A DNA stretch of 64,000 nucleotides, from positions 62,001-126,000 of the forward strand of contig QEUP01000002.1 of the NCBI GenBank assembly GCA_003577145.1, read 5' to 3'. This document shows, one piece after another, positions 1-64,000 of this stretch. How positions within the stretch are numbered: position 1 is the first letter of the stretch; each line of letters starts with the position of its first letter. Under the pieces are notes generated by a model, which saw only the letters and a list, made by a program, of their open reading frames with translations, was not told the DNA's origin and made no database searches. The stretch comes from Acidobacteriota bacterium. GTDB lineage: Bacteria; Actinomycetota; Acidimicrobiia; Acidimicrobiales; Microtrichaceae. The position numbers and the translations under genes were made by a program.

Positions 1-78
1 GTCTCCTGAGCTCCGGGTCAGGGCGGGACATTACCCGACTGCGCTCACACGTGACGTCTGCACCTCACCGACGGGTGT

Positions 79-1062
79 TCAGCCGTGCTGCCAGATGCGG
101 TGCTGGAGCTTGCGCTGTCCCTCGAGCCCGATCTGATCGAGGGCGGCGATCTCGGGGCCGTCGAGCTGCCAGCCGAGTGCACCGGCGTTCTCGGTTGCCT
201 GCTCGGCGTTCTTGGCACCTGGTATAGGCACCGCGCCCTTGGCGATGATCCAGTTGAGTGCCACCTGCGAGGGTGTGCGGCCGTGCTCCTCGCCTATGCG
301 TTGCAGTTCACCCACGATCCGATCCACCTGCTCCATGGGGTGCCCGGAGAAGTTGCGTTTGCCGGGCGGCGGGTTGGAGACCGAGTACTTGCCCGTCAAC
401 CGGCCCTGTCCGATCGGCGAATAGGCGAGGGGGACGACTCCCAGCCGGCGGCAGGCCGCTAGCAGGCCGGTCGACTCCGGTCGGCGCCGCAGCAGCGAGT
501 ACTCGATCTGGTTCGACGCGAGCGCCATCCCTCGGGCGGCAAGCTCCGAGTGAATGGCCCCCATCTCCCGATTCGAGTAGTTGGAGACGCCAGCAGCTCG
601 GATGAGCCCCTCCTGGTGAGCCGCGGCGAGCGCGTCGGCCATGGCGGCGTGAGAGCGCAGGCTGATGGGGCCGTGGATCTGGTAGAGGTCGATCGTCTCG
701 ACTCCCAGCCGGTCCCGTGACGCTCTGGCAGCGGACAGCAGGGCTGTCCTCACGTTGAGCTTCCATGGCGAAGGCATGAACTTGGTGGCGATCACGAGCT
801 GGTGGCGTCGCGTGGGATCCTCGGCTATGAGCCGGCCGATGATCCGCTCGCTGCGGCCGCCGCCGTAGACCTCTGCGGTGTCGAAGAGGCTTATTCCGGC
901 GTCGAGGGACACCTCCCACGCGTCCCTGATGGTGTCCTCGGTGAAATCGGCGTCGTAGCCGCCCATGCCCCACGTGGCCTTGTCCCCCCATGCCCAGGTA
1001 CCCACACCCAACCGGATGCTGGGCGTGGGGCAGCCGGCGAAGGTGATCTGGTCCTCGCTCAT
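79..1062 (-). CDS. aldo/keto reductase
   Basis: A 327-residue NAD(P)H-dependent oxidoreductase of the aldo/keto reductase superfamily, expected to reduce aldehydes or ketones in the cytoplasm. The family's catalytic tetrad is readable: Asp and Tyr in FDTAEVYG, Lys in IATKFMP and His in LYQIHGP. The C-terminal part carries the cofactor-binding segments ending in VPIPGAKNAEQ, a typical AKR phosphate-binding stretch. I chose the ATG at 1062 (MSEDQITF); a GTG six bases upstream is also possible. It is divergent from the aldehyde dehydrogenase at 1188. The substrate cannot be read from the sequence. Confidence 0.93.
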   Translation of the reverse strand: MSEDQITFAGCPTPSIRLGVGTWAWGDKATWGMGGYDADFTEDTIRDAWEVSLDAGISLFDTAEVYGGGRSERIIGRLIAEDPTRRHQLVIATKFMPSPWKLNVRTALLSAARASRDRLGVETIDLYQIHGPISLRSHAAMADALAAAHQEGLIRAAGVSNYSNREMGAIHSELAARGMALASNQIEYSLLRRRPESTGLLAACRRLGVVPLAYSPIGQGRLTGKYSVSNPPPGKRNFSGHPMEQVDRIVGELQRIGEEHGRTPSQVALNWIIAKGAVPIPGAKNAEQATENAGALGWQLDGPEIAALDQIGLEGQRKLQHRIWQHG

Positions 1063-1149
1063 GGGCACTCGACGCTACTACCCCCGATTTGGGATCGTTG
1101 GAGCGCGCCAGGCGAGGCCTTTCGATCCCGGAGCCTGTACTTTCGGGAC

Positions 1150-1172
1150 CGACGAGACCGACGAGACCGACA
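1150..1172. repeat. short tandem repeat, 9-bp unit GACGAGACC
   Basis: Just upstream of the aldehyde dehydrogenase ribosome binding site the 9-mer GACGAGACC is repeated in tandem (about two and a half copies). The same 9-mer appears in tandem inside the small ORF at 12698-12856, where it encodes a Asp-Glu-Thr run. Confidence 0.6.
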
Positions 1173-1187
1173 ACCGCGGAGGATGCC

Positions 1188-2801
1188 ATGTCCACTCAGC
1201 CAGATGTCGCTTGGCAGCAGTCCCGGGCGGATTCCGAGCCGATGCTTTCCGAACGTATCGATCCCGCCATGCTGGAGCGGCTGGCGAGCCGGGTCACGCT
1301 GGCCGATCCGGACCGCGCTGGCACCACTGTGCACACGCCGCTGACCGACGCGGTGATCGGCCGTGTTCCCGACGGGCAGCCCGATGACGTCATCGAGGCG
1401 GTACGGCGCGCCCGCGCGGCGCAGCAGGACTGGGCGCAGCGCAGCTTCGGTGACCGGGGAGCGGTCCTGGTGCGCTTCCATGACCTCGTGCTCGAGCGCC
1501 AGGACGAGGTGCTCGACTTGATCCAGCTCGAGTCGGGCAAGGCCCGGGCGCACGCATTCGAGGAGGTAGCAGACGCGGCGATCGTGGCGCGCTACTACGC
1601 GCACCACTCCGAGAAGCACCTCCGTCCTCGACGGCGCCAGGGTGCGCTCCCGCTGCTCACGACCACCACCGAATATCGCCACCCCAAGGGTGTGGTCGGC
1701 TTCATCGCGCCTTGGAACTACCCACTGAGCATGTCGATCACCGACGCTCTCCCGGCGCTGATGGCCGGCAACGGAGTGGTGCTCAAGCCTGATGCCATGA
1801 CCCCCTTCACCGCCCTGTGGGCCGTCGAGCTGTTGACCGAGGCGGGGCTACCCCGGGAGCTGTTCGGCGTGGTGAGCGGTCGCGGCACGGTCATCGGCAC
1901 ACCGATGATCGAGAACGTCGATTTCATCTGCTTCACCGGGAGCACCCGCACGGGTCGCATCATCGGCAGTCAGGCGGGTGAGCAGCTGATCGCCTGCTCG
2001 TTGGAGCTGGGCGGAAAGAACCCCATGATCGTCCTCGACGACGCAGATCTCGACGCGGCTGCTGACGGAGCGGTTCGCGGCTGCTTCGCCAGCGCCGGCC
2101 AGCTCTGCATCTCGATCGAGCGGCTCTTCGTCCAAGCCGGTGCCTTCGACGGTTTCGTCGAGCGCTTCGTCGAGCGGGTGGGACGCATACGGCTGGGTGC
2201 AGGCCTCGACTGGGAGGCTGACATGGGCTCGCTCGTGTCAGCCGAGCAGTTCGCCACCGTCTCCAAGCACGTCGACGATGCGATGGACAAAGGAGCCACA
2301 GTCCTGGCGGGCGGTAGGGCCCGGCCCGATGTCGGCCCCCACTTCTACGAGCCCACCGTGCTCGCCGGCGTCACCGAGGACATGACCGTCTACCGCGAGG
2401 AGACATTCGGACCGGTGGTGTCGGTGTACGGCTTCGAGGACATCGATGAGGTGATCGGTCGCGCCAACGCCAGCCCTTACGGGCTCAACGGCAGCATCTG
2501 GACCGGCAACACCGCGCGGGGCCGTGAGATTGCGACCAGGCTCCAGGTCGGAACCGTGAACGTCAACGAGGCATATGCCGCTTCGTATGCCTCGGTCGAC
2601 GCTCCCATGGGCGGCTTCAAGGACTCGGGCCTCGGCCGCCGCCACGGCGCCGAGGGCATACGCAAGTACACCGAGCCCCAGACGGTGTCGGTGCAGCGCC
2701 TCATGCCCATCGCCGCTCCGGACGGTCTGGGCGAGCGGCGCTACGCCTCGGTCATGACCAAGGCACTCGGCGTCTTGCGTCGCCTCCCCGGCGTTCGCTG
2801 A
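1188..2801 (+). CDS. aldehyde dehydrogenase, succinate-semialdehyde dehydrogenase-like
   Basis: A 537-residue NAD(P)+-dependent aldehyde dehydrogenase. It has the FIAPWNYP cofactor/substrate motif, the FTGSTRTG nucleotide-binding loop, the general-base Glu in LELGGKNP and the nucleophile Cys in SAGQLCIS. Length and overall character resemble actinobacterial NADP-dependent succinic-semialdehyde dehydrogenases (GabD2 type), but the substrate is inference. The ATG at 1188 follows a CGGAGG ribosome binding site; the longer in-frame ORF upstream is low-complexity sequence. It could work with the aminotransferases and polyamine transporters further along, although it is not in an operon with them. 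A dispersed palindrome lies 22 bp past the stop. Confidence 0.9.
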   Translation: MSTQPDVAWQQSRADSEPMLSERIDPAMLERLASRVTLADPDRAGTTVHTPLTDAVIGRVPDGQPDDVIEAVRRARAAQQDWAQRSFGDRGAVLVRFHDLVLERQDEVLDLIQLESGKARAHAFEEVADAAIVARYYAHHSEKHLRPRRRQGALPLLTTTTEYRHPKGVVGFIAPWNYPLSMSITDALPALMAGNGVVLKPDAMTPFTALWAVELLTEAGLPRELFGVVSGRGTVIGTPMIENVDFICFTGSTRTGRIIGSQAGEQLIACSLELGGKNPMIVLDDADLDAAADGAVRGCFASAGQLCISIERLFVQAGAFDGFVERFVERVGRIRLGAGLDWEADMGSLVSAEQFATVSKHVDDAMDKGATVLAGGRARPDVGPHFYEPTVLAGVTEDMTVYREETFGPVVSVYGFEDIDEVIGRANASPYGLNGSIWTGNTARGREIATRLQVGTVNVNEAYAASYASVDAPMGGFKDSGLGRRHGAEGIRKYTEPQTVSVQRLMPIAAPDGLGERRYASVMTKALGVLRRLPGVR

Positions 2802-2822
2802 GCACCTGAGTCAACTGGATTT

Positions 2823-2862
2823 GTGAACCGAAATGGCCCCTATAGGGGCCATTTGCGTTCAC
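2823..2862. repeat. dispersed palindrome, copy 1
   Basis: GTGAAC ... GGCCCCTATAGGGGCC ... GTTCAC. In this copy the inner flanks are also nearly symmetric (AAATGG/CCATTT). It lies between convergent genes, and its right arm contains the TGA stop of the alpha/beta hydrolase at 2859. It may act as a bidirectional hairpin terminator. Confidence 0.9.
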
Positions 2863-3725
2863 AGAACCTGCTTGATGAGGTCCAAGGCGTCGCAGGACGC
2901 GTCGAGGGTGGCGAGGTGACCGTCCCCGGGGCGGAAGTGGAGTGTGCCGTTCTTCGCCAGTCCAGCCATGTGCTCGCCGTGCTCGAGCGGCACGAAGAAG
3001 TCCGCGTCGCCGTGCCAGAAGAACAGGGGCACTTCGATGTCGGCGATGTCGAAACCCCAGTCGCGGGTGAACAGCACCGCGTCGTACACCAGGCCCTTCA
3101 ACTGGTGGTGCGCGGCGTTGAGGAGGTCATCCATGAACATGGCGCGCATCTCGGGCCGGGCGAGCATCTCGCGATCCGACCGCGGTCCGAACCTGACGTA
3201 GAGGTCGAACACCGGATGTGCGAGCGGCGCCAAGATGTTGCGCACGGTACAGCTGAAGGCTCGAGCCATCGGCTCACGCACGAGGGTCAGGGCCGGCCCG
3301 AATGGCTTGGCGAACCTCACTATCCCACCTGCCGGCGCGTCGGCCCCTTGGCTGGGTGCGACACCCCCGAGGATGGCCGCGGCCACCACCTGATCGGGGA
3401 GAGCGGCGGCGCAGGCGAGGGCGTAGGGCCCACCGCCGGAGAGCCCGATCACCCCGAAGCGGTCGATCCCGAGCGACTTGCACACGTTCGCGACATCCTC
3501 GGCCCAGTCGATGAGGTGTCGGTAGTGGTGGGGAGTGGACCAGCCGATGCCGGGTCGCTCCACACCGATGATCCGCACGCCGATCGACTCGGCGTGCTCC
3601 ACTGCCGCGGGCGGGACCTGCCGCCGGGCCCCGGGCGTTCCGTGGAACCAGAGCACCGCCAGGTCGGATTCGTCGCCGAAGTCGGCGATCCCGATCTGGC
3701 GACCGTCTGGTACTACGACGGCCAT
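2859..3725 (-). CDS. alpha/beta hydrolase
   Basis: A 288-residue alpha/beta-hydrolase-fold enzyme. The oxyanion region is WFHGTPGARR, the nucleophile elbow is GLSGGG, the acid is in WHGDADFFVP and the catalytic His is in GDGHLA. No signal peptide is seen, so it is probably cytoplasmic. I chose the ATG at 3725 (MAVVVPDG); the open frame extends upstream but that part has no fold-like character. The stop codon falls inside a dispersed palindrome. The substrate is unknown (ester or epoxide hydrolases share this fold). Confidence 0.88.
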   Translation of the reverse strand: MAVVVPDGRQIGIADFGDESDLAVLWFHGTPGARRQVPPAAVEHAESIGVRIIGVERPGIGWSTPHHYRHLIDWAEDVANVCKSLGIDRFGVIGLSGGGPYALACAAALPDQVVAAAILGGVAPSQGADAPAGGIVRFAKPFGPALTLVREPMARAFSCTVRNILAPLAHPVFDLYVRFGPRSDREMLARPEMRAMFMDDLLNAAHHQLKGLVYDAVLFTRDWGFDIADIEVPLFFWHGDADFFVPLEHGEHMAGLAKNGTLHFRPGDGHLATLDASCDALDLIKQVL

Positions 3726-3966
3726 CTCACGTAAGGGGGGCTTGGGGGGCTCCACGAGCTGACATGGTAGGTAGAAGCGTCCGCCTGGTGCAGATCGGGC
3801 GGCCGGCCGGGCCCACGGTACCCACCCGGAACGCACCCACGCGCCTGGCCTGCCGCACCCCCCGGTGCTCTGTGGATTCCCGACGCGAGGAGTTTCCGGC
3901 ATTCGAACGGTCTATCGTGGTCACGGACGAGCGGAGCGCGACCGGGGAACGACACAGGAGCACGAC
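3726..3966. promoter_or_regulatory. divergent intergenic region
   Basis: A 241-bp gap between the divergent alpha/beta hydrolase and the Asp-rich gene. It must hold both promoters. I see a good ribosome binding site (AGGAG, 3956-3960) for the plus-strand gene but no convincing operator. Confidence 0.4.
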
Positions 3967-4404
3967 ATGAGCGATTTCGATTCCTTCGACATCGATGGCG
4001 ACGGAACGGCAGAGACAGCTTCTGCCGATCTCGACGGCGATGGGGACTACGACTTCACGGGCGTCGATCTCGACAACGATGCCGGCCGCGACGTGGCCTT
4101 CGCCGACCTCGACGGCGACGGCTACGGCGAGGTCCAGTTGCGCGATGACGACGGGGATGCCCTAGCCGACTATGTCGGCATCGACGAGGACGGTGACGGC
4201 GTCGACGACGTGTACTCCCAGGATGCCGACGGTGACGGCGTCTTCGAGGCGATGATGGTCGATGCCGATTCCTCAGAGGCTCCGTCGGCGCCGTTTGACT
4301 CCTCCGGCGCGGAGGAATCGGTGTCGATCGACGCCGAGGCGCAGACCTTCCCACTCGGCCCTTCCGGTACCGGCCAGGGCGGCCCGTTCGAAACCGGCGA
4401 ATAG
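3967..4404 (+). CDS. Asp-rich DxDGDG-repeat protein (paralogue 1)
   Basis: A 145-residue, very acidic protein built from repeated calcium-loop-like motifs (DIDGDGT, DLDGDGDYD, DLDGDGYGE, DEDGDGVDD, DADGDGVFE). Such loops resemble EF-hand or thrombospondin-type-3 calcium-binding loops. There is no signal peptide, membrane segment or anchoring motif, so export is not evident. The start ATG at 3967 has AGGAG six bases upstream. Residues 45-80 closely match the protein at 29549 (both contain ADLDGDGYGEV and GDGVDDVYSQD), so the two are paralogues. The C-terminal third is Ser/Gly-rich and not repeated. Function unknown; calcium binding is an inference from the motif. Confidence 0.85.
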   Translation: MSDFDSFDIDGDGTAETASADLDGDGDYDFTGVDLDNDAGRDVAFADLDGDGYGEVQLRDDDGDALADYVGIDEDGDGVDDVYSQDADGDGVFEAMMVDADSSEAPSAPFDSSGAEESVSIDAEAQTFPLGPSGTGQGGPFETGE

Positions 4405-4497
4405 CAGCCGGGCAGCGTCGCAAGCCCCAACCCGTCGGGCCAACCGCCTTCATCTCCCGCCCACCCCTGCCCCTGGGCCTGAGCCGGGCGAGCGCTC

Positions 4498-5727
4498 TCA
4501 GATCGGGAGGTCACCGGTGGCGCGGCGGGTACTTCCTTCGTCGGTGTAGGCGGCGATGGTGCGCTGCGCGATCCGCATCTGGTGGATCTCGTCGGCGCCG
4601 TCGGCAAAGCGTGCCCAGCGGGCGTGCTGGTACATGTGGGCAAGGGGGGTATCGGTGGAGTAGCCGAGCGCCCCGTGCACCTGGATGGAGCGGTCGATGA
4701 TGCGGTTCAAAGCGTTGGCGACGAAGTGCTTGGCCATCGACACCTCGGACTTGAAGTCGAGGCCTCGGTCGATGCGGTACGCCGCGTGCAACACCATGAG
4801 CTTCGCCTGGTAGAGCTCCATGGTCGAGTCGGCGATCATCCACTGCACGCCCTGCTTCTCGGCCAGCAGAGAACCGTGCGAGAAGCGGTCGAGTGACCGG
4901 TCGACCATCATGTCCAGGGCAGTCTCGGCCTGGGCAATCCAGCGCATGCAGTGAGCCAGGCGGGCGGGACCGAGGCGGTACTGGCCCAGCATGTGACCCT
5001 GGCCGCGCCCGCCGAGCATCCGGTCAGCAGGGACTCGCAGGTCGGTGATGACGATCTCGGAGTGTCCCGTTCCGCCGTGCATGGTCTCGATCTCCCGGAC
5101 GCGCTCCCAGCCTTCCGAGGGGATGTCGACGATGAAGGCCGAGTTGGCGGCCTGGGGCAGGTCGGGGTCCTCCTCGGTGCGGGCGATGAGGATCGCGAAG
5201 CTGGCGCGGGCGGCGTTGGAGATGAACCACTTGTGGCCGTTGATCACCCACTCGTCGCCGTCCTGGTAGGCGTGGGTCCTTATGAGCGTGGGGTCGGAGC
5301 CGGCGACTTCGGGCTCGGTCATGGCGAAGCAGCTCATGAGGTGACCGTCGCAGAGCTTCTTGAGGTAGATCCGCTTCTGCTCGTCGGTTCCCCAGTGCAG
5401 CAACGTGTGCATGTTGCCCTCGTCAGGAGCCTGGCAGTTCATGACCCATGGGCCGTAGTACGACTTGGCGGCCTCGGCCTGGACCATGGCCATCTCGACG
5501 TGCCCGAGGCCCATGCCTCCCCATTCGGCCGGCATGTGCGGCAGCCAGAGGTGTGCCCCCTTTGCCTCGTCGCGCATCTCGAAGAGGATCTTCAGGTATT
5601 CGTCACGCTCGATGTCGTCGTCGTCGCCGATCTTCTCCTCGCCCGGCTTCACCACAGTGTCCACGAAGTCGCGGACGCGGAGCCGTAGTTCGTCGAGTTC
5701 GGGGCTGATGCTGAAGTCGATGGCCAT
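4498..5727 (-). CDS. acyl-CoA dehydrogenase
   Basis: A 409-residue FAD-dependent acyl-CoA dehydrogenase family protein, close to the family's usual length. It has the CFAMTEPEVAGSDP flavin-binding signature, INGHKWFISNA in the middle beta domain and VHGALGYSTDTPLAHMYQ in the C-terminal helical domain. It would introduce an alpha,beta double bond in an acyl-CoA and pass electrons to ETF. Catalytic Glu placement and the substrate cannot be settled by eye. It is convergent with the Asp-rich gene and divergent from the DUF3303-like gene. It may belong to the same catabolic network as the pair at 30170-32205. Confidence 0.93.
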   Translation of the reverse strand: MAIDFSISPELDELRLRVRDFVDTVVKPGEEKIGDDDDIERDEYLKILFEMRDEAKGAHLWLPHMPAEWGGMGLGHVEMAMVQAEAAKSYYGPWVMNCQAPDEGNMHTLLHWGTDEQKRIYLKKLCDGHLMSCFAMTEPEVAGSDPTLIRTHAYQDGDEWVINGHKWFISNAARASFAILIARTEEDPDLPQAANSAFIVDIPSEGWERVREIETMHGGTGHSEIVITDLRVPADRMLGGRGQGHMLGQYRLGPARLAHCMRWIAQAETALDMMVDRSLDRFSHGSLLAEKQGVQWMIADSTMELYQAKLMVLHAAYRIDRGLDFKSEVSMAKHFVANALNRIIDRSIQVHGALGYSTDTPLAHMYQHARWARFADGADEIHQMRIAQRTIAAYTDEGSTRRATGDLPI

Positions 5728-5836
5728 GGCCCTAGTCTTCTCAACGTTTTGCGATTAGTCGACTCGTATGCCCCGAGTCGCGGCGGGCACGAGCCGGTAG
5801 GCTCTCGGGCACTGCCAACCAACAGGGGGAATCGAG

Positions 5837-6148
5837 ATGGCGAAATACGTCGTGAGCTGGGAGCTGCGTCTGGGCGGCTCCGGTCAGGAGAACCACGAGA
5901 GCGGAAGGCGTCTGCTCGACACCTTCGGCAAGTGGCAGATGCCGGGTGACCAGGAGTTCCTTCAGTTCGTGGCCCGGGTCGACGGTCAGGGCGGCTACGC
6001 CGTCGTCGAGACCGACAACCCGGCCGGGCTGCAGGATGCGCCTACCAAGTTCAGTCCGTGGCTCCAGTTCGAGGTGCATCCGGTGGTCGACATCGCCGAC
6101 AACGTCGTCGCCGTAGCCGAAGGGGCCGAGTTCCGGGAGACGATCTGA
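5837..6148 (+). CDS. small DUF3303-like protein
   Basis: A 103-residue protein starting MAKYVVSWELR, with one alpha/beta ferredoxin-like domain (dimeric alpha-beta barrel type). It resembles DUF3303 proteins, which have KYxVxW near the N-terminus and GGYAVVETD in the middle. AGGGGGAA just upstream is a good ribosome binding site. No catalytic residues are recognisable. It stands alone between the acyl-CoA dehydrogenase and the kinase-like gene. Confidence 0.75.
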   Translation: MAKYVVSWELRLGGSGQENHESGRRLLDTFGKWQMPGDQEFLQFVARVDGQGGYAVVETDNPAGLQDAPTKFSPWLQFEVHPVVDIADNVVAVAEGAEFRETI

Positions 6149-6313
6149 CCGCTTGTCGGCCCAGGTCGTGACGCAGTGTCGTCTCCGGCCTGGGCCGGCG
6201 CGCCGGTGAACAAGGGGTCAGTGTTGCCAGGGCTACCTCAGCGGTCCTGAGGATTGGCCGCGGCCCGGCACGAGGCAGCCTCGTTTCGTGGTGAGGACCT
6301 CCTCCATGCCACG

Positions 6314-7402
6314 ATGTCGGCCGTGACGACGCTGATAGCCGAGTCCGCTCAGGTCACACCGGAGTGGCTGACCGAGGTCCTGGTTGGTTCAGGCGCGGTC
6401 CCCGCGGGTGCCTCTGTGGTGTCCTTTGATCCCACATCGGTCGGAACAGGGAAGCTGGGCGAGAACGTGCGGTTCGTGCTCGAGTGGCGCGATGCACCCG
6501 ACTCCGCGCCGGTGAGCGTGGTCGGCAAGTTCCCCTCGGCTGATCCGACCAGCCGGGCCGCCGGCGTGCTCACCGGCATCTATGCCCGTGAGGTCAACTT
6601 CTACCAGCAACTCGCGGACCGGGTGAAGATGCGAGTTCCCTACTGCCACTTCGCCGACCTCGACGTCACCACCGGCGAGTTCGCCCTGGTGTTCGAGGAC
6701 ATCACCCCGGCCCGTCAGGGCGACCAGGTCAGCGGCTGCAGCGTCGACGAGGCCGCTTTGGCCATGGAGCAACTCGCCTTGCTGCACTCCAGCGTGTGGG
6801 CGGACCCGGCTCTGGAGGGTCGCGACTGGCTCGCTCATCGCAACGCTGACGGGGGTCTCGCCCTCTCGAACCTCTACCAGAGCATGGTCGGCACGTTCAC
6901 CGAGCAATACGACGACCGGCTGAGCGACCGGGCTCGGGGAGCGGCGGAGCGCTTCGCTCCTCACGTCACGGACTGGCTCGGATCGGATCGTGAGCCCTGC
7001 ACCCTCCTGCACGGTGACTACCGGCTCGAGAACATGCTGTTCGGAGCCGGCCCCGGAGCGCCACCGCTCACGACCGTCGACTGGCAGACGCCGAGCATCG
7101 GCCCGGGCCCGAGCGACGCCGCCTACTTCCTTGGCGCGGGGCTCTCCATCGATGACCGGCGTGCTCACGAGCGTGATCTGCTCGAGATCTACCGCGGGGG
7201 CCTCGCGGCCGAGGGCGTGGACCTCGACGCGGACGAGTGCTGGGCCATCTACCGGGTGAACACCTTCACCGGGCTGCACATGGCCGTTGTCGCGTCAGTG
7301 CTAGTGGGCAGGGATCCTCGCAGCGACGAGATGTTCCTGGCGATGGCCGAGCGCCATGCCGCCCATGTCGACGACCTCGACGCCTTCGACTCCTTCGACT
7401 GA
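6314..7402 (+). CDS. phosphotransferase (APH-fold kinase-like)
   Basis: A 362-residue protein of the aminoglycoside-phosphotransferase/ecdysteroid-kinase-like superfamily. It has the catalytic loop LLHGDYRLENMLF and the metal-binding VDWQTPSIGPG, which replaces the DFG motif. The N-lobe has GTGKLGENVRF as a nucleotide loop and VVGKFP carrying the probable ATP-binding Lys. The ATG at 6314 (MSAVTTL) is preferred over an upstream TTG. In actinobacteria such proteins often sit near acyl-CoA catabolic genes; the substrate is unknown. Confidence 0.85.
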   Translation: MSAVTTLIAESAQVTPEWLTEVLVGSGAVPAGASVVSFDPTSVGTGKLGENVRFVLEWRDAPDSAPVSVVGKFPSADPTSRAAGVLTGIYAREVNFYQQLADRVKMRVPYCHFADLDVTTGEFALVFEDITPARQGDQVSGCSVDEAALAMEQLALLHSSVWADPALEGRDWLAHRNADGGLALSNLYQSMVGTFTEQYDDRLSDRARGAAERFAPHVTDWLGSDREPCTLLHGDYRLENMLFGAGPGAPPLTTVDWQTPSIGPGPSDAAYFLGAGLSIDDRRAHERDLLEIYRGGLAAEGVDLDADECWAIYRVNTFTGLHMAVVASVLVGRDPRSDEMFLAMAERHAAHVDDLDAFDSFD

Positions 7403-7418
7403 TCGCCTCTCGTTTTCT

Positions 7419-7458
7419 GTGAACGCAAAAGGCCCTCATAGGGGCCACGCGCGTTCAC
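7419..7458. repeat. dispersed palindrome, copy 2 (variant core)
   Basis: GTGAAC ... GGCCCTCATAGGGGCC ... GTTCAC. The core differs from the consensus GGCCCCTATAGGGGCC in the left half. It lies between convergent genes and contains the stop codon of the TorD-like gene (7455). On the minus strand the hairpin is followed by TTTT, so it can serve as the operon terminator. Confidence 0.9.
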
Positions 7459-8099
7459 AAAACGCGTGTGGTGAGGTGGATCTGCTCGGCGGTGACGAAG
7501 TCGTCGAGGAGCGCTGCTGCCGCCCCGTAGAGCGGCGGCGGGCGTAGGTCGCCCACCCGCTTCCGGATGATCGGAGCCCACTTCGTCAGGTGACGGTCGA
7601 GAACATCACCCTGGGCCCGGCGAAACGTCGACGCAGCGTCGCCAGTCGCCTCGGACTCCATGTAGGCGAGGTAGCAGAGGAACTCCAGTACCGCCGGAAC
7701 GGCGTCCGGCAGATCTCGCAACTCGGCGTCTGCTGTGCTCAGGCCGAAGTGGCGGTAGTACCGCAGCAGTTCCTCCATCACCTGACGCCGGTCGCCGGCG
7801 AGGACGCCGCCGTACAGCGGGCAGGGGGTGGCGCCGAGGGGGACGTCGAACACCCGTGTGAACTCCGGGCCGAGAGCCGCCACGTCGCTGCCGGTGAGGG
7901 CGGCGCCGTCGAAGGCAAGTGGGTAGGGAAGTGCAGCCGTCAGCGCCGTCAGCTCCGCCGCGAGGGACCCTGTCGTGTAGGCCCGCGTCAACTCGGGCGA
8001 GGGGTAGGTGAGGACCTCGGCGAGGCGGCCGTAGAGCGCCGACCGCGTGCCGGCGGCCGACTGGTGGGTGCGGGGGTCGACTGTCGTGCCCACGCCCAT
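7455..8099 (-). CDS. TorD/DmsD/NarJ-like molybdoenzyme chaperone (delta subunit)
   Basis: A 214-residue, all-helical chaperone of the TorD/NarJ superfamily, the last gene of the molybdoenzyme operon. The family landmarks ALYGRLAEVLTYPSPEL, PLYGGVLAGDRRQVMEEL and YYRHFGL are present. These proteins bind the apo alpha subunit and help insert the molybdenum cofactor before assembly. The ATG start lies four bases beyond the beta-subunit stop. In ethylbenzene and dimethyl sulfide dehydrogenase operons an equivalent delta gene is also present. The stop codon is within a dispersed palindrome. Confidence 0.9.
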   Translation of the reverse strand: MGVGTTVDPRTHQSAAGTRSALYGRLAEVLTYPSPELTRAYTTGSLAAELTALTAALPYPLAFDGAALTGSDVAALGPEFTRVFDVPLGATPCPLYGGVLAGDRRQVMEELLRYYRHFGLSTADAELRDLPDAVPAVLEFLCYLAYMESEATGDAASTFRRAQGDVLDRHLTKWAPIIRKRVGDLRPPPLYGAAAALLDDFVTAEQIHLTTRVL

Positions 8100-8103
8100 C
8101 GCG

Positions 8104-9150
8104 CTATTGCCGCCGCGGTGTCGGGAGCTCGCCCGGGTCCTCGGTGTAGGGGCCCAGCAGTTCTTGCCAGTTGCGGGAGATGAGCAGGTCCATCAGCTCG
8201 GATTGGCCGCCGCCCGCCACCTTCTCCCGCTCGGCCTCTATGGTGGCCAAGGCGTGGTCGACGCCGGGTCCGAACCACTTGCGGAGGTCTTTCAGCGGGA
8301 TGCGGGACGCCTCTTCGTCGAACTCGCCGTTCTCGTCGAAGGCGGTGGGCATCGTCGGCGGGATGTAGAAGACGTTCGGTTCGACCTCGAAGTCGGGGCG
8401 CAGCGGAAGCGCCACCTTCCACTTCTTCACGAGCTTGTGGATGTGGCTGTCGGGATCGTCGAGGTGGCCGACGTGGCGGACCCGCCCGGGGCACTGTCGC
8501 ACACATGCCGGCGCCACTCCCGCTTCGAGGCGCGGGTAGCAGGAGATGCACTTCTGCGCGATGGCCCGCTGCTCGTTGAAGTAGATGCGTTTGTAGGGGC
8601 AGGCCTCGAGGCAGAAGCGGTAGCCGTGGCAACGCTCCTCGTCGACGAGGATGATGCCGTCCTCCTCACGCCGATAGATCGAATCCCGCGGGCAAGCCTC
8701 GAGGCACGCAGGCTTGGTGCAGTTCATGCAGAGCAGCGGGAGGTAGAAGAAGTACGAGTTCGGGTAGGTGCCCCCTCCGACATCCTCGTCCCAGTTCGGT
8801 CCCCACCTCGGCGCCGAGCCGTCGTGCTCGCGGGGACGCAGATACGAGCTCTCCGAGGAGGGGGAGAAAGCCTCGTCGTAGTCGAAGTCCCAGGCTTCTC
8901 CCCAGTCTGCCCTTCCGGGGAGCCGGCCTGGGACCGGCTCGCCGTCCCGGTAGCCGCCGCCCAGCTCGAAGGCGTCGCGGGGAGTGCCCCGTCCGGGCAT
9001 GGTGTTGACGATGTTCCACCACATCGCCTCCATACCGGTGCCTCGAGTCCACTGCGTCTTGCACGCCACCGTGCAGGTCTGACAGCCGAGGCACTTGTTG
9101 AGGTCGAACACCATCGCGAACTGGTGCTGAGGGGACTGGGTGCTGGCCAC
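8104..9150 (-). CDS. molybdoenzyme iron-sulfur beta subunit
   Basis: A 348-residue electron-transfer subunit with four ferredoxin-type cysteine clusters: CLGCQTCTVAC near residue 20, then CMNCTKPACLEACP, CHGYRFCLEACPYK and CISCYPRL...CVRQCPGR. In the third cluster Tyr replaces the second Cys, as in NarH and EbdB/DdhB types, which predicts three [4Fe-4S] and one [3Fe-4S] cluster. It would pass electrons between the molybdenum subunit and the heme-b gamma subunit. GTG start at 9150 with GGGAG upstream; nine bases follow the gamma stop. No signal peptide. Confidence 0.95.
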   Translation of the reverse strand: MASTQSPQHQFAMVFDLNKCLGCQTCTVACKTQWTRGTGMEAMWWNIVNTMPGRGTPRDAFELGGGYRDGEPVPGRLPGRADWGEAWDFDYDEAFSPSSESSYLRPREHDGSAPRWGPNWDEDVGGGTYPNSYFFYLPLLCMNCTKPACLEACPRDSIYRREEDGIILVDEERCHGYRFCLEACPYKRIYFNEQRAIAQKCISCYPRLEAGVAPACVRQCPGRVRHVGHLDDPDSHIHKLVKKWKVALPLRPDFEVEPNVFYIPPTMPTAFDENGEFDEEASRIPLKDLRKWFGPGVDHALATIEAEREKVAGGGQSELMDLLISRNWQELLGPYTEDPGELPTPRRQ

Positions 9151-9159
9151 GTCTGCTCC

Positions 9160-9822
9160 CTAGTCGATGCGCAACTCGTGCGGTCGTGGCGAATAGGACT
9201 TCAGGCCGGCGCGCTCACCGGCCGCACCCGACCAGATCGCGAAGGCCACCGGAACGGTCATGTCGTGGCTCAGCGGCACGCCCTCAGCGGCCAGGGCGCG
9301 TGCGAGCACCACCTGCCACACGCCATCGGACCAGCGTGCTGCCGCCTTCACGTCGTGCTCGGTCGCCCGAGCGACGGTCCCGATGCCGGTCGCGGTGATG
9401 GCGAAGGGCTCCTCGGTGCCGGCCCGCCAGTGCCAGCCGTTGACCGGCCGGGAGGGGCTGCCCATCGAGTCGTACTCGAAACCGCTGCCGTTGGCGGGGA
9501 ACAGCACCGCGCAAGCATCTGGATGGACGTTGACATCGGATATGAACCGGTTCGGCCTGGCAGCCGACCAGGCGAGCCTCACGGCGAGGGTCCCGGCGTT
9601 GACAAGGGCGGCGACACCCACCTCGCGGATGTCGCCCCTCGGCCGATCGGCCCAGGCGACCTGCACGTAAGCGGAAGGCTGCCGATCCAGAGGCGTGGGC
9701 ACCAACGGGATGGCGACCTCCTGTGCCCGCGACCATTCACCGGACCCGGGGTCGAGGAGGGCCTCCCCGCGGGCCCGGACCCGACGCGCGCCGACAACAC
9801 CGGCCTCGACGGACGAGGTCAC
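9160..9822 (-). CDS. molybdoenzyme heme-b gamma subunit (EbdC/DdhC-like)
   Basis: A 220-residue protein resembling the cytochrome-b-type gamma subunit of ethylbenzene and dimethyl sulfide dehydrogenases. Recognisable features are a beta-sandwich core, MGSPSRPVNGWHWRAG (the Met of MGSP corresponds to a heme axial ligand in the family) and a later WSDGVWQVVLARAL. The start is a GTG at 9822 overlapping the alpha stop as GTGA, so the open frame running further upstream is a shadow. Gene order here is alpha-gamma-beta-delta, unlike ebdABCD (alpha-beta-gamma-delta). No signal peptide is visible. Confidence 0.88.
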   Translation of the reverse strand: MTSSVEAGVVGARRVRARGEALLDPGSGEWSRAQEVAIPLVPTPLDRQPSAYVQVAWADRPRGDIREVGVAALVNAGTLAVRLAWSAARPNRFISDVNVHPDACAVLFPANGSGFEYDSMGSPSRPVNGWHWRAGTEEPFAITATGIGTVARATEHDVKAAARWSDGVWQVVLARALAAEGVPLSHDMTVPVAFAIWSGAAGERAGLKSYSPRPHELRID

Positions 9823-12689
9823 ACCTCCTCCCGCACTCGCTCGACCTGGACCGCCACTTCCTTGGGTACGTGGTTCATGGTCATGTACGCGCCCCGGTAC
9901 TGGAGGTGGCCATATCCACCGATCATGTTGTTCGGCTTGAGCGGGCTGGCGGCGACGTCGTTCTGGGTCGCTCCGTCGGGGAACTGGTAGCCCTCCCACG
10001 CGTGGTAGCAGATGATCTCCCCGGGTTGGACGGCCGGCGAGACCACTGCCCGCAGCTTGAACTCCCCGATGTCGTTGTACACGCGGACCTGGTCGTGGTC
10101 GCTGATGCCCCGCTCGCCGGCATCGGGCTGGCTGATGTAGACCACCGGGCCGCCTCGCTGGAGGCGCAGTAGCTGGCGGTTGGCGCGGAAGATGGCGTGC
10201 ATGCTCCAACGGTTGTGCCCGCCCGTCAGTCGCAGTGGGTACGGCCCGCCTGCCGGCACCGGTTCCTTGTGCACGGCGAGCTCCTCTCCCACCTCCTGGA
10301 ACCAGTCGTGATCGATGTAGAACTGCTGGCGGCCGGTGAGTGTGGGCCAGGGGTCCTTGCGTTTGATGAACCAGCCGAACTGGTTCATGGGCTCGCTGTA
10401 GTCGAAGTCGCTCATCATCGTGCTGAGACCGATCGCCAGGTCGATCGGATCGACCTCTTCGATCCTGACCATGCCGTCCTCGACCGCCTTCTTCCACGGC
10501 TGCTCGCCGAGGTCGGTGGCACGGGTGATCTGCGAGTTGCGCATGATGAAGTCGAGTGCGCGCGTCTCACCCTTCTCGCCTTCGACGTAGTGGCCGTCGG
10601 CGCTGAGCTCGTCGTAGAGGTTGTCGAGCCGGTGGACGTTGCCGTTGGGCTCCTTGTAGGTCTCGATCCCGCGGGCTAACGCCCGTTCCTGCAGCTTCTT
10701 GCCGAGCATCAGCATCACGTCCCACTCGTGCTTCGACTCGTAGAGCTCGGGCACGGCCCGGTCGCCGACCACGACGTAGGGGATGTAGGACTGCACGTAC
10801 TTGATCCCCGGCTTCTCGTAGTAGCCACAGGAGGGGAGGATGTAGTCGGCCCACATGCCCGACGTCGACATGCGGAAGTCGCATGTGACGATCGTGTCGA
10901 TGCTCTTCCACAGGCTGTCGCGGATCGTCTTGGCGTTCGGCCAGCGACGCAGCGGATTCGGGCCCGAGAAGTACAAGAACTTGGGCCGCTTGGGTGGCTT
11001 GGGCAGGATGGGCTGCCAGTTCTTCTCGAAGATCTCGTCCATGTACTCCGACACGGGCCGGCTGAGCGCCGGATCGGCGTAGGCGTCCCGGCCGGCGACC
11101 TTGGCGAACTCGGGGTCGTGCGCGTAGAGCCACGGGATGAGCGGTGTCGCCCGCATCGCCGAGGTCATCATGTCGAACATCATCTTGGAGACGTCTTGCA
11201 TCTGAGCCCGCTTCATCGGCATCGGGCCCGGTGGCTCGGTGGCGAGACGAGGACCGAACGTCGACATGATGAAGCCGGGCATCGGCCACCAGGTCGAAAC
11301 CTTGATCCCCGAGCCGGGCTTGCCGCCGGTGTTGCCGGTGAGCGCCATCAGGTATGCCATGCCGCGCTGGAACAGGTCGGAGTGGTAGTGCTTGCAGGCG
11401 CCCCATGACGAGAAGATCATCGCCGACTTGGCGCGGGCCAGCTCGCGGGCGACGGTCCGGATGTTGCGGGCAGGTACTCCGGTGATCTCGGCGACGGCGT
11501 CGGGTGAGTACTGGTCGAGGTGGTCCCGGAACAACTCGAAGACGGGGCGAACCTTGACCCGGGTGCCGTCGAGCAGCTTGACGTTGTGGGCCCCCTCGAG
11601 TGCGGGGTCCTCGTCGTCGTCCAGCGCGAGGGTCATGATGTCAGAACCCCAGGTGCCGGTTGCCAGGGCCTTACGCCCCTTGGCCTGGTTCCAGTAGTAG
11701 AACTGGTCGTCGGCTCCGTCTTCCACCACGTCGCTCTCACGGAGGAACTTGCCGGTGTCGTCGCGTACCAGGAACGGGAGGTCGGTCTGTTCCTTCAGGT
11801 AGGCCTCGTCGTAGAGCCCCTCTTCGACGATGACGTTGGCCATCCCCAGTGCCAACGCGGCATCGGTCCCGAAGCGGACAGGGAGCCAGCGGTCGGCGTG
11901 AGGTGTCGACGGGCTGAAGTCGGGAGCGATGGAGACGACCTTGGCACCCCGGTAGCGCGCTTCCCAGATGAAATGCGCTTCGGGAACGCGCGTGTAGTTG
12001 GGGTTGCCGACCCAGATGAGGATGTAGTCCGACAAGAACCAGTCGTCTGCCGTGCCCTCGCTCATGTAGGTGCCCCAGGTCTGGATCAACCCGTTTGGCA
12101 GGTCACCCACCCCGGCCCACGAGTCGATGATGGTGGCGCCGAGCGCACTACCGAAGAAGTGCATCTCCATCATCGAGCCGAGGCCGTTGTCGATGTTGGT
12201 GGTGCCCTGGTCGTAGATGACGCAGTCGGGCCCGTCCTCGACCAGGACGTCGATGAGCTTGTCGGCGATCTCCTCGAGCGCCTGGTCCCACGACAGCCGC
12301 TCCCATTGGCCCGAGCCCCGCTCACCGACCCGCTTCATCGGGTACCGGATGCGCGTGGGATCGTACATCTGGATGCTGTAGGCGCACCCGGACGCGCAGC
12401 CCCGGGGATTGAAGTCCGGGATGTGCTCGAACTCCTGCGGGTAGTTGGCGTTCTGCTCCTCGCGCCAGACGATGCCGTCCTTCACGAACGCATCGAGGGA
12501 GCAGGTGGAGATGCAGTTCGTGCGGAGGTGTGACACGTGGACCACGTCATCCCAGGTCCATTGGTCGCGGTACACGTCCTCCCACGCGCGGTACTCGTAG
12601 GGGCGTGAGAGCACATCTTGGAGGCGCTCGGTCGCCTCGATGGGGGCCAGCCGACGAAGGTCGGGTGGCCGAGTGGAGACGTCGGCCAC
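9819..12689 (-). CDS. type II DMSO-reductase-family molybdopterin alpha subunit
   Basis: A 956-residue molybdenum bis-MGD catalytic subunit. The N-terminal Fe-S (FS0) motif reads His54-x4-Cys59-x3-Cys63-x34-Cys98, followed by [22 protein letters not shown], typical of this family. [18 protein letters not shown] and [17 protein letters not shown] match the cofactor-binding core; an Asp in TADDW is a candidate Mo ligand. The C-terminal domain has [14 protein letters not shown] and [15 protein letters not shown]. It resembles ethylbenzene, dimethyl sulfide and steroid C25 dehydrogenases. Unlike those exported enzymes it has no twin-arginine signal. GTG start at 12689. The substrate is unknown. 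Confidence 0.95.
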
Positions 12690-12697
12690 GACTCGGT

Positions 12698-12856
12698 TCA
12701 GGACTCGGGGTCTTGGCTGTCTTCGGCTTCGTCGGTCTCGTCGGTCTCGTCGGTCTCGTCGGCAGCAGCCTTCGCCGAGGCCGACTTCTTGGCGTTGCTC
12801 TTGTCTTCCTTCTCCTTGAGCTTGTCGAAATCGAGATTCACCGAGACTGAGAACAC
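12698..12856 (-). CDS. small highly charged ORF heading the molybdoenzyme operon
   Basis: A 52-residue ORF starting at a GTG (12856) with AAGGGGGAA five bases upstream and ending nine bases before the alpha-subunit start. The sequence begins [18 protein letters not shown], continues with a Lys/Ala-rich stretch, then a Asp-Glu-Thr tandem and an acidic tail. It is likely disordered or helical and hydrophilic. The ribosome binding site and position argue that it is translated with the operon. I recognise no family; an assembly, stability or regulatory role is only a guess. Confidence 0.6.
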
Positions 12857-13022
12857 TGGGTTCCCCCTTCGTTCACCCCGGGACCCTGCGCCCCGAGCCA
12901 ATCGTTATATTTCTTCGCTAGGCTTTAGAGGATATATTGGCTCTGGCCGAGTTTCCAAGGAAGGTCGCCCAATCGGAGGGCCTGGCCAGGACCGAGGCTG
13001 GGTCCGGGGAAAGGACAGGACC
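12857..13022. promoter_or_regulatory. divergent promoter region of molybdoenzyme operon and AAA+/VWA genes
   Basis: Between the molybdoenzyme operon (minus) and the CbbQ-like gene (plus). It contains an AT-rich patch at 12901-12939, conspicuous in this GC-rich DNA, with -10-like TATATT at 12933-12938 on the plus strand and TATAAC-like sequence on the minus strand. Both divergent promoters probably overlap here. No clear operator palindrome was found. Confidence 0.5.
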
Positions 13023-13889
13023 ACGACCGCAAAGCCACGCGAGGGCTTCCAGCGGCTCCAGATCGAGGATTTCCGCATCACCGAGGAGCCGTTCTACCTG
13101 CCCATCGCCGACGAGGTCGCCTTGTTCGAGACTGCCTACGAGCAAAAGGTACCCGTGGTCCTCAAGGGTCCCACGGGGTGCGGCAAGACACGATTCGTCG
13201 AGTACATGTCCTGGCATCTCCACCGCCACATCGGCAACCGCGAGGAGGAAGGCGTCCCTCTCATAACCGTCGCCTGCCACGAGGATCTCACCGCATCGGA
13301 TCTGGTCGGCCGCTATCTCCTGGAAGACGACCAGACCCGTTGGATAGACGGGCCGCTCACCCGTGCGGTGAAGTTCGGGGCGCTGTGCTATCTCGACGAG
13401 GTGGTCGAGGCCCGCAAGGACACGACGGTGCTCATACACCCTCTCGCTGACTACCGTCGCCTGCTGCCGGTCGAGAAGCGCGGTGAACTGCTCGAGGCCG
13501 CCGACGGATTCCTTCTCGTCCTCTCCTACAACCCCGGCTACCAGTCGGCGCTGAAGGACCTCAAGCACTCCACCCGCCAGCGCTTCATCGCCATCGAGTT
13601 CGGCTACCCCGAGCGCGACCAGGAGACCGAGATCATCACCAAGGAGTCGGGCTGTGCGGCCGATACCGCGGCTGCACTCGCCAAGCTGGGCGACAAGGTG
13701 CGCAATCTCCGGGAGCACGGACTCGAAGAGGGTGTCTCGACTCGTCTGCTGGTCTATGCAGGCAAGCTCATCGCCCGTGACATCCCGCCGCGCCGCGCCT
13801 GCGAGACCGCTGTCGTCTGGGCACTTACCGACGATCTGGAGGTGCAGCGCTCCATCGAGGAAGTCGTCACGTCGATCTTCGAGGACTGA
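13023..13889 (+). CDS. MoxR-type AAA+ ATPase, CbbQ/NirQ/NorQ family (non-canonical start)
   Basis: An AAA+ ATPase of about 288 residues with Walker [11 protein letters not shown], Walker [13 protein letters not shown], sensor SYNPGYQ and the CbbQ N-terminal block [14 protein letters not shown]. Family members pair with VWA proteins to activate metalloenzymes such as Rubisco or NO reductase. The start is a puzzle: no ATG, GTG or TTG exists in frame between about 12822 and 13122, and the latter would cut the conserved N-terminus. ACG at 13023 lies seven bases after AAAGGA, exactly where a start is expected. ATT at 12936 is another option. Five bases separate it from the VWA gene. Confidence 0.88.
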
Positions 13890-13894
13890 CCTCA

Positions 13895-16879
13895 GTGGCG
13901 CCACAGGGCCCGCGGGGACTCGATGCCGACATCGGAGGCCTGACCTTCGCCTTGTCGGATGCCTTCGCCCGTGTCGCTCCTGCGGTCAGCACGAGTCTCG
14001 GGGATCCGGCGTCGATACGGCGCTGGACCGACCTGGCCTTGGGCCTGGCCGAACGGTCACCCGGTGTCGCGATCGCCTTCATCGAGGCCAGCCCAGCGGT
14101 GTTGGAGGACCTTCCGGTGGCGGGCCTGGAGAGATGGGTCAACCAGGGAAGAAGCCTGATCGGCGGTGGGTGGAGATCGGCGCGCTTGGCTATGTCGTAC
14201 TTCGACAACGGTGCCGCCTTGCTCGGGCTGGTTCCCGTCACGGCGCTGGACCATCTCGTTGCGGTGGTCGGCCTTCTCAGCGAGACCGCCCCGGAGATCG
14301 CCGCCGGCTGCATCCGTGAGGCACCCGCGGCGCTCGCCGACCTCAACCCCGGAGATCGTGAGCCCTTTCTGAGGCTGCTCGAATCCGTGACCAGGGGTTC
14401 CTGGGCCGATACCGACCGCTGCCTTGAGCGCACCCCGGCGTTGCTGGGGGCAGTCGAGCCAGCGTTCCGCCCCGGTCTGCTGGAGCTGGCGAGCTCGCTG
14501 GTCGAGCAGGTCGGCCCAGGGGCGTTCCGGCTCTTCACGGAGGCAGCCGAGGCGTTGGCCGCGATCGCGGCGGGCGATCGGGGGGACGTCCTGGGTTCGG
14601 CCCGACGGCTGGGCGCGTCCGACGCCGAGGCCGCTGTCGAGTACATCAAGTCGGCGCAGTCTGTGCGCAGCCGGCTCTCCTCCGAGCAGGAACGGCACTG
14701 GTTCGAGGCGGGACTGGGTGTCCTCGACGAGCCGGATGGATCCGCGCGGGCCGTGAGCTGGTTCCGGCTCGAATCGGTCGGGTCCCTCGAGATGCTGGCC
14801 TCTCTGGCCGGCCGCGTCGAGTTGCACGACGTGGGCAGCGTACTTCGTCTCTACGCCGAGGCGCTCTCGGGCACCCAGGTCCTCGTACAGCCGCGGGACG
14901 TGTTGGTCAGGCGGCGCATCGGCTGGGGGAGCGAGGGCGGTTCGACGACAGACGGCGTGTCGATCTTCCTCCCCTCGGCGGTCGACACCTTCGGTGAGCA
15001 CCAAGCCAACTTCTCGGTCTACAAGGTGCATACGACCCACCAGGCGGCCCGGCTCGAGTTCGGCTCCTTCCGGTTCGAGTTCGACGCCGACGGCGAGTTC
15101 CTCGCGTCCACCTCGGTCAGGCGCGAGGCGGACGTCGACAACGGCAGGCGGTCCGTCTCCCCTGGCCGACCGCCGATGCGGCGCTACTTCGACCTGTTCG
15201 AGGACAGGCTGCTGATCTCGGAGCTCTTCGCGGTCGTCGAGGGCACCCGCATAGACGCCCGTGCGAGCGGCGAATACCCGGGCATCCGCAACGCGCTGAG
15301 GCGGCTGCAGGACCACGAGGCCGGAGCACGGCCAGACGTCGAGGCCATGCCGTTGCGGCAGGCGTTCGTGGAGAACCTCCAACGGGCCTCTCTCGGCCGG
15401 CGGGATCTGATGAGGTGGCCGGCGGACAAGGCAGACCAACTCGCATCGGCAGTCACCACGCTGCAGATCGTCGAACGCCGCGGCGCGACCGTCCAGGATT
15501 CGGCGGAGGTCGCGGCGATCCTCTACGACGCGGCTGCATCGCTGCCCAACGTTCCCCCACGCGAGTCGGGGGGCGGATGGTCCGTGCCGGGCGACGATAC
15601 GGGCGGGACGCACCCGCCTCCCGGTGCCACCTCGGCGAAGCGGCACCCGGGTGCGAGCGTGGAGGTCCCCTTTGAGCCCCCCCCACAGCCCGGGCACCGG
15701 GGCGAGTTCAAGCCCGAGTTGGTCCAGCTGTTGGCCACCATGGCCGACCAGGGGGAGGACGCCTTCGGGCGGTGCCTCGCCAGACAGGATCTGGAGGAGC
15801 TGCTCGCCGGGTGCCGGGAGCTGGCCGTCTCCGACAACGCCGACGGCGACGAGGAGCCCACGCTCGACGAGCTGCTCGACAACCTACAGAGCGAGGCGTC
15901 AGAGCGAGCAGCGGCGGACACGGACGAGGAGGGCACTCGTGAATCCAACGGGGACGGCTCTGATGGCATCGAGTGGTACCGCTACGACGAGTGGGACTAC
16001 CGGGCCCACGACTACCGGCCGGCCTGGTGTGCGCTCGGCGAGCAGCGAGCCCAACAGGGTGGCCTCGATTTCTACGACGACACCCTCCGTCGCCACCACG
16101 GCCTCGTGGTCGAGACCCGGCGCCAGTTCGAGCGCATGCGGCCGGAGTCGTTCCGTCGCATCAGGCGGCTGGAGGACGGTCATGAGATCGATCTCGACGA
16201 GGCGATCCAGTTCCATGCCGACAAGCTGGCGGGGGCCGGTCCACTGGCTCGCTTCTACTCCCGCCGCAACAAGATCGACCGCAACGTTGCGGTGGCGCTG
16301 CTTCTCGACATGTCCGCCTCGACCGGCGAGGTGATCGGCGAGCACAACAAACGCATCATCGATGTCGAGAAGGAATCAGCCGTACTGATGATCGAGGCGC
16401 TCGAAGCCATAGGTGACGCTTACGGGATCTACTGCTTCTCCGGCGAGGGCCGCGAGAACGTCGAGCTCAGCGTGGTCAAGGAGCTCGACGAGTCGCTCGA
16501 TGACCGGGTACGCATGCGCATCGACGCCATAGAGCCGGTGCAGGCGACACGGATGGGTCCGGCGATCCGACATGTCGTAGCGAAGCTCGATGCCCACGAC
16601 GCCAAGGTGAAGATCTTCATCCTGGTGTCGGACGGCCGGCCTGAGGACGAGGACTACGGCCGCGACCGCGACGAGAGGGAATACGCCGTACACGACACCC
16701 GCCGGGCGCTCATCGAAGCGAAGCGCCTGCGCATCGAGCCGTTCCTCATAACCGTCGACAGCGAAGGCCATGACTACCTCGGGCAGATGTGCGACGACAT
16801 CGGCTATGAGGTGGTGACCGACATCGAGGCGTTGCCCCGCCGCCTCCCGCGCCTGTACCGCTACGTCGCCTCCGAGTGA
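13895..16879 (+). CDS. VWA-domain protein, NorD/CbbO family
   Basis: A 994-residue partner of the AAA+ ATPase. The C-terminal quarter is a von Willebrand factor A domain with the MIDAS motif DMSAST and FILVSDGRPEDEDYG, as in NorD/CbbO proteins. The N-terminal 270 residues are Ala/Leu/Glu-rich helical repeats, followed by a central domain with RRRIGWG and RRYFDLFEDRL, and an acidic linker around residues 640-690. GTG start, directly after the ATPase stop, so the two are one operon. By analogy the pair remodels a metalloenzyme; the divergent molybdoenzyme is the obvious candidate client (inference). Confidence 0.92.
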   Translation: MAPQGPRGLDADIGGLTFALSDAFARVAPAVSTSLGDPASIRRWTDLALGLAERSPGVAIAFIEASPAVLEDLPVAGLERWVNQGRSLIGGGWRSARLAMSYFDNGAALLGLVPVTALDHLVAVVGLLSETAPEIAAGCIREAPAALADLNPGDREPFLRLLESVTRGSWADTDRCLERTPALLGAVEPAFRPGLLELASSLVEQVGPGAFRLFTEAAEALAAIAAGDRGDVLGSARRLGASDAEAAVEYIKSAQSVRSRLSSEQERHWFEAGLGVLDEPDGSARAVSWFRLESVGSLEMLASLAGRVELHDVGSVLRLYAEALSGTQVLVQPRDVLVRRRIGWGSEGGSTTDGVSIFLPSAVDTFGEHQANFSVYKVHTTHQAARLEFGSFRFEFDADGEFLASTSVRREADVDNGRRSVSPGRPPMRRYFDLFEDRLLISELFAVVEGTRIDARASGEYPGIRNALRRLQDHEAGARPDVEAMPLRQAFVENLQRASLGRRDLMRWPADKADQLASAVTTLQIVERRGATVQDSAEVAAILYDAAASLPNVPPRESGGGWSVPGDDTGGTHPPPGATSAKRHPGASVEVPFEPPPQPGHRGEFKPELVQLLATMADQGEDAFGRCLARQDLEELLAGCRELAVSDNADGDEEPTLDELLDNLQSEASERAAADTDEEGTRESNGDGSDGIEWYRYDEWDYRAHDYRPAWCALGEQRAQQGGLDFYDDTLRRHHGLVVETRRQFERMRPESFRRIRRLEDGHEIDLDEAIQFHADKLAGAGPLARFYSRRNKIDRNVAVALLLDMSASTGEVIGEHNKRIIDVEKESAVLMIEALEAIGDAYGIYCFSGEGRENVELSVVKELDESLDDRVRMRIDAIEPVQATRMGPAIRHVVAKLDAHDAKVKIFILVSDGRPEDEDYGRDRDEREYAVHDTRRALIEAKRLRIEPFLITVDSEGHDYLGQMCDDIGYEVVTDIEALPRRLPRLYRYVASE

Positions 16880-16910
16880 GAGCGGCCGTCCCCCCCGATC
16901 AGCCCGTTCT

Positions 16911-16950
16911 GTGAACGCGCGTGGCCCCTATAGGGGCCTTTTCGGTTCAC
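16911..16950. repeat. dispersed palindrome, copy 3
   Basis: GTGAAC ... GGCCCCTATAGGGGCC ... GTTCAC, 32 bp after the VWA stop. The plus strand reads GGGGCCTTTT after the hairpin, so it can work as an intrinsic terminator for the AAA+/VWA operon. Confidence 0.9.
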
Positions 16951-16977
16951 AGAACCTGCAGATCATAGACGATCCGA

Positions 16978-16983
16978 TATACT
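16978..16983 (+). promoter_or_regulatory. -10 element of a probable leaderless promoter
   Basis: TATACT ends seven bases before the ATG at 16991, which would place the transcription start at or next to the A of the ATG. No Shine-Dalgarno sequence fits in the remaining space apart from GGCGGAG. Leaderless mRNAs are common in actinobacteria. The -35 box is not obvious. Confidence 0.5.
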
Positions 16984-16990
16984 GGCGGAG

Positions 16991-17323
16991 ATGTTGGCGG
17001 CCCAACTCTTGAGGCAAGCGCGCAAGGCGGCAGGGCTCACCCAGGCCGAACTGGCCCGGCGGGCAGGGACCAGCCAACCCGTCATATCCGCCTACGAGCG
17101 CGACCGGCGCGATCCGTCGGTGTCCACTCTGCAGCGCATCGTGCGAGCGGCCGGGGCCCAGCTGAGACTCGGTTACGGCTTCGTCGCGGCGAACGGCGCC
17201 CTGCCACGGGCTGTCGATGACGAAGAGAGATCCGACCGGCTCGTGGACGTGCTACTTCTCGCTGATGCCATCCCGACGCGACCGCGTCGGGAGCTGACGT
17301 TCCCACGGATCTCGTCGAGTTGA
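16991..17323 (+). CDS. XRE-family helix-turn-helix antitoxin/regulator
   Basis: A 110-residue protein with an N-terminal XRE/Cro helix-turn-helix (residues about 5-60; LTQAELARRAGTSQPVISAYE is the core, written here as the scaffold of helices 2-3) and a short C-terminal tail. It overlaps the next gene by four bases (TTGA), so both are translationally coupled. The arrangement, an XRE regulator followed by a nucleotidyltransferase-fold protein, is that of a toxin-antitoxin-like module in which the HTH protein represses the operon and neutralises the partner. Confidence 0.85.
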   Translation: MLAAQLLRQARKAAGLTQAELARRAGTSQPVISAYERDRRDPSVSTLQRIVRAAGAQLRLGYGFVAANGALPRAVDDEERSDRLVDVLLLADAIPTRPRRELTFPRISSS

Positions 17324-17874
17324 CCGAAGCGCCGAGTCTGCCGGAGAAGGTGCTCGCCATAGACGAGGCGCTCGACGCGGTACCGCACGCCTTCGGCGGC
17401 GCTCTTGCCCTCGCCTACTACGCCGAACCCCGTGCCACCGTCGACATCGACGTGAACGTCTTCGTCCCTGCAGACGACGCCGAGGTTGCTCTCGAGCCCC
17501 TCCGCACTCTGGGTATCGACTCTGACGACGCGACCGCAGCTACGGCGCGAGCCGAAGGCCAGGTGCGCCTGTGGTGGGGTTCGACACCAGTCGATCTCTT
17601 CTTCAGCTACGACCGGTTTCATGACGCTGCGGCAAGGGCGATCCGCAGGGTTCCCTTCGCCGACTCCGCCATCCCGATCCTGGCCGTCGGCCACCTGATC
17701 GTGTGCAAGGTCGTGTTCGATCGGCCGCAGGACTGGGTCGACATCGCAGCCATGCTCGAGTCGGATGCCCCCATCGACGCAGCCGAAGTCGGCAGGTGGG
17801 TGGGCCGCATCTGTGGCGACGAAGACCCACGGTACGAGCGCATCCTCACGCTGATGGCCTCACCACCGGACTGA
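17320..17874 (+). CDS. nucleotidyltransferase-fold protein (AbiEii/MNT-like toxin candidate)
   Basis: A 184-residue protein with the minimal nucleotidyltransferase signature: Gly26-Gly27 followed by TVDIDVNVF with metal-binding Asp42 and Asp44. A third acidic residue may be in STPVDLFFSYD. AbiEii-like and MenA-like toxins share this fold and transfer nucleotides to RNA or protein. The start is a TTG overlapping the stop of the XRE gene. Whether it is a toxin here is inferred from the partner gene; a housekeeping nucleotidyltransferase is the alternative. Confidence 0.75.
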   Translation: MTEAPSLPEKVLAIDEALDAVPHAFGGALALAYYAEPRATVDIDVNVFVPADDAEVALEPLRTLGIDSDDATAATARAEGQVRLWWGSTPVDLFFSYDRFHDAAARAIRRVPFADSAIPILAVGHLIVCKVVFDRPQDWVDIAAMLESDAPIDAAEVGRWVGRICGDEDPRYERILTLMASPPD

Positions 17875-17973
17875 TGCGTGCCGGATGCTGTCCGCAGCTC
17901 TTTCCAAACACCGACCCGATCAACTCGCGGCCGCCTACCATCCAACACGGCCAGGTCAGCGGGGGAGGATCAG

Positions 17974-18513
17974 ATGAGAACTCTCGTGGCCATGATCCGG
18001 GGCATCAACGTCGCCGGCCACAACAAGGTGAGGATGAGCGACCTGCGGGCCCTTGTCGCCGGCCTCGGCTACCGGGACGTGACGACCTACATCCAGTCGG
18101 GCAACGTGGTTCTCACCTGCGAGGAGGGGTCGGACGCCCAGGTCGCGCGGTCCATCGCAGGGCGGATGGCCGAAGAGCTCGGGATGGATGTGAGTGTGGT
18201 CGTGCGATCGTCACGGGAGCTGGCTCAGGTCGTGGATAGCAACCCCTATGTTCGAGAGGGTGCGGACGACAGCGACCTGCACGTCACCTTCCTCGCTGAC
18301 GTTCCCGAACCCGAACTTGTCGCGGGCATCGACCCTGCCCGCGGCGCACCGCATACGTTCCGCGTCTTCGAACGGGACATCTACCTGTTCTGTCCGGGGG
18401 GTTATGGCCGGAGCAAGCTCACCAACGCCTTCTTCGAGCAGAAGCTGGGGGTAGTCTCGACCACCCGGAACTGGAGGACGGTCAGAGAGCTCGCGGTGCT
18501 GGCGGCGCGCTGA
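17974..18513 (+). CDS. DUF1697 family protein
   Basis: A 179-residue protein with the hallmark DUF1697 N-terminus (LVAMIRGINVAGHNKVRM), then YIQSGNVVL and a C-terminal segment around GRSKLTNAFFEQKLG and TTRNWRTV. The family is widespread in actinobacteria, cytoplasmic, and of unknown function. ATG start with GGGGGAGG upstream. Monocistronic by spacing. Confidence 0.92.
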   Translation: MRTLVAMIRGINVAGHNKVRMSDLRALVAGLGYRDVTTYIQSGNVVLTCEEGSDAQVARSIAGRMAEELGMDVSVVVRSSRELAQVVDSNPYVREGADDSDLHVTFLADVPEPELVAGIDPARGAPHTFRVFERDIYLFCPGGYGRSKLTNAFFEQKLGVVSTTRNWRTVRELAVLAAR

Positions 18514-18708
18514 GCGCCGTCCGGCCTGGTTGGCCCCGCCTGCCCCGGTCGATTGGCGGAAGCCAGATACGGGTCGGTCATTCCGCGCACGCTCGCTTGC
18601 TGCCGTGTAAGGTCCTCTGCTCGGGACGGCATTGTTGCGCCTCGAACCGTTACCGTGTCGCCCCATGATTGCGACTGGCAGGTGATTCTGCGGCGCAGGG
18701 GGTGTCAG
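18514..18708. promoter_or_regulatory. intergenic region upstream of the permease cluster
   Basis: A 195-bp gap. An open frame in the permease register covers part of it but has no conserved character. AGGGGGTG before the GTG at 18709 is the likely ribosome binding site. No riboswitch or operator is recognised. Confidence 0.3.
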
Positions 18709-20127
18709 GTGACTGCAGGTCTCGACGAGCAACCCAAGGTCGAGGTACGCCACGTACCCCGCACCCTCGGGCTAGGTGCGCTCGTCTTCATCATGTTCTT
18801 CACCGTCTCGGGCGGTGCGTACGGTCTCGAGGACACGATCGGTGAGTCCGGCGCCGGCATGGGGCTGTTGCTCATCTTGATCACACCGATCATCTGGGCC
18901 GTGCCGTCGGCGATGATGGTCGCCGAGTTGTCGACTGCGATGCCGGTCGAGGGCGGGTACTACAAATGGGTCAAGGCGGCGCTGGGTCCTTTCTGGGGAT
19001 TCCAGGAAGGATGGTGGTCTTGGCTCACGAGCTGGGTGGACATGGCCATCTACCCCGTTCTGTTCGTGGAGTACGCCGCCTACTTCTGGCCCGACACGTT
19101 CGGTGCCGATACCGGGAGCGGCTTGAGCCGCTGGCTGCTCGGTGCGGCGGTGATCTGGTTCTTCACCTTGTTGAACATCCGGGGGGCGAAGATCATCGGC
19201 GACACCTCGATGTTCTTCGGCGTGGTGGTCATATCGCCGTTCGTCCTGCTGACCATCTTCGGGCTCTTCGACATCAACTTCAATCCCGTCGAGCCGTTCA
19301 CGAACCCAGGCCAAGGGTTCACCTCGGCGTTCGCGGTGGGGCTGTTCGTCGTGATGTGGAACTACCTCGGCTGGGACGGCGTGTCCACAGTGGCGGGCGA
19401 GATGAAGGATCCGCGGCGCGACTACCCGCGCATGCTGCTCATCACCGTTCCCGTGATCACTCTCGTGTACTTCCTGCCGACCCTTGCCGGTCTCGTATCG
19501 GTCGGTACGTCCGACGTCGAATGGACCGCCGGAGCGTTCACCGAGATCGCCGATCTCGTCGCCGGCTCGTGGTTGGGCACGTGGCTCGCCGTGGCTGCGC
19601 TGGTCGCGGCCGCCGGCCTCTTCTCGAGCCTCTTGCTGCAGATAAGCCGTGTCCCGTTCGTGATGGGCGAGGACGGCTACCTCCCGCGAGGCCTCATGCG
19701 AGTGCACTCCAAGTACGGCACACCGTGGGTCTCTCTGGTCGTTTCGAGTGCTATCTACACGGTGTTCATCCTGGGGCCGTTCCAGGGCCTTGTGGTGCTC
19801 GACGTCACGATCTACGCCGGAGCACTGCTGCTCGAGTTCGCGGCCCTCATCGCGCTGCGCATCAAGCAGCCGAACATGGTCCGGCCCTACCGGGTGCCGG
19901 GTGGCTGGCCGGGCGTGATAATCATCACCGCACTCCCGGCGGTGGTCATCGGCCTCGCCGTCTACTTCCAGGCCTACTACGAAGGCTGGGTGGGCTCGAT
20001 CGGCTTGGCACTTGTAGCGCTGGCGACCGGTCCTGTCCTCTATCCCATCGCGCGTGCCCTCCGTGCCCGTCGCGGCATCGAGGACACCGATGAGCAGATC
20101 TTCGAGCTCGAGGAATCATCGACGTGA
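18709..20127 (+). CDS. APC-superfamily amino acid/polyamine permease
   Basis: A 472-residue inner-membrane transporter with about 12 hydrophobic segments. The first, starting near residue 24, carries the family motif FFTVSGGAYGLED. Other landmarks are MPVEGGYYKWVKAALG and WNYLGWDGVSTVAGE, typical of amino acid/polyamine-cation permeases. The GTG at 18709 follows AGGGGGT; the ORF upstream is not membrane-like. Its stop overlaps the start of the universal stress protein as GTGA, and a PotD-like lipoprotein follows. Confidence 0.92.
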   Translation: MTAGLDEQPKVEVRHVPRTLGLGALVFIMFFTVSGGAYGLEDTIGESGAGMGLLLILITPIIWAVPSAMMVAELSTAMPVEGGYYKWVKAALGPFWGFQEGWWSWLTSWVDMAIYPVLFVEYAAYFWPDTFGADTGSGLSRWLLGAAVIWFFTLLNIRGAKIIGDTSMFFGVVVISPFVLLTIFGLFDINFNPVEPFTNPGQGFTSAFAVGLFVVMWNYLGWDGVSTVAGEMKDPRRDYPRMLLITVPVITLVYFLPTLAGLVSVGTSDVEWTAGAFTEIADLVAGSWLGTWLAVAALVAAAGLFSSLLLQISRVPFVMGEDGYLPRGLMRVHSKYGTPWVSLVVSSAIYTVFILGPFQGLVVLDVTIYAGALLLEFAALIALRIKQPNMVRPYRVPGGWPGVIIITALPAVVIGLAVYFQAYYEGWVGSIGLALVALATGPVLYPIARALRARRGIEDTDEQIFELEESST

Positions 20128-20648
20128 CAACATACGAACGCCCCTCCGACTGGGAAGAGCCGGTCTTCATCCCCGATGTAGACGCATCGTTCGAGCGCCT
20201 CATGGTGCCCTTCGACGGATCCCACAGTGCCGAACAGGCCTTGGGCTACGCGGTCGTGCTCGCGAGGGTGACAGGCGCCGAGATAGTGGTCGTCGTCGCC
20301 TATGACGCGCCGGTGACAGTGCGGCGCCGAGGTGCGCTGGTCGTAGAGGACACTCGTGCAGGCATGAGAAGTGAGGCCGAAGGGCTCGCCGCAGAGGCCG
20401 TGGCACAGTTGCAGACCAAGGGTTGTCAGGCCCGTGGGATCGTCATCGAGGGAGACCCGGTCGAAGGCATCCTGCAGACTGCTGACGCGGAGGAGGCCGA
20501 CATCATCCTCATGGGACGCCGCGGCCTGACCGCCGAGTTGCGGGCAGTGCAGCGCATCGTGCACGCCGGCCTGGCCTACGTGACACACGGGTCCATTGCC
20601 GAGAAGGTCACCCGTCACGCGACCGTTCCGGTCCTGCTGGTGGGATAG
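20124..20648 (+). CDS. universal stress protein (UspA family)
   Basis: A 174-residue single-domain UspA protein. MVPFDGSHSAEQAL forms the first strand and helix, and MGRRGLTAELRAV...GSIAEKVTRHATVPVLLV the C-terminal ATP-binding-type segment. It is translationally coupled to the APC permease. Permease-UspA pairing is known from other bacteria, where the Usp may gate or sense the transporter. A longer N-terminal tail (about 22 residues) precedes the domain. Confidence 0.92.
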   Translation: MTTYERPSDWEEPVFIPDVDASFERLMVPFDGSHSAEQALGYAVVLARVTGAEIVVVVAYDAPVTVRRRGALVVEDTRAGMRSEAEGLAAEAVAQLQTKGCQARGIVIEGDPVEGILQTADAEEADIILMGRRGLTAELRAVQRIVHAGLAYVTHGSIAEKVTRHATVPVLLVG

Positions 20649-20660
20649 GAGGTGTACCAA

Positions 20661-21755
20661 GTGCCCGAGTCACACCTCATCGGACGACGCCAGATCCTGC
20701 AGGCTTCCGCTGTGGGGATCGCTCTGGTGGCGGCCGGTCCCCTGGCGGGGTGCAGCGATCCTCGTGACTACGATCGCATCTCGTTCCTGAACTGGCAGGA
20801 CTACATCGCGCCCGATCTGCTCGACGAGTTCACCGCCAAGTCGGGGATCTCGGTCACCTACGAGACCTACGTGTCCAATGACGAACTGGAGCGGCGACTG
20901 GCGGCTGCACAACGTCCGCGGCCCGGTGGGCGTACCGGCTCGAGCTTCGACCTGATCGTGCCATCCGACAACCTCGTGACCGCGCTTCGCGACTCCGAAC
21001 AGATCCAGAAGCTCGACCTCGACCAGATCCCCAACATCGACAACCTCGAGCCCGCCTTCCGCGAAACGGCCTTCGACCCTGGCAACGAGTACAGCGTGCC
21101 CTGGGCGACGGGAACCACGGGGCTCGGCTACGACACCACGAAGTTCTCCGAGCCGCCCACCTATGAGGTGTTCCTCGACGGGCGTTACAAGGGACAGATG
21201 ACGATCCTCGACGAGCAGCACGATGCGCTCGGCATGGCGCTGCTGGCACTCGGCTTCGATCCCAACACCACCGATCCGACCGAGGTGGACGAGGCGGCAG
21301 ACCTGCTCATCGAGATGCAGGCCCAGAGCCGCCTCGACTCCGGTACCTACCTCGAGGGTCTCGTTTCCGGCGAGATCGTGGTTGCCCAGGGGTACTCGTC
21401 CGACGTGCTCCAGGCGCGTGAGCAGAATCCCGACATCGCATACGTCATCCCCGCTGAGGGCGGCCTTCGCTGGGTCGACAGCATGGTGATTCCCGATGCC
21501 GCCCCGCGCCCCGATGACGCCGACAAGTTCATCAACTTCTATCTCCAACCCGAGGTGGCCGCCGCCAACAGCGAGTACGTGCAGGTCGACACCGGCAACG
21601 AGGCTGCGCGTGATCTGCTACCCCAGGACATTCTCGACGACCCGGTGATCTTCCCACCTGAGTCGGTTCTCGAATCGCTCTACTTCACCGCCAACCTCGG
21701 TGACGACGAGGCGATCTACGACGAAGCCTGGGCTCGCGTGCAAGAAGCCGACTGA
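20661..21755 (+). CDS. PotD-like polyamine-binding lipoprotein
   Basis: A 364-residue extracellular solute-binding protein of the PotD/PotF type. It has a twin-arginine motif (Arg9-Arg10) and a lipobox LAGC with Cys31, so it is probably Tat-exported and lipid-anchored. SFLNWQDYIAPDLLDEF, LIVPSDNLV and YSVPWATGTTGLGYD are typical of family members. AGGAGGT lies six bases before the GTG at 20661. No ABC permease or ATPase adjoins it; instead it follows an APC permease and Usp, which is unusual. Confidence 0.9.
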   Translation: MPESHLIGRRQILQASAVGIALVAAGPLAGCSDPRDYDRISFLNWQDYIAPDLLDEFTAKSGISVTYETYVSNDELERRLAAAQRPRPGGRTGSSFDLIVPSDNLVTALRDSEQIQKLDLDQIPNIDNLEPAFRETAFDPGNEYSVPWATGTTGLGYDTTKFSEPPTYEVFLDGRYKGQMTILDEQHDALGMALLALGFDPNTTDPTEVDEAADLLIEMQAQSRLDSGTYLEGLVSGEIVVAQGYSSDVLQAREQNPDIAYVIPAEGGLRWVDSMVIPDAAPRPDDADKFINFYLQPEVAAANSEYVQVDTGNEAARDLLPQDILDDPVIFPPESVLESLYFTANLGDDEAIYDEAWARVQEAD

Positions 21756-21782
21756 CTCCTCCCACCGCAACAAACCCGTTCT

Positions 21783-21822
21783 GTGAACGCGCGCGGCCCC
21801 TATAGGGGCCCTTTCGGTTCAC
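21783..21822. repeat. dispersed palindrome, copy 4
   Basis: GTGAAC ... GGCCCCTATAGGGGCC ... GTTCAC, 28 bp after the PotD-like stop. With copy 5 it brackets the Asp-rich gene at 21887, in the same orientation. Confidence 0.9.
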
Positions 21823-21886
21823 AAAAGGAGCTTGGCACGGTCGGATATTCGCTCCATGCCTCGGGATACACCGAAAGCCGGCGTGC

Positions 21887-22606
21887 TCAGTACTCGCTGC
21901 TGTCGAAAGCGTCGTAGTCGTAGCCGTCGAAGGAGCCGTCGAAGTCGGTGTCGTTGACGTCGTCGGCGTAGATGTCGTTGTCGTAGCCGTCGTAGACGCC
22001 GTCGCCGTCGGTGTCGTTGACGTCGTCGGCGTAGATGTCGTTGTCGTAGCCGTCGTAGACGCCGTCGAAGTCGGTGTCGTTGACGTCGTCGGCGTAGATG
22101 TCGTTGTCGTAGGCGTCGGGCGTACCGTCGAAGTCGGTGTCCTGATCGTTGTCGGTCGACGGGTAGATATCAAAGCTGTCCCAGACCCCGTCGGAGTCCG
22201 AGTCCGGGCTCGGCCACAGGTTGTAGTCGGACCAGCCGGAGTCCACGTCGAAAGGAGCATCGTTGACCAGTGGATCCGGGCCGGGGCTGAACGTCAGGTT
22301 CGACTGGTCAGGCAGTCCGTCACCGTCGTAGCCGAAGCCGTCGAGGAGCAGGTCACCGTCCCAGTCGACGTCGCTGTTGTCCAGGTAGGTGTCGAAGTCC
22401 GAATCCCAATCGAGAGTGTCGATGGCTCCGTCGAAGTTGGTGTCGGTTCCGACGGTGTCAACCCAACCGTCGAAGTTGGTGTCGGTCTGAACCTGGTCGA
22501 AGTAGCCGTCACCGTTCAGGTCGGCAACCAGCGCCTCTGCATAGCCGTCGCCGTCGCCGTCGTAGGTGTCGGCTGCGCCGACGCAGTTGGTATCCGTCAA
22601 GGTCAT
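21887..22606 (-). CDS. Asp-rich DxDxDG-repeat protein (paralogue 2) with 21-residue tandem repeats
   Basis: A 239-residue acidic protein full of calcium-loop-like motifs (YDGDGDGYAE, DLNGDGYFD, DTNFDGWVD, DSDSDGVWD). The C-terminal part has three near-identical 21-residue repeats of the form YDNDIYADDVNDTDFDGVYDG, encoded by 63-bp DNA repeats. No signal peptide or anchor. Start ATG at 22606 with AAGGAGA seven bases upstream. Related in style to the proteins at 3967 and 29549 but more divergent. Function unknown; calcium-dependent folding is inference. Confidence 0.85.
   Translation of the reverse strand: MTLTDTNCVGAADTYDGDGDGYAEALVADLNGDGYFDQVQTDTNFDGWVDTVGTDTNFDGAIDTLDWDSDFDTYLDNSDVDWDGDLLLDGFGYDGDGLPDQSNLTFSPGPDPLVNDAPFDVDSGWSDYNLWPSPDSDSDGVWDSFDIYPSTDNDQDTDFDGTPDAYDNDIYADDVNDTDFDGVYDGYDNDIYADDVNDTDGDGVYDGYDNDIYADDVNDTDFDGSFDGYDYDAFDSSEY
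21944..22132. repeat. tandem repeat, three 63-bp units
   Basis: Three consecutive 63-bp units lie within the Asp-rich gene (identical start words at 21944, 22007 and 22070; a degenerate fourth begins at 22133). The units keep the reading frame and differ at only a few bases, indicating recent expansion. Confidence 0.85.
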
Positions 22607-22714
22607 CTGGTCGTCTCCTTCTCCAGGCTCGCCGGTGCCGCGTCCGCATCGAGTGCGGGACCGTCATACCGATACCTGTCTGAGGCGTGCAACCGCCCTC
22701 TTGTTCCCCGTTCT

Positions 22715-22754
22715 GTGAACGCTTATGGCCCCTATAGGGGCCTTTTCGGTTCAC
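22715..22754. repeat. dispersed palindrome, copy 5
   Basis: GTGAAC ... GGCCCCTATAGGGGCC ... GTTCAC. Its right arm holds the stop codon of the acetone-carboxylase gamma gene (22751). The T-run faces the plus strand although both neighbouring genes are on the minus strand. Confidence 0.9.
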
Positions 22755-23299
22755 AAAAGAGGTTTGGCCCACTTGCTGATGATCTCGGCGGTGCGGTCCT
22801 CACAGTCCTGGTGGTCCTCGAGTGGCCGGCCGAGCCAATCGTCGTAGAAGACGTCGATGTCCGGCAACGCGTCGAAAACGACGGGGTATCCGACGGGCAC
22901 GCTCTCGACGTCGAGCAGAACCCCGCAACCGGGGCAGATGAATTCGCGGATCTCGCACAGGTTCGGGTCGGGTCTACGCAGCCCGGGGTAGATCTCTTCC
23001 ATCGACGCGATGTCATCTCGCGCGATGATCGCCGCGCTCATCTTCCAGTTACGTCGCCAGTCACCGAACTCGTGGCCGCAGTCGCACTTCACGATCCGGG
23101 AGCCACCTGACTCAACGATGTAGAGGTGCTCGCGCAACGGCAGAAGGATCCGTTCCGGCCACCGAACCTGCTCCTGCAACAACTCCAGCACTGCTTCGAA
23201 GCGATCGTCGTCCTTGGGACCGCTGATGATCTCCTTGGTCTTGTCCCAGGCGAGTGTGCCGGCGAAGAGATCCCGTAGATCGTCTTTGGAGACAGCCAT
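22751..23299 (-). CDS. acxC: acetone carboxylase gamma subunit-like
   Basis: A 182-residue small subunit resembling AcxC. It has two cysteine pairs, VKCDCGHEFGDWRRNWK and ICPGCGVLLDVE, which form a probable metal-binding knuckle, and DIDVFYDDW near the end. In Xanthobacter and Rhodobacter acetone carboxylase this subunit is required for the heterohexamer. The ATG at 23299 overlaps the AcxB stop by one base. It follows acxA-acxB in the canonical order. Confidence 0.85.
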   Translation of the reverse strand: MAVSKDDLRDLFAGTLAWDKTKEIISGPKDDDRFEAVLELLQEQVRWPERILLPLREHLYIVESGGSRIVKCDCGHEFGDWRRNWKMSAAIIARDDIASMEEIYPGLRRPDPNLCEIREFICPGCGVLLDVESVPVGYPVVFDALPDIDVFYDDWLGRPLEDHQDCEDRTAEIISKWAKPLL

Positions 23300-25542
23300 C
23301 ACTGCACCCCGCCGGTCCATGCATCGGGCAGAGCCCAGAACTGCTTGAACTCGGAGGTGAACGCCTCGCTCATCTTCATGCTGCTCTGGTACATCTCGAG
23401 CAGCATGGCGTCGATGTCACCGTCGACGAGCCGCTCGCGGGTGCGTCGCCACCAGTCCTCGACCGGGACAGCGCGAGCGAGGCGCTCACGACGCCTCGCG
23501 GCGCGTAAGTCCTCGGTCCGTTCGACGTCGACCTCCCACTCGTTCCTCGACGGGTCGAGCTCGGCTAATGCTCCGTAGATGTTCTCGGCGATCTCCGGAT
23601 CGGCCAGGCCTTCTTCGAGGTCGATTCTCAGCGCTTCGAGGTCGCGCTCGAGCGGGTCGCCGTAGCCCCCCGGTGAGCCGACTGACGCGATCAGGATGTC
23701 GTGGTCGTTGACCTCCATCGGCGGCGGCATGTGGTGGAGGCGCAGGATCTCGCCGTCGATGCGCTCGAACTCGGGCGAGGCGGGGTGGCCCAACTCGTGG
23801 TAGAGGGGCGCCCGGCGCTCGATCAGCTCAGCGATGTCGGTGTTGCGGAGTACGACGTTGAAGCGCCTGCCCCCCGGATAGCCGCCGCCCAGCCCGAGGT
23901 TGGGCAGGATGTATTCGGCCGCGCCTCCCACCACCCCGGCGGCAATGGTCTCGGTGGAGCGGTGCAGCATGGCAGTCGTCGGGATCGACGCACCCGACCG
24001 GAACCGGCCCCAGCCCACGGAGTAGGGCTCGAAGCGCCGGCCGAGGTCGAGGTAGGGCATGAAGCACTCCCAGATCTCGGTGTTGCCGAGGTCGACCTCG
24101 GCTGTGATCAACGCCCCCCCGGCATCCAGGCCGTCGCAGACACCCGTGGCGCCCGCACCGAAGTTGCCGGTGGGAGCGGCCAGCAACGGCCGACGCGTGC
24201 CGTACTGGTCGTAACCTGCCATCTGCAGCCCACTACCGCCCCGGTAGGTGAACATCTCCTCCCGGAAGCCGCGCATGTAATAGGAGTTGGCGACCATTCC
24301 GCACCAGAGGCTGAACACGTCGATGACGGGCGCCCAGATCGACGCCGTTGCCAGCGGGCGCACGTCCTCGGGGTTGAGGACCGACCCTGTGGGCAGCCGG
24401 AGGTCGAGTGGTAGCAGCGAGCCGAGGTTGGCCCGCCCGTCATAGGCGAGGGTCTGCACCGCCGAGAACGCCAGACCACCCCACATGCCCGAGGGGGTCG
24501 CGTTGAACGGGTGCCAACCCCACTCACCTGCCCCCTCGAAGTCGAGCACCAGCGCGCCGTCTCGCTCGATGCGCATCTCGACCGGCACCAGCCGGATGTG
24601 GTCCTTGCGCGCGGGGAGCCACGAAACCGGCTGATCGGCCATGTAGAACTCGAGGGGAACCACATTTCGGTAACGGCCGGGTACCGTCCTTTGACGGATC
24701 CGGGCGATCTGGTTGCGGCGTTCTTCCTCGATGAGCTCACGCCCGGCCTCCTTGAAGAAGTCGAGGCCGAACTCGTCGATGATCCGGCAGATCTCCTGGC
24801 GCACCCTGATGTTGGCAGCAATCGCCCCCTTGCGATCGAGCAGGAAGATGTCGGCCATGTCGAGGCTGTTCTTGATCTTGAGCTCGATGTCGTGGCGCAA
24901 CTCGTCATTTGTGCCGACCTTTTCGGCGACGAATCGCATTCCGTCGGTGGCACGTTCGACGTTGGCGATCGGCATGCAACCGGGACTCACGGCTCCGATG
25001 TCCATCTCCATGATCACCGTGCAAACCCAGGCGACGAGCTCACCCTGCCAGAACACCGGCATGATGTCGTAGACATCGGCGGGGTGCATGCCGGCCACGG
25101 TCGGGTCGTTGCACCAGAAGAGGTCGCCGGGATCTATGCCGACCTCGTGCTCGTAGTCGTGCTCGATCATCCACTGGATGACTTCACCCATGCAGCGGAT
25201 GTGAACCTGGATTCCGGGTGACTGCGCGATGTTGTCACCTTCGGGTGTGTAGATGCCGATGGCGAGCTCGGCGACCTCGCGCACGAACGGCGAGGCGGAC
25301 ACCATCCGGGTTGTCTCCCGGCCGGCGATGAGGGCGGCCAGCAACCGCGAATGGAACAGCTCGGCCCGGACGGGGTCGTCGTTCAGCACATGCGGGTGGG
25401 TGATGCCCGCATAACAGCCGGTCGCGTCGTACTGGCAGCGCCTGTAGGCCAGTAGCTCGGCGAGCGTCCTGCCCGTTTCGCTGATCGGGTCACGTGCTGG
25501 TGAGAGCGTGGCGTCGAGTCCCGGTGTCGCTTGGATCGTCAT
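23299..25542 (-). CDS. acxB: acetone carboxylase alpha subunit-like (hydantoinase B family)
   Basis: A 747-residue hydantoinase B/oxoprolinase-type subunit of the length usual for AcxB (about 776). Recognisable blocks are HPHVLNDDPVRAELFHSRL near the N-terminus, DLFWCNDPTVAGMHPADVYD, MEMDIGAVSPGCMPIANVER and the C-terminal IASVGSPGGYGDPLERD. In acetone carboxylase this subunit binds the metal and joins the enol phosphate with carboxyphosphate. The ATG at 25542 overlaps the acxA stop as ATGA. The substrate (acetone, larger ketone or aromatic ketone) cannot be read from sequence. Confidence 0.88.
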   Translation of the reverse strand: MTIQATPGLDATLSPARDPISETGRTLAELLAYRRCQYDATGCYAGITHPHVLNDDPVRAELFHSRLLAALIAGRETTRMVSASPFVREVAELAIGIYTPEGDNIAQSPGIQVHIRCMGEVIQWMIEHDYEHEVGIDPGDLFWCNDPTVAGMHPADVYDIMPVFWQGELVAWVCTVIMEMDIGAVSPGCMPIANVERATDGMRFVAEKVGTNDELRHDIELKIKNSLDMADIFLLDRKGAIAANIRVRQEICRIIDEFGLDFFKEAGRELIEEERRNQIARIRQRTVPGRYRNVVPLEFYMADQPVSWLPARKDHIRLVPVEMRIERDGALVLDFEGAGEWGWHPFNATPSGMWGGLAFSAVQTLAYDGRANLGSLLPLDLRLPTGSVLNPEDVRPLATASIWAPVIDVFSLWCGMVANSYYMRGFREEMFTYRGGSGLQMAGYDQYGTRRPLLAAPTGNFGAGATGVCDGLDAGGALITAEVDLGNTEIWECFMPYLDLGRRFEPYSVGWGRFRSGASIPTTAMLHRSTETIAAGVVGGAAEYILPNLGLGGGYPGGRRFNVVLRNTDIAELIERRAPLYHELGHPASPEFERIDGEILRLHHMPPPMEVNDHDILIASVGSPGGYGDPLERDLEALRIDLEEGLADPEIAENIYGALAELDPSRNEWEVDVERTEDLRAARRRERLARAVPVEDWWRRTRERLVDGDIDAMLLEMYQSSMKMSEAFTSEFKQFWALPDAWTGGVQ

Positions 25543-27719
25543 TGCTGATCGTCTCCCGATGTGAGCCACAGCATCGACCACTCGTCCATCCGCACCCGGT
25601 GTCCCGGCGGTACGAACAGCGTCGTCGCCGGCGCCTCGATGACCGCCATCCCCTCGACCTCGTTGCCGGGTTGCAGCGCATCCATGTCGTAGAGCGGCGC
25701 CGGCCGCCAGCGCCTTCCGTGATAGACGTCGCGTTGCCCCTTGACCGCTCGGATCGTAGGGGTCGGGTCCTGGAGCGGGTGGCAGGTGAGCCTCGGCTTG
25801 ACCTTCGGGATGGTGACCGTCAGCCCGAGCTCGAGGATGTGATAGCCCGCCTGAGGGTGTTTGGCGACTTCGGCGTAGATGCGCTCGTAGAGCGCCTCGA
25901 AGGCAGCGATGAGCGCGTCCATGTCCGCGGCGCTGCCGATCCGCGGCACCGGTGAGGGCACTTCGAGGTCCTCCATCTGCCCGCCGTAGCGCACGTAGGC
26001 GAGGGGCTGGACGCTCGCCGCGGCCCAGTCGAGGCCCTCGCTCGACAAGTCGGCTCGAGCGCGCTCCTCGAGCTCGTCCCAGCCGAGGTTGACCAGTTCA
26101 CCCATGCCGACCTTCCAGTCGTCGTCGGCTCCGTCGGGCACGATGATCCCGCTGGACTTCTGGTAGCGATGGGTGAGATCGACGGCGGCCGCGCCGAACG
26201 CCGAGAAGCCGGCGGCTGATGGCAGTGTCGCCACACCCCTGAACGGCAGGCCGGACGAATAGCCGGCCATGAGCAGCGGTCCTGCGCCCCCGTAGGCGAG
26301 CAGGCTGTAGTCCGCGGCGGAGAACCCCCGCGTGCCGAGGACGGTACGGATGTGCTCGCGCAAAGAGCTCGTCACGAGATCGAGCACACCTTCGGCCAGG
26401 TAATGGACGTCGACGCCGAGCGGGTCGGCACACTTCTCGCGCAGAGCCTTCAATGCCATCGACGTGTTCAGCTCGACCTTGCCACCGAGGTAGTTGTGCG
26501 GGTTCAACAGACCGGTGACCAGCGCGCAGTCCATGACCGTGGGTGTCTCGTTGCCGAGGTCGTAGCAAACCGGACCCGGTTCGGCCCCGGCACTACCCGG
26601 TCCCAGGGTGATCCGTTGCGTGAGGGGGTCGATGCTCACGTACATGCCCATGCCGGCGCCCACGGTGTCCATCACCAACGTCGGAAGGTTGAACAGCCTG
26701 CGGGTGACGGTGACCTCGCGATCGAGCATGGGCTCGCCGCCCATGATGAGCCCGACATCGAAGCTGGTGCCCCCCATGTCGGCGCAGACCCAGTTGTCGA
26801 TGCCGGTCACCGACGACAGGTAGCGTGCGCCGAGCAGGCCTCCGATGGGGCCGCTGAAGGTGGACTCGTGGAGGCGCTGGTAACGGATGTCGGCCACGCC
26901 GCCATGGGAGAGAAGCACCTGCAGCGGATGACGGTAATCCCGGTTGCGCAACGCACCCTCGATTCCGAGCAGCTGCCGGCGGCACGGTTCCGCCGCCGCA
27001 GCGTGCAGCACGACGGTGTTGAGGCGACCCTGCTCGCGGATGATCGGAGCCAGTTCGTGGGAGAGGTGAAGCGTCACCGGTGGGTCACCGGCCCCGGCGA
27101 TCACCTCCCGCGCGAGCTCGGCGAGGCGTTCTTCGTGAGCGGGGTTGAGGTAGGAGAACATGAGGCAGACCGCGATCGCTTCGACGTCCTCGGCCAGCAA
27201 CTCAGCGACCGCGTTGCGCACCTCGTCCTCGTAGAGGGGGATGGCCTCGACTCCGAACATGTCGATGCGTCCGGTGACACCTTTGGTGAGCCGCCGGGAC
27301 ACGAGCGGGCGCGGACGGTGGTGGGCCACGTGGTGCAAGAGGTCGGCGACGCCGTAGCCGGCCCAGGTCTGGCGACTGCGTTGGTGCAAGAAGATGTCTT
27401 CCTCACCCCGGTGGGTGATTACGCCGACCCGCCGCCCGGTGCCTGTCAGCAGGGCGTTGAGCATGGAGGTCCCCGAGTAGACGCACGCCTCGACCCCGGC
27501 GATGGACACGTTCGTCGCCGGGTCTGTCGAAGCGCGCGGTCCGAAGGCATCGTCGAGTGCAGCGCAGAAGCCGGTCGCCTGGCTGTCGGGAGTGGTTGCC
27601 GCCTTGCCGATGGCGAAGCTGCCGGCGCGATCGACGACGATCACGTCGGTCATGGTGCCGCCCGCGTCGCAGGCGACTATCTGCGCGCCCTGTGGATCTA
27701 GCGAGGCATCCTTGCCCAC
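25539..27719 (-). CDS. acxA: acetone carboxylase beta subunit-like (hydantoinase A family)
   Basis: A 726-residue ATP-binding subunit of the hydantoinase A/acetone carboxylase beta family. It has the ASKHA phosphate loops CDAGGTMTDV (residues about 18-27) and CADMGGTSFDVG, plus VCLMFSYLNPAHEERLA and AYGGAGPLL. It would phosphorylate ketone and bicarbonate. GTG start. First gene of an acxA-acxB-acxC operon with overlapping stops and starts. Length is close to AcxA (about 717). Acetophenone carboxylase subunits are relatives, but that enzyme has five subunits. Confidence 0.88.
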   Translation of the reverse strand: MGKDASLDPQGAQIVACDAGGTMTDVIVVDRAGSFAIGKAATTPDSQATGFCAALDDAFGPRASTDPATNVSIAGVEACVYSGTSMLNALLTGTGRRVGVITHRGEEDIFLHQRSRQTWAGYGVADLLHHVAHHRPRPLVSRRLTKGVTGRIDMFGVEAIPLYEDEVRNAVAELLAEDVEAIAVCLMFSYLNPAHEERLAELAREVIAGAGDPPVTLHLSHELAPIIREQGRLNTVVLHAAAAEPCRRQLLGIEGALRNRDYRHPLQVLLSHGGVADIRYQRLHESTFSGPIGGLLGARYLSSVTGIDNWVCADMGGTSFDVGLIMGGEPMLDREVTVTRRLFNLPTLVMDTVGAGMGMYVSIDPLTQRITLGPGSAGAEPGPVCYDLGNETPTVMDCALVTGLLNPHNYLGGKVELNTSMALKALREKCADPLGVDVHYLAEGVLDLVTSSLREHIRTVLGTRGFSAADYSLLAYGGAGPLLMAGYSSGLPFRGVATLPSAAGFSAFGAAAVDLTHRYQKSSGIIVPDGADDDWKVGMGELVNLGWDELEERARADLSSEGLDWAAASVQPLAYVRYGGQMEDLEVPSPVPRIGSAADMDALIAAFEALYERIYAEVAKHPQAGYHILELGLTVTIPKVKPRLTCHPLQDPTPTIRAVKGQRDVYHGRRWRPAPLYDMDALQPGNEVEGMAVIEAPATTLFVPPGHRVRMDEWSMLWLTSGDDQQ

Positions 27720-27834
27720 GGCGGCACCTGCCGGTCCTCAACTCGACTGCGTGGCGCTCACCATACAGTGGGGGACGGCACGGCCACGAAGCTGGCCCCC
27801 TCCTCCCACACCGGCGGGAAGTAGCCCCTGCTGA

Positions 27835-28440
27835 TCAGGCGCTCGACAGCATGGGGTTCTTCAGATCGAAGTACCTGGCGTCTTTCATGGCTTCCTGGAA
27901 CACCTCCATGCCCGCTTGGGCATCGGGGTGCTCTCCGAGCGCTTTCTCACCCTGGCGTGCGGTGGCCTCGTCGGTGAAGTAGATCGCCTCGGTGAAATCG
28001 CCGTTGCCGGACCAGCACCGGATCGAGCCGATGAGCGCCGGGTGGAGCGACTTGAGGAGCGGTTCCATCGACTCCTCGAGTTCTTGCAGCTCCTCTCGTT
28101 GGGAGGTGCTGCCCTGGATCACCTGCACGAAGCCGGCGGTGTCCGATCCTCCCTCGAAGGCGACCTCGACGTCCTCGGTGTCCCGGAACGCCGGTGCCTC
28201 GGCGAAGCATGCCTCCGCTCTGGCCCACCAATCTCCCTGTTCGGGCCGTTCGCTGTTGGCGTGGGCATCCTGGGCCGACTCGAATCGCGCCAACAGGATG
28301 CCTTGGCCGTCTTCGGTCACCCCGGCGGTGGACCCAAGCCAGCCGGTTGCACCGGGGCTGAGCTTCTCGACCCACTCGTCCAGGAGCCCTGCGAGCCCGT
28401 CGGCGTCCGCGACGGGACCCTGTATCACTTGCACAAACAT
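27835..28440 (-). CDS. tandem antibiotic-biosynthesis-monooxygenase-like domains
   Basis: A 201-residue protein made of two similar dimeric alpha-beta-barrel domains. Both begin FVQVIQG (residues 2-8 and near 104), which shows an internal duplication. Such domains occur in ABM/stress-responsive proteins that bind small molecules or heme. No catalytic residues are evident. It stands alone between acxA and the DUF6544-like gene. Confidence 0.7.
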   Translation of the reverse strand: MFVQVIQGPVADADGLAGLLDEWVEKLSPGATGWLGSTAGVTEDGQGILLARFESAQDAHANSERPEQGDWWARAEACFAEAPAFRDTEDVEVAFEGGSDTAGFVQVIQGSTSQREELQELEESMEPLLKSLHPALIGSIRCWSGNGDFTEAIYFTDEATARQGEKALGEHPDAQAGMEVFQEAMKDARYFDLKNPMLSSA

Positions 28441-28633
28441 GTCTGATTCCCCCTTGTGATGCCTCTCCCCCGTCGGGGAATCCTAGCGTCGAGCGGTTCG
28501 AGTTGCTTGGCCGAGCGGGTCCTGTTGACGATGCCGGTGCCCGCAGCGGCTCACGTCCGTTCTCGGAGGGGCTCCACGAAGCGTGCGAGCATGGTCAGGC
28601 TCGTAGTGGAACGAGGACCGGTAGGCAGGTCGT

Positions 28634-29428
28634 ATGAGCTCGGCGTCAGCGTCTCGGACATGGGCGCAACTGGTTGCAGCTGTCGACGAGGTACCGGCGC
28701 GCTTCGTTCCTGCCACGACAGCTGATCTGCCGGAACCGGCTCAGCGGCTGCTCGACCACGCCCTGCCCGCAGGGGTACGCCTGAGCACGGCGACCGAGTT
28801 GAGGATGGAGGGAGAGATCAGGTTGGGCAGGAGGTGGATGCCGTTTCGTGCCGAACAGATCCTTCGCGCGGGTGCGGGGTTCGTCTGGAGACCTGTCGTC
28901 GGAGGACGGGTCATGCGCTTTGTCGGGGCCGACGAGCTCGGGCCGGACGGCGCAGGAATGGAGTTCCGGTTCCAAGGGATCGTTCCCGTGGCTCGGGCGT
29001 CGGGGCCTGACACGGCAAGAAGTGCGGCCGGCCGCCTGGCTGCCGAGACGGTCGCGTGGCTACCGCAGGCGCTCACCCCTCAGGTGGGGGCCCGTTGGAG
29101 CCCTCTCGACGACCGTCGTGCCGTGGTCACGCTGGAGGCCGGCAGCGAGACCGTTGACGTGGAGGTGCGCGTTGACGCCGAGGGGAGACTCGAGTCGCTG
29201 TGCCTGCAGCGCTGGAACGATGCGGCCAAACCTCCGGCGTTCGAGCCCTTCGGCGGTCGAGTCGAGGGCGAGCATCTGACCGAGGACGGTGTGCGGATCG
29301 CGGGGAGCGGATCGGTCGGCTGGGGCTGGGGCACCGCCGAAGCTGTTCGGGGGGTGTTCTTCCGCTACTCGGTCATCGCCGCCACTCCTCTGCCCGGCGT
29401 CCCCCGGCCGCCGTCCGCGAGCACCTGA
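28634..29428 (+). CDS. DUF6544/DUF6920-like protein
   Basis: A 264-residue soluble protein with LPEPAQRLLDHALPAG near residue 30, MEGEIRLGRRWMPFRAEQ, ETVAWLPQALTP and VTLEAGSETVDVEVRVD, a pattern I associate with the DUF6544/DUF6920 family of predicted lipid-binding-like beta proteins. Function unknown. The ATG at 28634 has a weak ribosome binding site. Confidence 0.6.
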   Translation: MSSASASRTWAQLVAAVDEVPARFVPATTADLPEPAQRLLDHALPAGVRLSTATELRMEGEIRLGRRWMPFRAEQILRAGAGFVWRPVVGGRVMRFVGADELGPDGAGMEFRFQGIVPVARASGPDTARSAAGRLAAETVAWLPQALTPQVGARWSPLDDRRAVVTLEAGSETVDVEVRVDAEGRLESLCLQRWNDAAKPPAFEPFGGRVEGEHLTEDGVRIAGSGSVGWGWGTAEAVRGVFFRYSVIAATPLPGVPRPPSAST

Positions 29429-29466
29429 CGGGCTTCGTGAGTGACCGTTGCTCCATCACCTCGTCG

Positions 29467-29488
29467 CAGTGAAACCCCTCACTGTTTT
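29467..29488 (+). terminator. intrinsic-type terminator
   Basis: CAGTGA, loop AACCCC, TCACTG then TTTT: a six-base-pair stem with U-run 39 bases after the DUF6544-like stop and before the third Asp-rich gene. Confidence 0.55.
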
Positions 29489-29548
29489 GAAACACAACCC
29501 CGCCGCTGCGCATCAGTTCGGCCGCAGCCAAGCATGGAGTTGAGAACG

Positions 29549-30043
29549 ATGAGTGACATGAGTGATTTCGGTGTCGAGCCGATCGGGTTCGACACGGACG
29601 CCAACGGCCTGGTCGACCTCGTGGAAGCCGATCTGGATTTCGACGGCTTGAACGAGTACGCCGCCGCCGACCTCGACCAGAACGGCACCGTGGACTTCTG
29701 GGGCGAGGACGTGGACAGCGATGGCATCAAGGATGTGGCCTTGGCCGACCTCGACGGTGACGGCTACGGCGAGGTGCTGCTGGCAGACGACAACGCCGAC
29801 GGCCTCGTCGACTACATCGGAGTCGACCTCGACGGTGACGGCGTCGATGACGTGTACTCCCAGGATGTCGATTACGACGGCACCTGGGACGACTACATGG
29901 AAGGCGCGCCGGTGACCGCTGACACGCCGGTGACCGCTGACGAGTCGACTGCATACTACGAGCTGGTGCCGGCAGACGAGCCCGTTGCGGCCGGCGCATG
30001 CGAAGGCCCCTTCGACGTCAAGGCGATCCTCGACTCGAAGTAG
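29549..30043 (+). CDS. Asp-rich DxDGDG-repeat protein (paralogue 3)
   Basis: A 164-residue acidic protein with repeated loops (DTDANGLVD, DLDFDGLNE, DVDSDGIKD, DLDGDGYGE, DLDGDGVDD, DVDYDGTWD). The central block around residues 65-110 is nearly the same as in the protein at 3967, including GDGVDDVYSQD. After it comes a tandem VTADTPVTADE and a unique tail. No signal peptide. I chose the ATG at 29549 (MSDMSDFG), which has GGAG nine bases upstream and matches the MSDFDSFD start of paralogue 1. Confidence 0.85.
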   Translation: MSDMSDFGVEPIGFDTDANGLVDLVEADLDFDGLNEYAAADLDQNGTVDFWGEDVDSDGIKDVALADLDGDGYGEVLLADDNADGLVDYIGVDLDGDGVDDVYSQDVDYDGTWDDYMEGAPVTADTPVTADESTAYYELVPADEPVAAGACEGPFDVKAILDSK

Positions 30044-30169
30044 CGGATGGCTCGGCTAGGGAGCGCTCGGTGAGTCCGGCCTTTGGCCCGTTCTCTCAGA
30101 GCGGGCGCTTCCCGGGCCGCGGGTCTTCGGTGATGTCTCCGGCGTGATCAGACCGCATCCTTGCGGCCC

Positions 30170-31372
30170 TCACACGCTCGGTTCGCGGGGCAATCCGAGT
30201 ACGCGCTCGGCGACGATGTTGCGTTGGATCTCGGCGGTGCCACCCCAGATGGTCGAGGAGCGGCTACCGAAGAACTGGGTGTGCCAGCGGGTGGGCTGAT
30301 AGCCGTCGTTGTCCCCGAAGGTGAGGGCATCCGCCCCGAGCACGTCCATGGCGAGCTCGCCGAACTCCCGGTCGTATTCGGACCACAGCATCTTGCTGAT
30401 CGATGCGGACGGACCGGGGTCGCCTCGGTCGACCAGCGACGCAAGGGTGCGCAAGCCACCGTAGCGGATGAGTTGCACATGCGTGTGGGCCCAGGCGAGG
30501 CGCTGTCGCAGGACTGGATCGTCGGCTTTGCCTTCGCGCTGCACGCGCTCGATCAGCCTGTGGAGCGCGGTCTCGAAGCGCAAGTACTGGGTGGCAGCCG
30601 AACCGCCTCTTTCGTTGCCGAGGGTGGTCTTGGATACCTTCCAGCCGTTGTCGAGCCCTCCGATTACGTTGAACAACGGCGCACGCGCACCGTCGAGGAA
30701 CGTCTCGGCGAAGTGAGCCTCTCCGCTGATCTGACGCAACGGCCGTAACTCGATGCCGTTGGTGGGCCGGAAGTCCTCATCACGCTGGAGGGGAACGAGA
30801 ACGTAGGAGATCCCGTCGTGCTTGGGGGCTTGCGGGTTGGTGCGCACGAGAGCGAAGAGCATGGTGGCGTCCCAGTACCAAGACGTCCACACCTTCTGAC
30901 CGCTGACCACCAACTCGTCGCCGTCCACGACTCCACGGGTCTGGACGTTGGCCAGGTCCGAGCCGGCGTCGGGTTCGGAGAACCCCTGGCAGTAGCGGTC
31001 GGTACCGTCGAGGATGCGGGGCAGGAAATGAGCCCTCTGCTCTTCGCTGCCGTGCACGATGACGGCCGGGCCGACCAGCGTCTCACCCATCCCCAGTCGC
31101 GGGCGAGTGACCTCGGCCCTCCGGAACTCGGCATCGACCGCGGCGGCTTCGAGCCCGGACAGGCCGCGACCCCCGACCTCTGTGGGCCAGTTGAGGCACA
31201 ACCAGCGGTGCTCGCGCACCAGGTCGACCCAGGCCCCCTTGGGTGCGAGGCCGCCCATGTCGACGAAGTCCAACCCGACTTCGGCGTACGCATCGAGCCA
31301 GGCGCGCGCCTCAGCAGCCACCGCCCGCGCCGAGGGCCCGAAGTCGAGATCGGGCACCTCGACCACGATCAC
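30170..31372 (-). CDS. acyl-CoA dehydrogenase
   Basis: A 400-residue FAD-dependent acyl-CoA dehydrogenase family protein. It has CQGFSEPDAGSDLAN (flavin loop), VSGQKVWTSW, ATQYLRFETALHRL and the C-terminal FGSRSSTIWGGTAEIQRN, typical of actinobacterial FadE proteins of side-chain or steroid catabolism. GTG start overlapping the enoyl-CoA hydratase stop as GTGA, so the two form an operon (hydratase first). The substrate cannot be assigned. Confidence 0.93.
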   Translation of the reverse strand: MIVVEVPDLDFGPSARAVAAEARAWLDAYAEVGLDFVDMGGLAPKGAWVDLVREHRWLCLNWPTEVGGRGLSGLEAAAVDAEFRRAEVTRPRLGMGETLVGPAVIVHGSEEQRAHFLPRILDGTDRYCQGFSEPDAGSDLANVQTRGVVDGDELVVSGQKVWTSWYWDATMLFALVRTNPQAPKHDGISYVLVPLQRDEDFRPTNGIELRPLRQISGEAHFAETFLDGARAPLFNVIGGLDNGWKVSKTTLGNERGGSAATQYLRFETALHRLIERVQREGKADDPVLRQRLAWAHTHVQLIRYGGLRTLASLVDRGDPGPSASISKMLWSEYDREFGELAMDVLGADALTFGDNDGYQPTRWHTQFFGSRSSTIWGGTAEIQRNIVAERVLGLPREPSV

Positions 31373-32205
31373 AGGTCCTCGGGATAGTCGCCGGTCTTGG
31401 CCAGCTTCCAGGTCGGGCTGCGCTTCTCGAGGAAGGCCATCACGCCTTCAGCAGCGTCGGGCTGTTGTCCGGTCCAGCCGAACAAGCGGTGCTGACGCCT
31501 GGTCGCAGCCGCCCGGTCGGGCTCGGCGAGGAACTCCCACAGCACCCTCTTGGTGATCGCGGCCGAGACCGGTGCGGTATTCGAGGCGATGTCGTGCGCC
31601 AGGTCGATGGCGACGCCCAGCACCTGATCCGGGGGCGTGCACCGATGTACCAGCCCCAGGTCGAACGCCTCCTGACCGCGGAGGATCCGCCCGGTCAACA
31701 GCAAGTCCATGGCCGCGGACGCGCCGATCAGCCTCGGGATCAGCCACAGCAGGTCTGCGTCGGGCATGACGCCGCGTCGGTTGAAGACGAAGCCCAGCTT
31801 GGCGTCCTCAGCAGCCACCCTCAGGTCCCACTCCATCGTCATGGTGAGGCCGGCACCCACGGCCGCACCGTTGATGGCGGCGATGATCGGCGTGTTGAGC
31901 TGGGACGGCGGCCGGGCCCGCATGACGGCGGCGGCATCCTCACTGGTGCCGATGGCATCAGACTCACCCGAGAAGGTCTTGCCACCGCCGCCGAGGTCAG
32001 CACCGGCACAGAAGGCCTTACCTGAGCCGGTGACAACTATCGCCCGGCACGCGTCGGCGTCGAGCACTCCGAAGGCCCGCGCCAGTTCCGCCGACATGGT
32101 CCAGGTCCAGGCGTTCATCCGATCGGGTCGGTTGAGGGTGATCTGTGCCACCGCCCCGTCGCGCTCGACGATTACCTGCTCGAACTCACCAATCTCATCC
32201 GCCAT
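31369..32205 (-). CDS. enoyl-CoA hydratase/isomerase
   Basis: A 278-residue crotonase-superfamily protein. ITLNRPDRMNAWTW and GSGKAFCAGADLGGGG form the CoA-binding and first oxyanion-hole region; AAINGAAVGAGLTM gives the second. LGFVFNRRGVMPDA carries residues where hydratases have a catalytic Glu, but here the position reads FNRRG, so the exact reaction is uncertain. ATG at 32205 (MADEIGEF); the frame upstream runs into a dispersed repeat. Operon with the following acyl-CoA dehydrogenase. Confidence 0.92.
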   Translation of the reverse strand: MADEIGEFEQVIVERDGAVAQITLNRPDRMNAWTWTMSAELARAFGVLDADACRAIVVTGSGKAFCAGADLGGGGKTFSGESDAIGTSEDAAAVMRARPPSQLNTPIIAAINGAAVGAGLTMTMEWDLRVAAEDAKLGFVFNRRGVMPDADLLWLIPRLIGASAAMDLLLTGRILRGQEAFDLGLVHRCTPPDQVLGVAIDLAHDIASNTAPVSAAITKRVLWEFLAEPDRAAATRRQHRLFGWTGQQPDAAEGVMAFLEKRSPTWKLAKTGDYPEDL

Positions 32206-32248
32206 GGGCCACGGTATAGCAGGCAGCGGGACCATGTGCCCCCTTCCC

Positions 32249-32295
32249 TTCTTGGCAGCGTTTCCTGCGCATAGAGGGGGTATTGCTGCCAAGAA
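32249..32295. repeat. second dispersed inverted repeat, copy A
   Basis: Perfect 11-bp arms TTCTTGGCAGC / GCTGCCAAGAA enclose a 25-bp centre (with GCGCATAGAGG). An equally spaced copy is at 34052-34098. The two copies flank the lipoprotein hydrolase gene in the same orientation. Confidence 0.85.
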
Positions 32296-32330
32296 GCGGG
32301 GGGACGCCGCCTGGTGAGCCCGGCCCGGCC

Positions 32331-33917
32331 TCAGCTCGGGATCGGCGCCGCTTCCGCCTCCTCGATCAGGGCCTGAGCGGCGTCTTCGAGGAGATACCCC
32401 GCGGCCAAGGCCGTCTCGGCAGCCTCGGTGACAGCATCCACATAGTCCTCGTGGGTGGGGTACAGCGATGCCAGCTTCTCTTCATCGAAGGGGATGGTTG
32501 AGCCGAAGAGCATGCAGATGGCCCCACCGTCGGACGTGTTGTCGCCGGTGAGTGTGGCGATCGGGGCATCAACGGCCGGCGAGCGCACGCCGCCGAGTGC
32601 GTTGCCGTTCTCATCTCTGGCGATCTCGCGGTCGTCGATAACCTCGAGGGGAGGAGCCTCCGCGGGCGCCTCGCCGTCGACGATCCAGGTGCGCAGATCG
32701 TCGATCGCCTTGCTCACGACCTCGGTCTGCGGTCCCTGGTTGAGTTGTCCGCAGAGCGAGTCGAAGTCGATGTCGGCGGTGTCGTTCCACATCCGACCCG
32801 ATTCGAATCCGTAGTCGATGGTCGCCTGGTCTGCGTGGGCGGTTCCGGCCACCTCCCATGTGCGGATCATGTCGGTGTCGGGCTGACGGGCGAGGTATGA
32901 CCGTAGCGTGAAGAGGTCCGTCTCCGTCTGGAACTGGAAGACAGGATCTTCGAGATCGGTGCGAATGAACGCCGCGTCGGCGTTGACCGGGACGGCGCCC
33001 TCGCCCAAGGTCCCACCGGTGCCGCTGCGGCTGTGGATGAAGAAGCCGTCGTAGATGTCAGCCAGAGGATGTATCGCGTTGACGTAGGTGACCATCATGA
33101 TCGCCGACTGCGACTCACCAGCGGCTATGACGGTCTCGACGTCGAATCCTTCGAGCGGGTCCGCGCCCTCGGGTCGGCGCAGTGCCTGGGCGGTCTGTGA
33201 GTAGATGTCGTAGGCGTAGTCGTCACCGGGGTGGTCCAGCGTCGCGTAGCGCTCGGGGTCCCATTCCTTCAACGACACGGTTTCGAAGCCCGGTATGGGG
33301 ATCTGGAAGCCACCACCTTCGACGCCGACCTCCTGGGCGGAGACCCCCACGTACGCGTAGCCGTTGTCGAGGAGCATGTCGTGGGCGAACCCGAAGTCGG
33401 GATCGGCGTCCATCCCCGCGCTCACGTTGAGCCATTCCACGAGGACCGTACCGTTGAAGTCCTCGGGGTTGCTCGGCTTCCGCACGACGAAGCGCGTGAC
33501 ATACGGCGCGGTGGTCGACGGAGCGGCGGTCCAGTCGCCGTCGCCCCCCCATGTGCCTTCGCCGGCGTAGGCGCTGGCGGTGCCCTCGATGAAGTACTCC
33601 TCTTCGACGTAGTCGTACTCCTCGGCGAGGCGTGTCGGCATCGGGTTGAACGGCATGTCGTACTCCCCACCTGTCACCGGCCCGGTGATCGTCGGGACGG
33701 CGACGGCTTCACCGCGGACCTCCCCGGCCGTCTCGCCGCCTGTCTCCTCGACCGATGGGTTGCTGTTGGTGTCGCCGCTGTCCTGGTCGTCGGCTCCGCC
33801 GTCCGTCGACGAGCAGGCTGCGGTGAAGAGCGCGACCGCCAGCATCGGGGCGGCCACCCGGAACAGCAACCGCCGAAAGGTGGCAGCCGATGCGGAACGT
33901 CCACCACGAATGCTCAC
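32331..33917 (-). CDS. secreted lipoprotein, alpha/beta hydrolase domain
   Basis: A 528-residue predicted lipoprotein. The N-terminus has an Arg-rich region, a hydrophobic stretch and the lipobox FTAAC (Cys35), then a Ser/Asp/Thr-rich linker. The rest fits the large alpha/beta-hydrolase domain family (Abhydrolase_10 type): VEWLNVSAGMDADPD, a nucleophile in AAGESQSAIMM, and a candidate His in VAGTAHADQ. I chose the GTG at 33917, with GGGGGATC upstream, over the ATG at 33941. It is probably an extracellular esterase. Confidence 0.82.
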   Translation of the reverse strand: MSIRGGRSASAATFRRLLFRVAAPMLAVALFTAACSSTDGGADDQDSGDTNSNPSVEETGGETAGEVRGEAVAVPTITGPVTGGEYDMPFNPMPTRLAEEYDYVEEEYFIEGTASAYAGEGTWGGDGDWTAAPSTTAPYVTRFVVRKPSNPEDFNGTVLVEWLNVSAGMDADPDFGFAHDMLLDNGYAYVGVSAQEVGVEGGGFQIPIPGFETVSLKEWDPERYATLDHPGDDYAYDIYSQTAQALRRPEGADPLEGFDVETVIAAGESQSAIMMVTYVNAIHPLADIYDGFFIHSRSGTGGTLGEGAVPVNADAAFIRTDLEDPVFQFQTETDLFTLRSYLARQPDTDMIRTWEVAGTAHADQATIDYGFESGRMWNDTADIDFDSLCGQLNQGPQTEVVSKAIDDLRTWIVDGEAPAEAPPLEVIDDREIARDENGNALGGVRSPAVDAPIATLTGDNTSDGGAICMLFGSTIPFDEEKLASLYPTHEDYVDAVTEAAETALAAGYLLEDAAQALIEEAEAAPIPS

Positions 33918-34255
33918 CTTGATCCCCCCACTGTCGATCACCCTTCGATGGCCGTAATCAGAACCGCTGGGCCCGGTGCTGTCAACCGCGCTGGGGTGGT
34001 GTTCGTCGCCTGGCCAAGGCGTCCGAGATCACAACGGGCCTCTGCCCCTCGTTCTCGGCAGCGTTTCCCGCGCATAGGAGGGGTATTGCTGCCAAGAAGC
34101 GGGGGTGGGCAACATGGATGTGCGGCGCGGCGCGGTGAGGACCGCTGGGGGGCTCCACTTGCAATCACGGGCGATCCCGGCGAATCTCGCTGGATGCGAG
34201 GCTCACTATTCCTTTCGACACCTTCCGGTGACCACCTGTCGAGGAGAACGCTGCC
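33918..34255. other. 338-bp divergent intergenic region
   Basis: It separates the lipoprotein hydrolase (minus) from the orphan molybdopterin subunit (plus). It contains the second copy of the GCTGCCAAG repeat at 34052-34098 and GAGGAG before the ATG at 34256. Nothing else is recognised. Confidence 0.5.
34052..34098. repeat. second dispersed inverted repeat, copy B
   Basis: Same length, spacing and centre as the element at 32249-32295, with one mismatch in the left arm (TTCTCGGCAGC). Sequence identity continues a few bases past the right arm (GCGGGG). Confidence 0.85.
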
Positions 34256-36976
34256 ATGAGCACCACCCCGGTTCAGCGGTGGTCCTGGGATCAGGTGACC
34301 TGGGCTTCCCACTGCGGCAACTGCATAGCCAACTGCGCCTACCGCATCTACGTGGCCGACGGGAAGGTGGTGCACCAGGAGCAGTCCGGCGGCCTGCCTG
34401 CCTACGAGGGCGTGCCCGACATGAACCCTCTTGGCTGTCAGAAGGGCGGCGCATGGCACACTCAGGCCGACGGCGACGAGCGGCTGTTGCATCCGCTGCG
34501 CCGGGTGGGCGAGCGCGGCTCGGGCGAGTGGGAGCAGATCAGCTGGGACGAGGCCCTCGACTGCCTCGCCGACGCCGTCATCGACGGCATCGAGGGCGAG
34601 GGAGTGCACTCGATCCTGATGGACCCCGGCCCCGAGTCGGGTGTCGCCGGTGGTCAGGGTCGGGCCCGCCTGGGCGCGGCGATCGACTCGGTCGCTCTGG
34701 ACAGCAACTCGACGGTGAGCGACGTCCACCTCGGGCACTGGATGACCTTCGGGAGCCTCCTCGGTGGTTCCAGTGCCGACGACACCTTCCGCGCCGACGT
34801 GATCCTGGTGTGGAACGGGAATCCCGCCTTCACGCGGATCCCGTATTTCCACTACCTGCCCGAGGCCCGCTACCGCGGCGCCAAGGTCGTGTTGATCGCG
34901 CCCGACTACAGCCCATCGGCCATGCACTGCGACATGCACGTGGCCCTCCGCCCCGGGTCCGATGCTGCATTGGCGCTCTCGATGTGCCGCGTGATCCTCG
35001 ACGAGGGTTGGGCCGACCTCGACTTCGTCCGATCCCAGACCGACCTCCCCCTGCTCGTGAGAACTGACACGGGTCGGTTCCTCCGCAGCGAGGACGTCGA
35101 CCCCGACGGTCGGAGCGACCGCTTCTTCGTCTGGCGGGGCGGCGCACTCACGCCGTCCGACCCGGTGCGCCTGGACGACCCGGGCGCACCTTGCGACGTG
35201 GTGCTCGAGGGGCGCTGGCCCGTCACGCTGCTCGACGGCACGGAGGTCGAGGTGACGCCGGTGTTCGAGCTGTTGCGCGAGCGACTCGATGGCTACTCGC
35301 CCGAGGACGCGGCGAGCTTGTGCGACGTCAGCCCCGAGACGATTCGCCGGCTGGCCCGGATGGTCTCGTCGGGCCGGACGAAGCTCCAGAACGGGCTGGG
35401 GAGCTGCAAGCATCATCACGGCGACCTGATGGAACGATCGATGGATCTGGTGCTGGCGCTCACCGGCAACTGGGGGAAGCCCGGAAGCGGATTCGACACC
35501 TACATCATCGCCCTCCTCGACGGCGAGGTCCTGGGGTTGCTCAAGGGCACTGCCGGCATCGAGTCGGCCGAGGCTGCGGTGGCCGGCCTCGAGGCCTATC
35601 TCGATGCCATGAAGGCCTCCGATCCGGCCATGACCGACGGGCGGGCCGTGCTCCAGATGATGCAGACCAACGCTCCGAGCATGCCCTCCACGCCGCCGGC
35701 GTTCTTCTTCTGGTACCACTGCGGTTTCGACGAGATCTGGGAACACCAGGGTTGGAGCGACAGTCCTCGACCCTTTGACGACTACATCCGCGAGTCCCAG
35801 TCCAAGGGGTGGTGGAGCGGGCTGGTCCGGCCCCGCCCCCAGGTCACACCGCGAGTGCTGTTCCAGGCCGGCACCAACGCCCTCCGGCGCACGCGTGGCG
35901 GGCAGCGCCAGCTGCTCCAGCACCTGTGGCCGAAGTTGGACATGATCGCGGTGCTCGACTGGAAGATGAGCACGGTCGGTCTGTACGCAGACCTCGTGCT
36001 GCCGGTGGCCTGCGAGCACGAGCGGCTCGACCTCCACGCCGCCAACTCGCATTCATGGGAGCGGATGCTCGCCGACAAGGCGGTCGAGCCACGGGGTGAG
36101 TCCCGCTCCGACTGGGAGATCTTCCTCGGGCTGGCCGAGGCCATCACCCGGCGGGCGGCCGAGCGGGGGCTCGACACGTTCGCCGACTCCCGCGGTGGCA
36201 CCCGCGAGTACGCCAAGGTGTTCGACGAGTTCACGATGGGAGGCGCCATCAAGACCGAGGAGGCGATCATCGACGAGGTCCTGCGTGACAGTGCGCTGGC
36301 CGGGAACCTGGCGCCGGGGACGTCGGTGGCATCGCTGCGGGAGACGGGCTGGGTGCGGCCCGTCGAGCTGCCTCGGGTGATGTCGGGGGTGTGCGCGGGT
36401 GATCTCGACGACGACGGACCCTTCGTGGCATACCGCCACCACATCGAAGGCATGCCGTTCCCGACGCTCACCGGGCGGGCACAGTTCTATCTGGACCACC
36501 CGTGGTTCCTGGAGGCCGATGAGCATCTGCCGGTCCACAAGGACCCGCCGGCTGCCGGCGGCGACCACCCTCTCCAACTCACCGGCGGCCATCCCCGGTG
36601 GAGCATCCACGCGACCAACACGTCGAGTCAGATGATGCTCGAAACCACCCGCGGTGGACCGACCATCCACATCAATCCCGACGATGCCGCCGCGCGGCAG
36701 GTCGAGGACGGAGCCACCGTCCGGGTCTTCAACGACGTGGGAGATCTTCGGGTGCAGGCCCGCATCTCGGCCTCGATCCGGCCGGGACAGGTCGTCCTCT
36801 ACGCGTCATGGGAGCAGTACCTGTACCCGGAGTGGAAGGACGTGACCTGGGTAGAGCCGGGCATGGTGAAGCCGCTGCACTTCGCCGGCGGCTACGGCCA
36901 CCTGGCGTACTCCGATCTGCAGTGGCAACCCCAGCAGTCCGACCGGCTCTTTCGCGTCGACGTCGAGCGGGTCTGA
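34256..36976 (+). CDS. orphan type II molybdopterin oxidoreductase alpha subunit
   Basis: A 906-residue molybdopterin enzyme paralogous to the alpha subunit at 9819. The FS0 motif is textbook: His19-x3-Cys23-x3-Cys27-x33-Cys61. [35 protein letters not shown] and [17 protein letters not shown] match the core, and LQLTGGHPRWSIHATNT the C-terminal domain. No twin-arginine signal. ATG start with GAGGAG upstream. No beta, gamma or delta gene is adjacent; the next gene is a PF10118-type protein. It could use the subunits of the first operon or work with another electron carrier (inference). Confidence 0.93.
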   Translation: MSTTPVQRWSWDQVTWASHCGNCIANCAYRIYVADGKVVHQEQSGGLPAYEGVPDMNPLGCQKGGAWHTQADGDERLLHPLRRVGERGSGEWEQISWDEALDCLADAVIDGIEGEGVHSILMDPGPESGVAGGQGRARLGAAIDSVALDSNSTVSDVHLGHWMTFGSLLGGSSADDTFRADVILVWNGNPAFTRIPYFHYLPEARYRGAKVVLIAPDYSPSAMHCDMHVALRPGSDAALALSMCRVILDEGWADLDFVRSQTDLPLLVRTDTGRFLRSEDVDPDGRSDRFFVWRGGALTPSDPVRLDDPGAPCDVVLEGRWPVTLLDGTEVEVTPVFELLRERLDGYSPEDAASLCDVSPETIRRLARMVSSGRTKLQNGLGSCKHHHGDLMERSMDLVLALTGNWGKPGSGFDTYIIALLDGEVLGLLKGTAGIESAEAAVAGLEAYLDAMKASDPAMTDGRAVLQMMQTNAPSMPSTPPAFFFWYHCGFDEIWEHQGWSDSPRPFDDYIRESQSKGWWSGLVRPRPQVTPRVLFQAGTNALRRTRGGQRQLLQHLWPKLDMIAVLDWKMSTVGLYADLVLPVACEHERLDLHAANSHSWERMLADKAVEPRGESRSDWEIFLGLAEAITRRAAERGLDTFADSRGGTREYAKVFDEFTMGGAIKTEEAIIDEVLRDSALAGNLAPGTSVASLRETGWVRPVELPRVMSGVCAGDLDDDGPFVAYRHHIEGMPFPTLTGRAQFYLDHPWFLEADEHLPVHKDPPAAGGDHPLQLTGGHPRWSIHATNTSSQMMLETTRGGPTIHINPDDAAARQVEDGATVRVFNDVGDLRVQARISASIRPGQVVLYASWEQYLYPEWKDVTWVEPGMVKPLHFAGGYGHLAYSDLQWQPQQSDRLFRVDVERV

Positions 36977-37050
36977 CAGGTCACCCGGCCGGCAGCGGCC
37001 CGATCCACGGGTGCGTACTCTGGAGATCCCGAGAGACGTCGGAGGCCGAC

Positions 37051-37908
37051 ATGACGATGACAAAGGCGTTTCCCGCTGCCGAATCCGCTGATCTTCCGGA
37101 GGGCGTGGTCGTGCAGCCTCGGCGCTACGAGTTCGAGGGCCTCGAGGACATCCCTCAGTACTGGTTCGCGCACAACCCGATCACCACTCACGTCGAGAAC
37201 GCCTTCTCGATCCTGATCCCTCCGGGTGAGCGCTTCTTCATCCGGTCTGTGCGCCACTACGCCGACCAGGTGACTGATCCCGACACCCAGGAGCTGATCA
37301 GGGCCTTCTGCCAGCAGGAGGCACTCCACACAAAGGCGCACAATGAGCTCAACGCGTCCTTCAAGCGCTTCGGCATCGACGTCGACCGCGAGATCGCCTA
37401 CGCCGATCGTTCTATGGCAGTGATCGCGCGGATCCTGTCACCCAAGTCGCAACTGGCGGTGACCGCGTTTCTCGAGCATCTCACGGCCACCGGCGCGCAC
37501 ATGATGTTCCAGGAAGCGGACTTCATGGAAGAGAAGATGCACCCGGAGATGCTGCGTTTCTGGCGCTGGCATGCGGCTGAGGAACTCGAACACAAGGCGG
37601 TGGCCTTCGACCTCTACCACCGGATCGGCGGCGGCTACGTGCGACGGGTGCTGTGCGCAGTTGCGACCGCCGTGCTGCTCGCGGTGCCCTTCGTCCGCAT
37701 CGCACGTCGGATGATGCACGAGGACCCGCACAACGTCACAGCCGCCGAGCGCGAGGAGGCACGCGCGATCGACCGGAAGCTCACCAGGGCACAGCTCAAG
37801 CCGATCCTGGGGTTCTTCAAGCGTGACTTCCATCCCTGGAACGCGCACGACGAGGCCTATCTGCGGGAGTGGTACGCCGCGGACGAGACCGCCGCCCAAC
37901 GAAGTTGA
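37051..37908 (+). CDS. predicted metal-dependent hydrolase (PF10118-like)
   Basis: A 285-residue protein of the predicted metal-dependent hydrolase family (PF10118). It has VRHYADQVTDP, FCQQEALHTKAHNELN and WRWHAAEELEHKAVAFD, whose spaced Glu/His pairs resemble a ferritin-like di-metal site, and one hydrophobic segment (VATAVLLAVPFVRIARR). ATG start with CGGAGG upstream. It follows the orphan molybdopterin subunit on the same strand and could be co-transcribed. Confidence 0.88.
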   Translation: MTMTKAFPAAESADLPEGVVVQPRRYEFEGLEDIPQYWFAHNPITTHVENAFSILIPPGERFFIRSVRHYADQVTDPDTQELIRAFCQQEALHTKAHNELNASFKRFGIDVDREIAYADRSMAVIARILSPKSQLAVTAFLEHLTATGAHMMFQEADFMEEKMHPEMLRFWRWHAAEELEHKAVAFDLYHRIGGGYVRRVLCAVATAVLLAVPFVRIARRMMHEDPHNVTAAEREEARAIDRKLTRAQLKPILGFFKRDFHPWNAHDEAYLREWYAADETAAQRS

Positions 37909-38049
37909 TGGGTGCCGCGAGCAGGGTTCAGGGCTCGGCTCAGCAGGGCCAACCGGCGGAAGTCCGCCCGCACAACGCCGCTCGATCACCCGCATCACCG
38001 CTACGCTCGATCCGTCGGTGGTTCACTCCCACCTTCTCCCGCCGGCCCG
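37909..38049. other. intergenic region before tRNA-Arg
   Basis: A 141-bp gap; nothing recognisable besides the expected tRNA promoter. Confidence 0.3.
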
Positions 38050-38126
38050 GCCCCTGTAGCTCAGTCGGATAGAGCGACCGCCTCCTAAGCGGTAGGCCGC
38101 AGGTTCGATTCCTGCCGGGGGCGCCA
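38050..38126 (+). tRNA. tRNA-Arg (anticodon CCU)
   Basis: A complete 77-nt cloverleaf with encoded CCA. Acceptor GCCCCTG pairs with CGGGGGC, the anticodon stem is ACCGC/GCGGT with loop CTCCTAA (anticodon CCT at 38084-38086), and the T loop is GTTCGATTC. It reads AGG codons. No integrase gene lies nearby, so there is no sign of use as an attachment site. Confidence 0.97.
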
Positions 38127-38263
38127 GCCAGCCAGCCACAGCTAGGCTAAGGCCAGCGTGCCCTTCCTCACACCCACCGTCGTCAGGGGATCGGTGAACT
38201 GCGACCCCTTCGCGAGACCGCTTCGGTGGGGAACGATGTCAAGAGCGAGCGAAAGGAACGGTC

Positions 38264-38527
38264 ATGGAAGACGATGCGCGCGAAGCCGCGATCAAGCGCC
38301 TCAAGGCGAAGCGCGACTTCTGGACCCATGTGGTGACCTATCTGATCGTCAACGCGGTGCTCGTCGGGATCTGGGCGCTTTCCGGTGCCGGGTACTTCTG
38401 GCCGATCTGGGCCATCGGTGGTTGGGGCGTCGGCCTCGCCTTCCACGCCTGGAGCACCTTCGGTGAGAAACCCATCACCGAGGAGCGGATCCAGCGCGAG
38501 ATGCGCAAGCAGCAGGGCGCGGACTAG
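38264..38527 (+). CDS. 2TM-domain protein
   Basis: An 87-residue inner-membrane protein: a charged N-terminus, two transmembrane helices (about residues 20-42 and 46-66) and a charged C-terminus, fitting the 2TM domain family (PF13239). AAAGGA lies before the ATG. Its last 53 bases overlap the convergent desaturase gene. Function unknown. Confidence 0.88.
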   Translation: MEDDAREAAIKRLKAKRDFWTHVVTYLIVNAVLVGIWALSGAGYFWPIWAIGGWGVGLAFHAWSTFGEKPITEERIQREMRKQQGAD

Positions 38528-39614
38528 CCGGCGGCTTCGCAGCCGCACTCAGTAGCTCACGAGCCTCGGCATAGGTGTACCAGCGGCCCTCGTCGAACGA
38601 GTACAGCTTGCACTGCTTGGTGTTGCGGCCGAAGTCGCCGAGGCGCAGCGGGCGCTCCTCCACCACGCCGGGGAAGGCGGCGATGATGGCGTTGGATGCG
38701 GCCGGAAGCTCGTAGAACGGGATGCGCTGGTCGACGTGGTGGGGGACGTGGATGAAGATGTGGTGGAAGAACAGGTCCAGCCACCCGGGGACGTGCAGCA
38801 CGGTCGTACCCTCCATCTGCGCGCGGTACTTGTTCCAGTCCTTCTTCGTGTACCAGCGGATAGCGGGGTCGATGTGGTGGAGGTGGACCACCCAGCCGAT
38901 GACGTAGGTGAACAACAGGAACGGGACCACGAACAGCTTCACGAACAACCACAGGCCGGTGAGCGCGGAGTCGGCGGCCAGCCAGCCCCATAGGCCGAGC
39001 GCGGTGGCGGACAACAGCACGAACACGGCCACGATCCAACGGTCGCGCCTGATGCGTGACGCCCAGCGTGCCGGAGGCCGGCCGACCATCATCTTGTTCC
39101 ACCACACCTCGCGGGCGTAGTAGGGGCCGGGCCCGAACCGGGACCACTCGAGTCGGTGACGCAGCCGTGCCAGCGGCGACAGCGCCGCGTACTGCTCGGG
39201 TTCCAGCGGGTGCCACACGAAGTCCAGGCCTTGGCGAACGGTGTAGCCGTGGTGCAGCCGGTTGTGGCCGAGCACCCATCCCTCGTAGACGTGCCAGGCG
39301 GGGAGCATGCAGATGTGGCCGACGAGCGAGTTGAGCCATCTCGACTTGAAGAGAGCACCGTGAGCCGCGTCGTGGCCGACGATGAACAGCGCTGCTACGG
39401 CCAGGGCCGAGAGGACCCACAGCGGGATCAACAGCAGCAGGTTGTCGGTGGAGGCGAGGCCCCACAGGGCGAGGCCGTAGATCAGCAGGTCCCGTCCGAG
39501 GTAGGCGAGGCCCTTCCAAGTCGGGTTGGCATGACGACCTTCGGGGATGGCCCGTATGACCGGCACCAGGTTGGTGGGCTGAGGGCGAGTGGCGTCGGGG
39601 GTGACGGCGGACAT
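38475..39614 (-). CDS. fatty acid desaturase
   Basis: A 379-residue membrane di-iron desaturase/hydroxylase. Histidine boxes are HDAAH, HNRLHH and HVPHHVD, with a further HLHH; hydrophobic segments alternate with them. It would introduce a double bond or hydroxyl into a lipid acyl chain. ATG start with GGAGA upstream. The C-terminal tail past YTYAEARELLSA is Ala/Pro-rich and overlaps the end of the 2TM gene on the other strand. A perfect palindromic operator sits 61 bp upstream of its start. Confidence 0.9.
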   Translation of the reverse strand: MSAVTPDATRPQPTNLVPVIRAIPEGRHANPTWKGLAYLGRDLLIYGLALWGLASTDNLLLLIPLWVLSALAVAALFIVGHDAAHGALFKSRWLNSLVGHICMLPAWHVYEGWVLGHNRLHHGYTVRQGLDFVWHPLEPEQYAALSPLARLRHRLEWSRFGPGPYYAREVWWNKMMVGRPPARWASRIRRDRWIVAVFVLLSATALGLWGWLAADSALTGLWLFVKLFVVPFLLFTYVIGWVVHLHHIDPAIRWYTKKDWNKYRAQMEGTTVLHVPGWLDLFFHHIFIHVPHHVDQRIPFYELPAASNAIIAAFPGVVEERPLRLGDFGRNTKQCKLYSFDEGRWYTYAEARELLSAAAKPPASPRPAACASRAGSAPR

Positions 39615-39674
39615 CGGTCTTCTCCGGGTGCTCGGGGCCGGGTGATCCGCCGGTGGGCTCGGATCCGTGGCACA

Positions 39675-39696
39675 GCCTACCTACCAGTAGGTAGGC
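39675..39696. promoter_or_regulatory. perfect palindromic operator (TetR-type)
   Basis: GCCTACCTAC-CA-GTAGGTAGGC, ten-base perfect arms, 61 bp upstream of the desaturase start in the divergent gap with the aminotransferase. The TACC/GGTA-type symmetry is typical of TetR-family operators for lipid genes. No TetR gene lies in the window, so the regulator must be elsewhere. Confidence 0.7.
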
Positions 39697-39832
39697 AGGC
39701 CATACCGGAGAGGTGTGACGTGTGTCAGAAGAGCGAGGACGGCTCGATCGAGCACCGGGCCCGAGCCGAGCAGGGCCCGGCGGCATGTGCCTACAGTCGG
39801 AGCAGATGCGCAGGCGGACCGTGGAGGCCGAG

Positions 39833-41041
39833 ATGGCTGAGCCCTACCCCAGCCGGGAAGCAACCGAGAAGGCCTTTGCCGATCACGTGAACCGGGGCAA
39901 GGTCGAGGCCTTCCACAGCCTCGGCCTCGACATCGTGATGGGCGAACGGGAAGGCGCCCGCTTCGCCGACGCCTTCAGCGAACGCTGGTACTGGAACTGC
40001 CACTCCAACGGTGGCGTGTTCAACCTCGGTCACCGCAATCCCCGCGTCATCGCGGCGGTCCGCGAGGCCATGGACCACCTCGACGTCGGCAACCACCACT
40101 TCGTGTCCGGCTACCGGGCTTCTCTTGCCGAGGCGCTCGGCGCCACGACCGGCGGGCGGCTGCCAGGCGTGGTGTTCGGTGTGTCCGGAGGCGAGGCCAT
40201 CGATCTGTCGCTCAAGCTCGCTCGCGGCCGCACCGGTCGTCGGGGGATCGTGTCCATCGAGGGTGGCTACCACGGCCACACCGGCCTGGCCATGGCCGCC
40301 GGGGACCCCGCCTATCGCGAGCCGTTCGGTCCCAACCTCCCGTACTTCCGTCAGGTTCCGTGGAACGACCTCGGTGCCATGGCCGCCGCTGTCGGCGACG
40401 AGACCGCGGCGGTGATCCTCGAGTCGATCCCCGCAACGCTGGGGTTCCCGCTGCCGGCCCCGGGCTACCTTCACCGGGTCGCCGAGCTGTGCCGGGACCG
40501 CGGCGCGCTGTTGATCCTCGACGAGGTGCAGACCGGCCTGGGCCGCACCGGGACCGTGTGGTACTACCAGCAAGAAGACGTCGAGCCCGACATGGTCGTC
40601 ACCGGCAAGGGCCTGAGCGGTGGCATCTACCCGATAACCGCCACCTTGATGACCGAGGACCTGCACGAGTTCTTCGACGAGCATCCCTTCGTCCACGTGT
40701 CGACCTTCGGTGGAGCCGAGCTCGGTTGCGTGGCTGCCACGGCTGTTCTCGACATCATCGGTGAGCCCGGCTTCCTGGAGCGGGTGGCGCAGCTCGGGGA
40801 GCGGTTCGAGGAGAGCTTCGAGGGCCTTCCCTTCGAGTTGCGTCGCCGGGGCATGACCATGGCTTTCAAGTTCGACCAGGAGGCGGGCGGCATGTTCGCG
40901 ACGGCAGCGCTCCTCGAGCAGGGGATCTGGGCCCTTTTCGCCAACAACGACCCGACGGTCCTCCAGTTCAAGCCCCCGCTGACCATCAGTGACAGCGAAG
41001 CCGACGAGATCATCGCCATCGTGCAACAGGTGCTGGGATGA
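39833..41041 (+). CDS. class III aminotransferase
   Basis: A 402-residue PLP-dependent class III (omega) aminotransferase. Landmarks are GVSGGEAIDLSLKLARG, EGGYHGHTGLA, the cofactor-binding LILDEVQTGLGRTG and the Schiff-base Lys in VVTGKGLSGGIYP. The ATG at 39833 has GGAGG five bases upstream. It overlaps the next gene by ATGA, so the two are coupled. The substrate is likely an omega-amino acid, amine or acetylornithine-like compound; not decided from sequence. Confidence 0.92.
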   Translation: MAEPYPSREATEKAFADHVNRGKVEAFHSLGLDIVMGEREGARFADAFSERWYWNCHSNGGVFNLGHRNPRVIAAVREAMDHLDVGNHHFVSGYRASLAEALGATTGGRLPGVVFGVSGGEAIDLSLKLARGRTGRRGIVSIEGGYHGHTGLAMAAGDPAYREPFGPNLPYFRQVPWNDLGAMAAAVGDETAAVILESIPATLGFPLPAPGYLHRVAELCRDRGALLILDEVQTGLGRTGTVWYYQQEDVEPDMVVTGKGLSGGIYPITATLMTEDLHEFFDEHPFVHVSTFGGAELGCVAATAVLDIIGEPGFLERVAQLGERFEESFEGLPFELRRRGMTMAFKFDQEAGGMFATAALLEQGIWALFANNDPTVLQFKPPLTISDSEADEIIAIVQQVLG

Positions 41042-41919
41042 TCCAACCAACGGTGCTGGCCGGCCTGGACGATGCCGTCCAACACGCGCTCGCCACCTGC
41101 GACGACAGCGCGCTCAACGTGCTCGGCTACGGCGAGATCTCGGTCGTGCTCGGTGTGCCGGCCGACAGACCCGAGTACGCCTGCAAGCGGCTGCCGGTGT
41201 TCTCCACCCGGGCCGGCTTCGACCGATACCGGCAGGCGTTCGACGGATACCTGAAGGCGCTGACCGAGCGCGGCATAGACCTCGTGGAGTCCCACGTCAT
41301 GACCCTCGACGGGGGTGACGGCTCGGTCGTCGGCTACTGCATCCAAGCCGTCCTTCCTACGGAGTCGCTGGGGCCCAACGTGTTGCGCGCCGAGCAGCCT
41401 GCCGTCGATCACCCGGTCTTGGAGGGGATCACCTCGGCGATCGTCAAGGCGGTCGACCAACAGGTCGGCCTCGATGCCCAGCTCTCGAACTGGGCGTGGG
41501 CCGACGGCCGGCTCACCTACTTCGACGTGACCACTCCCATGCTCCGCACCCAGGGCGATTCCTGGGACTTCGACGTCGACATCTACCTGACGGCGTCGCC
41601 GTGGCTGCTACGTGGAGCGATCCGGCGCTACGTCCTCCCCGACACCGTGAAGCGCTACCACAACCCTCGTGCAATCCTGCGGGACCTGTGCGGAAACCTC
41701 ATCAAGGAGAGGCTCGAACCCTGGGTACCGGCGGCGATTCAGGCCTGCAACCGCCACATCGATCGGCCCATCACCGAGGAGGAGGTCCGCAAGGATTACA
41801 CCTCCGATGCCAGGCTGTGGGAGGCCATGCTGCGGGTTCGCCGCGCCGATCGCTGGTGGCAGCGCAAGGTGCGGCGCCGCAGCTACCCGTACCTGCTTCC
41901 CGGTCCGATCGAGCGTTGA
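41038..41919 (+). CDS. DUF6206-like protein coupled to the aminotransferase
   Basis: A 293-residue protein fitting DUF6206: LNVLGYGEISVVLGV and YACKRLPVF near the N-terminus give a kinase-like N-lobe with a candidate Lys. YFDVTTPMLRTQGD in the middle may correspond to a kinase metal-binding loop. The C-terminal third is basic and helical. Translationally coupled (ATGA) to the aminotransferase, so a joint pathway is likely. Kinase activity is inference only. Confidence 0.7.
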   Translation: MIQPTVLAGLDDAVQHALATCDDSALNVLGYGEISVVLGVPADRPEYACKRLPVFSTRAGFDRYRQAFDGYLKALTERGIDLVESHVMTLDGGDGSVVGYCIQAVLPTESLGPNVLRAEQPAVDHPVLEGITSAIVKAVDQQVGLDAQLSNWAWADGRLTYFDVTTPMLRTQGDSWDFDVDIYLTASPWLLRGAIRRYVLPDTVKRYHNPRAILRDLCGNLIKERLEPWVPAAIQACNRHIDRPITEEEVRKDYTSDARLWEAMLRVRRADRWWQRKVRRRSYPYLLPGPIER

Positions 41920-41934
41920 GCCGGGATATGGGAG

Positions 41935-42633
41935 CTAGGCACCGCCTTGCGGTCCCGCGCCTTCATGTGGTGCGGGCAGGACGCTCACTCCGCCGCGACC
42001 GGCGACCATGACCTCGGTCACCAACTCCTTCGAGAAGATGCCGTGTTCGACCAGGCCTGGCACCGCTGACAAGGCTGTGGCCAGACCGGCGGGATCGTCG
42101 ATGAGCCCGAACCGGGCATCAGCCAACAGGTTGCCGTTGTCGCTCGAGCGTTGCCGGAAGGCCACCTCGGACGCGCCCAGGTCGCGGATCCAAGCAGCCG
42201 TCACCTCGGGCGCGAACGGGAGGATCTCGACCGGAGTGCCGAACGCGCCGAGCTTGTCCACCAGCTTGCGCTCATCGACCACGACGATGAAACGGTCGGA
42301 CATGGTGGCGACCACCTTCTCCCGCGTGTGGGCACCCCCGCCGCCTTTCGTCAAGTAGAAGTCGGCGGAGACCTCGTCGGCACCGTCGATGGCGATGTCC
42401 AGGTGGGTGATCTCGTCAGGGGACACGACCCGGAGTCCAACCTCGGTAGCCAGCTCGTGGCTCCTCACCGACGTTGCAGTGCACACGACATCCGGGGCGC
42501 GCTCGCCGAGGGCGATGATGGTGTGCTTCACCGTCGAGCCGGTGCCGAGCCCGACCCTCATGCCGTCCTCGACGCAATCGGCCGCTCGCCGTCCCGTCGC
42601 GGCCTTTGCGGTCTCGACCCAGTCCTCGCTCAT
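41935..42633 (-). CDS. rpiA: ribose-5-phosphate isomerase A
   Basis: A 232-residue RpiA interconverting ribose 5-phosphate and ribulose 5-phosphate (pentose phosphate pathway). Family motifs GLGTGSTV, DIAIDGADEV, KGGGGAHTREK and a catalytic Glu in the last are all present. ATG start with AGGA upstream. A dispersed palindrome lies 23 bp upstream of the start, hence within the probable 5' leader. Confidence 0.95.
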   Translation of the reverse strand: MSEDWVETAKAATGRRAADCVEDGMRVGLGTGSTVKHTIIALGERAPDVVCTATSVRSHELATEVGLRVVSPDEITHLDIAIDGADEVSADFYLTKGGGGAHTREKVVATMSDRFIVVVDERKLVDKLGAFGTPVEILPFAPEVTAAWIRDLGASEVAFRQRSSDNGNLLADARFGLIDDPAGLATALSAVPGLVEHGIFSKELVTEVMVAGRGGVSVLPAPHEGAGPQGGA

Positions 42634-42655
42634 CCCTGTTGTCCTAGCGCGTTTT

Positions 42656-42695
42656 GTGAACGCGCGTGGCCCCTATAGGGGCCATTTCGGTTCAC
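42656..42695. repeat. dispersed palindrome, copy 6 (extended arms)
   Basis: GTGAAC ... GGCCCCTATAGGGGCC ... GTTCAC. Perfect outer arms (AGCGCGTTTT / AAAACGCGCT) extend the symmetry to 42646-42705, about 60 bp. It lies between the KARI-like stop and the rpiA start, both on the minus strand. Confidence 0.9.
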
Positions 42696-42708
42696 AAAAC
42701 GCGCTGGG

Positions 42709-43689
42709 TCAGGAATCGGGATGGGCGTGGCGGCCGAGGCGGCGGCGCAGGTCGTCGTCGATCTCGCGGATACCCGGACCGGCGTGTGCCTCGCGAAGCT
42801 TCGCCAGCGTCGGGTGATCCTGTTCCCGTTCGCTGTCCCACTCGTCGGCGAAACGGCCCGAGACGACGTCGTCCACGAGCTGGCGCATGGTCGCCGCCAC
42901 GTCGAGGTGGTCGAAGCGGCCCCGCCGGGAGAGCTGACCGTACTGGCTGGTAGGTGAGTGATGATCGAGCTGCCTGACGAAGCCCTCTTCGCGGAGCAGC
43001 CGGTAGTTGCGCTCGATCTCGCCGGACAGGAACAGCTCGGTGAGGACGGCCTCCAGCGGGATGCCCTGTTCGGTCATGACCTCGACGAACGCAGTGTTCA
43101 CGTGGGTGAGCGCGGGCGACAGGAGCTGTTCCACCGACAAGTCGAGCACCGCCTCCTGCCGGGGGGTGAGCTCGATGGCGCCCTGTCCCAGTCCGCCGAT
43201 GGCCGCCGCGACCCCCAGCGTGCGCGGCAGGGCCCGGCCGGAGCGGTCGTGGTGGACCCCGACGGCGGTGATGAACCCGACGCCCTCCTGGTAGCAGAGA
43301 CGCACCTCCGGGCCGAGCATGCGCGGCGCCACCATCGCCACGTCACCGAGGGGTGGATCGAAGCGGCCGAAGGCGAGTGTGTAGCCGCTGGCAACGATGG
43401 TGAGGGCGTGGCCCCCGGGCTCGATGCCGAGCGTGGGGATGGCGTCGTCGGGGACGAGTAGGCAGATCACGTCGAAGCCGCTGGCGGCTTGGACGTCGGC
43501 GGCGTCGAAGCCGTCGGCGGCCGCCTCGTCCCTTGTCTCGTCGGCGCGTACGCAGACCGTCACATCCAGGCCCGAGTCGCGCATGTTCAGCGCCCATGAG
43601 CGGCCCTGGTTGCCGTAGCCGACGACCGCCACGCGGGCGCCGTCGAGGACACCCGGCTCAGCGTCGACCTCGTACCAGATCTTCGTCAT
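42709..43689 (-). CDS. divergent ketol-acid reductoisomerase homologue
   Basis: A 326-residue KARI-fold protein of class I length. The Rossmann motif is GYGNQG (residues 24-29) and the knotted C-terminal domain has LDLSVEQ with Asp183 and Glu187 where KARI binds magnesium. Several conserved residues differ: the AHG His is Ser101 (VASGYTLAFG), and the E-x3-E pair of the second metal motif is not intact (TELFLSGE). APRMLGPEVR replaces APKGPGHxVR. Stand-alone gene, not beside ilvBN or leuABCD. It is probably a paralogue with another substrate. Confidence 0.8.
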   Translation of the reverse strand: MTKIWYEVDAEPGVLDGARVAVVGYGNQGRSWALNMRDSGLDVTVCVRADETRDEAAADGFDAADVQAASGFDVICLLVPDDAIPTLGIEPGGHALTIVASGYTLAFGRFDPPLGDVAMVAPRMLGPEVRLCYQEGVGFITAVGVHHDRSGRALPRTLGVAAAIGGLGQGAIELTPRQEAVLDLSVEQLLSPALTHVNTAFVEVMTEQGIPLEAVLTELFLSGEIERNYRLLREEGFVRQLDHHSPTSQYGQLSRRGRFDHLDVAATMRQLVDDVVSGRFADEWDSEREQDHPTLAKLREAHAGPGIREIDDDLRRRLGRHAHPDS

Positions 43690-43849
43690 CGCTCCCCCTG
43701 GGCCCACCGGTCGATCTGCCCGCCGGCAGTTGTCCGGGGCGTTGGTCTCACCCGACGCGCTTTCCGGCCCCTGGCAGAACCGGGTGGCGGGAAGCACAGT
43801 ACTGTCTGGCGGCGGCGGACGATCGTAGGAGCCGCCGGCGAGGTGGGGG

Positions 43850-46180
43850 ATGACCGTTCCCAGGAAGGCTCTCGGCGCTGTGTTCGGACGGCGTCTGCCC
43901 AACACCGAAGGCTCGCTCGAGACCGCCGGGATCGACGGGACCGTCGTCATCGGCCGTGACGGCTACGGCGTACCCCATGTCGAGGCCGCCACCGATGCCG
44001 ACGCCTGGTTCGGGGCGGCCTTCGCCCAGGCCCAGGATCGCAGCTTCCAGCTCGAGCTGTTCCTGCGCCTCACCAGGGGCACGCTGGCCGAGCTGATCGG
44101 GAGCCAGGGCGTACCGATGGACCGGCTGATGCGACGCATCGGCCTGCGACGGGCCGCCGAAGCGCAGTCGCTGAACCAACCGGAGCACCTCCTCGACGTG
44201 TGCGCCGCCTTTGCCCGCGGCATCAACGCCGGCAACCGGCTCGGCAACCCGAAGGTGGCTCACGAGCTCAAGTTGCTCGCGTCCCGCCCCTCCGACTGGG
44301 ACGCCGTCGACGTGCTCGGTATCGCCAAGCTCGTCGGGTTCATGCTCTCCACTCCGTGGCTGTCCAAGCTCGCCCGGCTCCGCATCTGCGAAGCCGACGG
44401 GATCGAGGCCGTCGGCTCGCTCGAACCCGACTACGGCGCCGACCACCCTCTCACCAGTCCCTACGGTCAACCTGCCGGTCAGGCCGCCGACCGGCTGACC
44501 GAGGAGCTGGCCTCGGTCCAGTCGTTGCTCGGTGTACCCGGTGGGTCCAACAACTGGGTGATCGGCGCCGATCACACAGCCACCGGCTTCCCGATCGTCG
44601 CGAGCGACCCGCATCTCGCTCCAAGCGTCCCACCGCCGTGGTATCTCATGCAGCTCCGCACGCCACGGTGGGCTGGTGCCGGGGCCGGCTTCGTCGGCGC
44701 GCCGGGCATCGTCATCGGCCACAACGGTCATGGCGCCTGGGGGGTCACCAACGGGATGGCCGACATCGTCGACCTGTTCATGGAGGAAGTAGGCCCCGAT
44801 GGCCGCAGCGTCCGGGAGGGCGACGAGTTCAAGCCCTGCGAGGTGCTGCAGGAGACGATCGGTGTGAGAGGCGGCCGAGCCCTCCAGGAGGAGGTCCTCA
44901 TCACCCGGAGAGGTCCCGTCATCGGGCCCGCGCTCGAGGGCGAGGTCGGCGCGCTCTCGATGAGCGCCACCTGGCTGTCGGATCGGCCGGTGCGCGGCTT
45001 CTTCGAAGTGCTCACCGCGACCGGCTTCGAGGAGTTCCGTCAGGCGTTCGCGGCGTGGCCGAGCGCCTCGCTCAACGTCGTCTACGGCGACGCCGACGGG
45101 GCCGTCGGCTGGCAGTACGCGGGTGAGGTGCCAAGACGAGAGCGGGGTTTCGGGTTCGTCGTCTCGGACGGCACCGACCCCGAATGCGGTTGGAAGGACA
45201 CCCCGGTGCCGTTCGAGGACATGCCCTACAGCCTCGGCGGGGATGCGCACTTCGTCGCCACCGCCAACAACGAGCCCATCCCCGACGACGAGGGGCCGTA
45301 TCTCGGGATGGACTGGACCATGGGCTACCGCGCCGAGCGGATCCGTCGACTGCTGACCAGCCGCGACGGCTGGGACGTCGATTCGGTGATGGCCATGCAG
45401 ATGGACACAGCCTCGGTGCTCTGGGAGGAGGTGCGCGACGCATTTGCCTCGGCCAAGGCGTCATCGCCCGATGCCGACCACGCCCTGCGGCTTCTCGGCA
45501 GCTGGGATGGCGACATGGCAGTCGACTCCCCGGCAGCCGCGGTGTTCGCGCTGACCGTTGCCGAGATGAGCGAGCGGATCACTCGGCGCAAGGCGCCCAA
45601 CTCCTGGCGCTGGGCCCTGGGACAAGGGGAGAACCGCTTCCTCGCCATGAGTGGCTATGGAACCCGGCGATGGGGCCACACCGCCGAGTTGATCGTCGAC
45701 CAGCCCGAGGGTTGGTTCGAGCGGGGCTGGCCCGAGGAGATCGGTGAGGCACTGGGTGCGGTCGTCTCCCGTCTGAGGAGCGAGAAGGGCGACGACCCGG
45801 CAGGTTGGGGCTGGGGGTACGTGCGTCCCCTGACCTTCAAGCACCCGCTGTCGTCGGTGCCCGGCCTGGCGAGGGCCTTCGATCTCGGCCCCCTCCCCTG
45901 GGGCGGTGACGCCACAACGATCAGCATGGCCGCCAACCACCCGCTCGAACCGACGAGCTCACCGATCGTCGTAGCCAACATGCGCGCGACGATGCCGGTC
46001 GGGCAGTGGGAGCGGGCCCGCTTCGTGCTCGCTGGTGGCCAGTCCGGCAATCCGTGCTCACCTCACTACGACGACCAGTACGAGCTCTGGCGCAAGGGCG
46101 AGGGCATCCCGATCGCCTGGACCGAACAGGAGGTGCGCTCAGCCGCCCAGCACACGCTCACCCTGGAGCCGGGGGGCTGA
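43850..46180 (+). CDS. penicillin acylase family Ntn-hydrolase
   Basis: A 776-residue Ntn-hydrolase precursor of the penicillin/acyl-homoserine-lactone acylase family. The self-cleavage and nucleophile site is GGSNNW with Ser233, followed by SDPHLAPSVPPPWY; GFVGAPGIVIGHNGHGAWGVTN and NVVYGDADGAVGWQYAG are conserved blocks. After maturation residues 1-232 would be the alpha chain. No signal peptide, unlike the exported enzymes, so it may be cytoplasmic or the start may be misjudged. The substrate is an amide of unknown type. Confidence 0.9.
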   Translation: MTVPRKALGAVFGRRLPNTEGSLETAGIDGTVVIGRDGYGVPHVEAATDADAWFGAAFAQAQDRSFQLELFLRLTRGTLAELIGSQGVPMDRLMRRIGLRRAAEAQSLNQPEHLLDVCAAFARGINAGNRLGNPKVAHELKLLASRPSDWDAVDVLGIAKLVGFMLSTPWLSKLARLRICEADGIEAVGSLEPDYGADHPLTSPYGQPAGQAADRLTEELASVQSLLGVPGGSNNWVIGADHTATGFPIVASDPHLAPSVPPPWYLMQLRTPRWAGAGAGFVGAPGIVIGHNGHGAWGVTNGMADIVDLFMEEVGPDGRSVREGDEFKPCEVLQETIGVRGGRALQEEVLITRRGPVIGPALEGEVGALSMSATWLSDRPVRGFFEVLTATGFEEFRQAFAAWPSASLNVVYGDADGAVGWQYAGEVPRRERGFGFVVSDGTDPECGWKDTPVPFEDMPYSLGGDAHFVATANNEPIPDDEGPYLGMDWTMGYRAERIRRLLTSRDGWDVDSVMAMQMDTASVLWEEVRDAFASAKASSPDADHALRLLGSWDGDMAVDSPAAAVFALTVAEMSERITRRKAPNSWRWALGQGENRFLAMSGYGTRRWGHTAELIVDQPEGWFERGWPEEIGEALGAVVSRLRSEKGDDPAGWGWGYVRPLTFKHPLSSVPGLARAFDLGPLPWGGDATTISMAANHPLEPTSSPIVVANMRATMPVGQWERARFVLAGGQSGNPCSPHYDDQYELWRKGEGIPIAWTEQEVRSAAQHTLTLEPGG

Positions 46181-46196
46181 GCGGAGCAGCGACGCC

Positions 46197-46216
46197 GTGG
46201 CCGGCCCGCGGGCCAC
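46197..46216. terminator. hairpin between convergent genes
   Basis: GTGGCC GGCCCGCG GGCCAC: perfect arms, with an inner GGCCCGCGGGCC palindrome, in the 41-bp gap between the acylase and the aminotransferase. It has no U-run; possible bidirectional terminator. Confidence 0.4.
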
Positions 46217-46221
46217 CGCCG

Positions 46222-47541
46222 TCAGCGCCGGTCCACCCGGTGCAGGGCTTCCATGACGATCTCCAGGCCACGATCGGCCTCGGTGTCGCTCACCGACATC
46301 GGGGGAGCGATCCGGAGGCAGTTCCCGTACAGGCCACCTCGGCCGATCAGCAAACCGCCCGATCGGGTCAACTCCATCACCTCGGCTGCGGTGTCACTCG
46401 CCGGTTCGTAGCCGTCGGGCTCGACCAACTCCAGCCCTATCATCAGTCCCCGGCCCCTCACCTCGCCCACCACGGCCATCTCCGACGTGGCGTTCCTGAG
46501 CTCTTCGATCATCCGGGACCCGACTCGCTTCGTGTTCTCCTGCAGGCCGTGCTCGAGCATGTAGCGCAGGTTGGCGAGGGCACCTGCGGTCGCCAGGGGA
46601 TTGCCGCCGAAGGTGGAGATGTGGTTGGCGTCGAGGGCGTCCATGATCTCGGCCCGGGCGACCACGCCGCCGATCGCCAAGCCGTTGCCGAGCCCCTTGG
46701 CGAAGGTCAACAGGTCGGGGACGACGCCGTGGGCCTCGTATCCCCAGAAGTGCTCTCCTGTACGACCCCACCCGGTCTGCACCTCGTCGGAGATGAGCAG
46801 TGCCCCGTGGTCGCGCAGCACCTCGGCCATCGCTCCGAGGAACCCGTCGGGGGGGACGACGAAGCCGCCCACACCCTGCACCGGTTCGGCGATCATGCAG
46901 GCGAGGTCCCCGGCGGTCTGGTAGGCGATCACGTCCCGCAGATCGTTCACGCAGGCGGCGGTGTAGTCGGCATCCTCCAGATCCTTGAACGGGCTGCGAA
47001 AGCGGTACCCGCCGTGCACGTAGTGAACCGAGAGGGGGCTGAAGTTCGAGGCCGACCAGCTGCGGTTGCCGGTGACGCCCATCGCTGCGAACGAGCGCCC
47101 GTGGTAGCTGTTGCGCAACGCCAGCACCTGGTTGGAACGGCGGTAGTTCGTCGCCAGCATCAGCGCCGCGTCGGTGGCCTCGGTGCCGGAGGTCGTGAAG
47201 AACACCTTGGCGTCAGGTATGCCTGATCGGCTTGTGATCTCCTCTGCCAGCTCGATCATCGGCTCGATCAGATAGAGGGTCGACGTGTGGAGGATCCGTC
47301 CGGCCTGATCCCGTATCGCCTCGACCACCGCGGGGACGTTGTGACCCGAGAGGGTGGTGAGGATGCCGCCGAAGAAGTCCAGATAGCGCCGACCCTCTGC
47401 GTCGCTCACCCAGCAGCCTTCGCCGTCGACCAGCTCGATCGGGTGCTGGTAGTACAGCGCCAGCCACGACGGCAGCACCGCCCGGTGGCGATCCAGCAGG
47501 CCGGCGTGCACGCCGGGGGAGGTGCTCGTGGCGGGTATCAC
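46222..47541 (-). CDS. class III aminotransferase (putrescine/GABA/alanine-glyoxylate type)
   Basis: A 439-residue PLP enzyme. Motifs are [43 protein letters not shown] and the PLP Lys in [13 protein letters not shown]. The N-terminus [18 protein letters not shown] resembles alanine-glyoxylate/beta-alanine-type aminotransferases. The GTG at 47541 gives a normal length; the upstream open frame is not conserved in character. Divergent from potADBC, which suggests it processes an imported amine such as putrescine or its product (inference). Confidence 0.9.
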
Positions 47542-47749
47542 GTCACTTGGTTGCCTTCCTGCCTCAGCCGACGGCAACTGGCGAACAGCTATGAAGGTGC
47601 GTCGGCGCTGGAAACGACCAGCCACCGATTGTGGGTCCGGTATGGTGGCAGCGGCAAGCGATTCGGTCGCCGACATGGGATGCGGTGACGGAATTGCTTG
47701 TCGTGAGGGTTCGTTCCCGGGACTCTCTGCGACGTATTCGGGGGAAAGT
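47542..47749. promoter_or_regulatory. divergent promoter region of aminotransferase and potADBC
   Basis: A 208-bp gap between divergent genes, expected to hold both promoters. GGGGAAAG before the ATG at 47750 is the potA ribosome binding site. No operator palindrome is evident. Confidence 0.4.
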
Positions 47750-48955
47750 ATGGGTGACGAAGGTGTGGAGCCCGAGGAGTCGGCCACTGCGGTAGCAGCA
47801 GCCGGTGCCGGGTCGCGTGACACGATCGAGCTCGATCGCGTGACCAAGACCTTCGGTGATCAGATCGCCGTCAACGATGTCGGCTTCGGGATCGCAGAAG
47901 GCGAGTTCTTCTCGCTGCTCGGCCCCTCCGGGTGCGGCAAGACGACGACTCTGCGGATGATCGCCGGCTTCGAGGTCCCGACCAGCGGCTCGATCCGCCT
48001 GGCCGGAGCCGACGTGTCCCACGTGCCGCCCTACAAGCGAAACGTCAACACGGTGTTCCAGCACTACGCGCTGTTTCCCCACATGACGGTGCGCAACAAC
48101 GTGGCCTTCGGGCCCCGGTCCAAGAAGGTTCCCAAGGCCGATGCCAGGTCCCGGGCCGACGAGGTGATCCGTGTGGTCCGCATGGAGGACTTCGCCGACC
48201 GCAAGCCCGGCCAGCTCTCGGGTGGCCAGCAACAGCGCGTGGCACTTGCCCGCGCGTTGGTGAACTACCCGACCGCCTTGCTCCTCGACGAGCCGCTCGG
48301 CGCGCTCGATCTCAAGCTTCGCCAGGCGATGCAGCTCGAGCTCAAGCGGATCCAACGTGAGGTGGGCATCACCTTCGTGTACGTCACCCACGACCAAGAG
48401 GAAGCACTCACCATGAGCGACAGGATCGCGGTGATGAGCGAAGGCCGCGTCGAGCAGATCGGCTCGCCGACCGAGATCTACGACGCGCCCGCGACGGTCT
48501 TCGTGGCGGGTTTCATCGGTCAGGCGAACCTGTGGCCCTGCACGGTCGTGGGGGCACGCAACGGCACGACCAGCGTCGAGGCCCTCGGCGCGACGCTGAC
48601 GGCCCCGAGCGACGAGGCATCTCCCGAGGGCGAAGCGACGCTGATGGTCAGGCCGGAGAGGGTGCGCGTCTCGGCGACTGACCCGAGGCCCGCCCCCGGC
48701 GTGAACGCGACCGTCACGGACCTGGTCTTCCAGGGCCCTGTCATCAGGCTCGCACTCGCGGCTGCTGACGGAAGCGAGATCGTGGCCCACGTGGGTTCTG
48801 ATCATGATCTGCCATTCCTCCGGCCGGGCGATGAGGTGACGGCCAGCTGGGACACGGGAGCCGGCCGGGTTCTGCCCGGGCGGCCCCCGGCAATGGATGC
48901 AGATGATTACTTCGACGAGGAGCTCGCCGAGGACTGGGAGAGTGCGCCTCGGTGA
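47750..48955 (+). CDS. potA: spermidine/putrescine ABC transporter ATP-binding protein
   Basis: A 401-residue ABC ATPase. Walker [10 protein letters not shown] (residues 58-66), signature [15 protein letters not shown], Walker [13 protein letters not shown]-loop in VTHDQEEA, and a C-terminal TOBE-type domain (residues about 290-380) that is usual in PotA. First gene of potA-potD-potB-potC. ATG at 47750 with GGGGAAAG upstream. Specificity for polyamines rests on the PotD-like binding protein and gene order. Confidence 0.93.
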
Positions 48956-48989
48956 ACCCGGGCGCGGTACTGCCAAGGAGGACACCGCA

Positions 48990-50177
48990 ATGACCGATAA
49001 CCGAGAGCTGGAGGCCCTGGTGCGGAGGCAGCTGCAAGCGAGCTGGACGAGACGGGGCTTCCTCGGTCGCGCCGGGCTCGCAGCAGGGATGCTCGCCGTC
49101 GGCCCCGGCGTCCTGGCTGCCTGCGGCAGCGACGACGACAGCGAGGGTGGCGGTGACGGAGAGACCGAGAGGACCGAGTCCGACACTCTCCGCATCTCGA
49201 ACTGGCCGTTGTACATCGACGCCGAGACCATCCCCGCCTTCCAGGACGAGACGGGGCTCACCGTCGAGTACACCGAGGACGTCAACGACAACGAGGAGTA
49301 CTTCGCCAAGATCCGCGAACCGCTCAGCCGTGGCCAGGACATCGGCGCTGACCTGTTCATAGTCACCGACTTCTTGGTGGCCCGCCTGATCGAGCTCGGC
49401 TGGTTGGCCGAGTACGACTCGGCCAACGTGCCCAACAAGGCCAACCTCGTCGACTCCCTCGCCCACGTCGACTACGACCCCGAACGCAAGTACAGCCTCC
49501 CCTGGTTCTCGGGATTCACTGCGATGGCCTACAACATCGACCTGACCGGTGAGGAGATCACCACCACGGAGGCGCTGTTCGACCCCAAGTACCGGGGCAA
49601 GGTCACGATGTTCAGCGACATGCGCGACGCCCTGGGCATGGTGATCCTGATGGACAAGGGCAGCCTCGATGACCTCACCGAGGCCGACATCCAGGCGGCT
49701 GCCGACCGTGTGGCCGCCGCCAAGGACGAGGGCCAGATCCGTCGCTTCACCGGCAACGACTACGGCGACGACCTGGTGGCGGGCAACGTGGCGGTCTGTC
49801 AGGCCTACTCCGGTGACGTGGCCCAGCTCCAGCTCGACAACCCCAACTTGAGGTTCGTGCTCCCTGAGACCGGTGGCCTGCTGTTCTCGGACAACATGGT
49901 CATGCCGACCACCACCGAGAACATCGTCGGTGCCGAGAAGTGGATGGACTTCGTCTATGACCCGGCGAACAACGCGCGGCTCACCGCCGAGGTGCAGTTC
50001 ATCCCGCCGGTTCAGCAGACGGGAGAAGAGCTGGAGAAGATCGATCCCGAGCTGGCAGCCAACCCGCTGATCAACCCGCCCGAGTCCGAGATGGCCAAGG
50101 CATTCGTCTTCCCGACGCTGACCGAGGAGGAAGAAGTCACCTACACCGACATCTACACCCAGGTGACCGCCAGCTGA
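48990..50177 (+). CDS. potD: polyamine-binding lipoprotein
   Basis: A 395-residue solute-binding protein with a twin-arginine motif (RRGFLG, Arg21-Arg22) and lipobox LAAC (Cys45), hence Tat export and lipid anchoring. Mature domain landmarks are ISNWPLYIDAETIPAFQ, FIVTDFLVARL and YSLPWFSGFTAMAYN, as in PotD/PotF. AAGGAGG lies before the ATG. Located between potA and potB. Confidence 0.93.
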   Translation: MTDNRELEALVRRQLQASWTRRGFLGRAGLAAGMLAVGPGVLAACGSDDDSEGGGDGETERTESDTLRISNWPLYIDAETIPAFQDETGLTVEYTEDVNDNEEYFAKIREPLSRGQDIGADLFIVTDFLVARLIELGWLAEYDSANVPNKANLVDSLAHVDYDPERKYSLPWFSGFTAMAYNIDLTGEEITTTEALFDPKYRGKVTMFSDMRDALGMVILMDKGSLDDLTEADIQAAADRVAAAKDEGQIRRFTGNDYGDDLVAGNVAVCQAYSGDVAQLQLDNPNLRFVLPETGGLLFSDNMVMPTTTENIVGAEKWMDFVYDPANNARLTAEVQFIPPVQQTGEELEKIDPELAANPLINPPESEMAKAFVFPTLTEEEEVTYTDIYTQVTAS

Positions 50178-50205
50178 CCAGCCGCCACCGGCCGGGACAG
50201 ATCGC

Positions 50206-51081
50206 GTGCGCGGAACAGCCACAGGGGGAGCAAAGCGGAGCAGATCGGCCCCCTACCTGCTGGGGCTGCCCGCGCTCGCCTATCTGGGGATCTTCTTCGT
50301 CATACCGCTGGTGACCCTGCTGAAGATGAGCCTCTCGACCAACGTCGGCTCGGTGTACGAGCCGACGATGGTGCTCGACTGGCACTGGGCGAACTACTCC
50401 GACGCCTTCAGCAGCTACGGGGCCCAGTTCAGCCGCTCCTTCCTCTACGCGGGTATCGCCACGGTGCTCGCCCTGCTGCTGGGCTACCCGCTCGCCTACG
50501 TGATCGCCTTCAGAGCAGGCCGGTACAAGAACCTGCTGCTCGGGTTGGTGATCCTCCCGTTCTTCGTCACCTTCCTCGTCCGGACGCTCGCCTGGAAGAC
50601 GATCCTCTCCGACACGGGCTGGGTCGTGAGCCTGTTCGACCTGCTCCACGTGCCCATGCCCGACGGGCGTCTCCTCAGTACCAGCTGGGCGGTCGTGTTC
50701 GGCCTCACCTACAACTTCCTGCCGTTCATGGTCCTGCCCATCTACGTGAGCCTCGAGAAGATCGAGCTCTCACTCGTCGACGCTGCCAAGGACCTCTACT
50801 CAGCACCGTGGCGGGCTTTCCGCGCGGTGGTACTACCGCTTTCGCTGCCCGGCGTGTTCGCCGGCACCTTGTTGACCTTCATCCCTGCCGCGGGTGACTT
50901 CATCAACGCCCAGTACCTCGGCAGCGCGCAGAACGCGATGATCGGCACGGTGATACAGAAGCAGTTCATCGTCGTGAAGGACTACCCCGCTGCAGCAGCG
51001 CTGTCGTTCGTGTTGATGGCGATGATCCTCGTCGGAGTGCTCGTCTATGCCCGGGTTCTCGGTACAGAGGAATTGACGTGA
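50206..51081 (+). CDS. potB: polyamine ABC transporter permease
   Basis: A 291-residue inner-membrane permease with six hydrophobic segments and the EAA-type loop LVDAAKDLYSAPWRAFRAVV that contacts the ATPase. ILPFFVTFLVRTLAWKTIL is typical of PotB. GTG start; its end overlaps potC by four bases (GTGA). Confidence 0.93.
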   Translation: MRGTATGGAKRSRSAPYLLGLPALAYLGIFFVIPLVTLLKMSLSTNVGSVYEPTMVLDWHWANYSDAFSSYGAQFSRSFLYAGIATVLALLLGYPLAYVIAFRAGRYKNLLLGLVILPFFVTFLVRTLAWKTILSDTGWVVSLFDLLHVPMPDGRLLSTSWAVVFGLTYNFLPFMVLPIYVSLEKIELSLVDAAKDLYSAPWRAFRAVVLPLSLPGVFAGTLLTFIPAAGDFINAQYLGSAQNAMIGTVIQKQFIVVKDYPAAAALSFVLMAMILVGVLVYARVLGTEELT

Positions 51082-51944
51082 CCACGCTCGGAACCCGGCC
51101 ACCGGAGACGACACCGCCGGCTCCTCCTCCCACCGGTGCCGCCCCCTCGCCGTCACCGCTGCGCCGCGTCGGGCCGTGGCTGCTCAACGGCTATGCCGGT
51201 GCCGTCGTGTTCATCCTCTTCCTCCCGATCCTGGTGATCATCCTGTTCTCGTTCAACGACCCGGTGGGCAAGTTCAACTTCGTGTGGAAGGGCTTCTCGC
51301 TCGAGGCGTGGCAGGACCCGTTCAAATACGAGCCGCTGGTGGACGCCATGATCGTGAGCCTCGAGGTCGCCGCGGTGTCGACGGTCATATCCGCGGTGCT
51401 GGGTACGCTCATCGCCGTGGCGTTGGTCCGCTACCGCTTCACCGGAAGCGGCGCCACCAACACGTTCTTGGTACTGCCTCTCACCACCCCCGAAGTTGTC
51501 ATGGGGGCCTCGTTGCTCACGTTGTTCCTGGACCTGAACTGGGCGACGGGGTTCTGGACCATCGTCATCGCGCACGCGATGTTCCAGATCAGCTTCGTGG
51601 CCCTCACCGTCAAGGCGCGCGTGCGCGGCTTCGACTGGTCCCTCGAGGACGCCGCCATGGACCTCGGCGCCACACCGCTGAGGACGTTCCTGCGAGTTAC
51701 GTTTCCCTTGATCCTGCCAGGGGTGGTCGCTGCCGCGATGCTCTCGTTCGCGCTGTCGATGGACGACTTCATAATCACGTTGTTCAACAGCGGCAACGAG
51801 GTCACCTATCCGTTGTTCGTCAACAACGCCGCCAAGACGGCCCTGCCGCCCCAGATCAACGTGATGGCCACGCTGATCATGCTCGCCAGCCTGGTGGTGA
51901 TCGGCTTGAGCCAGATCTACACGCGCTGGCGCACACGCGGGTGA
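51078..51944 (+). CDS. potC: polyamine ABC transporter permease
   Basis: A 288-residue permease with six transmembrane segments, the EAA loop LEDAAMDLGATPLRTFLRV, and LSFALSMDDFIITLF near the C-terminus, all typical of PotC. A Pro-rich N-terminal tail of about 30 residues precedes the first helix. Coupled to potB. Confidence 0.93.
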   Translation: MTTLGTRPPETTPPAPPPTGAAPSPSPLRRVGPWLLNGYAGAVVFILFLPILVIILFSFNDPVGKFNFVWKGFSLEAWQDPFKYEPLVDAMIVSLEVAAVSTVISAVLGTLIAVALVRYRFTGSGATNTFLVLPLTTPEVVMGASLLTLFLDLNWATGFWTIVIAHAMFQISFVALTVKARVRGFDWSLEDAAMDLGATPLRTFLRVTFPLILPGVVAAAMLSFALSMDDFIITLFNSGNEVTYPLFVNNAAKTALPPQINVMATLIMLASLVVIGLSQIYTRWRTRG

Positions 51945-51983
51945 GGGGTAGACTCCGCCAGGATCTGCCAAGGGGTCGAATGC

Positions 51984-53273
51984 ATGCGCTACGTGGCTGC
52001 CGCCTGTCTGCTGTTGGCTCTCGTCGTTGCAGGGTGCAGCGACAGCGACGACACGGAGGCGACCACCACCTCCGACCGGCGCGACGAGTTCCGACCCGAG
52101 GACGAGCAGTCCGTACCCGACGTCGAAGGCGTCGAGGTCAGCTACTACACGCCCCCTGACGCGCTGGCCGAGGGTGAACCGGGCGACATCCTCTCGAAGG
52201 AGCCGATCGAGATCCCGGCGACCACGAACGGTCAGGCCTGGAAGATCACCTACGTGTCGACGGTGCCCAGCGGCGATCTCGTGCCCGTCACCGGGGTCAT
52301 CGTGCGACCTGACGGCGAACCTCCCGAGGGCGGCTTCCCCGTCGTGTCCTGGGCGCACGGAACCACCGGAGTTGGCGACCAGTGCGCGCCTTCCAACACC
52401 ACGCCGTTCACCTTCCTCGGCATGGAGGACCTGGTGAACTCCGGCATCGCAGTAGCTGCCACCGACTACATCGGGCTGGGTACCGACGGTCAGCACCCGT
52501 ACCTGGTCGGTGAGGCGTCGGGTGCATCGGTGATCGACATCGTGAGGGCCGCCCAGGGCCCCGACGGGGTGGATGCCGCCAACGACGTGGTGGTCTGGGG
52601 CTACTCCCAGGGTGGCCAAGCGGCGTTGTTCGTCCGCGAGATGGCGCCGGACTACGACCCCGAGCTCAACATCTTGGGCATCGTGGCCACCGCACCCGTG
52701 ACGGACCTGGGGACGTTCCTCCAGCAGGCTGCGACCAACAGCGAGGTGTTCCCGTTCTTCGCCGAGGCAATCGCCACCTGGAGCACCGTCTACGAGCAGG
52801 TGGACCTCTCGCAGATCGTCGAGCCCGAGGCCGTGGAGAAGTTCCGCCTGGTCAACCTGGCGTGCACCGGCGGTGTGGCAGAGGCTGCCGAAGGCGTCGA
52901 TGTCCAGTCACTGTTCAAAGAACAGCCCGAGGACGTCGAGGATTGGGCGAAGATCGTCGAGATGAACACAGCCATCCCCACCGAGGGCTCGGTGCCGATG
53001 CTCATCAGCCACGGCGACGCCGACACGATCGTGCCCATCGAGGGCACGCTCACGACGGTGCAGATCATGTGTGAGGACGGTGAGGACGTCCTGTTCCTAC
53101 GTGACCCGAGCTGGGACCACACCGGAGCCTGGTTGCTCACCGTCAACGATGTCGTCGCCTGGATAGAGGCCCGCTTTGCCGGCGAGCCCGCTCCAAACAA
53201 CTGCGACGAAGTGCTCGCGCAGATCACGACGACGACGTCGGCGGCGAGCAGCGCAACGCCTCAAGACCAGTGA
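51984..53273 (+). CDS. secreted lipase-like lipoprotein 1
   Basis: A 429-residue lipoprotein (lipobox VAGC, Cys18) with an alpha/beta-hydrolase domain of the secretory lipase (LIP) family. It has VSWAHGTTGVGDQCAPS, the nucleophile elbow GYSQGG, an acid in ISHGDADTIVP and a candidate His in SWDHTGA. A Ser/Thr tail closes the protein. It overlaps a paralogue by four bases (GTGA). Probably an extracellular esterase or lipase. Confidence 0.9.
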   Translation: MRYVAAACLLLALVVAGCSDSDDTEATTTSDRRDEFRPEDEQSVPDVEGVEVSYYTPPDALAEGEPGDILSKEPIEIPATTNGQAWKITYVSTVPSGDLVPVTGVIVRPDGEPPEGGFPVVSWAHGTTGVGDQCAPSNTTPFTFLGMEDLVNSGIAVAATDYIGLGTDGQHPYLVGEASGASVIDIVRAAQGPDGVDAANDVVVWGYSQGGQAALFVREMAPDYDPELNILGIVATAPVTDLGTFLQQAATNSEVFPFFAEAIATWSTVYEQVDLSQIVEPEAVEKFRLVNLACTGGVAEAAEGVDVQSLFKEQPEDVEDWAKIVEMNTAIPTEGSVPMLISHGDADTIVPIEGTLTTVQIMCEDGEDVLFLRDPSWDHTGAWLLTVNDVVAWIEARFAGEPAPNNCDEVLAQITTTTSAASSATPQDQ

Positions 53274-54505
53274 CCCTGAAGGTGCGGGCCCGGCGGCTGA
53301 CGCGGGCTCTCGTGGTGCTGGCGCTGGCCGCCGCCTGCACCGGCGACGAGGAAGGCGATCGACGCGAGGAATACGCCGGGGACCGGCCGGAGGACGCGCC
53401 GGTCGCCGACGTGGATGTCAGCGGCACAGAGGTCACCTACTACCAGGCTCCCGACGCGCTCGAGGACGTCGAAGCGGGTCAGATCCTCGAGCAGGAACCC
53501 ATGGCTCTGGCCGCAGGCATCGATGGTCAGGCCTGGAAGATCACCTACGTGACCACCACTCCACGGGGTGAGCTGGTCCCGTCCACCGGCATCATGGTAC
53601 GGCCCGACGCAGATCCGCCCGAAGGCGGATACCCGGTGGTGACCTGGGCTCATGGCACGACCGGTGTGGGCGACGAGTGCGCACCCTCGAAGCAGCCGGC
53701 GTTCAACATGATCGGGTTGCAGCAACTCATCGACGCCGGCTATGCGCTGGTCGCCACCGACTACCTGGGCCTCGGTACGCCGGGCCAGCACCCCTATCTC
53801 GTGGGAGTCGCGGCGGCGACCAGCGTGATCGACATCGTGCGTGCCGCCCGGGGCCCCGATGGGATAGACGCCGGTAGCGATGTGGTCGCATGGGGCTACT
53901 CCCAGGGAGGGCACGCCGTCCTCTTCGTGCGTGAGATCATCGGCGAGTACGCGCCGGAGTTGAAGCTCAGGGGAATCGCCGCCACCGCTCCTCTGGTGGA
54001 CACGGGTGGCTTCTTGGCGCGGGGCTATGACGAGCACAGCCACTTCCCGTTCACCGCCGAGGCGATCGCGACCTGGGAGATCGTCTACGACGAAGTCGAT
54101 CTGTCCGAGATCGTACCGGCCGAGCTCGTGGAGAAGTACCGGCTTGCGAGCCAGGCGTGCTCGTTCGCTCTCGACGAAGTCCAGGTGCCCGACCCGTCTA
54201 CCTTGTTCCGCGAGGACCCCGACAACGTCGAGGCCTGGGTGAGGATCGTCGACGACAACACGGTGGTTCCCGCCGACCAGGACATACCCATGTACCTCGT
54301 CCACGGTGAGCTCGACGAGCTGATCGATATCGAGCCGACCCGAACCTTGGTCTCCGAGCTCTGCGAAGCCGGCGAGGCCGTCGTCTTCGACGACCAGCCC
54401 GCCCTCACCCACGGGACAGCCATACTCTTCGCCAGCGAGCCGCTGCTTCGGTGGCTGGACGCCCGCCTCGAGGGCGAGCCGGCGCCGACCAACTGCCAGG
54501 GCTGA
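53270..54505 (+). CDS. secreted lipase-like lipoprotein 2
   Basis: A 411-residue paralogue of the preceding gene, with lipobox LAAAC (Cys23), WAHGTTGVGDECAPS, GYSQGGH, VHGELDELIDI and a candidate His in ALTHGTA. Paralogy is clear over the whole mature chain (both have GQAWKITYV and GQHPYLVG). GTG start overlapping the upstream stop. The tandem pair is a local duplication. Confidence 0.9.
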   Translation: MTLKVRARRLTRALVVLALAAACTGDEEGDRREEYAGDRPEDAPVADVDVSGTEVTYYQAPDALEDVEAGQILEQEPMALAAGIDGQAWKITYVTTTPRGELVPSTGIMVRPDADPPEGGYPVVTWAHGTTGVGDECAPSKQPAFNMIGLQQLIDAGYALVATDYLGLGTPGQHPYLVGVAAATSVIDIVRAARGPDGIDAGSDVVAWGYSQGGHAVLFVREIIGEYAPELKLRGIAATAPLVDTGGFLARGYDEHSHFPFTAEAIATWEIVYDEVDLSEIVPAELVEKYRLASQACSFALDEVQVPDPSTLFREDPDNVEAWVRIVDDNTVVPADQDIPMYLVHGELDELIDIEPTRTLVSELCEAGEAVVFDDQPALTHGTAILFASEPLLRWLDARLEGEPAPTNCQG

Positions 54506-54650
54506 AAGCGAACCGCAACCTCAGCGTCGCCGGCAACCCGGCCGGGTGATCGCCTTGTCGAGCCCGCCCCTTTGACGCGGCATGTCGTTGGCATCGAACA
54601 GACGACCCGGCAACTCCCGGCCGGCATCGGCCGACCTGGAAGTCATTACG

Positions 54651-55463
54651 TCAATCCCGTCGGCGAGGTGAGAACTGCACGGCTTGTTCGACGGGAGTTG
54701 ACTGCGGCGCTGCCTGCTGCTCGGTGGGAGCCCCGATGGTGCCGGTGAGCAGGAAGCTGAGCTGCCTGCCCATGGGCACCAATCCCAGCCTCGACGCCAG
54801 CCAGATCGAAGCGGAGTTGGCCTGACGCACCCGCCACTGCGGCAGGAGGCCCTTCGAGAGGGCATCCCTGATGGCCGCCTCCGCCGCAGCCCTCGCCAGC
54901 CCCCGATCTCTGAAATCGGTGTGGGTCACCACGCCCATGTGGGCCACCTCCTGTGGCCAGCGCTGATAGCCGGCGAGCGCCCGGGGTATCCCGTCCACCA
55001 GTGCCGCGAAGAGCTCCGAGGCGCCGTCAATGCCGCTCTCGAGCTCTTCCTCGGCCGATACCGACTCGAGGATGTCGATGACCCGGCTGTCCTCGGTGCC
55101 GAGCACCTCCACCGCCGGCCCATCTTCGGGCTCCGGCAACTCGGTGCTCTCCGGGTAGGCGAGGATCGCCGGTCCGAGGAACACCGCCGGCGCGCCGAGC
55201 TGTGGGAAGATCACCTCGGGATCGGTGAGGTCGGCCTCGGGATGCAGCGGCACCAGCCTCTCTTCGATCGTGGAGCGCAGCTCCGGGGGTGCTTCGATCA
55301 CCGCTGAGTCCCCGAGCGTCACCACGCCTATCCAGCCGTCGGGGCACAGCCCCGGCTCGGTCGGGTCGACGACGCTGCAGCCCGGGGTGGTGAGGGTGTC
55401 GGGATCGCCTGCCAGCGTCCGCCATAGCGCCTTGACCCGTGCCATCGTCGAGATCTCGTCCAC
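54651..55463 (-). CDS. GNAT-family N-acetyltransferase-like protein
   Basis: A 270-residue protein whose C-terminal half fits the GNAT (FR47-like) fold: MGVVTHTDFRDRGLARAAAEAAIRD is the acetyl-CoA-binding block with R-x2-G-x-A, followed by WRVRQANSASIWLASRLGL. The N-terminal half is a separate alpha/beta region. The GTG at 55463 has AGGAGG four bases upstream. The substrate is unknown. Confidence 0.82.
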   Translation of the reverse strand: MDEISTMARVKALWRTLAGDPDTLTTPGCSVVDPTEPGLCPDGWIGVVTLGDSAVIEAPPELRSTIEERLVPLHPEADLTDPEVIFPQLGAPAVFLGPAILAYPESTELPEPEDGPAVEVLGTEDSRVIDILESVSAEEELESGIDGASELFAALVDGIPRALAGYQRWPQEVAHMGVVTHTDFRDRGLARAAAEAAIRDALSKGLLPQWRVRQANSASIWLASRLGLVPMGRQLSFLLTGTIGAPTEQQAAPQSTPVEQAVQFSPRRRD

Positions 55464-55594
55464 AGGTCCTCCTGCCACCACCGGCTTGTCCCTCGGACTA
55501 TCGCCGCTGAGAGGGGCCGGACGCAACCCGTCGGGCACCCTGCCCGGCTCCTCAGAGGTCGGCTGTCGCTGGACCCGGGCAGCAACCGCGCAGG

Positions 55595-55903
55595 TCAGCA
55601 GTCGACCGCAACCCGCAGCGCCTCGCAGACCGCGCGTAGCTTGTCGGGACCGAGCCGGGTGATCTGCTCTGTGCAAAACGCCTTGGAGATCGGTTGGATG
55701 TTGTCGAGCGAGAGGACGCAGGGCTGGGGCATGCCGTCGCTCTCGTCCAGGGCGACCTCGGTGGGGATCGACCTCACAACCGCGGTCGCCGGCACAGCCA
55801 GGACGCGGCCGAGGCGCGACACGATGACGTCACGGCTGAGCACGACGAAGGGCCGGCGCATGGTGTCCGGGGGTTCGTACCACCACACATCCCCGCGCCT
55901 CAC
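55595..55903 (-). CDS. mazF: MazF/PemK-family toxin
   Basis: A 102-residue endoribonuclease-toxin-like protein. RRGDVWWYEPPDTMRRPFVV is the MazF N-terminal signature, then VLAVPATAVVRSIPTEVALDE and LDNIQPISKAF. GTG start overlapping the stop of a short upstream ORF (GTGA), the standard antitoxin-toxin layout. It is expected to cut mRNA when not bound by its antitoxin. Confidence 0.87.
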   Translation of the reverse strand: MRRGDVWWYEPPDTMRRPFVVLSRDVIVSRLGRVLAVPATAVVRSIPTEVALDESDGMPQPCVLSLDNIQPISKAFCTEQITRLGPDKLRAVCEALRVAVDC

Positions 55904-56079
55904 CAGCCGCCGTCCTCGCTCTCGAGCTGGTCGATGGCGCGGGCGACGTTGGCCTCGGTCTGAGCATCGAGGTTCCCCCACTCGTCGGGCGCAACGACCG
56001 GGTGAGCGGAATAGCCACGGATGAGAGCCTCATCGATCGCTTGGCGCTGAACAGCCCGGAGGTACGCCTCCTGTGGGGT
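55900..56079 (-). CDS. probable MazF-partner antitoxin ORF without a canonical start
   Basis: An open frame of 59 codons between the EF-G stop (56080-56082) and the TGA that overlaps the mazF GTG. It reads AYLRAVQRQAIDEALIRGY, then HPVVAPDEWGNLD and IDQLESEDGGW, a helical, acidic, antitoxin-like small protein. It has no ATG, GTG or TTG. AGGAGG at 56067-56072 is a good ribosome binding site, but no recognised start follows it. The frame is the same as EF-G, so readthrough of the EF-G TAG would also make it. True start unknown. Confidence 0.5.
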   Translation of the reverse strand, partial: TPQEAYLRAVQRQAIDEALIRGYSAHPVVAPDEWGNLDAQTEANVARAIDQLESEDGGW

Positions 56080-58155
56080 CTAGCCCTGCTCATCGGCCGC
56101 CGATGTCCTGACCTTGCTGTAGAGGTGATCGGGCAGTTGGTCGTAGCCGATGTGGCGCTGCGAGTAGGTCCCCCGGCCACCGGTGAGGCTGCGCAGGTCG
56201 ATTATGTAGCGCAGGATCTCCGAGGTCGGCACGGTGGCGGTGATCATCTGGCGGTCGTCGCCCACCGGGATGGTTCCCTGGACCCGGCCCCGCCGGCCGT
56301 TGAGATCGCCCATCACGTCTCCTTGTGACTCGTTGGGGACCATGATGTTGATCTCCGAGATCGGTTCGAGGATCACCGGCTTCGCCTGCTCGATGGCCGT
56401 CTTGAAGCCGATGCGACCCGCCTGCTTGAAGCTCATCTCCGAGGAATCCACCGAGTGGTGCTTGCCGTCGTAGCAGATCACCCGGACGTCGACGACGGGG
56501 AAGCCGAACACGCCGCCGTCGGCCATGGTCTCGACGACCCCCTTTTCGACCGCGGGGATGAACTGGCGGGGTATGGCGCCACCGACGATCTCGTCGACGA
56601 ACTCGAAGCCCTCGCCGCGGGCCAGCGGCTCGACGCGCAGGAACGCCACCCCGAACTGACCGTGCCCACCGGATTGCTTCTTGTACTTCCCCTCGGCCTC
56701 GGACTTGCCGGTGATCGTCTCGCGGTAGGCGACCTTCTCGTCCTCGGTGTCGATCTCCACGCCGTACTTGCGCCCGAGCCTTTCGAGCGTGACCGTCAGA
56801 TGGGTCGGGCCTGTGGCCCTCAGCAGGGTCTGTTTGGTTTCGTCGTTGCGCTCGACTGAGATGACCGGGTCCTCGTCGCGAAGCTTGTACAACGCCGTCG
56901 CCAGCTTGTCCTCGTCGCTTTGGGTGCGGCCCGAGATGGCACTGGCGAGAACAGGTGTGGGCCACTCGACCCGCGCGGCGCTGACCGGTGTCCCCTTCGG
57001 CGCGAGAGTGTCACCTGTGTGGGTGTCGGTGAGCTTGGCCACCGCGAAGAGGTCACCCGCGGTCGCCTCCGGGAGCGTCTCCTGCTCGCTGCCTCTCAGG
57101 CTGATCAGACCGTGGAGGTTCTCCTCGGTGTTGGAGCGCGTGTTCACCAGGTGCTCGTTGGGGTGAATGGTCCCCGACAGTGCCTTGCACAACGAGATCT
57201 GGCCCACGTACTCGTCGGCGATGGTCTTGAACACGAACGCCAACGGCTTCTCGTTCGGATCCGGAGCTATCTCCGCTGTCGTGTCCCCGGCGTTCACCTC
57301 GACGGGTGGCCGGTCCTGTGGGCTGGTGCCGATCTCGGCGATGAAGTCAGCGAGGCGGTCGACGCCGATGGGCACGGTGGCTGATCCGCAGACCACCGGG
57401 AACACCGTCGCGTCCGCCACGCCGCGGGCCAGGGTCTTCTCCAACTCACCGAAGGGCGGCACGTCGCCCTCGAGGTAGCGCTCGAGCATCTCGTCGTCGG
57501 CCACGACGATTCCCTCGACGAGGTCGTCGTGGACCTGATGCTCGAGCGCCTCGATGTCCTCGGGGACTTCGACCTGCTTGGCTTCACCGCTGTCATAGAC
57601 GTAGGCGGTGTCGGTGAGCAGGTCGGCGATCCCGTGGAAGGCCTCACCCTCGCCGAGGGGGAGCTCGAGTGGAGCCACGCCCGCGCCGAAGCGGTCCTTG
57701 AGCTCGTCGAGGGTCCGGTTGAAGTCGGCACGCTCGGAGTCGAGCTTGTTGATGAAGAACATGCGGGGGATGCCCAGGTGGGCAACCTCTTCCCAGATCG
57801 CCTCGGTCTGGACCTCGACCCCGTCGGGTGCGCTGATGACGAACACCGCCAGGTCGGCGACACGCAGCGCCGCGCGAACCTCGCCGATGAAGTCGACGTA
57901 GCCGGGGGTGTCGATGACGTTGATCTTGTGGCCCTTCCAGATGAACGGTGCCAGAGCCAGTGACACCGACATGCCGTGGGACTTCTCCTCAGGGTCGAAG
58001 TCGCAGACGGTGTTGCCCTCCTCGATCCTGCCCTGACGGTTCAGGACACCGGCCCGAAACAACAGCGCCTCGGCGACGGTCGTCTTCCCGGCACCGACGT
58101 GGCCTACGAGTGCAACGTTGCGGATCTTGTCGCTGGCGACACGTTCCACTCTCAC
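56080..58155 (-). CDS. elongation factor G-like protein EF-G2
   Basis: A 691-residue translational GTPase. G1 is GHVGAGKTT (residues 18-26) in place of GHIDAGKTT; the switch I region reads EEKSHGMSVSLA rather than ERGITI; DTPGYVDF and NKLD are G3 and G4. Domains II-V follow, with GGHGQFG, GGAIPRQFIPAVEKG and PISEINIMVP typical of EF-G. This is the actinobacterial EF-G2 type, whose precise role is unclear. GTG at 58155 with AGGAAGG five bases upstream. Confidence 0.92.
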   Translation of the reverse strand: MRVERVASDKIRNVALVGHVGAGKTTVAEALLFRAGVLNRQGRIEEGNTVCDFDPEEKSHGMSVSLALAPFIWKGHKINVIDTPGYVDFIGEVRAALRVADLAVFVISAPDGVEVQTEAIWEEVAHLGIPRMFFINKLDSERADFNRTLDELKDRFGAGVAPLELPLGEGEAFHGIADLLTDTAYVYDSGEAKQVEVPEDIEALEHQVHDDLVEGIVVADDEMLERYLEGDVPPFGELEKTLARGVADATVFPVVCGSATVPIGVDRLADFIAEIGTSPQDRPPVEVNAGDTTAEIAPDPNEKPLAFVFKTIADEYVGQISLCKALSGTIHPNEHLVNTRSNTEENLHGLISLRGSEQETLPEATAGDLFAVAKLTDTHTGDTLAPKGTPVSAARVEWPTPVLASAISGRTQSDEDKLATALYKLRDEDPVISVERNDETKQTLLRATGPTHLTVTLERLGRKYGVEIDTEDEKVAYRETITGKSEAEGKYKKQSGGHGQFGVAFLRVEPLARGEGFEFVDEIVGGAIPRQFIPAVEKGVVETMADGGVFGFPVVDVRVICYDGKHHSVDSSEMSFKQAGRIGFKTAIEQAKPVILEPISEINIMVPNESQGDVMGDLNGRRGRVQGTIPVGDDRQMITATVPTSEILRYIIDLRSLTGGRGTYSQRHIGYDQLPDHLYSKVRTSAADEQG

Positions 58156-58263
58156 CACCCCCTTCCTATCTGGTGACTGGAGCTCCTGGTGAACGATCCG
58201 CAGTTTCGCACGCCTCGCCGGGATCTTCGACTCGTGGTCAGCCCGGTCAGCTAAAACCCGGGC

Positions 58264-60828
58264 ATGGATGTGTTCCTCGTCTCCCACTTCCACTGGGACC
58301 GTGAGTGGTACCGCCCGATGGAGGCGTTCCGGGCTCGCCTGGTCGACGCCGTGGATGCGGTGCTGGACCTGCTGGCGGACGACCCGGGGTACTGCTTCGT
58401 CCTCGACGGCCAGGCGGTGGTGATCGAGGACTACCTGGCCATCCGCCCCGGTCGTCGTGGGGAGCTCGAGACCGGAGTCAGGCAGGGTCGCCTCGGTGTG
58501 GGCCCGTGGTACGTGCAGCCGGACTCGTTGCTTCCGTCGGGGGAGGCCCACGTCCGCAACCTCCTCATCGGTCGGCGGGTGGCGCGACAGCTCGGACCCG
58601 TTTCGACGGTCGCCTACGTGCCCGACTCGTTCGGGCATCCCGCCCAGTTCCCGCAGCTGCTGCGCGGCTTCGGGCTCGACGGCTTCGTGTACTGGAGGGG
58701 CAACGGGTCGGAACTGGACCGCCTCGGGCCGCGCTGGTGCTGGCGAGCACCGGACGGGAGCGAGATCCGCGCCCTGCACCTGACCGAGGGGTACTTCGGC
58801 GCCGCCGCCTTGGATGCCGACCCCGATGTTGCCGCGGCCCGCCTCGCCGGGCTCGCCGCCAAGCTGGCCGAACACGGCGAGGAGCCGGTGCTGTTGATGA
58901 ACGGCTTCGACCACCTGCCACCTGACAGCAACACCGGAGAGGTGGCCGAGCGCCTCACCGGGCAGGTCGACGGGACGGTTCGGCGCGCTCTTCTGGACGA
59001 TGCCGTGGCGGCCACACCTCCCGCGGATTCAGTCGACTCGTTCGAGGGCGAGCTGGTGGGGGGCCGCATCGCCAACCTCTTGCAGGGCGTCTGGTCGGCT
59101 CGTATGCCGCTCAAGCTACGGAACCGCCGCATCGAAGCCCTCCTCGAGGGCTGGGCCGAGCCCTTCGCCGCCCTCGGAGAGGTGCTCGGTCTGCACGACG
59201 AGCATGCCGCGCTCGATCTCGCCTGGCGCTCGCTGCTGAAGAACCAGGCACACGACTCGATCTGCGGCTGTTCGACCGACGCCACCCACGAGCGGATGAT
59301 CGGGCGCTATGACGACGCCGAGCGTCTCGGGGCCGAGACCCTTCGCCGCCTGCTCGAGCGGTTGGCGGGACGCGACCCGATCCGCAGGCTTCCAGAGAGC
59401 GTGGAGCAGCAGGTCGTGGTGTTCAACCCCTCGCCTCACCCGCGCAGCGATGTCGTGCGAGTGCCGATCGCGCCCGAGCCGGCGATGCGCATGACCATCG
59501 GCGAACTGTGGTTCCACCCGCTGATGATCTCCTCCCTCGACGAGCCCGGCTTCAGCGTGGACGGCCGGCCCGCCCGTGTCATCGAGTCGACTGACCCGGG
59601 GCGGCTCAGGTGGATACCCGGCCAGCACGTGTGCGACGTCGAGTTCGTCGCTGAGGACGTACCACCGTTCGGGTGCCGACGCTACCGGCTGCAGCCGTGC
59701 GAACCTGCCCCTGACGATGTCGACGACGGGCTCGACGTTGCAGCCGGGGATGTCGGTGTCAGCGCCACGCCCGATGGGCGTCTGGATGTGAGGGTGGGCG
59801 GCAGGCGCTGGGACGGGCTCTTCGGGATCGAAGATCACGGGGACCGGGGGGATTCCTACGATTTCGACCCGGTCGGGGATGCGATGGTCGTCGAGCCCAG
59901 CGCGGTAACCGTCACCCGCACCCGTCACCCCAGTGGTATTCAGACGCTCACCACCGAGCGCACCTTCGGTTTGCCGGCGGGGCTCGAGACTTCTCGCGAC
60001 GCCCGGTCGTCTGTGACGACCGAAACCACGGTGATCACCCGCGCGGTGGTCGCTCCCGGTCTCGAACGTGTCGACGTCGTCGTCGAGATCGACAACCGGG
60101 CCGATGACCACCGCCTCAGGTTGCTCTTCCCGACCGGCTCGCCCGCCGAGCGGTTCCGGGCGGCGAGCACCTTCGACGTGGTGGAGCGCTCGACGGCGGA
60201 GGTCGACGACACCGGGTGGATCCAGCCCGCGCCGACCACGTTCTGCCATCACGGCTTCGTAGAGGTGAACGGGTTGGTGGTCGCCGCGCCGGGCCTGCCC
60301 GAGGCGGAGGTGACCTCCGACGGGGTGCTGGCGTTGACGCTCGTGCGCGGCGTGGGCTGGCTCGCCCGCATGGACCTGCGCTCCAGACCGCTACCGGCCG
60401 GGCCGTTGATGGAGGCGGCAGGCGCTCAGGTGCCCGGTCGCGTGAAGGCCCGGATCTCGATCCTCCCCCGGGGTGAGTGGCGGGCAGCCCGGGATGCCGA
60501 GCTCGGGATGCGGGGTGTGCTGGGCGGCCCGTCGCCTCGGCTCGACGACGGTCGGGCGATGGTGGGGCTATCCGGTGAAGGCGTCGTGTTGTCGGCGTTG
60601 AAACCGGCCGACGATGGGGACGGCGTCGTCATCAGGCTGTTGAACACCACGGGCCGAGACAGCCATGCGGCACTCCGATTCGGGTTCGCCGTCACTGATG
60701 TGGTCGCGTGCTCCCTCGACGAACAGCCGCTGTCCCCCCGGGACAGCGGCTTGCAGGCCGGCAGCCAGGACGTGCAACTCGAAGTGCCCGCTCATGCCCT
60801 GCGGTCGCTGCGGTTGCGCTCGCGTTGA
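58264..60828 (+). CDS. glycoside hydrolase family 38 alpha-mannosidase-like
   Basis: An 854-residue zinc glycosidase of family GH38. SHFHWDREWYRP carries the first zinc ligands, VPDSFGHPAQ the catalytic Asp and a zinc ligand, MNGFDHLPPD a further conserved block and FDGxx-like HDSICGCSTDATHERM the middle domain. The C-terminal half is beta-rich. It resembles MngB-type mannosylglycerate hydrolases as well as alpha-mannosidases; the substrate is not resolved. No signal peptide, so it acts in the cytoplasm. Confidence 0.9.
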   Translation: MDVFLVSHFHWDREWYRPMEAFRARLVDAVDAVLDLLADDPGYCFVLDGQAVVIEDYLAIRPGRRGELETGVRQGRLGVGPWYVQPDSLLPSGEAHVRNLLIGRRVARQLGPVSTVAYVPDSFGHPAQFPQLLRGFGLDGFVYWRGNGSELDRLGPRWCWRAPDGSEIRALHLTEGYFGAAALDADPDVAAARLAGLAAKLAEHGEEPVLLMNGFDHLPPDSNTGEVAERLTGQVDGTVRRALLDDAVAATPPADSVDSFEGELVGGRIANLLQGVWSARMPLKLRNRRIEALLEGWAEPFAALGEVLGLHDEHAALDLAWRSLLKNQAHDSICGCSTDATHERMIGRYDDAERLGAETLRRLLERLAGRDPIRRLPESVEQQVVVFNPSPHPRSDVVRVPIAPEPAMRMTIGELWFHPLMISSLDEPGFSVDGRPARVIESTDPGRLRWIPGQHVCDVEFVAEDVPPFGCRRYRLQPCEPAPDDVDDGLDVAAGDVGVSATPDGRLDVRVGGRRWDGLFGIEDHGDRGDSYDFDPVGDAMVVEPSAVTVTRTRHPSGIQTLTTERTFGLPAGLETSRDARSSVTTETTVITRAVVAPGLERVDVVVEIDNRADDHRLRLLFPTGSPAERFRAASTFDVVERSTAEVDDTGWIQPAPTTFCHHGFVEVNGLVVAAPGLPEAEVTSDGVLALTLVRGVGWLARMDLRSRPLPAGPLMEAAGAQVPGRVKARISILPRGEWRAARDAELGMRGVLGGPSPRLDDGRAMVGLSGEGVVLSALKPADDGDGVVIRLLNTTGRDSHAALRFGFAVTDVVACSLDEQPLSPRDSGLQAGSQDVQLEVPAHALRSLRLRSR

Positions 60829-60849
60829 CGAGTGCCGCTCACCCGTTCT

Positions 60850-60889
60850 GTGAACCGAAAAGGCCCCTATAGGGGCCACGCGCGTTCAC
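60850..60889. repeat. dispersed palindrome, copy 7
   Basis: GTGAAC ... GGCCCCTATAGGGGCC ... GTTCAC, 22 bp after the GH38 stop. With copy 8 it brackets the OsmC gene in the same orientation. Confidence 0.9.
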
Positions 60890-60937
60890 AGAAGGAGCAT
60901 CGCCGCTGCAGGTATGCAGATGTGTTAGCACCATCAG

Positions 60938-61369
60938 ATGGCAACGATCACAGCGGATCTGACCGAAGGCTCGGTGGTGGAGATCCGGGATGGCAGACAC
61001 GTCTGGCATGCCGACGAACCTCCCAAGGCCGGCGGCACCGATGTCGGACCCAACCCCTACGAACTGCTGCTGGGCTCCCTCGCGGCGTGCACATGCATCA
61101 CCCTCGCCCTCTATGCACGGCACAAGGAGATCCACCTCGAGTCGGTGTCGGCCCGATTTCACTACGACAAGGTTCACGCCGACGACTGCGAGGATTGCGA
61201 GGACGACGTGTCGGGCTGGCTCGATCGGGTCCGGTCCGAGATCTTCATCGATGGTGACTTCACCGACGAGCAGCGGGCGCGGCTGGAGCAGATCGCGGTG
61301 CGGTGCCCGGTCCACAAGACCCTCCAGAACGGCATCACCTTCACCGAAGAGACCGTCATCGTGGGCTGA
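60938..61369 (+). CDS. OsmC-family protein
   Basis: A 143-residue OsmC/Ohr-family protein. Cys51 and Cys53 in LAACTCITLALYARHK and Cys123 in VRCPVHKTL are the expected redox cysteines of peroxide-reducing members; an extra C-x2-C pair (Cys84, Cys87) is in an acidic loop. It starts at an ATG and stands alone between two copies of the dispersed palindrome. Expected role: thiol-dependent removal of organic peroxides. Confidence 0.9.
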   Translation: MATITADLTEGSVVEIRDGRHVWHADEPPKAGGTDVGPNPYELLLGSLAACTCITLALYARHKEIHLESVSARFHYDKVHADDCEDCEDDVSGWLDRVRSEIFIDGDFTDEQRARLEQIAVRCPVHKTLQNGITFTEETVIVG

Positions 61370-61378
61370 ACCGGTTTT

Positions 61379-61418
61379 GTGAACCGAAAAGGCCCCTATA
61401 GGGGCCACGCGCGTTCAC
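61379..61418. repeat. dispersed palindrome, copy 8
   Basis: GTGAAC ... GGCCCCTATAGGGGCC ... GTTCAC, 10 bp after the OsmC stop and 10 bp before the end of the convergent AbiEi-like gene. Confidence 0.9.
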
Positions 61419-61427
61419 AGAACGAGC

Positions 61428-62345
61428 TCAGGAGGCTCGTCGGATCGCACGGGCGAGTGTTGCGACGCAGGTGGGGAGGTGGGTCCACACCTGGTCGGTC
61501 GTGAACCGGTAGACGACCCACCCGAGCTCTTTGAGGCGGTTCTCGCGCAAGCTGTCGTGCTCTCGTTCTTTGCGGGTGGCATGACCACGATGTCCATCGA
61601 CTTCAGCGATGATCCGATGGGCGGGCCAGGCAAGGTCGGCCTTGGCGACGAGGATGCCGCCATCCCTGACCTCGTACTGAGGCACGGGTGCTGGTAGCCC
61701 GGCTTTGACGCACGCCCGGATGAGCCGACGCTCATAGCGACTGTCCACAGGTACGCCCTGACGTTCGTAGATGAGTGGACGAATCACACCCACCCCGTTG
61801 CGACCCTGCCGGCTGAGGTTTTCGCGGCGCCAGCTCAGAAGAGGCAGCGACGTGAGTTCATCGCGCAAAGCGGAATCGATTGACTCTTCAACCCGGTCCG
61901 GGTGTGTCACCGCGCCCAGGTCGATCAAGGTCCGCGCCACCGTTGTGACCGGTACGCCTTCGACAACCGTGATGTCATCGTTGTCGAGCCGGCGAGTTCG
62001 GTGTATGACAACATCGGGAAGTTCGAGCCTGCGCTGATAGGGAAGGCTGAGTTCGACGAGCCCCTTCGTGAACCCCTCCAGATCATGGATGGCTGCTGCG
62101 GTTCGGTGTGAAGCAACGCCGGCCATCTCGCTGGCGCAGATTGCGATCAACACTCGTTGGTACCAGCTGTCCTGAGCCCCGACGAGCCGCAAGACGCCTC
62201 GCGAAACCCGCTCCCACCTACCGCATGACACACGGTGACGGATCATCTTCACCGTGGCGCCGAGCCCGATCGCCTGGTTGCGGCTGAAGACACCGTGTTG
62301 ACGGTCGGCGAGGCTTCCAATGCGTGCGTCGAGTGGGTTGACCAT
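61428..62345 (-). CDS. AbiEi-like/DUF559 protein
   Basis: A 305-residue protein. The N-terminal part (RQHGVFSRNQAIGLGATVKMI and GRWERVSRGVLRL) resembles the winged-helix AbiEi antitoxin-type domain. The C-terminal part, RIIAEVDGHRGHAT...LKELGWVVYRFT, is like the Vsr/DUF559 endonuclease-fold domain with an acidic site (EVDG). The ATG at 62345 (MVNPLDAR) with GGGAG upstream is preferred; the longer frame starts inside a repeat. No AbiEii partner adjoins, so it may be an orphan. Confidence 0.75.
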   Translation of the reverse strand: MVNPLDARIGSLADRQHGVFSRNQAIGLGATVKMIRHRVSCGRWERVSRGVLRLVGAQDSWYQRVLIAICASEMAGVASHRTAAAIHDLEGFTKGLVELSLPYQRRLELPDVVIHRTRRLDNDDITVVEGVPVTTVARTLIDLGAVTHPDRVEESIDSALRDELTSLPLLSWRRENLSRQGRNGVGVIRPLIYERQGVPVDSRYERRLIRACVKAGLPAPVPQYEVRDGGILVAKADLAWPAHRIIAEVDGHRGHATRKEREHDSLRENRLKELGWVVYRFTTDQVWTHLPTCVATLARAIRRAS

Positions 62346-62384
62346 GCATCGAAGTCTCCCGGCAACCAGTGACAATTTCGTTCT

Positions 62385-62424
62385 GTGAACCGAAAAGGCC
62401 CCTATAGGGGCCACGCGCGTTCAC
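62385..62424. repeat. dispersed palindrome, copy 9
   Basis: GTGAAC ... GGCCCCTATAGGGGCC ... GTTCAC in the divergent gap between the AbiEi-like gene and the DUF4012 gene. It is the only copy not next to a stop codon, so a pure terminator role does not explain it. Confidence 0.9.
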
Positions 62425-62509
62425 AAATCCTGCGGGGGATTCCCTACCCTGGATCACGCTGGTGGTAGGCATCTTCGAGTTCGATCGGTGGCCCCGAGGT
62501 GCGAAGCCG

Positions 62510-64000
62510 ATGGCATCTTCATCCCTGTCCCCGCCACTAGCGGTCGATGACGCGACCGAGCCCCGGGGCACCCCGGCTTCTGACCGTCGTGGGCCTGCGC
62601 AGAACTGGGAACTGGTCGTCGTGGCAGTCGCGGCGGTGGCGACAGCCATCATCGCCGCTGTCGAGCCCGGCGTCGCCACCGGGCTGCCGGCAGCCGATGC
62701 GCTCTACTCCGCCCTGTTGGCCGCCGGCGTGACGGTCGCGGCATCCATTGCCGCTCGCTGGACCTGGCTGGTCCTGGCGACACCCCCTCTGTTCCTCGCG
62801 GTGAGCAGCGCCGACTTGGCGCTGGCGGTCCCCGGCGTCGTCGTTGTGCTGGCAGGGATCGCGCTCGACCGTCACCTACGGGTGTTCGGTGCGATGGGTG
62901 CTGCGCTGGCTGTTCAGGGCCTGCTCCACCTGCCCGACCGGGGACCGGCGATGACCACCGCGCTGGTGGCGGTCGTCGCGGTGGCGCCGGTGCTCATCAG
63001 CGCCGTGGTGCGAACAGGTCCGGTGATTCGGCGCTGGATCATCGCCGCGGCGGCGGGAGCCGCGGCGCTGGCTGTGGTCTTCACCGGCCTGCTCGGCGCC
63101 GCGGCGTTCGCCAGCCAGCAGGTGATCAACGACGGCATAGACGACGCTCGTGCGGCGTTCGCCAGCCTCAAGCAGGGCGATGTGGATACGGCGGTCGAGC
63201 GCTTCGAGCGGGCCTCGGTGTCGTTCGCAACGGCGCAGGAGAAGCTCGGCGCCTGGTGGGTGGCACCCTCGCGGCTCGTGCCGGTGGTGGGCGTCAACTC
63301 CCGAGCCCTCGAGGTGTCGGCCGAGATGGGAGCGGACCTGGCCTCCACCGCGGTGGAGACCGGCGCGGCGTTCGACTTCGACCGGCTCAGCATCGAAGGC
63401 GGAACCGTCGACCTGGCCGCCTTCGCCGAGCTCGACGAGCCGACCCGCGTCGCCGTTGCCGCCCTGGCGCACCTCTCCGATGGTCTTGCCGAGGTCGCCT
63501 CCCCGATGCTGTTGCCACCGCTGGGCCCCGCGCTGGCGGACTTCCGGGCCGAGATCGACCAAGCCCTGCCGACCGCAGACCTGGCCGTCGAGGCGCTCGA
63601 GGTCGTGCCACCGCTGCTGGGCTCGGAAGGACCGCGGACCTACTTCTTGATCTTCGGCAGCCCTGCCGAGAGTCGCGAGCTGGGCGGGTTCATGGGCAAC
63701 TTCGCGGAGATCCTCGTCGATGACGGCCACATCGAGTTGGTGACCACCGGCCGCGCGTCCAACGACCTCAACGACCGTCCGGGTGAGAAGACCCTCACCA
63801 ACCCCGAGGACTACCCGACCCGCTACCTCGCCTACCAGCAGGGGACGTTCTTCCAGAACCTCACCGGCACACCCGATTTCCCCACCGTTGCCGCAGCCGC
63901 CGCCGACCTCTACCCCCAGGCGCAGGGTTCGCAGGTCGACGGGGTGATCTACATGGACCCGTTCTCGCTGGCGGCGGTGCTGGAGATCACCGGTCCGGTG
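62510..64000 (+). CDS. DUF4012-like membrane protein (truncated by window end)
   Basis: An open frame that runs off the right edge, at least 497 residues. A polar N-terminus is followed by five or six hydrophobic segments up to about residue 210. The soluble domain has ARAAFASLKQGDVDTAVERF, WWVAPSRLVPVVGVNSRAL and YFLIFGSPAESRELGGFMGNF, which fit DUF4012, a family linked to actinobacterial cell-surface polysaccharide clusters. ATG at 62510 with GAGGTG nine bases upstream; a GTG at 62462 is an alternative. Function unknown. Confidence 0.8.
   Translation, partial: MASSSLSPPLAVDDATEPRGTPASDRRGPAQNWELVVVAVAAVATAIIAAVEPGVATGLPAADALYSALLAAGVTVAASIAARWTWLVLATPPLFLAVSSADLALAVPGVVVVLAGIALDRHLRVFGAMGAALAVQGLLHLPDRGPAMTTALVAVVAVAPVLISAVVRTGPVIRRWIIAAAAGAAALAVVFTGLLGAAAFASQQVINDGIDDARAAFASLKQGDVDTAVERFERASVSFATAQEKLGAWWVAPSRLVPVVGVNSRALEVSAEMGADLASTAVETGAAFDFDRLSIEGGTVDLAAFAELDEPTRVAVAALAHLSDGLAEVASPMLLPPLGPALADFRAEIDQALPTADLAVEALEVVPPLLGSEGPRTYFLIFGSPAESRELGGFMGNFAEILVDDGHIELVTTGRASNDLNDRPGEKTLTNPEDYPTRYLAYQQGTFFQNLTGTPDFPTVAAAAADLYPQAQGSQVDGVIYMDPFSLAAVLEITGPV

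Follow-up and report, generated by a model that had tools for sequence, protein, structure and literature searches.

The available part of PMC10100899 lists the characterised molybdenum-dependent C-H hydroxylases S25dA, CmdA and EbdA as periplasmic. Ethylbenzene dehydrogenase (EbDH; EbdABCD of Aromatoleum aromaticum, PDB 2ivf) is a periplasmic enzyme with His192 in its active site whose heme b is held by Lys and Met, as stated in the available part of PMC8840923, and the gamma of the type II relative NxrABC (7b04) has the same Met/Lys pattern. In Sterolibacterium denitrificans, several S25DH/S26DH alphas are combined with fewer beta-gamma sets, and a common beta3-gamma3 and one chaperone are used, according to the available parts of PMC6016249, PMC6153880 and PMC7411048; alpha1, alpha2 and alpha3 are each described as active with beta3-gamma3 (PMC6016249, in part), and alphas 5-8 are reported to have beta-gamma clusters of their own (PMC7411048, in part), so that a multiplicity of alphas alone is no proof of sharing. 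In these partial accounts steroid C25 dehydrogenase (S25DH) also lacks an equivalent of EbDH His192 (PMC6153880), its alpha1 bears a Tat sequence, with a periplasmic location proposed for it, and its gamma carries heme b. Sharing of beta-gamma among alphas as such has thus already been shown for Sterolibacterium; the ratio of 12 alphas to one set reported below (against eight alphas and six sets in the S. denitrificans accounts), the missing Tat signal and a candidate gamma without the presumed heme-b Lys are new here.

The gene under study, W34, occupies positions 34256..36976 (+) of the window, a 64,000-nucleotide stretch of contig QEUP01000002.1 (assembly GCA_003577145.1), and encodes a 906-aa orphan alpha of the type II DMSO reductase family that resembles EbDH and S25DH in its domains, alignment and AlphaFold model. 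The frame is intact from an ATG start, and a ribosome-binding-site-like GAGGAG (34241..34246, +) ends 9 bases before it. A profile search found the molybdopterin domains PF00384 (106 bits) and PF01568 (63 bits); TIGR03479 matched with 801.1 bits (E 1.3e-240), below its curated cut-off of 984.75 bits, which no match reached in any of the 21 family genomes. Residues 7-905 align end to end with residues 70-975 of EbDH alpha (2ivf_A, E 1.6e-200), and the AlphaFold model (mean pLDDT 87.6) has the EbDH alpha fold over its whole length, with 2ivf_A as its best PDB match (TM 0.93/0.92, rmsd 2.8); EbDH is also the closest solved structure to the gamma. The TM scores were about 0.86 with perchlorate reductase and, query-normalised, 0.78-0.80 with NarG, and the NxrABC alpha, which exceeds 1100 aa and catalyses a different reaction, is distant (TM 0.60-0.76). 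The earlier note had described a full-length alpha paralogue with an intact FS0 motif, and this was borne out exactly: the [4Fe-4S] ligands H19, C23, C27 and C61 (34310..34438, +) are invariant in 12 alphas of the same genome (W10, the alpha of the other operon in the window, not included) and in all 87 alphas of a larger alignment (W10 included). One His and three Cys at FS0, together with an Asp as Mo ligand (D156, 34721..34723, +, aligned to EbDH Asp223), place W34 in type II, and EbDH Lys450, which is hydrogen-bonded to that Asp, corresponds by alignment to K385 (35408..35410, +); both residues are kept in 87/87 aligned alphas. Since W10 carries them too, D156 and K385 cannot separate the W34 type from the W10 type. 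His192 of EbDH is replaced by G125, and 87/87 rows have G, T or S there; the Mo-Asp, the Lys and the lack of a His192 equivalent are common to W34 and S25DH, the latter being compared through its partial description rather than its sequence. CmdA (p-cymene dehydrogenase) and AhyA (anaerobic alkane hydroxylase) belong, by description in the available parts of PMC10100899 and PMC7803848, to the same hydroxylase branch. Because the fold, the Mo-ligand Asp and its Lys match those of the ethylbenzene and steroid C25 dehydrogenases, W34 is likely to be an oxygen-independent C-H hydroxylase of the EbDH/S25DH type, as predicted from sequence and model.

Just 8 open codons precede the W34 ATG in frame, too few for a Tat signal, and no RR motif occurs among them. 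RR-type matches were likewise absent from 69 of 74 relatives; among the other five, L080 and L136 have theirs shortly before the start and three lie in long upstream frames, and by eye no hydrophobic stretch follows any of them in the sequence inspected. W34 is probably cytoplasmic, and in this predicted location it differs from S25DH alpha1 and from CmdA, as it does from periplasmic EbDH, from which it also differs in being unlinked to partner genes. Nitrite oxidoreductase is described as intracellular in the title of PMC8387239.

Genes for an acyl-CoA dehydrogenase and an enoyl-CoA hydratase lie upstream of W34 on the opposite strand (30170..32292, -), with an Abhydrolase_10 gene (32331-33941) between them and W34. 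As the earlier note had stated, no beta, gamma or delta gene stands beside W34: genome searches place such matches on this contig only at 7.6-9.7 kb of the window (delta 7.6-7.9 kb, beta 8.5-8.8 kb, gamma 9.2-9.7 kb), and scanning all six frames between 28 and 44 kb revealed no ferredoxin-type Cys motifs. The PF10118 'Metal_hydrol' protein that the note had pointed to is real (37051..37908, +, 236.6 bits), its ATG lying 74 bases past the W34 stop on the same strand, but its link to W34 found no support; it was rejected as a conserved partner since no homologue at E 1e-5 occurred in 91 other stretches (16 from the same genome and 75 relatives' loci, with only L084 and part of L080 as close relatives with readable flanks), and it is an incidental neighbour. 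A conserved cluster of W34 neighbours (acyl-CoA dehydrogenase, enoyl-CoA hydratase, Abhydrolase_10, 2TM, desaturase and PLP enzyme) was also rejected, as only generic acyl-CoA dehydrogenase, enoyl-CoA hydratase and PLP enzyme matches were obtained, in 6 stretches.

W34 had been called a second alpha, a description that the genome (completeness given as 96.6%) does not allow: it encodes 13 type II alphas, each scoring at least 767 bits, 11 of them orphans, and two type II beta-gamma-delta sets. Two further PF00384 proteins of this genome, C23x and C40x, are 22-28% identical and were left out of the tree. There are four Fer4_11 betas in all, two of them NarH-like, two gamma loci and four deltas; a dedicated beta for W34 elsewhere in the genome was sought among these four and rejected. 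The first set belongs to the window operon at 7.4-12.9 kb, which lies about 22 kb from W34 and encodes a TorD/NarJ-like delta chaperone (7455..8099, -), a type II Fe-S beta (8104..9150, -), an EB_dh-family gamma (9160..9813, -, start codon not fixed) that still has the Met and Lys presumed to bind heme b, and the alpha W10 (9819..12689, -). The second, on a different contig (C13), comprises delta (25724-26389), beta (26411-27499) and gamma (27513-28106) adjoining an alpha of its own, C13c (28121-30991), which is 74% identical to the orphan C51o. Twelve alphas of one clade thus stand against this single C13 set. At the presumed heme-b Met and Lys positions, as located by alignment, the C13 gamma has Leu and Gly, unlike the heme-b-carrying gamma of S25DH, and the presumed Lys is lost in 21 of the 32 gammas compared, all of them tblastn matches longer than 150 aa that scored more than 80 bits. 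Loss of heme proved too broad a criterion to mark the gamma-beta-delta-alpha clade as a whole: the Lys is still present in L124 and L135, the deepest of its 25 rows, and L128 has Arg instead.

The phylogeny of both alphas that the earlier note had proposed was built, and it put W10 on a very long outlier branch (37% identity to W34, 35-37% to the other twelve alphas of the genome) and W34 in one clade with C8o, C34a and C3o (support 100/100). The tree includes two fragments, L080 (798 aa, at a contig end) and L092 (735 aa up to a stop), but not the partial alpha L131. In the sister clade 22 of 25 alphas directly follow a delta gene, compared with 0 of 18 in the W34 subclade (Fisher 2e-9), which makes the orphan state of the W34 type an old one. 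Of the 15 genomes with a W34-type alpha, this one counted, 12 have a C13-type beta (at least 64% identity to C13), and 4 have betas at W10's distance (51-61% to C13). The three without a C13-type beta are all draft records: in G022 the best beta reaches 54% and contains one stop, and in G030 and G033 there is none at E 1e-40. What would have contradicted the earlier note, a beta/gamma pair of its own in constant linkage with this type of alpha, was not found: linkage within 9 kb is occasional, seen in 4 of 12 genomes (G023, G025, G027 and G034, split frames being counted), and the C13 set has its own adjacent alpha. In a 295-genome sample of the class, scored for the top two candidates of each genome and so informative on presence but not on copy number, 8 genomes had a beta at E 1e-100, 7 of these with at least 64% identity; all 8 carried a type II alpha, and 2 genomes had an alpha without such a beta.

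With no beta or gamma to spare in the genome, borrowing is the likeliest reading, and this part of the earlier note's proposal stands; the 7.4-12.9 kb operon that it suggested as lender is the weaker candidate. That operon is complete, its gamma keeps the presumed heme-b residues and it shares a contig with W34; its beta is 53% identical to that of C13, making cross-assembly conceivable, and in G022 the best beta is the one at 54%. We nevertheless regard it as a quite improbable source of W34's beta, gamma and delta, with an outlier alpha, betas of its distance in only 4 of 15 genomes and no W10-type set in the covered flanks of W34-subclade relatives. Phylogeny, co-occurrence and linkage fit the C13 set better, which makes it the likeliest partner. 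It is unlikely, too, that W34 and the other orphans dispense with a beta and that a ferredoxin, ETF or flavoprotein takes electrons straight from FS0. In its favour, 18/18 members of the subclade have neither a delta nor a beta next to the alpha, the orphan C3o lies in line with genes for ETF, an OB-fold (ChsH2-type) protein and thiolase, and 5 of 18 rows have flavoprotein genes ahead of the alpha, but the C13-type beta is kept in most of these genomes and close to the alpha in four, and the ETF neighbour of C3o is not common to W34. To our knowledge, the characterised type II relatives all use a beta.

Acetylene hydratase is a DMSO-reductase-family enzyme with an Fe-S cluster and without a beta, and the orphan status of W34 would fit such a non-redox enzyme that needs no electron partner; W34 also matches 2e7z, which we take to be acetylene hydratase, weakly. 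This reading is very improbable given the type II Asp with its EbDH Lys partner and a match to EbDH that is much stronger than the one to 2e7z (E 1.6e-200 vs 1.8e-14). Hardly credible is a functionless, decaying duplicate: the family is multi-copy and W34 an orphan, but its frame, catalytic and cluster residues are kept, NG86 dN/dS is 0.22 against both L084 and the paralogue C8o, indicating purifying selection, and relatives at 72-74% identity occur in two other genomes.

We favour, with moderate confidence, W34 as an interchangeable catalytic alpha of a cytoplasmic EbDH/S25DH-type hydroxylase served by the C13 delta-beta-gamma set, about a dozen related alphas probably taking turns on this one shared set of electron carriers. 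W34 would be a substrate-specific alpha, exchangeable on a common core; the C13 delta chaperone would mature it and the C13 beta and gamma would assemble with it, and this set, encoded once, would be shared with as many as eleven further alphas. Hydroxylation of a C-H bond with water would take place at the Mo-bis-MGD site, with D156 as ligand and K385 beside it, and electrons would run from FS0 of W34 to the clusters of the beta. We infer both the physical partnership with C13 and the hydroxylase activity. More tentatively, there may be a cytoplasmic 'hub' in which a heme-b-free Fe-S/gamma core receives about a dozen genome-scattered alphas, each acting on an isoprenoid or alkyl substrate of its own, and delivers electrons to a new acceptor rather than a periplasmic cytochrome c, possibly the CopD-like membrane pair or the nitroreductase-like protein that share its gene cluster. 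For a conserved 496-aa protein the model was poor (pLDDT 58.9) and the nitroreductase matches were weak but consistent; neither fold nor sequence comparison gave a match under E 0.001.

If one cytoplasmic core does serve a dozen alphas, the substrate range could grow by single-gene duplication, which would explain the scattered orphan alphas, and subunit exchange could be tested by pairing one core with any alpha. A further pointer would be to oxygen-independent breakdown of sterols or terpenoids in Acidimicrobiia, of which the titles and abstract starts of the literature matches listed hold no description; Acidimicrobiales homologues of delta-24 desaturase are mentioned in the available part of PMC11061730. 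Perhaps each swap-in alpha targets a different recalcitrant molecule of steroid or terpene type, with no need for oxygen, and for W34 a sterol-, terpenoid- or alkyl-chain substrate may be envisaged, with a product that would enter CoA-dependent beta-oxidation. The substrate hints come from the neighbours of other alphas and not from those of W34 itself. Acyl-CoA dehydrogenase, thiolase and ETF genes adjoin the alphas C8o, C34b and C3o, and the flavoprotein genes upstream of W34-type alphas in 5 of 18 subclade rows are limonene-dehydrogenase/delta-24-desaturase-like, a type of flavoprotein present in 12 copies in this genome.

The alpha gene studied here, W34 (34256-36976, forward strand), encodes a 906-aa protein from an ATG start preceded by GAGGAG. 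A Pfam search found both molybdopterin-enzyme domains in it, and its best model was TIGR03479 (type II DMSO reductase alpha; 801 bits, E 1.3e-240), although this score misses the curated cut-off of 984.75. The alpha subunit of ethylbenzene dehydrogenase (EbDH, 2ivf_A) aligned across the length of W34, and a predicted AlphaFold structure (22-row alignment, mean pLDDT 87.6) gave TM scores of 0.93/0.92 against 2ivf_A, about 0.86 against perchlorate reductase and 0.78-0.80 against NarG, query-normalised. For comparison, relatives were taken from the best 80 of 408 matches in one contig scan, giving 75 loci from metagenome-assembled drafts; this sample is referred to as the best 80. The FS0 [4Fe-4S] ligands H19, C23, C27 and C61, correctly named as the FS0 motif in an earlier note, are kept in 87/87 aligned alphas (13 from the own genome, 74 relatives from the best 80), as are W34 Asp156 and Lys385, aligned with EbDH Asp223 and Lys450; where EbDH has His192, every one of the 87 has G, T or S. 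Steroid C25 dehydrogenase likewise lacks an equivalent of His192, according to excerpts of PMC6153880. All functional claims on the W34 system rest on homology, by which this Asp/Lys/His pattern is read as that of an oxygen-independent C-H hydroxylase and not of an oxyanion reductase, with the limit that the Asp and Lys also occur in the alpha of the window operon (W10).

Beta and gamma (electron-transfer subunits) and delta (chaperone) genes were not found near W34 by genome family searches or a local frame scan, in agreement with the orphan status proposed earlier. Its description as a second alpha falls short, as W34 is one of 13 alphas scoring at least 767 bits on TIGR03479 in its genome, a 4.05 Mb draft of 68 contigs with completeness given as 96.6%. 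The genome holds four Fer4_11 betas (by score, two type II and two NarH-like), two gamma loci and four delta chaperones. The alpha expansion thus consists of 13 type II alphas against two complete sets, with eleven alphas orphan. One set is the window operon (W10 alpha, 9819-12689); the other, on contig C13, runs from delta (25724-26389) through beta (26411-27499) and gamma (27513-28106) to the alpha C13c (28121-30991). W34 is 71% identical to the orphan C8o, 60% to C34a, 52% to C3o, 42% to C13c and 37% to W10, and C13c shares 74% identity with the orphan C51o. An expansion of this kind was not found in 20 other genomes of the family, and none in Acidimicrobiia was found described among the literature matches listed, which does not prove its absence. 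Separately, two NarG/NarH/NarJ-type loci (C13, 4.8-11.6 kb; C16, about 88.5-95.2 kb) suggest nitrate respiration in the host.

A large tree of 87 rows, comprising the 13 alphas of the own genome and every relative locus except the partial L131 (74 of 75), was built by a quick method with SH-aLRT only, and 37 of these rows entered a more careful tree. In the latter, W34 branches nearest to the Microthrixaceae alphas L080 and L084 and then to C8o (both 100/99). In the large tree, the W34 subclade comprises 18 rows, with a 10-row group containing C3o as sister. A further sister clade of 25 rows joins them at a fork supported by SH-aLRT 83 in the large tree and by 100/100 in the 37-row tree. The W10 alpha forms a very long outlier branch. 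Among these rows, whose relatives all come from the best 80, delta lies directly upstream of alpha in 22/25 of the sister clade (exceptions L104, L117 and the own C13o) versus 0/18 of the W34 subclade (Fisher 2e-9). Gene order therefore splits along the alpha tree, and the orphan state of the W34 subclade is old and stable, and no accident of the own genome. Among the relatives, the QEUQ01 records ('Acidobacteria bacterium ATN3'; L085, L086, L093, L117, L143) gave ten type II alpha matches, split frames included; they coincide with a genome of the own genome's class (G026/G043), and their title appears to be a taxonomic error.

The earlier note had suggested that W34 may borrow the electron-transfer subunits of the window operon (reverse strand) or use a different partner. 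The 18 rows of the W34 subclade come from 15 genomes within the best 80, of which 12/15, own genome included, carry a beta with at least 64% identity to that of C13; betas in the range of the W10 beta (51-61% identity to C13) occur in 4/15. The best beta of G022 is 54% identical to the C13 beta and carries one stop, and no beta matching it at E 1e-40 was found in the draft genomes G030 and G033. In four of the 12 genomes (G023, G025, G027, G034; copy counts in this survey include split frames), no more than 9 kb separates the W34-type alpha from a C13-type beta; the chance expectation is about 0.6% per genome for a single beta in a genome of 2.9 Mb. Across a 295-genome class sample, a beta at E 1e-100 was found in eight genomes, seven of them at 64% identity or more; all eight hold a type II alpha, two genomes have alpha without beta and 285 have neither, the alpha count taking in W10-like proteins. 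Given this co-occurrence and linkage, the C13-type set is the best candidate partner of W34, with the window operon as a weaker one. As a precedent, excerpts of PMC6016249 report that Sterolibacterium denitrificans has fewer beta-gamma than alpha genes, that sharing was proposed, and that alpha1, alpha2 and alpha3 each gave active enzyme with beta3-gamma3. The tally there is eight alphas to six beta-gamma pairs (PMC6153880, in part), compared with 13 alphas to two sets here; that alphas 5-8 have their own beta-gamma clusters (PMC7411048, in part) counts against a simple sharing reading.

The W34 frame has just eight open codons 5′ of its ATG and therefore no room for a Tat signal, whereas S25dA, CmdA and EbdA are listed as periplasmic in a table of PMC10100899. 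An RR-type match was found in 5/74 relatives from the best 80, shortly before the start in L080 and L136 and within long upstream frames in L094, L110 and L115; by eye, a hydrophobic stretch followed none. The heme b of EbDH is ligated by one lysine and one methionine (excerpt of PMC8840923), and from conservation in EbDH, NXR and W10 gammas we infer that these correspond to the 'G-x-K-S' and 'MG' motifs, respectively. Among 32 distinct gammas aligned, the presumed Lys is replaced by Gly or Ala in 21, 16 of which also lack the Met; these 21 EB_dh-family gammas are the own C13 gamma (L033, 7514-8107) and 20 relatives (L084, L125, L116 and 17 of the sister clade). The other 11 keep the Lys in ten cases and have Arg in L128. 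The ten include L124 and L135, which branch deepest in the 25-row clade, so the loss of the Lys occurred within that clade. With Lys, and often Met, replaced, the candidate shared beta-gamma core may lack heme b or bind it another way.

Candidates for electron exit are two tandem membrane proteins, one scoring as CopD (L033 13752-14840; C13, 33.75-34.84 kb), an AMP-binding protein and a 496-aa protein (L033 14837-16327; C13, 34.84-36.33 kb), families that recur at 17, 18 and 15 of the loci compared, respectively. Pfam and NCBIfam searches gave no match for the 496-aa protein, which shows weak, consistent similarity to nitroreductases. An Rrf2 regulator and MobB adjoin these C13 genes.

Regarding substrate, the neighbours of other orphans point to CoA-dependent breakdown: an acyl-CoA dehydrogenase gene adjoins C8o, C34b neighbours a thiolase, an acyl-CoA synthetase, a nitroreductase and an acyl-CoA dehydrogenase, and C3o neighbours ETF, a ChsH2-type OB-fold protein and a thiolase. 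Flavoproteins lie upstream of the W34-type alpha in 5/18 rows (L083, L088, L089, L091, L133; best 80), and their motif resembles the covalent-flavin consensus of delta-24 steroid desaturase and limonene dehydrogenase, taken from an excerpt of PMC11061730. Together, these neighbours and flavoproteins make a sterol-, terpenoid- or alkyl-chain substrate plausible for W34. A profile from eight such flavoproteins found 12 genes in the own genome, nine on C59 and three on C19, with a loosened flavin motif in 9/12 and the GFxxxxHA form in 6/12; these paralogues (C59, 4.7-37 kb; C19, 40-71 kb; L161-L164) include several adjacent genes.

The ferritin-like PF10118 neighbour noted earlier is real, 74 bases downstream of W34; an association is not supported, as a homologue was not found in the other 91 stretches, of which just L084 and part of L080 are fair tests. 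Elsewhere in the window, 29441-30043 (forward strand) encodes a 200-aa acidic protein with repeated DxDxDG-like units that looks like a calcium-binding repeat.
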